IMG/VR virus record: IMGVR_UViG_3300013006_000096
Location: 1-29,827 of that record
Strand: one strand, 5' to 3'
DNA from: a virus
Length of the DNA: 29,827 bases
Shown one piece after another: positions 1 to 29,827 of the stretch (its first letter is position 1; every line of letters begins with the position of its first letter). The notes beneath the pieces are model-generated. The model ran no database searches. It had not been told where the DNA came from and saw nothing but the letters and a program-made list of their open reading frames with translations. A program made the position numbers and the translations under genes.

Positions 1-852
1 AAGTCCATCTCTAATGTATTCAGCTTGTGTATCAACTGCTTCCATGCTGGTATATAGATCCACATGCGGAAGTGTACGTATGGCATCAATAAACTCTTCT
101 AACTTCTCAGGCTCGAATCCCAAGTTGCTGTTAATAGCTAATTTTGTTTGACTCTTGCCTTGATTATTTTTAAACCATTCAATTAACTGCCAGGTGTGAC
201 CACTCATCAATGGCTCTCCGCCGGTTATTCTAAGTTCTTGGAGTGTTCGGTGGAGGTCTGTTTCCCACCATTTAAAAAATGCGTCAACATAAGGATTCTG
301 TTCTCCAAACTTGTAAAGTTGTGCGGCAGGGTGATCGTGAGTAAAATGATTCCTACCATCGCTAATCAAGCCTTGGTAAGCACCGTTGTTTCGTATATCT
401 TTAACCCATGTACTAGAGAAAGCAGGGTTGCAGTAACTACAGGCAAACTGGCAAGTACGATCAAACGCAATTTCCAAGGTACGCAAGTTGACATCTTGTT
501 CAACTGGGGTATTGTACGCATCGGACAGATCCTTTATTGGATAAATTTTTGATTTATAAACACGGTCTGATATTGAATCCTTGCCCATGTCTTCAATCTT
601 CCAACAGTACTCACATCCTGCAGGACGATCGCCTGCTAGCATTTTTTTACGATCGTCCTTTTTTTGTGCTGTATTGTGTAGCGCGGCCGGATTGATTTTT
701 AAATCTTCAACATCGATGGCATGAGCTGGTGGATGATGGCAACTGGTTGTTTGCCCTGATCCAAGCCAGATCGTGGCGTTGTACCACTTGGCGGCACAAA
801 AACTGGTGCTAATTGGATCAAGTACTGTTTTGCGGAATTCTAAATCATTCAT
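1..852 (-). CDS. Radical SAM protein with N-terminal auxiliary Fe-S motif (rSAM-1), C-terminus cut by window edge
   Basis: The frame is open from an ATG at 852 to the left edge, giving 284 codons without a stop, so the gene is partial. The radical SAM core motif CQFACSYC (CxxxCxxC) lies at about residues 134-141, followed by the SAM-binding ITGGEP motif near 209-214. Further cysteines at about 19, 38, 80 and 83 (the last two as CEYCW) come before the core and resemble the cysteine set of a SPASM/twitch auxiliary cluster, here N-terminal. The protein is closely similar to the 473-aa gene at 1977-3398, sharing the C..AKW start, NPYV-[DE]-AF and AEY-[IM]-RDGL. Its start overlaps the end of the preceding gene by 8 bases, so the two are translationally coupled. 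Radical SAM enzymes make a 5'-deoxyadenosyl radical and many modify peptides; the substrate here is unknown. The family call is firm, the role is inference. Confidence 0.85.
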   Translation of the reverse strand, partial: MNDLEFRKTVLDPISTSFCAAKWYNATIWLGSGQTTSCHHPPAHAIDVEDLKINPAALHNTAQKKDDRKKMLAGDRPAGCEYCWKIEDMGKDSISDRVYKSKIYPIKDLSDAYNTPVEQDVNLRTLEIAFDRTCQFACSYCNPAFSSTWVKDIRNNGAYQGLISDGRNHFTHDHPAAQLYKFGEQNPYVDAFFKWWETDLHRTLQELRITGGEPLMSGHTWQLIEWFKNNQGKSQTKLAINSNLGFEPEKLEEFIDAIRTLPHVDLYTSMEAVDTQAEYIRDGL

Positions 853-2002
853 TGGAATATGTGTTTACAAACTGTTGGAATCGTCTCGGGAATTCATTAC
901 GAACCTGTGTTCTCATCAGAGACAAATGCTGTTGATTGTATTTACATACATTATAGCACGACTGGAGGAATTTTGCAAGATCTTGCGTACATAAATCTTT
1001 AACTATCTCTGCTATTCGGTTAATTCGATCTTGGTGGTTATCTATTAGATCAAAGCTTTCATCAATCACATGTCCGAATGTTTTGAAACCCAAGTTCTTG
1101 ATGTCTCTATAGTAGCCACGATTTGCTACTGCTATCCAAGGATGTGCCATTGCAACAGGTTTCCAGATTTTTTCTGTTCTAAAACTATAAGGATAGGTAA
1201 ACACAGTCTCAGTAACCAAACTAAAGTAAGTGTCTACATAAGGGGCAGGTGTTAAATGTATTTCTCCCCATTCGTTACCAAACAGCTGGTGCTTAACAAA
1301 AGAACTATTGCAGGGTTGGTCAAGATGAGCATGATACTTGTTTATTTCGTATTCAGGAGGCAAATATTTTACAGTGTTAGGTTGTAGTAAAAGATCTTTG
1401 TTGTTATGTATTAGCTGTATATCCCTACTGTCTCCTACAGTAGTGTCAAGCCAGGTCCATAATGACTGATCTAACAAGCCTGATAAGCTAAAACTTTCTC
1501 TAAGATACTTTCTATGACTACGTGTACGGCCATTTAAAAATAAAAATTTATAAGGTTTATCAAGCTTGGTGTAGATTTTTTCACAATGTGATATTGCTTG
1601 TATGTTTTCTTCGTAATCAAGAATCTTGGGCAAAAAACTATCGTACTGCAAGCATGGCCATTCAGATGCCATGTCGCCGCCGCCAATCAACAAGACTTGA
1701 CATGACTTGACAAGATCTTCAACACCAAACATAATAACATGATCACGCAGGGTTGCAGAACCTTCTGCTGGATTGCTTAGTATGATCTGTATGCGCTGTT
1801 GTTCACCCAGTTGTTGTATCAGTGCAATATTAACACCAAATTGTTGACGACCTAATAGGTATATGGCACCTGGAATTAACTCGCCGGCTGCAATGTGTTC
1901 TTCAAGATTCCAGAATTCTGCATCTGCATATGGTTTGAGCTCGGTGTATACTTCACAAAAAGTATCTAGTACTAAATTACGACTGCCGAGCATGGTATTC
2001 AC
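845..2002 (-). CDS. Putative glycosyltransferase, GT10/exostosin-like C-terminal motif
   Basis: A 385-aa protein lying between two radical SAM genes. It has no signal peptide or membrane segment. The C-terminal half carries FLNGRTRSHR (about 155-164), then TETVF (264-268) and TEKIWKP (276-282) followed by a hydrophobic HPWIAVA stretch. This arrangement recalls the donor-binding part of GT10 fucosyltransferases and exostosin-like enzymes, where an EKI motif precedes a hydrophobic strand. I see no recognisable N-terminal acceptor domain. A GTG start at 2002 is preferred because GGTGGA lies 6 bases upstream; an ATG at 1993 is the alternative. It overlaps the preceding radical SAM gene by 17-26 bases and the next by 8, so it is part of the same operon. 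The sugar and acceptor cannot be told, and the family call rests on motifs only. Confidence 0.6.
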   Translation of the reverse strand: MNTMLGSRNLVLDTFCEVYTELKPYADAEFWNLEEHIAAGELIPGAIYLLGRQQFGVNIALIQQLGEQQRIQIILSNPAEGSATLRDHVIMFGVEDLVKSCQVLLIGGGDMASEWPCLQYDSFLPKILDYEENIQAISHCEKIYTKLDKPYKFLFLNGRTRSHRKYLRESFSLSGLLDQSLWTWLDTTVGDSRDIQLIHNNKDLLLQPNTVKYLPPEYEINKYHAHLDQPCNSSFVKHQLFGNEWGEIHLTPAPYVDTYFSLVTETVFTYPYSFRTEKIWKPVAMAHPWIAVANRGYYRDIKNLGFKTFGHVIDESFDLIDNHQDRINRIAEIVKDLCTQDLAKFLQSCYNVCKYNQQHLSLMRTQVRNEFPRRFQQFVNTYSNE

Positions 2003-3398
2003 ATTCGTTCCACCAGCTTCGCATTTCTGGGAATGTCTTTAAAAAATCAGTGTCACGTCTGCGATCATGTTCGTTAAAGAACCTATAAAAATCTGCTTTG
2101 CATTGTGACAAATACGCAGTATCTAATTTTTGTCCATCACGCATCCAAGCAATGTCTCTATCTAGTCTAGCGATCTCGTAGTCCTTGAATCCGTGAAAAG
2201 GGTCTTCTAGAGTTTCAGTTTGTTGTAGCATCCATGCCCAGACCTGTTCTAGTTTATCCGCATAGCTTTCGGGCAGTAGTTGCAGACTCTGCCATGCAGG
2301 TTGTCTTAGCACAGGAGTATCAAACCACACACGTTGATATGTTTGACTGTGTGTTTTTCTCAATCCCAGGATACCAGCAAACAGTTTGTCTAAACTGGTC
2401 ACGCCCAGATTGTTCATGGTCACAATAAATGTGATTGAATTACGATAAGGAATCTCTGTTAGGAATTGATTTACACGATCCCATAGCAACTCAAAGTCCA
2501 AGCCATCTCGCATGTATTCAGCTTGTGCGCCCCAGCCATCTAAACTGATGTATTGCATGAAGTGTTCCAATACACCTTCTTGGCATAGATCTTTGACATA
2601 GGCTTTGTACTTTTGCCAAGACTTTTCATCTACACTAAAGTTTGATGTCACATTCAAATGCAAGTCTGGCTTGGGGTTGGCCAACACATAGTCAAACACT
2701 TGATAGGTATTTTTGTCCAACAAGGGCTCGCCACCGGTCATGCGGAAGTGTTGCAGTTCTGGGTACAGCGTAGGCCACCATGCCCAAAATGCTTCCACAT
2801 AAGGATTGTGCTCGCGAGCAGGAATAATACGGCGATTGCCAGTAAAATGATCCATGCTATTATGCGGTGTGGAAGTGGGATATGGTCCTAATCTCTGTGC
2901 TTCATCTGCCCAGGAACTGCTGAATTGCGGAGAGCAATAACTACATCTGAGATTGCAGGCATTGTTGAAATTAACTTCAACATAAGAAGGAATAACATTG
3001 TCTTCAGAACCAGTGCTTGTTTTTATTTTTTCAAAGTCTACTGCGGCCCAGGGTTCGCCAGATCTATAATGGCGATCACTTAATTTATCGTTGTCCTCCA
3101 TGTTCCAGCAGTACTGACATTCGCTAGGACGTTCATTGCGCAACATGATCTTGCGCTGTTCTTTCTTGTAGGGAGTATTGTGTAGTTGACTGGGATTGTC
3201 TGCTAAGCCTTCAATGGGTATCTGATGCAAAGGAGGATGATAACAACTGTTGTTGAGCCCAGTGGCTAAATGAAGGCTAACTTGTTTCCATTTGGCTAGA
3301 CAAAGAGCAGGACCCAGTTGAGCTTGCATTTGCTCAGCAGAGTTCATGAACTTGCTCTTGTTGTTTACTGTTTCGTCACCTTTGTTATTGATATTCAT
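1977..3398 (-). CDS. Radical SAM protein with N-terminal auxiliary Fe-S motif (rSAM-2)
   Basis: A complete 473-aa radical SAM protein. The cluster-binding CxxxCxxC is CNLRCSYC at residues 148-155, and the SAM-binding TGGEP lies at 221-225. Before the core, cysteines at 33, 52, 94 and 97 (CQYCW) form a second set like that of a SPASM/twitch auxiliary Fe-S cluster, placed N-terminal instead of C-terminal. The middle part (EAFWAWWP, ISLDGWG, AEYMRDGL) matches rSAM-1 almost residue for residue, so the two are tandem paralogues separated by a glycosyltransferase-like gene. The ATG at 3398 overlaps the preceding gene by 14 bases and has no clear ribosome binding site. A second ATG at 3347 would align better with the start of rSAM-1. 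The substrate is unknown; SPASM/twitch relatives usually act on peptides, so peptide or protein modification is the leading inference. Confidence 0.87.
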   Translation of the reverse strand: MNINNKGDETVNNKSKFMNSAEQMQAQLGPALCLAKWKQVSLHLATGLNNSCYHPPLHQIPIEGLADNPSQLHNTPYKKEQRKIMLRNERPSECQYCWNMEDNDKLSDRHYRSGEPWAAVDFEKIKTSTGSEDNVIPSYVEVNFNNACNLRCSYCSPQFSSSWADEAQRLGPYPTSTPHNSMDHFTGNRRIIPAREHNPYVEAFWAWWPTLYPELQHFRMTGGEPLLDKNTYQVFDYVLANPKPDLHLNVTSNFSVDEKSWQKYKAYVKDLCQEGVLEHFMQYISLDGWGAQAEYMRDGLDFELLWDRVNQFLTEIPYRNSITFIVTMNNLGVTSLDKLFAGILGLRKTHSQTYQRVWFDTPVLRQPAWQSLQLLPESYADKLEQVWAWMLQQTETLEDPFHGFKDYEIARLDRDIAWMRDGQKLDTAYLSQCKADFYRFFNEHDRRRDTDFLKTFPEMRSWWNECEYHARQS

Positions 3399-4497
3399 AA
3401 TTTTTTAATACCATATCTTGAACTACTGATTTAAACGGCAATAGTTCTAGCAATTTTTCGTTTCTCATTTTGTCTAATAGCATAATATGATTCAATGTGT
3501 GTTGGAACATAAATGAATTCACGTTGTTTGTGACTAAATCAATCATCTTTAAAATAATTGTTTCGTCAATTTTGTATTTTTTAAGACTGTTGATTTTATC
3601 TAGTGCTAGATCTTTAAGAGTATCTGGTATTACATCTATTGAAAGATATGTAGGACCGGTGAGTATAATTGGCGAAAGATCTAAATTATGACGTTGCGCA
3701 AACTCACAGAGTTCTTCAACAAACCAAACGTTTAAAATACTTATCACCGGTGATAATTTAATTTTGATGTTTGACTCTGATATTGACAGAAGTTCTAGAA
3801 TATTTTTTTCAATATCATTCCACGTGCTGCCAGATCTAATGTATTCTAAAGGTTCACCTACTGCATCAATGCTACAAAGAATGTCAACACGTTTAAATTG
3901 TTTCCAGATTTCAAAAATATTTTTATCTTTGAATTTTAACAAAGTAAGATTGCTGTTGTACAGCAATTTGATATTGCGAGATTGCCCTGACAATATCAAT
4001 TCTTCTAGTACTTGCCAATGGTCTGCATTGGCCATTGGCTCGCCACCGGTAAAATACATCCAATGTAAAGAGTCAGTTAGCAACAGATGTTTATACTCGT
4101 CAATTGATTGATGCTGTAAAGTTATATTGTATTCCAGCTCTTTGGCCCATTGGTTACTAAAATGCGGGCCACAATAGCGACATTTTAAATTACAAAGATT
4201 GGTATTTCTAATGTCAACAAACTGTAATCCAGTGGCATCAGGGTTTTTAATGTTGTTAAACATTTGCCGATAGCTTGGAATATTATTATGTTCATTGGAA
4301 TTGCATTTTTGGCAGGCAGCAGGTCCAAAGTGTCCGTCGGAGGATTTCAAGTCAGCAAATCTATCAGTGCGTGAAATAACCGAAATTGGTTTTAAATATT
4401 CTGGATCAATCAAACAACATGGTCCAATTTTCCCATTGGGAAAAATAGTAACACCGTGATCAACAGCGGCACATGTCCATTTTTCTTTGTTGTGCAT
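3385..4497 (-). CDS. Radical SAM protein with N-terminal auxiliary Fe-S motif (rSAM-3)
   Basis: A 370-aa radical SAM protein, the first of the three to be transcribed. With the ATG at 4497, cysteines lie at about 9, 27, 28, 62 and 65 (CQKC) in an N-terminal auxiliary-cluster-like region. The core CNLKCRYC follows at about 102-109, and the FTGGEP motif ends near 154. A later LEYIRSG resembles the AEYxRDG of the other two. It is more diverged from them, shorter and more AT-rich in codon choice. An in-frame TTG at 4515 would extend it by six residues and overlap the upstream gene, but AAGG there sits directly against the codon, so I prefer the ATG. The C-terminal third is rich in Leu, Ile and Lys without a recognisable domain. 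The fold is clear; the substrate is not visible. Confidence 0.87.
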   Translation of the reverse strand: MHNKEKWTCAAVDHGVTIFPNGKIGPCCLIDPEYLKPISVISRTDRFADLKSSDGHFGPAACQKCNSNEHNNIPSYRQMFNNIKNPDATGLQFVDIRNTNLCNLKCRYCGPHFSNQWAKELEYNITLQHQSIDEYKHLLLTDSLHWMYFTGGEPMANADHWQVLEELILSGQSRNIKLLYNSNLTLLKFKDKNIFEIWKQFKRVDILCSIDAVGEPLEYIRSGSTWNDIEKNILELLSISESNIKIKLSPVISILNVWFVEELCEFAQRHNLDLSPIILTGPTYLSIDVIPDTLKDLALDKINSLKKYKIDETIILKMIDLVTNNVNSFMFQHTLNHIMLLDKMRNEKLLELLPFKSVVQDMVLKNYEYQ

Positions 4498-4508
4498 ATT
4501 TGAAATGT

Positions 4509-5435
4509 TTACCAACCTTCTTGGCTGCGTATAACATCGATTTCTCTAGTTGAGATTCCTTTGTTGTGCCAATTACTACGGTAGTGGTGTTTAAAAAATT
4601 TACTTGTGGGTGCGTCAAACCATACCATTGGCAAGTCTAACTGTGTGCTTAATTCTTCTGCCACACGACTTAATACACTGTCAGGTTCATGATCTTTTAC
4701 AGTTTCCCATAGTTCTTCCAAGGACGCAAAATCTTGAACACTACAGTGATCCCAGTCAGTTAACATGGTCATGTACGACCCCATACGTGCGCCAGCCATG
4801 CTCCAAATGCCATGCTCTGCATCTCGTCCAACATTATGCCAGATAGTTAAATTGTCTAGATTTCGTTGATGCACACGATCTTTAAATTCTGCTACAGTGG
4901 GTTTTTTACCTTGATTCAGGCACATCTTTACACCTTCACGGAAGCCGGCACGCCAAGCATGAAATGCATCTCCATTGGGATAGGTAGTCGAATAACAATC
5001 ATACATGGCCCAGTACAACGGGTCAAAACAAAACTCCACTTGTGTTTCTGCACGGCCGTCAGTGGCTTCGTGTGTGCGCATGCGGTCGACAAATGTACGT
5101 GTCCATGAACTCAATCCACCATTGCCATACATCAAGCCATTGATTTCATTGCGGGCTCTCCAGCGGAACACAGCCGATTCCCATTGTGCGTCTGGGAGTA
5201 CAAGTGTTTGGTTGAAGAATTCTGGATCGGGCATGTTGTCCCCGTCAATCAGGATAAAACGTTCTGTATCGCTAGCGGCAGCGGCTGCTTTGTGTGCGGC
5301 ATCTGACCCTTTAACACCATCCACACGTTTGGCCCAAGGCACCATGTTGCGAATTTTAACCCAAAATTCTTCCTTCTGTGGCTCGTCGTAAGTTAGGTAT
5401 ATGCAGTCTAAATCTGCTACATCAATCCGATTCAT
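4509..5435 (-). CDS. Putative GT-A-fold glycosyltransferase-like protein
   Basis: A 308-aa protein. Its N-terminal 70 residues look like a nucleotide-sugar-binding Rossmann half: a short hydrophobic strand (CIYLTYDEP), then FILIDGDNMPD with an acidic DGDN at about 64-67 in the place of the DxD metal motif of GT-A enzymes. An Asn in the last position makes the catalytic call uncertain. An aromatic-rich middle follows (FRWRARNEINGLMYGNGG, then WAMYDCYS). There is no membrane segment. It overlaps the upstream 116-aa gene by 14 bases, with GGAG about 11 bases before the ATG, and its TAA is 11 bases before the rSAM-3 start. It may transfer a sugar onto the same target as the neighbouring radical SAM enzymes, which is inference; it could also be a non-catalytic GT-A-like fold. 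Confidence 0.55.
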   Translation of the reverse strand: MNRIDVADLDCIYLTYDEPQKEEFWVKIRNMVPWAKRVDGVKGSDAAHKAAAAASDTERFILIDGDNMPDPEFFNQTLVLPDAQWESAVFRWRARNEINGLMYGNGGLSSWTRTFVDRMRTHEATDGRAETQVEFCFDPLYWAMYDCYSTTYPNGDAFHAWRAGFREGVKMCLNQGKKPTVAEFKDRVHQRNLDNLTIWHNVGRDAEHGIWSMAGARMGSYMTMLTDWDHCSVQDFASLEELWETVKDHEPDSVLSRVAEELSTQLDLPMVWFDAPTSKFFKHHYRSNWHNKGISTREIDVIRSQEGW

Positions 5436-5772
5436 TTGATCTTAAACTCCATTTAATATGAGGATACGTTTCGTCAACAACAATGCTGACATTATGTTCA
5501 TAACAGGGTACTCCGATATCATCGGGTACCAACTTGTTAATAATTTTTTTTGGTGCCACATGCACTAGTTTATTGTCAATTACTCGAACCAAAAATGAAC
5601 TACGTGCGTATGTTTCTGCATCAATGTCTATATAATTACCAGACAACTCTTCCATGTTGTACGATAGTGGCTCACCTTTTTCATCATAATACAATCTAAA
5701 AAAGATAGGTGCAGACTCTGGCAACGGTTCAGCCCAGGCCTTCCAGAAGTTGTCTTCTGTTTCACTCTTCAT
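5422..5772 (-). CDS. Small protein of unknown function (116 aa)
   Basis: I do not recognise this family. The 116-aa product is acidic at the N-terminus, opens with FWKAWAEPLPE, and continues with alternating hydrophobic strands (IFFRLYYDEKGEPLSYNMEE, NYIDIDAETYA, SFLVRVIDNKLVHV). This suggests a small beta-rich fold with no membrane segment, signal peptide or cysteine motif (a single Cys). It sits in a run of overlapping genes: 11 bases shared with the gene before and 14 with the gene after. That and its intact coding frame support it as real. Position between a Cys/His small protein and a glycosyltransferase-like gene links it to the modification module by context only. Confidence 0.7.
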   Translation of the reverse strand: MKSETEDNFWKAWAEPLPESAPIFFRLYYDEKGEPLSYNMEELSGNYIDIDAETYARSSFLVRVIDNKLVHVAPKKIINKLVPDDIGVPCYEHNVSIVVDETYPHIKWSLRSNESD

Positions 5773-6064
5773 CTGGCACTAGCCCATTGCTGTGTTTGTC
5801 AGATATTTTTTCTACATCCTGGAAAATACGTTTTTCTTGAGCTGTTAATTTATCTTTGTGTGTTTTTCTTGGATTACCACACACATAACACTCTGGATTA
5901 CCACAATCCATGGCATGATGCTTGGCCAATCGATGTGGTTCTTTAACCATTTTATCTTTGTCAGTCAGGCCATGTGCTTTGGCAATTTTAACTTGTTTTT
6001 TGACTTTTGTTTCGTCATTAAAACGTCTTGTGGCTTTTTTAATTTTATCGTCTGAATCACTCAT
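5762..6064 (-). CDS. Small basic protein with Cys/His zinc-type motif
   Basis: A lysine-rich protein of 100 aa. After a charged N-terminus with many Lys and Asp, it has HHAMDCGNPECYVCGNPRK. This is two His followed by C-x4-C-x2-C, with a duplicated CGNP turn that looks like a zinc ribbon or knuckle able to bind nucleic acid or protein. I associate this CGNPxCxxCGNPRK signature with small hypothetical proteins of T4-like marine phages, from memory and without a search. An ATG at 6076 would add four residues, but the ATG at 6064 has GGAG 6 bases upstream and forms an ATGA overlap with the stop of the preceding gene, so I chose it. Function is unknown. Confidence 0.75.
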   Translation of the reverse strand: MSDSDDKIKKATRRFNDETKVKKQVKIAKAHGLTDKDKMVKEPHRLAKHHAMDCGNPECYVCGNPRKTHKDKLTAQEKRIFQDVEKISDKHSNGLVPDEE

Positions 6065-6801
6065 GTTAATCTCCATTCTTTGTTATTGTAATGTACAAAA
6101 CCATATTGTGCTATTGTGTTGATTCGTAAACCGGGGTCAGTATTTTCCCACACTAGTTCATTGGTCCAATTATCAGTGTGCGTGGGGATAATACCTTTTT
6201 TCATATGTACAATTTGCGGGCCATGGCCTGCAGGCAATGTGACACATTCTGGGCCTAGTATGGTCGCTGCCATTGCATACACTACATCAGTTGATGGTTG
6301 CTCCTCTGGGAACTTCAATAGCGTTTTAAAGTCTTTCCAGTTTTCAAATATATCACGCACACATTGAAAAAACTCCTGTGCTGTTTTACTAAGTCTCCAG
6401 TATGTAATTGCATTGTATACATCGGGCAAGTTGTTGGCATCAAATATTTTTCTGTAGCGTCTATCCGTACCAGGCTGATCATAAAAGTCTCTACAACCCT
6501 GACTGATCACAACATCTCTATGTTCAAACAAAGTCCACCAGTGATCCACTGGGCTGGCAGCAATCATGTCGGCTTCTAGTTTGATAGTTTGTCTATAGGG
6601 ACTCACAGCAAACAGTTGCCAGTCGTTGGCAAAGCCACCTTGGTCACCGTGCGGTAACATGTCAGTGGTCACAATGGTTATGTTGGCGTCAGGGTGCCAT
6701 GCACGAATACTATCAGCCAGTTGGGTTGCACAACACACATAGTCTATTGTATCTGTGTTAAATGCAGGAATCACATATCCACGTTCAGCAACAATCGGCA
6801 A
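6061..6801 (-). CDS. Putative GT8-like glycosyltransferase, paralogue of the upstream gene
   Basis: A 246-aa protein from a proposed TTG start at 6801. GGAGA lies 6 bases upstream of that TTG, and the protein then begins just before the first strand (RGYVIPAFNTDTIDYV), matching the N-terminus of the upstream paralogue. An ATG at 6852 would add 17 residues and a 68-base overlap, with no family support. The segment SPYRQTIKLEADMIA aligns with the TPYDQTLVLDADFVV of the upstream gene, so the metal-binding DxD of GT-A/GT8-type enzymes appears here as EAD (about 76-78). The C-terminus has HGPQIVHMKKG, a His placed where GT8 enzymes often have a late metal ligand. It overlaps both neighbours. The sugar and target are unknown; loss of the first Asp might mean altered or lost activity. 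Confidence 0.65.
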   Translation of the reverse strand: MPIVAERGYVIPAFNTDTIDYVCCATQLADSIRAWHPDANITIVTTDMLPHGDQGGFANDWQLFAVSPYRQTIKLEADMIAASPVDHWWTLFEHRDVVISQGCRDFYDQPGTDRRYRKIFDANNLPDVYNAITYWRLSKTAQEFFQCVRDIFENWKDFKTLLKFPEEQPSTDVVYAMAATILGPECVTLPAGHGPQIVHMKKGIIPTHTDNWTNELVWENTDPGLRINTIAQYGFVHYNNKEWRLT

Positions 6802-7594
6802 TGATTTTCTCCAGATGTTTTTTACCCATAGCATGAAAGTCCATACCTGCAAAACTCAGTTGTTTTGATTTGTTGGTGTCATCCACGTATTCTAATATGT
6901 ATGATTCTAAACTAGGGTCGGTGAATTTGCTCAAAGTCACACCAGGCATCACGCTGAGTAAGTCCCAGGGTATTGCGTCTATTTTTGAAGTGTGTCCATT
7001 TACAATTCCCAAAGCAATGCTCAGTGCAAAATCATTACGATAATTTGATTGTCGAATCCCGTATAAATTTCGATAGTGCTGCCAGTTTGTTTTGATCATT
7101 TGCATACAATCAAAAATATATTGTGCAGTATTCGACTTGCGAAACATCATTACAGTGGCCCAGTGCATGGGCATGTTGTATTCACCAAATGTATTTAACC
7201 CTGCCATCAATTTACCAGTGGCCATGTTGAATGCATTTTTATGACACACAAAGTCTTGTGGCATGTTTAATACTTTTTTTAACATATCGCCGGCAACAAC
7301 AAAATCAGCATCTAGTACCAGTGTTTGATCATAAGGTGTTAGCTCATAGGCATTCACGCGACCTGCATTGTGCCAGGTCACTGTTTGATTGTAATCTTCA
7401 AAATAACGTGTGCCACCTGTCTCGGGCTGGGCATGAATCACTTGATCAAAAACATCAGTGTTACACTCACCGTCGGTGATAATACTAACCGGAAGATTTA
7501 AATGTCTACGAATATTTTTAGCCGACCATTCAGCCATGGCTACATAATCTGTTTCTTCATTGTTGAAGGCAAATATCAATACGCCTTGAGTCAT
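6785..7594 (-). CDS. Putative GT8-like glycosyltransferase (DAD motif)
   Basis: A 269-aa protein that opens directly with a strand (GVLIFAFNNEETDYV) and has TLVLDADFVV with an intact DxD at 95-97. This is the Mn-nucleotide-sugar-binding arrangement of GT-A enzymes, most like family GT8. A pattern of ADF, then a GLN/EYN/MHWATVMMF region, fits the acceptor side of such folds. A late FHAMGKKH may supply a His ligand. There is no membrane segment, so it probably acts in the host cytoplasm. Its ATG overlaps the stop of the previous gene as ATGA, and its own end overlaps the next gene, a diverged paralogue (tandem duplication). The family call is by motif; substrate unknown. Confidence 0.68.
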   Translation of the reverse strand: MTQGVLIFAFNNEETDYVAMAEWSAKNIRRHLNLPVSIITDGECNTDVFDQVIHAQPETGGTRYFEDYNQTVTWHNAGRVNAYELTPYDQTLVLDADFVVAGDMLKKVLNMPQDFVCHKNAFNMATGKLMAGLNTFGEYNMPMHWATVMMFRKSNTAQYIFDCMQMIKTNWQHYRNLYGIRQSNYRNDFALSIALGIVNGHTSKIDAIPWDLLSVMPGVTLSKFTDPSLESYILEYVDDTNKSKQLSFAGMDFHAMGKKHLEKIIADCC

Positions 7595-7896
7595 CTTTTT
7601 TTGCTTTGTTCTGTGTACTCAATCAACCAAGCATTCATTTGCTCTTGCCAACGTTGTTGTGCTGCCAGTTCAAGTTCTCTAACATCAACCTTTACCGGGG
7701 TATCATACAGATCTAGCAACACAGCCGTTTCGTCTGGGCACACTGCTAACACAGTTAACAATTCAGGATCGGCTGACCACATGCCTCCGGCATAGGCAAA
7801 GATCATTCGGCCTTGATATTTTTCTTTAAGTAAGCGTCGTGCAGTTGCGTGATCAAACCTTGCCCTGGCATGTGCAACTAATTGTTCAGTATTCAT
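7591..7896 (-). CDS. Small conserved-type phage protein of unknown function
   Basis: A 101-aa protein and the first gene after the terminator. The N-terminal half is helical and basic (HARARFDHATARRLLKEKY). A short aromatic-glycine turn follows (MIFAYAGGMW), then an acidic and hydrophobic strand region (VLLDLYDTPVKVDVREL) and a C-terminal helix rich in Gln and Trp. It reminds me of small hypothetical proteins next to tail genes in marine T4-like phages, from memory only. No catalytic motif is visible. The ATG lies only 7 bases after a perfect TATAAT and has no ribosome binding site, so its mRNA may be leaderless. Its stop overlaps the next start as ATGA. Confidence 0.72.
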   Translation of the reverse strand: MNTEQLVAHARARFDHATARRLLKEKYQGRMIFAYAGGMWSADPELLTVLAVCPDETAVLLDLYDTPVKVDVRELELAAQQRWQEQMNAWLIEYTEQSKKR

Positions 7897-7903
7897 AGTG
7901 ATA

Positions 7904-7932
7904 ATTATACAGGAATTTTTGATAAAAGTAAA
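7904..7932 (-). promoter_or_regulatory. Probable promoter of the left (modification) operon
   Basis: On the minus strand a perfect TATAAT lies at 7909-7904, with TTTACT 17 bases upstream (7932-7927), 4 of 6 matches to the sigma70 -35 box. The -10 box also reads TATAATTA, one mismatch from the T4 late octamer TATAAATA, so either early or late transcription is possible. The predicted start falls at or next to the ATG at 7896. The -35 box overlaps the foot of the terminator stem. Confidence 0.55.
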
Positions 7933-7950
7933 GGGCCCACGGGCCCTTTT
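7922..7950 (-). terminator. Intrinsic terminator of the virion operon
   Basis: A perfect palindrome of AAAGGGCCC and GGGCCCTTT (7930-7949) with a 2-base centre (effectively a 4-base loop) is followed on the minus strand by ACTTTTATC. It lies 20 bases after the stop of the 329-aa virion gene and ahead of the 101-aa gene, so it ends the virion transcript. The opposite direction also has a short T run, but no plus-strand gene is present to need it. Confidence 0.85.
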
Positions 7951-7969
7951 GGTAAACTAAGTTGATCAA

Positions 7970-8959
7970 TCAAGCAACTGATGATGCAATAGTTGGTGTG
8001 CCCCATGCCGCACTAGTTAGATAAGTGCTACTTGGTGGGAAATATGTCACAATAGTACATGGTGCTGTGCCTGGTGTAGCGCCAGAACTTGCTGTACCAC
8101 CTGAAATAGCGTCACTAGAACCTGCGCCCGAGCCGCCTGGATCAGTCCAGGTTGATGTTATTACCAATTGTGTACCTGTGCCTGCTGTTTTGGCAGCGTG
8201 GTTAATGAATTGTCCTGTGTATGGTGCGGTATCTGCAAATTGTTTATAGATGTTGGTGTCGCTTGTGCTGAGGTTGTACCAACCAGTTGTGGTTGTCAAA
8301 ATAGTTGGTGTTCCTGTACCGCCTACTTTGGTTGTACCTGTGTATGGAGTAGCGGCAATAGTTTGTGTGCCCAATGCGCCGCCACCTGTGATAAAGATAG
8401 CGCCACATAGCGTAGTAGCCAAGTCATTCCATTCTGCATCAGCAAGTTGACCAGTTGAGGATTTGCTGGTTTGTACTTTAATGCGCCCACCTGCGTTGAA
8501 GAAATAACGAGCGGCATTGGCACTGGCCCAGGTAACAGTTGACGTAAATGTGATTGTCCAAGCACTAGCACCAGAACCTGTGCCGGTTGTTTTGCTATTG
8601 CTACCACTGATTGTGGTATATTGTGTACCACTGGCAACAGCATTACCGCGATTGGCATTGATGTTTGTAATATCAGTATTCAAAGCAGCCAAGATAGTAA
8701 TAGTATTACCAGCTGTGGGGTTTGCTCTACTGGTAATACTAGTACCAGTATGGCTGGCCATGGATGAAATCTTGCTGTTCAGCGAAGACCATTGTGTAGC
8801 TGTAATAGTTGCCAGTGCGGCAACTGTGTCAATGGTAGTTTCACCATAACCAAATGTAGTGACGCCTGTGGACCATTGTGCGTTTACGTTTGCGGCATTG
8901 GTACTAACAAACCCATTATAGTCTGTTGCTAGTATTGTGCTTCCTTGTGAATATGTCAT
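7970..8959 (-). CDS. Probable virion structural protein, Ser/Thr/Gly-rich
   Basis: A 329-aa protein very rich in Ser, Thr, Gly, Ala and Asn with few charged residues, a composition typical of exposed beta-rich phage appendage proteins. The N-terminus (MTYSQGSTILATDYNGF) resembles small virion proteins next to tail fibres in aquatic myoviruses, from memory. A central region has TGTGSGASAWTITFTSTVTW and RYFFNAGGRIKV, suggesting a beta-sandwich. The start is fixed by AAGGA placed 6 bases before the ATG. It lies 12 bases after the tail-fibre-like gene, in the same late transcript, and is the last gene before the terminator. A role as a receptor-contacting or decorating protein is inference. Confidence 0.65.
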   Translation of the reverse strand: MTYSQGSTILATDYNGFVSTNAANVNAQWSTGVTTFGYGETTIDTVAALATITATQWSSLNSKISSMASHTGTSITSRANPTAGNTITILAALNTDITNINANRGNAVASGTQYTTISGSNSKTTGTGSGASAWTITFTSTVTWASANAARYFFNAGGRIKVQTSKSSTGQLADAEWNDLATTLCGAIFITGGGALGTQTIAATPYTGTTKVGGTGTPTILTTTTGWYNLSTSDTNIYKQFADTAPYTGQFINHAAKTAGTGTQLVITSTWTDPGGSGAGSSDAISGGTASSGATPGTAPCTIVTYFPPSSTYLTSAAWGTPTIASSVA

Positions 8960-8971
8960 TCTAAATCCTTA

Positions 8972-10252
8972 TTAGTTAATTTTGACAATTGCTTCAACAA
9001 TGCCTTGGTCTGTTGTTAATTTATCAACCAAGGAACGTCCAATGACGTTAAATGCAGTAGCTTCATTTATTTTGGCAGCTCGTGCCAAACCGTTACCAGC
9101 TGACACCAGGCGATCGCCCTTTTTAACTGTGCCAACAACATTAACAGGCACACGTCCTGTCATAGCAACAGGAGGATGTGTTTCGTTGGAACCGGCCATG
9201 CTGTTCATCAAATAAGCTGCTCGTGTACTTATGACACCGAACACACTTTCGCTAAGTTCAGCAGTAACTTTGGTAATTTCTTTGTCTCCACCTAGTTGCA
9301 CAACTGTGCCGGCTTCTAACACTTCATCTGCATGGAAACGTTCTGCAACGTCAGCATATTGAGCAGTGATATTTGTACCACTAATAGTGCCTGTGGCACC
9401 ATTGATTGTCATAACAGTAGTAGGTGTACCTGCAATGTTAACGTTGAACGAAATATTTCCATTGGCTGTTTGATTGTAAATTATACCATTTACGCCTGTT
9501 ACACCAAGTCTCAAGTCTTGATTAGCACCAACAGACAATCCTGTGTTGTTTAATACACCAAATGTACCAGTAGTGGTTTCGGCTGCGTTTTTTAACAAGA
9601 AATCTGTAGCGCCATATCCATCCAATGATTGGGCTTCTGTTGCTGTGCCTTGGAACAATTGCGGAATAGTAGCAATTGTGGTAGCAAGTGTAATGCCTGG
9701 GCGAACTGTTGTAAATCCAGAAATTGCCGGACTAGGAGTATAAGCAGTGTCTTTGCTGACAACTCCAACAACATCACCTGACACATACAATACAACTGCA
9801 ACGTGCGAAGTTGCGGCATTATCTGTAATTGTTTCAACAATGGCACCGGACTTGCCTGTTCCGGGAGTAAACTGTGGTCCAACCAGCAACCAGACACTAC
9901 CTGTCCAAACTTTTAACTGTGCATTAACTGTGTCGTACCATAAATCGCCAATGACATTTCCAGTTGGTGCAGTACTAGAAGCAGTGGCAGAAGAAATTGT
10001 TTTCCAGCTTGCGCCGTTGTACACTTTCATCAGCCCGGAGGCCGAGTCCCACCAAAGTTGTCCTGTTAAAGGAGCACCCGGGGCTGTGGTATTAGATGAA
10101 TTTTCCAGCAAGTGGATGAAGTTTTCATCTAAAAATTCGCCGTAGCCAGCGTAGTTTTTACCAACCAGTACCATTGAACTGGCAGTGTTGATAGTACCGT
10201 CTGCAATTGTTGCAAATATGCTACCATCGGTTAAATTAATTGTATATGACAT
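8972..10252 (-). CDS. Tail-fibre-like virion protein with C-terminal tip/chaperone-like domain
   Basis: A 426-aa protein directly under a late promoter. Residues 64-86 and 102-124 are two copies of a W-rich motif (GQLWWDS...LMKVYNGASW and GDLWYDT...LKVWTGSVW) common in phage fibre proteins. A Gly/Thr/Asn-rich shaft follows, with SLDGYGATDFL near 209-219. From about 298 the C-terminus (QYADVAERFHAD, EAGTVV, GVISTRAAYLMN, TGRVPV, GDRLVSA) resembles the C-terminal domain of marine phage fibres related to the Peptidase_G2/intramolecular chaperone type. Whether it is self-cleaving cannot be seen. AGGAT sits 4-5 bases before the ATG. A likely role is host recognition or a fibre base; the exact place on the virion is not known. 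Confidence 0.72.
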   Translation of the reverse strand: MSYTINLTDGSIFATIADGTINTASSMVLVGKNYAGYGEFLDENFIHLLENSSNTTAPGAPLTGQLWWDSASGLMKVYNGASWKTISSATASSTAPTGNVIGDLWYDTVNAQLKVWTGSVWLLVGPQFTPGTGKSGAIVETITDNAATSHVAVVLYVSGDVVGVVSKDTAYTPSPAISGFTTVRPGITLATTIATIPQLFQGTATEAQSLDGYGATDFLLKNAAETTTGTFGVLNNTGLSVGANQDLRLGVTGVNGIIYNQTANGNISFNVNIAGTPTTVMTINGATGTISGTNITAQYADVAERFHADEVLEAGTVVQLGGDKEITKVTAELSESVFGVISTRAAYLMNSMAGSNETHPPVAMTGRVPVNVVGTVKKGDRLVSAGNGLARAAKINEATAFNVIGRSLVDKLTTDQGIVEAIVKIN

Positions 10253-10274
10253 TTGTATCCTACTCCGTTAAGTG

Positions 10275-10282
10275 TATTTATA
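10275..10282 (-). promoter_or_regulatory. T4-type late promoter TATAAATA
   Basis: A perfect minus-strand match to the T4 late promoter octamer, ending 22 bases before the ATG of the 426-aa tail-fibre-like gene. With the usual late spacing the transcript would start near 10269, leaving a short leader that still holds the AGGA ribosome binding site. It lies in a 50-base gap between genes. Confidence 0.8.
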
Positions 10283-10299
10283 ACGTAATTATATATCCA

Positions 10300-10307
10300 T
10301 ATTTATG
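10300..10307 (-). promoter_or_regulatory. Second late-promoter-like octamer CATAAATA
   Basis: One mismatch from the T4 late consensus, on the minus strand, 25 bases upstream of the perfect copy. It overlaps the TAA stop of the 206-aa gene, so it might be an accident of the coding end. If used it would give a second start for the same downstream genes. Confidence 0.4.
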
Positions 10308-10923
10308 CTGCACTAAGGTTCGTTAGAGTTTGTATACGAATTGTATAATCAATTTGTATTTGTCTATTCAAACTTTTTTGCACTGGATGGAATATTACGT
10401 GGGTGAGCAGACGCAAATTTGTGGCACTGCCATTCCATGATTTTAATCCCAGCTCGTCAAACACATATTCACCGCTGAAATTTGTGCTGTTATCAAATGC
10501 TTGCTGACCAGGAGGTTCTCCATAATCTAACAAACATGTTACCAAAATATCTGTGTAAACCTTGCCTGACGTGTGCAACACTGTCATTTTGTTATTGGCA
10601 GAATCTGTGTTTGCGGCAGAATTGTCATCTACAATTTTGGCATAAGTTTCGTTGTATAAATTAGCATTTTGACCTGTGGTGTTTGGGGGCAAATATGTAA
10701 TAATACCTGTGGGATCCACGCTGGATCCACCGTTGCCAAACGCCATTGAATATATCCAACCACCGCCCTGGGCAGAAGTACGATTGCTCAAAGTTTGAGC
10801 CATTGCGTAGGACATGTTTTCGTAGTGAATTGCATTCTTTTTATCTACTAATACTTCCCCTGTATTGGGATCGTGAATTTTTAAAAATCCTTCAATTTTG
10901 GCCAGTCCGGGCTGAATAATCAT
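10303..10923 (-). CDS. Probable virion/baseplate-associated protein
   Basis: A 206-aa protein of unknown family. The N-terminal 30 residues (AKIEGFLKIHDPNTGEVLVDKKNAIH, quoted in part) form a short beta module, followed by a helical stretch (MSYAMAQTLSNR) and a G-rich segment (GGGWIYSMAFGNGG). The C-terminal part (YVFDELGLKSW, LLTHVIFHPVQKS, IDYTIRIQT) reads as a beta-sandwich ending. Its place between the giant virion protein and the tail fibre suggests a baseplate or fibre-attachment role, possibly where gp8 sits in T4, but I see no clear gp8 similarity. GGAG lies 8 bases before the ATG, and the start overlaps the stop of the 45-aa gene as ATGA. Confidence 0.7.
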   Translation of the reverse strand: MIIQPGLAKIEGFLKIHDPNTGEVLVDKKNAIHYENMSYAMAQTLSNRTSAQGGGWIYSMAFGNGGSSVDPTGIITYLPPNTTGQNANLYNETYAKIVDDNSAANTDSANNKMTVLHTSGKVYTDILVTCLLDYGEPPGQQAFDNSTNFSGEYVFDELGLKSWNGSATNLRLLTHVIFHPVQKSLNRQIQIDYTIRIQTLTNLSAA

Positions 10924-11057
10924 GCTCTTTTCTCCACTATAACTTCTTTGGTTTTTGGATCAAAAATACGAATATGCCCTTCAACAGAAATTGATCCTGT
11001 TTCGTTGGGTTTTTTAGCTGGTGCCGCTGGCTGCTGTTGTGTTGTATTTTGAGTCAT
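10920..11057 (-). CDS. Mini-gene (45 aa) resembling the N-terminus of the next protein
   Basis: A short frame from ATG 11057 to TGA 10920-10922, filling the gap between the giant gene and the 206-aa gene. The first 20 residues are rich in Gln, Pro, Ala and Lys (flexible). The rest, SISVEGHIRIFDPKTKEVIV, aligns with LAKIEGFLKIHDPNTGEVLV of the next protein, and both end near a KR/KK-A. Its stop overlaps the next start (ATGA), and AAGG lies about 10 bases upstream of its own ATG. Coupled starts and the amino-acid similarity argue that it is a real gene and a product of local duplication. It could instead be a remnant of a longer duplicated copy. No other function can be read. Confidence 0.65.
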   Translation of the reverse strand: MTQNTTQQQPAAPAKKPNETGSISVEGHIRIFDPKTKEVIVEKRA

Positions 11058-11073
11058 ATTTTATTTACCTTGA

Positions 11074-14000
11074 TTATTGACCCCGTAAAAACCTTGCTGC
11101 CTGTGTGTTGGTATCTTGTAGTGCAACACCATTGCTTGGCGTACCAACGCCAGGCGCATACCAAGTAACACCCTGGCGTACAAGTATTGTAACTTCAACT
11201 CCGGCGGGCGGAGCAGTATCAAATACCACTACAACAGGATTATCAAGCGTGATTGAGTACCCACTGGTTACCAATATGCCGCCTACATACACTTCAACTG
11301 CTTCATCAATGGTTGTGCTATCTTCATTGTCCAGGTCAATGTTCGACGCAATAAATTCAGTCTGCGTACCGTTTGCTAGTTCGCTTGTGCTGAGAATATA
11401 GTTTTGATACTGCACAGGCAACAAGTTTCCTCGACTGATATTATATACATCTGCGCCAATGGTGTGATCTGCCGCACCTGTTCCTGCTGTTCCCCGGCGC
11501 AATCCGCTGACAGTGTTAGCTTCAAGATTTAGATTTCTATACATGATACGTTCACCATTGATTGTTAACAGTCCCCAAATGTTGTTTGGTAAATTTGGAA
11601 TGTTTAATGCTGACGCATCGAACACATGAATTGTGTCATCTGTATCACTTAGATCTTGAGTCAAGTATGTGGTAGTTGCAGGCGTAATGCGGTATGTGGC
11701 TTGTACTCCTCGCATGTCTTGGAATATACGGAATGCCATTGCTTCTGGAGCAACACTATTAGTAAATTCTGTGACCATTACTACATCATTGGCATTTAAA
11801 ATATAACCACCTGGCAATATAATTTCATTGTTTACCAAAGTAAATCCGATGTTCACAAACAAACGGTGACCATTTAGTGTTACAATTAATCTGTCAGGAT
11901 CAACGTTTGCTTGTTCCAGTACCAAATCGTTTAGATAAACTGTCTCTGTTGCTGAATAGTCGTATGATCCAGGTTCATTGGTTGTTGTTCCAACATCATA
12001 GTCGGTGCTACTATACCCTTCGGCAAATGTTTTTAATCCGCCTATAGGACCAACAAACACTTGTGTTAAAATATTTTGCTGACGAGTATCATTGAAACTT
12101 GTAACTGCAATTACGTCACCGTTTGATGGAACTAATCCACCATACTGATTGAACAGCAGTTGATTTCCAGTGATTGTTGCTTGCGAGTTTGTTGTCACCA
12201 CAACTAGAATAACTTCACCATCGGACGGTGTAGAATCAAATATCACAGCACGAGGAGTATACTGATCGTATGGCTCAACTGTAAAATTGATTCCTAAAAT
12301 CTGCGGAATGTCATTGACATACACACGTACTTCGGTGTCAGCAATAAGCTCTTGGCTGAATCCTAATCTTTCAGGCAATAGATATTGACTGGTTCCGTCA
12401 GCATAATATTCAGCCGATGCAGGAGTTCTAACACGAAGACCATTTACTGTAACATACGCCATGTCAGGATTTGTATACGCCATGCTATTGGTTAGTGTGT
12501 ACACATAGTTTCCACTGGTACCAATGATATACTGTGTGACGGGTACAGACCAGTTGTAGTTTACCAATGTATCATCGATGGTAGTGGGCCCAATTGCCGC
12601 AATCATTAGGTAATCTGTAATGTCGTAAGTGTTACCAAATGTTATCACAGTGGATATGGTGTTATTAACCGCAAATGTATAATCATTAATTAAATTGCCA
12701 TTTACAAAAATAACAAAGTTGTTGATCAACGAATATTGCACAGGCACTATCAATGAATTACCAACTTCATCTCCGTTATAAGAACGCTTGAATAACTGGT
12801 TTCCGCCACCAATTTGGAACAATGTAATTACCACAACATCACCAATATTGGTATTACCACTGTTGATTAGTGTAATAGTAGCATCTGCCCAGGACACTGT
12901 GTAATCAACATCTAACACCAAATCTAGCCGTGTGTTTTGATTTGTAACTAGCAATGTTGCTGTGACAGGCTCTATGCCTGCAAAACTAAATGTTTCTGTC
13001 AGTGATGCTGCCGAGAATTTAATAACCTCGGATCGGAAACCGTGTCCGTCACGTGCCCAGTCAGCGCCGGGTGTGGTGTACACACGTAGGTCAAGTGTGT
13101 CGAATTCGCTACCAGGAACAAGTTCTTCTGGAGCATAACTTGAATATGTGTCGATGTATCCGCCGCCTTCAGGATTGATACTGGTTGGGCGTGTTCCTAG
13201 ATAAGCATCGTTATATGGACTTTCGTAGATGGCATCCAATATACTTGTATCAAATGTTGGCAGGCCGTCTGGAAGGTATGCCAAGTTGTCAAACGGTTGG
13301 CTGTCAAATGGATTTATATCAAATCCAGGACCAACGTTGTAGTTAACTCCGTACATCTGCACACCTGGATATTCTACTCCGTCAATCAACAACGGCAAGC
13401 TTAATCCAGGTTGGTCAGCAGTAGGATTATAGAATCCCATTGTACGGTTAACGCCGCTCAATGTGCTGGCATCAACTATGAGCCATTGGTCTGGATCAAA
13501 TGTAGAACTGTTGACACTGGATCCGCTGGTGTTGTTGGCTTCCCAAACACGATTCAAGTATCTAACTTGTGTTCCGTTGACATAGGTAACATTGGGTTCC
13601 CAGTCAACTAAATCAGATGCGTATTGATATCTGTCATATTTTATTGTGGTCTTGAACTGACGAATCAGTGCATTTGTCATTGTTACCGCTGCGGTGGCAT
13701 CTGTACCGTTGCCGCCAGTGAGTGTCAATATAGGCGTGGTAATATAGCCACTCCCGGGGTTGGTAATAATAACACTAAACAACTCTCCGGCGCCGTTGAT
13801 TACCGCAGTAAATTCTGCAGGTGTAACACAATCACCTGTAACTGTAATCACTGGTGGATCTTGATAACCACTTCCGGGGTTGGTAACCACAACATCTGTC
13901 ACAGTTAACGTGTAGTTGTCGTACCAATATTGCCACGGAGTAGTTGCCCATATAGTTGAATCAGCTGGTGTATCAGCATTGAAATTTGTGCCACTATTGG

Positions 14001-17000
14001 CAGTTGATTGTGTATAAGGCAGCAATACCGGAGCAATAAATTGCGGCACTGTTAATGTAGCGTCCCAGAACGCCGGCACATCAAAGTCAGTCAATGCTCC
14101 AGCAAATATATCATTACCATTGTATGACAAATTAAATTCACGAATTTGTGTATGGTAAGGCTTGACTTCTTGTATGTAATTTAATACAAAGTCTTGATTG
14201 TCTTGTCGATATGACTGATATGGCACTAGGTTACGAATCTTGTGGTCAACATCAATTAAACTTGTTTTCTGCAACCATTCTGGTGAGGAGAACTCGCTCA
14301 TCACATACTCAAACACCAATATCAACGAACGATTGCGTTCAATTGCCAATTCATCAACAAACAATTGTTCGTTGATGGCTTGAATAATTCTTCGGGTTTC
14401 AATAATTGGTTCTTGGTCAAAATACTGCGCATCAAAAACTTCTTCATCAAATCCAAAGTTGCCTGCGGTATAATCCCATAATTTATTACTAAATCTAATT
14501 GTGGCATCTTGTGCGCCAACACGAGTCCAGTCGGTGTCTGTTCGTTGATAAATTTCAAATTTACCAGTACCGGGCACGTTGGATACTTTAACGCTGGCGC
14601 CTATGGGCGCTGTGGTTAGTGTTACTCCTGATAGTCCAGCATAGTTTGGCACGGTGGCAACAGGATTTATTGTGCTATTGTAGCCAGTCATGTACCAGTC
14701 AATGTATGACCAATATTGACGAGTGTCATAATTTTGTACACGAATCAGCACCAGGATCTTGCTGCCAACTGAGTTTCCTTCTGTGACTTCGTAAATTGTC
14801 CACAGTCCTGATTGAGTTGTGTCAGTCACAACCAGATACCTATAGCCATATGGTACCAAATCTAAGTTTTGATAACCTAGTTCTGTAATGGATGCCACAC
14901 GCTTGTTCCAGGCATTAGAGCTTGCTGTTGGTTCTGGTTCGCTACTGTTGAGCAATGCAAAACTTTTTGTTTCAGCAACCGGATACTGTGCTAAAATAGT
15001 ATTGGCTCGGCCAAGGTAGTTTTCGAGTGCACTAAATCGATCAACAAACATACTTTGTCGTGGACGAAATTGCACACCATATCGCATGGCAGGGCTTAAT
15101 CCTGTGTCTGGCACACTGGCACCAACACTGTTAGCGCCACAGAAACTGTCTTGTAATTTTAAATATAAATTACCACTTAGGAAACTATCTGCACGGTCTG
15201 CGGCAATTAATTCATATTCTTGGTGAACATTGTCGTCGTTGACCATACGATCGTATTCAATATGGAGTATAGTTTCTTGAGCACTGATAAGATCAAGCAC
15301 ATTATAGATTGCTACTGTGCTGGCATCAAGTGGAGCCAAATAAGCAATACCACTGGCTCTTGGATATTCAATGTAATTGGCAATGGCAGTAGTGCTGAGT
15401 TTTTTGCCTGCAACTGTATTCACTGTTGCAATATTACGAACCCAAAAATAGTATCGTGTGGCAAATATATTTTCTGTGTTTAATTCAGCGCGAGTTGTGT
15501 AACTCAACACACTCAACGGTGTTCCAGGACCTGTGTAATTTGCTGGCAGGACATCACTTTCTATCCATTGGTATATGTCAACTCGACTGCCTGGGAAAAC
15601 TTGTCCCCAACGACGGCTGGCATACACAATGTTGTCTTGATTTGGATCAATGAATCTGACTAAATTGGTATCCCACCATATTTGTCCAACTTGCATTGTG
15701 CCCCACGAGTTACCAACATTGCGTACAGGTCCATTGTTGTAGTTTGCTGGGTCAACGGCGCCAATATAGTCAATATTTTCACGGGCAACGCCTAATATTT
15801 TTCCTTGTAGGGGATTAAAGAAATCCAAGTAACTTGTAATGTCTGATTCAAGTTTGTTGTACATGTACACAGAATTCAACAAAGAAACGTCAACCACCGG
15901 AGTCTGAATATGTTTAACGGTCCAAGCAGGTGTTCTTGTTGGATTTTCAAACACAAGTACTCTTCCGTAATTGGCAGTTGAGTCTGATTCCAGCTCACTG
16001 CCAGGTGAGCCTATTAATAATCTTCCAGTAACGTAGCTAATAGCTGTTCCGTATTGATCTAATTCGTATGTGTTTGTATTGTATAACTGTTGTCCAAATA
16101 CAAATTTACCAGGATTTGATATGGTATCAGACGAGCTGGGCAAATAATCAAATGTATATGCCACTCCGCTTTGTGTTACTGTGGTGGAAAATATTGTGCT
16201 ACGATCGTCAAAGTATGTGGTTCCATCATCAAATGTAACTGGCTGGTACATGTTGCCGCGCGGTGCACCAACTACCAATGTTGATGCTGTGGTATCAACA
16301 CATACAGTTGATCCAAATCTAGCATACTGGCTTGGGTTTGGACTTGTAATAGTTTGAGTGTAAGGATAGTTCACAAAACCAATGTCTGTAAACGCTGTAC
16401 CAAAGGTACCGGGTAATACAGTTAATTTGTTAAAATTAAGCACTGCACTGGCATTTATAACACTCAAGGTCAGTATGCCAGAAACCACCTGCACAATTTT
16501 TCCAACTGTTGGAATATTAGTGAATGTAATAATGCCTGTTGTATTATTGTATGTGTACTGAACATTTAATTCTTGCAATACATCGTTTAAGTAAACTACA
16601 GGTGTGTAATTATTGTATTGAGAATATGTTACGCCAATATCAAATGTTTTTGTAACTCCATCAGTTGTAAAAAGCAAGTCTGCTGATGCTGTTGCAATGA
16701 CATTAGGAACGCCGACATTGCCATTGGCACTGTTGATTGCACCAACTAATCCTGCTACAGTATTGTCAGGGCTTGCTGGCACAGTAATTTCGTAGTTGTC
16801 AACACGCAAGGTATCACCTGGGGTCAACACCGGATTAGCAACAGGCGATGATATTGTTCCGTACACACGAGATTGGTTAACATTGCGTTGAACAGACCCG
16901 GAATTATTGTTTGTATTTTGTGGCGAACCAGCATAGATGCTACAATTGTTTGGACACAAATCAACAGAATATCCAAATTGCGATTGTGCAATTGCACCAT

Positions 17001-20000
17001 TAGTCTGGGTTTGATTAACATAGTCCCAGCTAGAAGTAACAGTAATTTCTTGCACTGGTTTAATTATGTTATTTTCAATTGATACAATATCTCCAACTGC
17101 CAGAGTCACCGCTGATGTTAACACAACAGCATTGCCAACTACATTAAATTCTCCGTTGATAAATTGACTTGCATCAGTTAAAAATGCATTGTTAACCAAT
17201 ACTGATACAGGTGGTTTCCAACCGGTTGGCAACGGGAATGTAGTATCTGTAATATCACTAGGCGATATTTGATATTTTAATATGCTTCGATCATAGACAT
17301 AAGTGGCTCCAGACTGGATACTGTCCACAGTTGTGTTGGGCGACCCTATGACAATTTGTCGTCCATCGGTCGATGGTGCAATACTGTATCCAAAGTTAGT
17401 TGATGCTGTGCCGGAAATTTTATCAACATATTTAAAATAAGAACTTGCAGTAACTACAACTTTGGAATCAACTGGTGGAACAGATCCTGCTTCAAATGTC
17501 ACAATTTTTGTTAAATCATCAAATGTGTAATCTATGCCAGGTCGTTGCATTACACCAGTTACAAAAATTGTAAATGCATCAATACTAGTAGCAGTGTACA
17601 GGTAAGGAGACAAATCAAACGTGGCAGTGTATATTGATGTGTCTAGTTCAGTTTCTTCAATGCGAGAAATTGTGATACGTACACCTTGAGCCGGTGGTTG
17701 TGTGAAGGCCACTGCAATATCGTTTACAGTGTAATCTACTCCTAGAGTTTTAACTGTGTCGTTAATAGTAACTTTTAATTGCTCATCATTGTCTATCACA
17801 ATATTATTATTGTAATTAAATGATGTTGTGACGCCATCGGCTACGTATGTTATGAATTGAGATTGCACGTCAACTCTGCCATAAGCATAAACTGCTGACT
17901 CTGTTGATGCACCAACATAGATCCAGCGTTCATCCAGGCTGACAACTGTAGATGCTCCAAACCCGCCGGCACTAGTGGCCCAGTCTGGTGCAACTAATAA
18001 TTGTGTTTGAACAAATTCATTGCTTGCAGGTGCACGGTACACCACAGTGACATATCCTACACCATTTGCACTAAGGCTTGCACCAATAACAGACCATGTC
18101 TGATTACCAATGTCAACCGAATTTCCAAATCCTTCTGTGTCAACTGCAGATGGTAATATCACCTGTGTTGCTTCGTATTGCGATGCCAGGCCCACCAGGT
18201 ATGGTTGTACTGCTCCACGTGGATCCTGGAATGGTACGCCAACCAATGCAGAAATATTATCAATTGACTGGGCAATGCTGGCGCCAAATGCCGAATTATC
18301 ATCAAGTGTTGGGGGAGTTATCACATATGGTGATGCAAATACATCTTGCTTTTCTAACACTTCCCATAAGTCTGATCCGTTGTTGTCAACCCAGGCCAAT
18401 GCACCAGGTACCAAATCATTGGCATATGATAAATTGTTGATATCGCTAGCTTGTGTAACACGCATGGTATCAAGATAAAATCCTAGTCCAGTCCCTGTGA
18501 TAACACTTTGGTTGTTGTTGGCAAAAACATAAGCAACAGTTAGCGTATTAGGCGACGGTGTGGTCAACACACGATATACGCCATTGAATGCATCGTTAAA
18601 GAATCGAACAATTAAAATCTGGCCTATTGTTAAATTGTGTATGGTAGAGAAGGTAACCAAACTTGTGCCATCAAGATTGTCGGCTACTCGAGTAATTCTT
18701 CCGGGTGTGCCTGTTGCACGATACACATTCCAGTCATAACTGTTGGTTTTGGCCACCCAAATACGTGTGCCATTTCCAATGTTATCTAGATCTGCCGCAA
18801 TAGTGCTTGGATCATCTAAAGAAAATACTGTTATATCAACATCATCAATGTTGACATATCCTGCACTTGGCAGCGCAGTATCTGTGATAGATGTGGTTGT
18901 TGTAGGAAGAATGTCAGGCGATGTTAACTTGTAACTTTCTCTCCAGACATTGCTCAGCAATATGCTTTGGTTAGCAATGCTTGTTTCGCCTGGAACAACA
19001 ACTTGAATAGTGGCTGGATCGCTTTGCAACAATGATTCATTTAGTTGCAATTCGTAGTAGCTTCTGTTGGCATTGGCGCCGTATGTTCCGCGAAGCACTG
19101 CCCAGTTTTCGTAAATCTGATAATCAGCGATTTCCTTACTGAGATTTGCACCTGTAAATATTTCAGCACTTAAAATAGTACCTTTGATTCCAATGAACTG
19201 CTGGTATAGATTAACTTGACTTGTATCGTCAAGGTTTAATGCAACCATGTATTGTCTAGGCTGGAATCCAATCAGTCCGTAACTTAGTAAATCGTTGTCT
19301 TGTTCAAGATTTGCTGTTTGTGTATTATAGCTATTGGCCAACTGATCTGCTTTGTTTGCAATATTTGGCAACAGACCTTTTTGTATTTTGGTATAGTCAC
19401 TTTTGACCCAGTTGGCGTATGCAAATTCAAGTTTAGGTTGAATAATTTCTTGTGCGGACCAATAGTTATTTTTGTAGTTAACAATTTCACCTTTGGCATA
19501 CTTGCGATTTGGAGCCCACAATTGAATATTGTCTTGATTTAAAATAAATCCTTGTGCATCCAGCGTGCCGTTCCATTCAGTTGTGGTCACGGCTATTACA
19601 TTAACACGATTTTGTCTTGCGGCAGTAACAGGGTTATAAATCAAATCGGCAAAAATACTAATATTGTCTAATATTACAATACTCTCGTAGTTTATAAATC
19701 TCAAATTAGCATAAGCAATGGATTGGCCGTTTGCGCTTTTTACACTAAATCTATTGTCTAGTCGTTCAATCACTAGGTCTCTTGCGTTGAATGGCAGGCG
19801 ATTTTGATTCAACATGATATTTTCAGGAGTCTGAATCAGCACATTGTCAACAACAGCGCCGGGTCTTTCTGCAATCAATTGAATTGCGGCTGGATTTAAA
19901 TTGATTAAACTATTGACAGCCCATCCTTGATTTGCCCAGTATAGAAATTCCCGGGCCATTTGTTGCCAATCAAGAGGATAGCCGTTTTCTCTGTCTTCTC

Positions 20001-23000
20001 CAAACACTAACCCTTGATTGGTAAGATATTTTCCATAGCTTAACAAGAAGTCAACTACCGACGCTTGATTTGTAAACACAAATCCATAAGGAACTTGCAC
20101 AACGTCTGTTGTGTACTGTGCGGGAACACGAACTGTGCTGCCGCCTGACGCCACAGTCTGCAGTACTCCATTGGATCGACTTGCTAATATATTAAAGTAT
20201 GCGTCAGTCGTGCTGTAACCAAGCACCGCATACCCGTTATCAGTTTGTTGAATAATTACAGCACTGTATGAGATGGCCGAAAACGGAGAATTTTTATATA
20301 ATAATAAGTTATAGCTCTCATCTGGCAACAATAGACTAGAATTCAAGCTGTTAGGACTTGATCGTTCGGTGTAAATTTTAAGATACTGTTTGTCAGTAAA
20401 ACTACCTGTTCTCCAGCACAAGCGAACATCAAGGTTTGCCAATGATGCTTGCAGGGCATCGGTTGAATTGATGCCTAATTGTTGATTGTAATCAACAATC
20501 CAGTTGATGTAACTTGCTTTACTAACAGGAGTAATAGTACCATTGTCATTGATATGCCCACCGTATACTTCTACGCCATTGGCGTCAAGACGATAACGAC
20601 TGTTGTACAGAAACTGTCCTATGTCTGCATCGTATCTATAAAGGTCACGATCTGCAAACAAACTAAAGAATTCAGCAGGGCGTGTCAATGCCAGCAGGCG
20701 CATGACAGCAAAAGGATAGCTTGAACTTGTCCACCAAGCAGCTTCTACAGGGCCGCCATCGCCGACGACCCAGCTCATTTTAAATGCATACGGATCATAT
20801 TGTCCAACCACACTGTCAAGAGGAGATAGCAATGCACCTTCAGTACCACTAGGAATAAAATATGTGGTTAAGTTTGGCCGTTTGTATTTTTCTATAGTGT
20901 ATGGCACAATTGGATCTGCAACATACCCTGCCTGAATGTCGTCCCATAGCACCAAGTTGTCTTGAGTGTACGGCAGTGGTCCGTAACGAGTGGTCCACCA
21001 GGTGGGCATTTGACTAAATCCCAACATCTCCCATGGTGTTGTACTTGGACTCAGTGTATCATAAAAATCTCTGTAGATTCCGCGCCAAGCGCCCAACAAT
21101 GGATTGTTAAATTGCTTGTCACCTGCTTGACTGTAATTGTATGTAAATTCATTAGTTGAAATATACTGCTGTGTTTTATAATCAAGTTTGTTTTGGCCTG
21201 CCCAGGTCAAGAAACTTTCACTTAAAATACTTGTAATTTCTGACGCAGTGTAATCAGTTGAACGGAAATAGCCTGGGATCACATCGCTGGCCACAAGAGG
21301 AACAGGATTGTCTTGTGTTTTTAAATTGTTAAAAATCCTACGTTCAAAATTCAACAGCACCTGATCACGTATGTCACCAAACGCGGCAGTGATACTGCCG
21401 TCGTGACCTCGTATGACCGTGGTAGGATTAACATAACTGGTATCTACATATATCTCTGGTTTAAAAGCAGGATATAAACCTAATTTAGTAGGTGTGTTTG
21501 GGATAAAATTTCCAGTTGTTGTGGAATACTCGCGAACAGTAATTGTGTTGCCCACCGCCAGCGGAACAGTAATTGTAATTCTTGGGCCATCTGTGGCCAC
21601 TGTATAATCATAATTTAATGTTAACAGTGCATCATTTAGGTAAACTAACAATCCTAAGAAATTAGCAGACGTAAATGTGTAAGTCTGTATTGTGTCAAAT
21701 GTTCCTGTGGTAATAGGAGTTACTGTGTACACTGTATCTGTGTATACGTTTCCACTGGGCAACATATCACTATAAAAGAAACTGTTGATATTGCTTTTAC
21801 CAATATTCATGTCTGTCACAACAGCATCAAGAATTTGGCTGGCAGTAAATGTCCCCCACTCACTGCGAATAACATTCTCCAACATTCTGTTTTTAAATTT
21901 ATTATATTCTCTATCGTTGAATTCCAACGATTTAAAAATATCATATTCTTGGTCTCTCATGAAGAAACCTGCCAGTGTCATTGGTGCACTTTGTTGTAAT
22001 ATAACTGTGCCATATGGAACAACATCACCTAAATCTCTAATGTTGTTAGCGCCGTTAATTTTTCCCTGGAAATTTATTAGGTTCTCAGCAATGCTCTGAT
22101 AATGTGTTCTGGCTGTGCCCAAGGTAAAATTAGAGCTGTTGTTATTCAGCGGATTGTTTTCTAAGTTAACAGGAACTTCGTAGAATCCAGTATTACTAAC
22201 TTGATCACTTAATACCGATACTTCAATCACAGATCCAATTACATAAGTGTTATTCAGAGTGATTGTAGTCGTAGTTGATGTTGTTGTAAATGTGTAGTCG
22301 GCAGGTAATACAAATTCGTTTCCTACATAAATCTGGATAGCTGGAACTACAGTGTTAGGTGGAACATTGATATCAAGTTGTAACGGTCTAGCATCATACG
22401 TGAATTGGAATTGCTGGCGTATCTGGCTTAGTGTAACGGCTGTTTGCCATCCAATCTTTCTGGAGTATGCGACACGAGTTGCATACTGATATGCAAATCC
22501 ATCACTTATGTTGGCAGTAATTCCGTTGTTGTTGGTAACATATACAAACGTGTCGGTATAAAAATTATTGTCAAAAACGATATCACCAATATTATTCAGA
22601 CTCAAGTAACGTAACGGAAATCTTAACACAGGATCTCTCGCACCTGTTCCTGTAGCGTAACTAAACAATTTGCTACCTAGAAAAGTTGAACTTGGATATT
22701 TTATTGAATTACTAAAACTTATGCCATCAGCATCATAAACATCAAACAACGGTGGTTGGTTGATTGCAGTCTTCTGTTGGGCATAGATCCAGTCTACGCC
22801 GTCAAAGTAATAACACAACCCTTGTTGCGTGTTGCCATTTAATATAGTAACCACTTGATTTACAAGCACATCACCGTCAGTAGCCACAGTGAGATTAATA
22901 ATGGGTTGAGAAGTGGGCAAATCATCTGGTTGTATAAAAGAAACTAGATAGATTTTATTTCTAACTTGCAGGTCGTTGTCGTTTGCAAAAACAACTCTTG

Positions 23001-25203
23001 ATCCATTGACAAATTGGTAACCATCTGACCCATATCCAATTGTTCCATTGACTGTGCTCAATGCATCGGTGGTGTTAAAGTCAATGATGTTGATTGCCGC
23101 TTTGCCTTCTGTTCCAAAATTAAATAATTTAAGACCAGCATCAAATTCCAACACTGGTCGCTTGGCTCGGTAATTGTTATCAAGTACCGGGACCACGTTG
23201 TTGTATGCGGCACTGGCATTGATAACATCTATGTGGAACCAGCGATTCAGCAATGACCATTGATTGCGGTCTGGACTGGCTCTACTTATTGTTATATAAT
23301 CCGGGATCAATGGTGCATTGTCTGATGCATCAAATGCGGCGTCACCAAAAGGTACACTATCAAACGGAACCGGCAGACTTTGTGTATATTCGCCAGGAGT
23401 AACAAAATTTTTGACTGCTAACAATTGAATTGCTGTGCCAACACCTTCAACATAATACTCGTTGTTTGTATAACTGGATGGAAAGGTTGACCCACGAAAT
23501 TGAACTATGAGTCCGTTTGTAAAAACAACTCCATTGGGACTGGTGTAATTTTTTTGTCCTATTATATCTTCGATAAAAATTGTGCTTGCAGCCTCTTGGT
23601 CAATCAAGCGAATTTGTCCAAAAATGCCAGGGTCTGTCCCGTCTTGATAATATAGCACACTTCTGATGGCTGTCAATAATGGTACTTGTAAAAATATATC
23701 GTCTGACGTTTTATACCATTCAGTGTTTGCATATTGATTGCCAAATAACACACTAAATTTTTCTAATTCAGCAACTGACAAAGCCGGATTCAATTTGATA
23801 TACTGTTGCCCACCTGCGGATGTGACATATTCAATTTGCCAGATGCTGTAACGTTGTTCCTGGGTCAGTGGCACTGATAATGCAAATGGTGTGCTGTCAA
23901 AAGATCCAAGTCCACTCTGAACGTTTCCAGCATTGGGCAACGGATCAAATTGTGACACAATTGACCATCCATCACCGCTGTTGTTGTTAACAAATGCAAC
24001 AGTGCGCCCGTTCAAGTTTGTGATGCCGTCAATGCCTGTGGGATTGGCTGTAAAAAACTCAGACAGGAAAACATTGTTGATTTGTTCAAATGTCAGGCCG
24101 GTAACAAGATCAACTGATCCAATGCTTGTTAACGAATAGTAAAAATCTTGAGCAGTTGACAACGGAACATTAAATGTTACTGCGCCAAGATCTTCACCGT
24201 TGTTGATAACACCAAGCACATCTCTACTGCTGATATTTTGAGACCACGGTAATGTACCATCCACACCGGGTTCTTCCTGTATCCAGAATCCAGGTCCAGT
24301 GCCCGGAGTACCATCAACCACAGTAATTGTGCCCTGCATGTTGAATTGTGTTTCGCTGACATAGTACAATGTGTCAGGAGCATCCAAGGGAACTGTAAAT
24401 GTAATATTTCCTGTTTGTGAACCGTTGCGCAAAACCCCAGATGAATAAGCATTGCCGACACCTTGGGTTGCAACAGTTTTAATCCACATTGGAGATACCA
24501 CGTCAAGATTCAAACTAAACACATAGGTGTTGCCACGGACAAAAGTTAGTGCGGGATTTGGTTGATAATCAACAATGTAGGCCGAAGTTGTGGCGGCTGT
24601 GACTCGATAATTTACAGTTTCTGTGGCATTTTGAGAAACATTAAATGTGTAATTGCCGCCACGTAACAAAGTGATGTTGGGATTGTTATCAGCATATCCA
24701 CTGAAGTTATAGACTCCATTTTGTCGTGTTACTGTGTAAGAGTTAGTTAACGGAATGCCTGTGGCGCTGATGTTGACGGACAATGGACCGCCGGGCAGCC
24801 AATAGTATTGACTAAAATTTACATATTTGTCAAAATCAACTAGAGGATCCCAGGCATAATATTCACTGGTGTAGAGTCTATCGCTATTTTCAGTAAATGC
24901 TCCTTGGGTAGATAATACATCACTAATACCTGGGTATGTGATTGCATCTTTAATTGCGTCTGAGTCTGTCTTTTTTATTATGACACCAGGCTCTAACTGG
25001 TAATCATTGCGGCTAGCAGTGGGCTCAATTACATAACGATCGTCGGCATTGACACCGGGTCCAATTTTACGACCAACATACCCTTGTGTTTTTTTAAATT
25101 TTGGCTCTTGGACCAGTTGATCCAGTGTGGCTGCCAAAAATTGTTTATTGGTAGGTGTTTGAAATATTTCTGGTAAGAAATCTACAGTTCTCACTTTTGC
25201 CAT
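11074..25203 (-). CDS. Giant repeat-rich virion protein in the gp7 position (4709 aa)
   Basis: An uninterrupted frame of 4709 residues following the gp6-like gene; its ATG overlaps the gp6 stop by one base (TAATG). It therefore sits where the wedge protein gp7 (about 1030 aa) sits in T4, but is over four times as long. The N-terminus (VRTVDFLPEIFQTPTNKQFL) looks like a virion attachment domain. At least ten beta modules of the pattern DYTV...ITF..P..G..V.V occur (near residues 969, 1199, 2489, 2559, 2691, 2884, 4099, 4177, 4306, 4452 and 4651). Seven FG-GAP-like units lie at about 2300-3085. Two NPGSGY repeats lie near 3780-3820. The C-terminus has an INGERIMYR...GLRRGT motif. No protease, lysozyme or membrane segment was recognised. 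It is probably a baseplate or side-fibre scaffold; a gp7 identity is inferred from gene order, not from sequence. Confidence 0.8.
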   Translation of the reverse strand: MAKVRTVDFLPEIFQTPTNKQFLAATLDQLVQEPKFKKTQGYVGRKIGPGVNADDRYVIEPTASRNDYQLEPGVIIKKTDSDAIKDAITYPGISDVLSTQGAFTENSDRLYTSEYYAWDPLVDFDKYVNFSQYYWLPGGPLSVNISATGIPLTNSYTVTRQNGVYNFSGYADNNPNITLLRGGNYTFNVSQNATETVNYRVTAATTSAYIVDYQPNPALTFVRGNTYVFSLNLDVVSPMWIKTVATQGVGNAYSSGVLRNGSQTGNITFTVPLDAPDTLYYVSETQFNMQGTITVVDGTPGTGPGFWIQEEPGVDGTLPWSQNISSRDVLGVINNGEDLGAVTFNVPLSTAQDFYYSLTSIGSVDLVTGLTFEQINNVFLSEFFTANPTGIDGITNLNGRTVAFVNNNSGDGWSIVSQFDPLPNAGNVQSGLGSFDSTPFALSVPLTQEQRYSIWQIEYVTSAGGQQYIKLNPALSVAELEKFSVLFGNQYANTEWYKTSDDIFLQVPLLTAIRSVLYYQDGTDPGIFGQIRLIDQEAASTIFIEDIIGQKNYTSPNGVVFTNGLIVQFRGSTFPSSYTNNEYYVEGVGTAIQLLAVKNFVTPGEYTQSLPVPFDSVPFGDAAFDASDNAPLIPDYITISRASPDRNQWSLLNRWFHIDVINASAAYNNVVPVLDNNYRAKRPVLEFDAGLKLFNFGTEGKAAINIIDFNTTDALSTVNGTIGYGSDGYQFVNGSRVVFANDNDLQVRNKIYLVSFIQPDDLPTSQPIINLTVATDGDVLVNQVVTILNGNTQQGLCYYFDGVDWIYAQQKTAINQPPLFDVYDADGISFSNSIKYPSSTFLGSKLFSYATGTGARDPVLRFPLRYLSLNNIGDIVFDNNFYTDTFVYVTNNNGITANISDGFAYQYATRVAYSRKIGWQTAVTLSQIRQQFQFTYDARPLQLDINVPPNTVVPAIQIYVGNEFVLPADYTFTTTSTTTTITLNNTYVIGSVIEVSVLSDQVSNTGFYEVPVNLENNPLNNNSSNFTLGTARTHYQSIAENLINFQGKINGANNIRDLGDVVPYGTVILQQSAPMTLAGFFMRDQEYDIFKSLEFNDREYNKFKNRMLENVIRSEWGTFTASQILDAVVTDMNIGKSNINSFFYSDMLPSGNVYTDTVYTVTPITTGTFDTIQTYTFTSANFLGLLVYLNDALLTLNYDYTVATDGPRITITVPLAVGNTITVREYSTTTGNFIPNTPTKLGLYPAFKPEIYVDTSYVNPTTVIRGHDGSITAAFGDIRDQVLLNFERRIFNNLKTQDNPVPLVASDVIPGYFRSTDYTASEITSILSESFLTWAGQNKLDYKTQQYISTNEFTYNYSQAGDKQFNNPLLGAWRGIYRDFYDTLSPSTTPWEMLGFSQMPTWWTTRYGPLPYTQDNLVLWDDIQAGYVADPIVPYTIEKYKRPNLTTYFIPSGTEGALLSPLDSVVGQYDPYAFKMSWVVGDGGPVEAAWWTSSSYPFAVMRLLALTRPAEFFSLFADRDLYRYDADIGQFLYNSRYRLDANGVEVYGGHINDNGTITPVSKASYINWIVDYNQQLGINSTDALQASLANLDVRLCWRTGSFTDKQYLKIYTERSSPNSLNSSLLLPDESYNLLLYKNSPFSAISYSAVIIQQTDNGYAVLGYSTTDAYFNILASRSNGVLQTVASGGSTVRVPAQYTTDVVQVPYGFVFTNQASVVDFLLSYGKYLTNQGLVFGEDRENGYPLDWQQMAREFLYWANQGWAVNSLINLNPAAIQLIAERPGAVVDNVLIQTPENIMLNQNRLPFNARDLVIERLDNRFSVKSANGQSIAYANLRFINYESIVILDNISIFADLIYNPVTAARQNRVNVIAVTTTEWNGTLDAQGFILNQDNIQLWAPNRKYAKGEIVNYKNNYWSAQEIIQPKLEFAYANWVKSDYTKIQKGLLPNIANKADQLANSYNTQTANLEQDNDLLSYGLIGFQPRQYMVALNLDDTSQVNLYQQFIGIKGTILSAEIFTGANLSKEIADYQIYENWAVLRGTYGANANRSYYELQLNESLLQSDPATIQVVVPGETSIANQSILLSNVWRESYKLTSPDILPTTTTSITDTALPSAGYVNIDDVDITVFSLDDPSTIAADLDNIGNGTRIWVAKTNSYDWNVYRATGTPGRITRVADNLDGTSLVTFSTIHNLTIGQILIVRFFNDAFNGVYRVLTTPSPNTLTVAYVFANNNQSVITGTGLGFYLDTMRVTQASDINNLSYANDLVPGALAWVDNNGSDLWEVLEKQDVFASPYVITPPTLDDNSAFGASIAQSIDNISALVGVPFQDPRGAVQPYLVGLASQYEATQVILPSAVDTEGFGNSVDIGNQTWSVIGASLSANGVGYVTVVYRAPASNEFVQTQLLVAPDWATSAGGFGASTVVSLDERWIYVGASTESAVYAYGRVDVQSQFITYVADGVTTSFNYNNNIVIDNDEQLKVTINDTVKTLGVDYTVNDIAVAFTQPPAQGVRITISRIEETELDTSIYTATFDLSPYLYTATSIDAFTIFVTGVMQRPGIDYTFDDLTKIVTFEAGSVPPVDSKVVVTASSYFKYVDKISGTASTNFGYSIAPSTDGRQIVIGSPNTTVDSIQSGATYVYDRSILKYQISPSDITDTTFPLPTGWKPPVSVLVNNAFLTDASQFINGEFNVVGNAVVLTSAVTLAVGDIVSIENNIIKPVQEITVTSSWDYVNQTQTNGAIAQSQFGYSVDLCPNNCSIYAGSPQNTNNNSGSVQRNVNQSRVYGTISSPVANPVLTPGDTLRVDNYEITVPASPDNTVAGLVGAINSANGNVGVPNVIATASADLLFTTDGVTKTFDIGVTYSQYNNYTPVVYLNDVLQELNVQYTYNNTTGIITFTNIPTVGKIVQVVSGILTLSVINASAVLNFNKLTVLPGTFGTAFTDIGFVNYPYTQTITSPNPSQYARFGSTVCVDTTASTLVVGAPRGNMYQPVTFDDGTTYFDDRSTIFSTTVTQSGVAYTFDYLPSSSDTISNPGKFVFGQQLYNTNTYELDQYGTAISYVTGRLLIGSPGSELESDSTANYGRVLVFENPTRTPAWTVKHIQTPVVDVSLLNSVYMYNKLESDITSYLDFFNPLQGKILGVARENIDYIGAVDPANYNNGPVRNVGNSWGTMQVGQIWWDTNLVRFIDPNQDNIVYASRRWGQVFPGSRVDIYQWIESDVLPANYTGPGTPLSVLSYTTRAELNTENIFATRYYFWVRNIATVNTVAGKKLSTTAIANYIEYPRASGIAYLAPLDASTVAIYNVLDLISAQETILHIEYDRMVNDDNVHQEYELIAADRADSFLSGNLYLKLQDSFCGANSVGASVPDTGLSPAMRYGVQFRPRQSMFVDRFSALENYLGRANTILAQYPVAETKSFALLNSSEPEPTASSNAWNKRVASITELGYQNLDLVPYGYRYLVVTDTTQSGLWTIYEVTEGNSVGSKILVLIRVQNYDTRQYWSYIDWYMTGYNSTINPVATVPNYAGLSGVTLTTAPIGASVKVSNVPGTGKFEIYQRTDTDWTRVGAQDATIRFSNKLWDYTAGNFGFDEEVFDAQYFDQEPIIETRRIIQAINEQLFVDELAIERNRSLILVFEYVMSEFSSPEWLQKTSLIDVDHKIRNLVPYQSYRQDNQDFVLNYIQEVKPYHTQIREFNLSYNGNDIFAGALTDFDVPAFWDATLTVPQFIAPVLLPYTQSTANSGTNFNADTPADSTIWATTPWQYWYDNYTLTVTDVVVTNPGSGYQDPPVITVTGDCVTPAEFTAVINGAGELFSVIITNPGSGYITTPILTLTGGNGTDATAAVTMTNALIRQFKTTIKYDRYQYASDLVDWEPNVTYVNGTQVRYLNRVWEANNTSGSSVNSSTFDPDQWLIVDASTLSGVNRTMGFYNPTADQPGLSLPLLIDGVEYPGVQMYGVNYNVGPGFDINPFDSQPFDNLAYLPDGLPTFDTSILDAIYESPYNDAYLGTRPTSINPEGGGYIDTYSSYAPEELVPGSEFDTLDLRVYTTPGADWARDGHGFRSEVIKFSAASLTETFSFAGIEPVTATLLVTNQNTRLDLVLDVDYTVSWADATITLINSGNTNIGDVVVITLFQIGGGNQLFKRSYNGDEVGNSLIVPVQYSLINNFVIFVNGNLINDYTFAVNNTISTVITFGNTYDITDYLMIAAIGPTTIDDTLVNYNWSVPVTQYIIGTSGNYVYTLTNSMAYTNPDMAYVTVNGLRVRTPASAEYYADGTSQYLLPERLGFSQELIADTEVRVYVNDIPQILGINFTVEPYDQYTPRAVIFDSTPSDGEVILVVVTTNSQATITGNQLLFNQYGGLVPSNGDVIAVTSFNDTRQQNILTQVFVGPIGGLKTFAEGYSSTDYDVGTTTNEPGSYDYSATETVYLNDLVLEQANVDPDRLIVTLNGHRLFVNIGFTLVNNEIILPGGYILNANDVVMVTEFTNSVAPEAMAFRIFQDMRGVQATYRITPATTTYLTQDLSDTDDTIHVFDASALNIPNLPNNIWGLLTINGERIMYRNLNLEANTVSGLRRGTAGTGAADHTIGADVYNISRGNLLPVQYQNYILSTSELANGTQTEFIASNIDLDNEDSTTIDEAVEVYVGGILVTSGYSITLDNPVVVVFDTAPPAGVEVTILVRQGVTWYAPGVGTPSNGVALQDTNTQAARFLRGQ
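13735..13895 (-). repeat. Tandem NPGSGY beta repeat in the giant protein
   Basis: Two repeats of about 40 residues share VTNPGSGYxxPPxxTxTG (near residues 3780 and 3820). The DNA also repeats: ccggggttggtaa occurs at both sites, about 120 bases apart. Such NPGSGY units occur in many phage fibre proteins. The DNA identity suggests a fairly recent duplication or strong codon constraint. Confidence 0.75.
15950..18310 (-). repeat. Seven FG-GAP-like repeats (putative beta-propeller) in the giant protein
   Basis: Seven units with an [FY]G-x-S/A start and a later [VI]GA/GSP-type turn are seen near residues 2304 (AFGASI), 2357 (GFGNSV), 2417 (GFGAST), 2604 (NFGYSI), 2741 (QFGYSV), 2962 (RFGSTV) and 3049 (QYGTAI). 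Several end in GxxxVY/GRVLVF strands. FG-GAP repeats build seven-bladed propellers in integrin alpha chains. Long DYTV-type modules are inserted between units 3-4, 4-5 and 5-6. Confidence 0.65.
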
Positions 25204-28200
25204 TAAATTACTCCACTGCCTGGGGCGGTTCTAAGGTTTGTGCTTGTTAATGCTTCGATTACTAAAATATCTGACACTGTTGCGGCATTAACAAAAATTT
25301 CATTGGGGGCCGATCTGATTTCGTACAAATCTCCAAAACTCTTTTGCGGATTCAGTGGCACTAATACCACTGAGCTTACTATGTCACCCATTTGTGCATG
25401 TAGATATGCACTTAATTCTGAGAAATAAAATATATTTCCAAAATCCCAATTTTCAATTGCAAAATACGCATCTAAGTTAGCAACCACTGTGCTCTTGATT
25501 TCACTCACAGATGCAGTTGAGCCTGACGCTCTGATAACTTTAATAGTTGCTCGCAATTGCTCAGCGGCCTTGGCTCCAAACAACGGTTTGAATACAACAG
25601 GGTTTACAATTAAGTTGTCAGAAATCATTTTGTAGTTTTGTAATCCTGCATACTGAGTAGTTAGCTGATCAATTGAAGGTGGAGTTGGCTCCGGTATTGT
25701 ATTGGTTGAGTCTACAATGTAATTTCTATAAGCTGTGTAGTAATCTTGTGTGACAACATACAAATCAATAATATTGGATGATCCAGGATCAATTCTATTT
25801 GTCAGAGAGCTATTGTGTCTGTATTGATAATACAAGTCTTGTCGACCAATTCGAGTTATATAATCAGTAACTATTGATAACTGTGTTGTTCCTGTTGTGG
25901 TTTCTGTTAATTGATAAAATACAGGTGGTGTAGAATATTCGTTCGTTGAGGAGTTAAAAATTCCATAAGCGTAAAATACTTGCCCGGGAATGTACTGTGC
26001 TTTTACCAATTCAATATCATCTAGTGTTGCATAATCATCATTGACAATGCCCGAAGCCACCAGTACATACCGTTCTAGATTATCAAAATCAACTATCTGC
26101 TGGAAGAAAACACGCTTGGCTGTGGGATTTACATTGGGTGCAACAATAGTATTAAAGAAATCAGGATCATCAGGCACACCATCTGCATCTCTATCTTGCC
26201 AAGACACCAGCACCTGGTAATCATCAACATAACCGTCGGGTTGTACTGGTTGATCAATGATGCGCAATGTTACATCACTTTCAAGAGGTAAGTTAGAATC
26301 TGGTCGACTATTTGTTTTTAGCACACGAACAAAATCTCTAATTGTTGTTCCTGTTCTGCTGTCATAAATTTGTTCGTCACCGTAGAAGAAAAATCTTGTT
26401 TCAAGTACACTGCCAAAATAGTAGTTTAGTGCTCGTGATGTTATTGTGTATGTTTCGCCGTCGGTGACAAATTGCACAAACCAACTGGCATCTAAATTGG
26501 CGCCAGATGTGTCACCTGTATAAGATTGACTCCAGTCTGCGTCAACTGCAAGATTAGTTGCAGTAATAATATACCACTCACTTGTTAAGTTATCATAACC
26601 TAATCCAAAATTACGATACAATTCAATTTGAGCTATAGCACTATTTCGTACTGTGGTTCCAATATCTGTTTTAAACAACGGAATAACTTCAACACATATT
26701 GCATTTGTTGGCACATAGTTATTGAGCACCACTGGACCTAGTCCATTGTCAAAATTACCCAGTCCTTGATTTGTGCCGTCAACATATATTGCAGTTGCGG
26801 ATGCCCAAATTGTTAATTTTTCATCTGCACGAGTCGGCGTGCCTTGTACTAATTTATTATTGGCATCAAAATAATATCCAGCTGGAGGAGCAAATTTAAC
26901 CAGGCTACCAACCTGTACATATTGTAAGTTATTGCTTGCACTTGGGCCAATGGATTGAGGAGTCCCTGCTGAATTTTTAAAATATCCTGTTGTTTCGTTG
27001 GCCAGCGATGTACTTAGATTCCAACTCACAGCCAATGGTGTCAATGATGGACGCGGATAGTTTGCATAATAAAATTGTGTGGCAGGTGCTTTGGCCACAG
27101 TGGGTTGCACTGTGTTGGTTATGATGTAGCTGATGTCGTTTGTGGTCAACCAATTGAATAAAACAGTTGGCAATACATTGTTTTCGTATATTGCACCATC
27201 ACTACCAAACGTGTTGGTGGAACTGTATTTGCCGGTGTTGTCAACTAGATCAAGATACCGACTTGTTCCAATGCTAGCACGATTTAATGCTTTGCTTTTG
27301 ATAATAGAGTTATATGCTGTAAACGGAAAGTTATTGTAATCTTCGCCGTTGACCATGCGGTTTTGTGTGTAGTATCTAGCAGGAGCACGTTGTTTGATTT
27401 CATCAATGCTTTCACGTGCCAGTGCATTGCTCACAGGTTCAGTGATTCCACATGTGAACGTAAGAGTTTCAGTTTGGCCGGAGCGACTGATGTAACTCAC
27501 GTTCAATATAACATTTTGCATTTCTTCTGGATTGATAATATATTGCAATCCATTTGAAGCTCTGACATATGAGCGGAAATATCCCACTGGTATTTCTGAG
27601 AATACGCCATCGCCAAAATTTAATGTGATTTGATCGTTTACTCTGGATGTGACAGAATATATTGGGCGCAGTGATGCCTGCTGTTCTGCTGCCGCGGTAT
27701 ACACGCTTTCAACAAACTGCCATTCACGTGTGATTGTGCCAACATTATCAAGTTGATACAACCAACGGTCTGTGTTGTTTACACCTTCAATGTTGATGTT
27801 AACTGCTCTGTTGGCAATGCGTTCTGGTAGGTTAAAATCTTGACTTTGCAATACACCTTGTTTAAACAAGAAAAAGAATCCTGTGTTGTCGCTGGCAAAG
27901 CCCAATTGGTCATTGCGGAATAACATGCCAAATTTGCCATTGGGTTCTGGACTGGGCTCATACACATATTCTGATCCTGCTTCTAGTCCTGCGGCCGTGG
28001 CGCTTACTGCCTCAAACGGCATGTTGATTCCGTCAACCACTGCACTATAAGGTAACACAGGCAAATATCCAGATACCAAATTAACAGTATATTCATCGGT
28101 GCGAATGCCATGTATGGTTGTTCTGTTGCCCGGGCGGCCGATGCGTTGTGTGTTTACCAAGGCTGCATTTAAAATGGCATTGAATTGTTCTTGCCAGTCA

Positions 28201-28649
28201 AAATTAGTTGGGTCAGCCCAATTAACAGTGATGTTGGCTAAATTGATGCCGTTGTAGTCAATGACGTTTTCTGTAGTTTGCACAGAAAACACTTTGAGAT
28301 AGCCAGATGCTTCTGTATTTCTCTTGGGAGTATAGCTGACCAGGTTGGCAAGTTTAACCACGCTGTCTCTGCGTTCGGCTGTGTCTAGATAGTTTTCACG
28401 AGTATTAAGGTCTGTACGAAAGGACAATGATTGGCCCATGAATGCCATTACATCAAGAATAGCAATGAATTCTGATGATTCAATGTAATCATTGAATGTT
28501 TCTGGATAATACAACCGTACGTAGTCAACAAAACTCTTGCGCAGAGTTTCAAAGTCGTAACTCTGGAAGTCAGCTTCACGATAGGTTTGATAGATCCTTT
28601 TCCAATCCTCAACACCAAATACCGTTGTTTGTCTAGTAGTCTTTGCCAT
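25203..28649 (-). CDS. 6: Baseplate wedge subunit gp6-like (baseplate J family), enlarged
   Basis: An 1148-aa protein after gp25, as in T4-like phages. The N-terminus (DYVRLYYPETFNDYIESSEF, then FMGQSLSFRTDLNTRENYLDTA) is typical of gp6 homologues of T4-like phages. FGDGVF near 346 and IKQRAPARYYTQNRMV followed by GEDYNNFP near 415-440 are the baseplate J signature. A C-terminal SSNIIDLYVVTQDYY block (near 950) and a last domain with VIRASGSTASVSEIKS and FYFSELSAYLH (about 1030-1110) match the gp6 tail. T4 gp6 has 660 residues, so nearly 500 are extra, mostly between the J core and the C-terminal block. Gp6 forms the inner ring of the baseplate wedges. ATG at 28649 with GGA 5 bases upstream and a late-type promoter in front. 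The gene number is used by homology and order. Confidence 0.85.
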   Translation of the reverse strand: MAKTTRQTTVFGVEDWKRIYQTYREADFQSYDFETLRKSFVDYVRLYYPETFNDYIESSEFIAILDVMAFMGQSLSFRTDLNTRENYLDTAERRDSVVKLANLVSYTPKRNTEASGYLKVFSVQTTENVIDYNGINLANITVNWADPTNFDWQEQFNAILNAALVNTQRIGRPGNRTTIHGIRTDEYTVNLVSGYLPVLPYSAVVDGINMPFEAVSATAAGLEAGSEYVYEPSPEPNGKFGMLFRNDQLGFASDNTGFFFLFKQGVLQSQDFNLPERIANRAVNINIEGVNNTDRWLYQLDNVGTITREWQFVESVYTAAAEQQASLRPIYSVTSRVNDQITLNFGDGVFSEIPVGYFRSYVRASNGLQYIINPEEMQNVILNVSYISRSGQTETLTFTCGITEPVSNALARESIDEIKQRAPARYYTQNRMVNGEDYNNFPFTAYNSIIKSKALNRASIGTSRYLDLVDNTGKYSSTNTFGSDGAIYENNVLPTVLFNWLTTNDISYIITNTVQPTVAKAPATQFYYANYPRPSLTPLAVSWNLSTSLANETTGYFKNSAGTPQSIGPSASNNLQYVQVGSLVKFAPPAGYYFDANNKLVQGTPTRADEKLTIWASATAIYVDGTNQGLGNFDNGLGPVVLNNYVPTNAICVEVIPLFKTDIGTTVRNSAIAQIELYRNFGLGYDNLTSEWYIITATNLAVDADWSQSYTGDTSGANLDASWFVQFVTDGETYTITSRALNYYFGSVLETRFFFYGDEQIYDSRTGTTIRDFVRVLKTNSRPDSNLPLESDVTLRIIDQPVQPDGYVDDYQVLVSWQDRDADGVPDDPDFFNTIVAPNVNPTAKRVFFQQIVDFDNLERYVLVASGIVNDDYATLDDIELVKAQYIPGQVFYAYGIFNSSTNEYSTPPVFYQLTETTTGTTQLSIVTDYITRIGRQDLYYQYRHNSSLTNRIDPGSSNIIDLYVVTQDYYTAYRNYIVDSTNTIPEPTPPSIDQLTTQYAGLQNYKMISDNLIVNPVVFKPLFGAKAAEQLRATIKVIRASGSTASVSEIKSTVVANLDAYFAIENWDFGNIFYFSELSAYLHAQMGDIVSSVVLVPLNPQKSFGDLYEIRSAPNEIFVNAATVSDILVIEALTSTNLRTAPGSGVI

Positions 28650-28668
28650 AATAATCCATGTTGTAGAT

Positions 28669-28676
28669 TATTTATG
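28669..28676 (-). promoter_or_regulatory. Late-promoter-like octamer CATAAATA before the gp6-like gene
   Basis: One mismatch from the T4 late octamer TATAAATA, on the minus strand, 19 bases before the ATG of the gp6-like gene, in the 53-base gap after the gp25-like gene. The spacing is like that of the perfect copy at 10275-10282, supporting use as a late promoter for gp6 and the giant gene. Confidence 0.55.
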
Positions 28677-28702
28677 GTAGAAATAAACCACCCAGTTTAT
28701 GT

Positions 28703-29077
28703 TTATACGTAGCTTGTTAGCTGAGTTTGCTGATCAAAAAACAAACTTAAAAATTCAGTAGTTTGTCCGGGAACCATTGTTATGGCCAATTGAATTAGTA
28801 TTCCATTGTCCTGTGGGAACATTTCAGCTGATTGAATGTAAATTCTAGGATCCTGGCCTGCCACACGCTGTATTTCTGCTAGTATTGCCCGCTCAGTGTC
28901 TTGTGTTTGATTTTCAAAAATATAACTCCAAATCACTGTGCCGTAGCCAGGACGTCCCACAAGCTGTCCTTGTTGTATGTTAAATGCATTCAATAAATCA
29001 CGCTTGACCAGTTCCATATCCACCAGTGTGAATTTTTTTGGCTGGTTAATTGTGTTAAAACCTACAAATGTTGTCAT
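28703..29077 (-). CDS. 25: Baseplate wedge protein gp25-like (gpW/gp25 family)
   Basis: A 124-aa protein, close to the 132 residues of T4 gp25. It shows the family pattern: an N-terminal DMELVKRDLLNAFNIQQGQ helix, GRPGYGTVIWSYIFENQT, then a helix with AILAEIQRVAGQDPRIYI and a C-terminal strand ending in a FLSLFFDQQ stretch. Gp25 belongs to the sheath-to-baseplate initiator (lysozyme-like fold without lysozyme activity) and contacts gp6 and the sheath. Its position just upstream of gp6 agrees. No strong ribosome binding site is seen before the ATG (only GAG), and its stop is followed by the late-type promoter of gp6. I am confident of the family. Confidence 0.85.
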   Translation of the reverse strand: MTTFVGFNTINQPKKFTLVDMELVKRDLLNAFNIQQGQLVGRPGYGTVIWSYIFENQTQDTERAILAEIQRVAGQDPRIYIQSAEMFPQDNGILIQLAITMVPGQTTEFLSLFFDQQTQLTSYV

Positions 29078-29099
29078 AGTTATATTTACTCAATTTATG

Positions 29100-29827
29100 T
29101 TAACCGCGTAGGCGGTTTGAAATTGCATTGGCGGCTTGTGCAAGATTGGTAGGATTAGTAACTCCTGATCCTAGGCTAGCAAGCAACCCAATACTGGGCA
29201 ATCCACTTGAATTTAATCCGGTTGTGAGTATGCTTTTTGCTTTGTTAGCAGCCGTGGCCAACATTGAATTATCAACTGCCTGCGGACTAAATGCAGGTAA
29301 TGGTATTTTATCTGACCCAACTAGTTTACCAAAGGCTGCATTAAGAGTTGATCTATCAACTGTTCCTTTAAAACTAGGTGCAGGTACAACTCCTGTGGCT
29401 ATTGCAGGAAGTTTGGCATCACTGAAATTAACAGCAAATTGTCCTTGTTTTGCCAATGAATTCATTTGTGCTTTTAAAGAATTTGGGATAGCAGACGCAA
29501 TTCCTGTGGTACCAGACAATGCACTTGTGGCACTAGATAGTGCTCCTGTTATTGTGCCGGTAAGTGGTGATCCTTTGGCCCAGGCTGTTGCTGTGCTTAC
29601 GCCAAATTTACTAGCATTAGCAAGTAATCCACCAAGTTCGGCGCTGCCTTTATTGACCAGGCCAGTTGCGCCTGACAATGCACCTGGTATACTGGGCAAT
29701 GAGCCGGTTATGCTAGACAATGCGCCGGTGGCACCGGCTACTGCACCTGCGACACCCGACAAAGCACCAGGGATACTAGGCAATGAACCAGTTATGCTAG
29801 ACAATGCACCGGGTATACTAGGCAATG
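29100..29827 (-). CDS. Glycine-heptad repeat protein, probable virion protein; N-terminus beyond window
   Basis: The frame is open to the right edge (at least 242 codons to the TAA at 29100), so the true start lies outside the window. The visible N-terminal part is made of heptads of the form G-[ASL]-[LV]-x-x-x-x, such as GALSSIT, GSLPSIP, GALSGVA and GAVAGAT, with a 28-residue super-repeat. The rest is rich in Ala, Ser, Leu, Lys and Asn with no cysteine or charge cluster, and ends in NAISNRLRG. Regular small-residue heptads could form a glycine-zipper, a helical rod or a flexible linker. Position before gp25 suggests a tail or baseplate hub protein, but no domain is recognisable. Confidence 0.6.
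   Translation of the reverse strand, partial: LPSIPGALSSITGSLPSIPGALSGVAGAVAGATGALSSITGSLPSIPGALSGATGLVNKGSAELGGLLANASKFGVSTATAWAKGSPLTGTITGALSSATSALSGTTGIASAIPNSLKAQMNSLAKQGQFAVNFSDAKLPAIATGVVPAPSFKGTVDRSTLNAAFGKLVGSDKIPLPAFSPQAVDNSMLATAANKAKSILTTGLNSSGLPSIGLLASLGSGVTNPTNLAQAANAISNRLRG
29660..29827 (-). repeat. 21-base (7-aa) tandem repeats in the right-edge gene
   Basis: Eight consecutive heptapeptide units are coded here and the array continues past the window edge. The ACTGGGCAATG/ACTAGGCAATG and GTTATGCTAGACAATG blocks repeat at a larger spacing of about 84 bases, matching the 28-residue super-repeat. Synonymous changes separate copies, so the repeat is kept at the protein level. Confidence 0.8.

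Follow-up and report, generated by a model that had tools for sequence, protein, structure and literature searches.

A cassette of radical SAM and glycosyltransferase-like genes beside the tail genes of uncultured, mostly freshwater giant phages

The window analyzed here is the entire IMG/VR record IMGVR_UViG_3300013006_000096 (29,827 bases), whose end cuts through an array of radical SAM (rSAM) genes. Its main genes are encoded on the minus strand, from position 29825 to 1, with the baseplate and tail genes first (a gp25-like gene, the gp6-like baseplate wedge gene T15, T14, T13, T12 and T11), followed by a cassette in the order S10, G9, G8, S7, S6, G5, R4, R3, G2 and R1 (Table 1); the upstream border of this cassette is S10, at position 7896. 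The initial annotation had described three rSAM genes and a glycosyltransferase-like gene in one overlapping run, and this is what we found: the ORFs of R1, G2, R3 and R4 form a single minus-strand run with overlaps of 8–26 bases. On the tail side, T14 (window positions 11074–25203) is a single frame of 4709 aa after the gene for the baseplate wedge; for a structural protein it is unusually large, and 17% of it is Ser+Thr.

Table 1. Features of the cassette and of the adjoining tail genes in the 29,827-base window.
Feature	Description	Position	Strand	Basis
R1	N-terminal-twitch radical SAM, core array member	1..852	-	NF033640, 220 bits; 3' end lost at contig end
G2	GT-B-like putative glycosyltransferase, 385 aa	845..2002	-	AF2 model and PDB structure matches
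R3	N-terminal-twitch radical SAM, core array member	1977..3398	-	NF033640, 315 bits; orthologue conservation
R4	N-terminal-twitch radical SAM, accessory, variable slot	3385..4515	-	NF033640, 249 bits; own tree clade
G5	GT-A-fold glycosyltransferase	4509..5435	-	AF2 model; PDB match; rSAM neighbors in phages and bacteria
S6	Small conserved protein	5422..5772	-	Conserved position between G8 and G5
S7	Small protein, phrog_4499	5762..6076	-	Family present in 7 loci
G8	G9 homologue, phrog_1903; putatively glycosyltransferase-like	6061..6852	-	Profile comparison
G9	G8 homologue with DAD motif; putatively glycosyltransferase-like	6785..7594	-	Profile comparison
S10	Conserved, 101 aa, opens the cassette	7591..7896	-	Conserved position in relatives
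Promoter-like box	TGTATAAT, an extended -10 box ahead of S10	7904..7911	-	TATAA-type box in most relatives
Terminator-like hairpin	AAAGGGCCCGTGGGCCCTTT, T11/S10 gap	7930..7949	-	Stem kept in relatives
T11	Tail-fiber-like, Ser/Thr-rich; candidate acceptor	7970..8959	-	Composition
T12	Tail-fiber-like structural protein	8972..10252	-	Weak PHROG tail and structural matches

All three rSAMs of the window are members of the N_Twi_rSAM family (NF033640), with scores above its curated cut-off of 170 bits and matches covering most of the model (for R1, until the contig end). Four N-terminal Cys, the CX3CX2C motif and a GGEP motif were invariant in a family alignment of 19 rows, and the Cys motifs of R1 were read separately from its own sequence; judged by these residues, the predicted Cys ligands are present both for the rSAM cluster and for an auxiliary cluster at the N-terminus. 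To our knowledge, no substrate has been assigned to this family, whose members here, in phages, fall into five orthologous groups (R3, R1, RA, RB and RE) that stand in a fixed array. Viperin, the antiviral rSAM, was rejected as an identity, the best score being 28.5 bits against a cut-off of 180 (NF038283). Among isolated phages, only weak rSAM matches turned up, in the Vibrio phages K566 and K567 and in one marine single-cell virus, and neither G5 nor G8 had a match there.

R1 and R3, which are 36% identical, had been called tandem paralogues, and this holds only loosely. In our tree, which was built with a quick method, has several long branches and carries no bootstrap values, the phage proteins R3, RA, RB, RE and R4 each formed a single group, and bacterial proteins fell within the R1/R3 branch. 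Because bacterial proteins sit inside both the R1 and the R3 branch, the split appears to predate the phage group, which rules out a tandem duplication in phages and makes R1 and R3, on the tree topology, ancient paralogues that are found in bacteria too. R4 is not a diverged third tandem copy but belongs to an accessory family with a clade of its own, which was present in only 7 loci and occupied a variable slot; its GC content is 33%, against 38–46% for the neighboring G5, R3, G2 and R1. Hence R1 and R3 are core genes and R4 is an accessory one, and what looked like a trio consists of one accessory gene and a five-gene core that the contig end cuts.

Compared with PDB sequences, profiles of R3, G5, G8 and G9 gave nothing usable. 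The AF2 model of G5 (pLDDT 85) matched best the PBCV-1 capsid-glycosylation glycosyltransferase 2p6w (E 1.8e-4, probability 1.0); all four PDB matches with E < 0.001 were to the PBCV-1 glycosyltransferase and the remaining ones mostly to GT-A enzymes. G5 is thus predicted to be a GT-A glycosyltransferase, an assignment at fold level only because the TM scores are about 0.3–0.4. For G2 (pLDDT 90.6), the best PDB matches were mostly to GT-B enzymes, with SenB, glycogen synthase, SdgB and trehalose-P synthase at the top, but they were weak (best E 8.7e-3, TM about 0.4), so that its model resembles the GT-B fold only weakly. G2 matched no Pfam or PHROG family, and its earlier description as GT10-like, after a family of fucosyltransferases, finds no sequence match in Pfam, NCBIfam or PDB. 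G8 and G9 are homologous to each other by profile comparison (probability 98.5%); G8 had no match to a Pfam glycosyltransferase, and neither of the two could be given a family assignment.

The tail genes place the phage only distantly among T4-like viruses, as it had been labeled: with some 33% identity, the baseplate protein T15 matches jumbo phages of the RaK2, Atu_ph07 and Phosso types. Ser and Thr make up 32% of T11. In the gap between T11 and S10, the hairpin AAAGGGCCCGTGGGCCCTTT is followed by ACTTTTATC and then by TGTATAAT shortly before the S10 start. Of 67 relatives, 56 had a perfect hairpin stem of at least 6 bp, in which base changes were compensatory, and most had a TATAA-type box at a similar position (both counts include near-duplicates). 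The hairpin is therefore a likely conserved transcription boundary, and since it is kept with compensatory changes and accompanied by a TATAA-type box, the cassette probably constitutes its own transcription unit. The 50-base gap upstream of T12 contains TATAAATA (positions 10275–10282, minus strand), which corresponds to the T4 late-promoter consensus and differs from the box upstream of S10.

A scan of viral contigs with R3 yielded 183 relatives, 80 of which were kept as R3-centered loci. Their order reads T13-T12-T11-S10-G9-G8-S6-G5-(variable)-R3-G2-R1-RA-RB-(variable)-RE-X25-carbamoyltransferase, with tail-fiber genes directly preceding the cassette in nearly all relatives. G2 usually follows R3, and full-length R1 orthologues follow R3-G2 in 74 loci. 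Read from match positions, the order R3-R1-RA-RB-RE, with the carbamoyltransferase 1–3 kb further on, was found in all 17 long contigs (100–364 kb), which contain 6–15 N_Twi_rSAM family matches each. The window is therefore the left part of an array holding at least five rSAMs, and the carriers, uncultured giant phages mostly from freshwater, form a group in which the cassette adjoins tail genes. Centering the loci on T13 (those with at least 9.9 kb downstream, near-duplicates included) recovered R3 in 45 of 46 and G5 in 46 of 46, and when a G5 from a more distant lineage was the query, an rSAM of the cassette families was present in 66 of the 66 loci having enough sequence. In the latter, this was often R3, after which came either several RA-type genes with a G2-like gene or the carbamoyltransferase. 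From this recurrence, the constant part is T11-(S10)-G9-G8-S6-G5, usually with R3, and the right side differs by clade. The homologues are thus neither scattered singletons lacking glycosyltransferase-like partners nor an ordinary host operon. Together with the fixed order and a mean column identity of 80% for R3 over 24 orthologues, the co-recurrence of both enzyme types in nearly every relative bears out the proposal of a phage-encoded modification pathway. One locus titled as Rhodobacteraceae bacterium (L178) has T11-G9-G8-S6-G5-R3 plus RA-type rSAMs and a G5 that is 95–96% identical to viral contigs; it appears to be a phage contig misbinned into a bacterial genome.

The enzyme at the end of the array, seen in the relatives and lying outside the window, is a NodU-like carbamoyltransferase with both Carbam_trans domains (PF02543 and PF16861); PF02543 was present in 17 of 17 long contigs. 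Between RE and this gene, most arrays contain a conserved gene, X25 (e.g., L025:17657-18763), a weak match to which (E 6e-5) adjoins an rSAM in the bacterial locus L175. Each of the seven contigs that reach 220 kb also encodes IscU and IscA-type proteins, the IscA-type gene directly beside IscU in most; an absence from shorter contigs would mean little because those are fragments.

Bacterial genomes were scanned with an alignment of RA, a mixed rSAM alignment being too diverse for a collection scan. This returned 49 loci, many of them from Bdellovibrionota and Flavobacteriales; among contigs with rSAMs only, a prophage origin was checked for part, and L178 was left out of the bacterial counts. 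The 16 genomes considered have 5–20 N_Twi_rSAM members each, and six of them contain ten G5 homologues, eight of which have an N_Twi rSAM no more than 2.5 kb away, where chance would give about 2% (nominal p 2e-12; neighboring G5 copies are not fully independent). The genomes with such pairs are Bdellovibrionota-type chromosomes, and a NodU-like carbamoyltransferase is located near rSAMs in the loci L169, L170, L175, L185 and L207. As the bacterial G5-rSAM pairs sit away from tail genes, the pairing does not require a tail acceptor. One Bdellovibrionia MAG (G019, contig C1, 745–775 kb) packs more than ten N_Twi rSAM genes into about 30 kb.

A GT-A fold and a GT-B-like one, the NodU-type carbamoyltransferase, the place behind a Ser/Thr-rich tail protein and the pairing of G5 with rSAMs away from tail genes lead us to favor, with a confidence just short of even, the reading that this cassette, which belongs to a clade of uncultured jumbo myoviruses, builds and edits a glycan. 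The glycosyltransferases would assemble a short glycan, and the rSAMs may alter specific carbons in its sugars by dehydrogenation, epimerization, deoxygenation or C-C bond formation. Capping of a hydroxyl would fall to the carbamoyltransferase. Such a product would most likely be carried by the Ser/Thr-rich tail-fiber protein T11/T12, or else by the host surface. Sugar-acting rSAMs of the twitch or SPASM type exist, as exemplified by BtrN and NeoN. Moreover, carbamoyltransferases from contigs without modified DNA adjoin glycosyltransferases (PMC8670742).

Most characterized rSAMs of the SPASM/twitch type that carry an auxiliary cluster act as peptide maturases, which, along with the small conserved proteins S6, S7 and S10 and the tail protein T11 encoded beside the array, speaks for a different role. 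The rSAMs could modify amino-acid side chains or the backbone of a structural or small phage protein, with RiPP-type chemistry acting on a virion protein, and the glycosyltransferases could work alongside or use the modified residues as their targets. We consider this unlikely, though the foremost alternative: PqqD/RRE (PF05402) was absent from all 17 long contigs in a search to which the control genomes responded, RiPP-maturase cut-offs were passed by none of the window rSAMs, and no precursor with a Cys-rich or repeat core turned up. If the cassette acted instead on the O-antigen or capsule of the host, against superinfection or receptor binding, as has been proposed for pelagimyophage glycosyltransferases, its probable status as a separate transcription unit, the related gene sets outside phages in Bdellovibrionota and a neighborhood logic like that of the pelagimyophage host-recognition cluster with its GT8 genes and rSAM cassettes (PMC7029224) would all be in keeping. 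Yet the fixed place directly after the tail-fiber genes fits modification of the virion at least equally well, and we regard an action on the host as rather improbable.

Glycosyltransferases are also agents of phage DNA hypermodification, in which a hydroxymethyl-pyrimidine would be glycosylated or carbamoylated. For a related carbamoyltransferase from a phage, the product is 5-carbamoyloxymethylcytosine (PMC8670742). A thymidylate synthase/hydroxymethylase (PF00303), to which 9 of 14 controls responded, was found in none of the 17 long contigs, and because of this lack of a homologue a role of the cassette in DNA modification is very improbable. A search for Tet_JBP gave no match in the phage contigs and its controls were silent too. 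Returning to a glycan as the product, a bolder formulation, possible if doubtful, would see the phage array as an assembly line in which five specialized rSAMs, glycosyltransferases and a carbamoyltransferase yield glycans of a new class, edited as well as carbamoylated and displayed by the virion or on the surface of the host, using families that Bdellovibrionota employ for their own surface.

Phages with many rSAMs, and cassettes of rSAMs with glycosyltransferases, are already known. In the T4-like marine virus TARA_ERS488813_N000010, 12 rSAM genes are accompanied by Fe-S assembly genes, the same combination within one phage as here, and the part of the source available to us describes no cassette architecture (PMC5332604). 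The host-recognition cluster of pelagimyophages shares the layout in which glycosyltransferases and rSAM cassettes come after tail-fiber genes; in contrast to the present cassette, it is hypervariable and has freshwater members without rSAM (PMC7029224), whereas the phages studied here, a group related to RaK2 and Atu_ph07, keep a constant five-rSAM core with G5 and the carbamoyltransferase. The latter has the same two Carbam_trans domains as NodU/TobZ-type O-carbamoyltransferases and the phage 5hmC carbamoyltransferase (PMC8670742), but adjoins rSAM and glycosyltransferase genes and lacks the thymidylate synthase partner of the 5hmC system. The Bdellovibrionota clusters resemble the phage arrays in their number of family members, some of which have G5 or a carbamoyltransferase close by; they differ in being chromosomal, without tail genes, and with R1- or R3-type proteins in only some. 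In the open-access literature, we found no description of the fixed jumbo-phage cassette of five rSAMs, glycosyltransferases and a carbamoyltransferase, or of its link to Bdellovibrionota.

Virus-encoded rSAM chemistry has seldom been given a function. A fixed cassette of five rSAMs that is kept throughout an abundant group of uncultured phages, joined by Fe-S assembly genes of the phage and by a glycosyltransferase that recurs as a partner, provides a concrete system for the role of N-terminal-twitch rSAMs, and it may reveal a new modification of the virion or of a surface that shapes phage-host recognition in freshwater.
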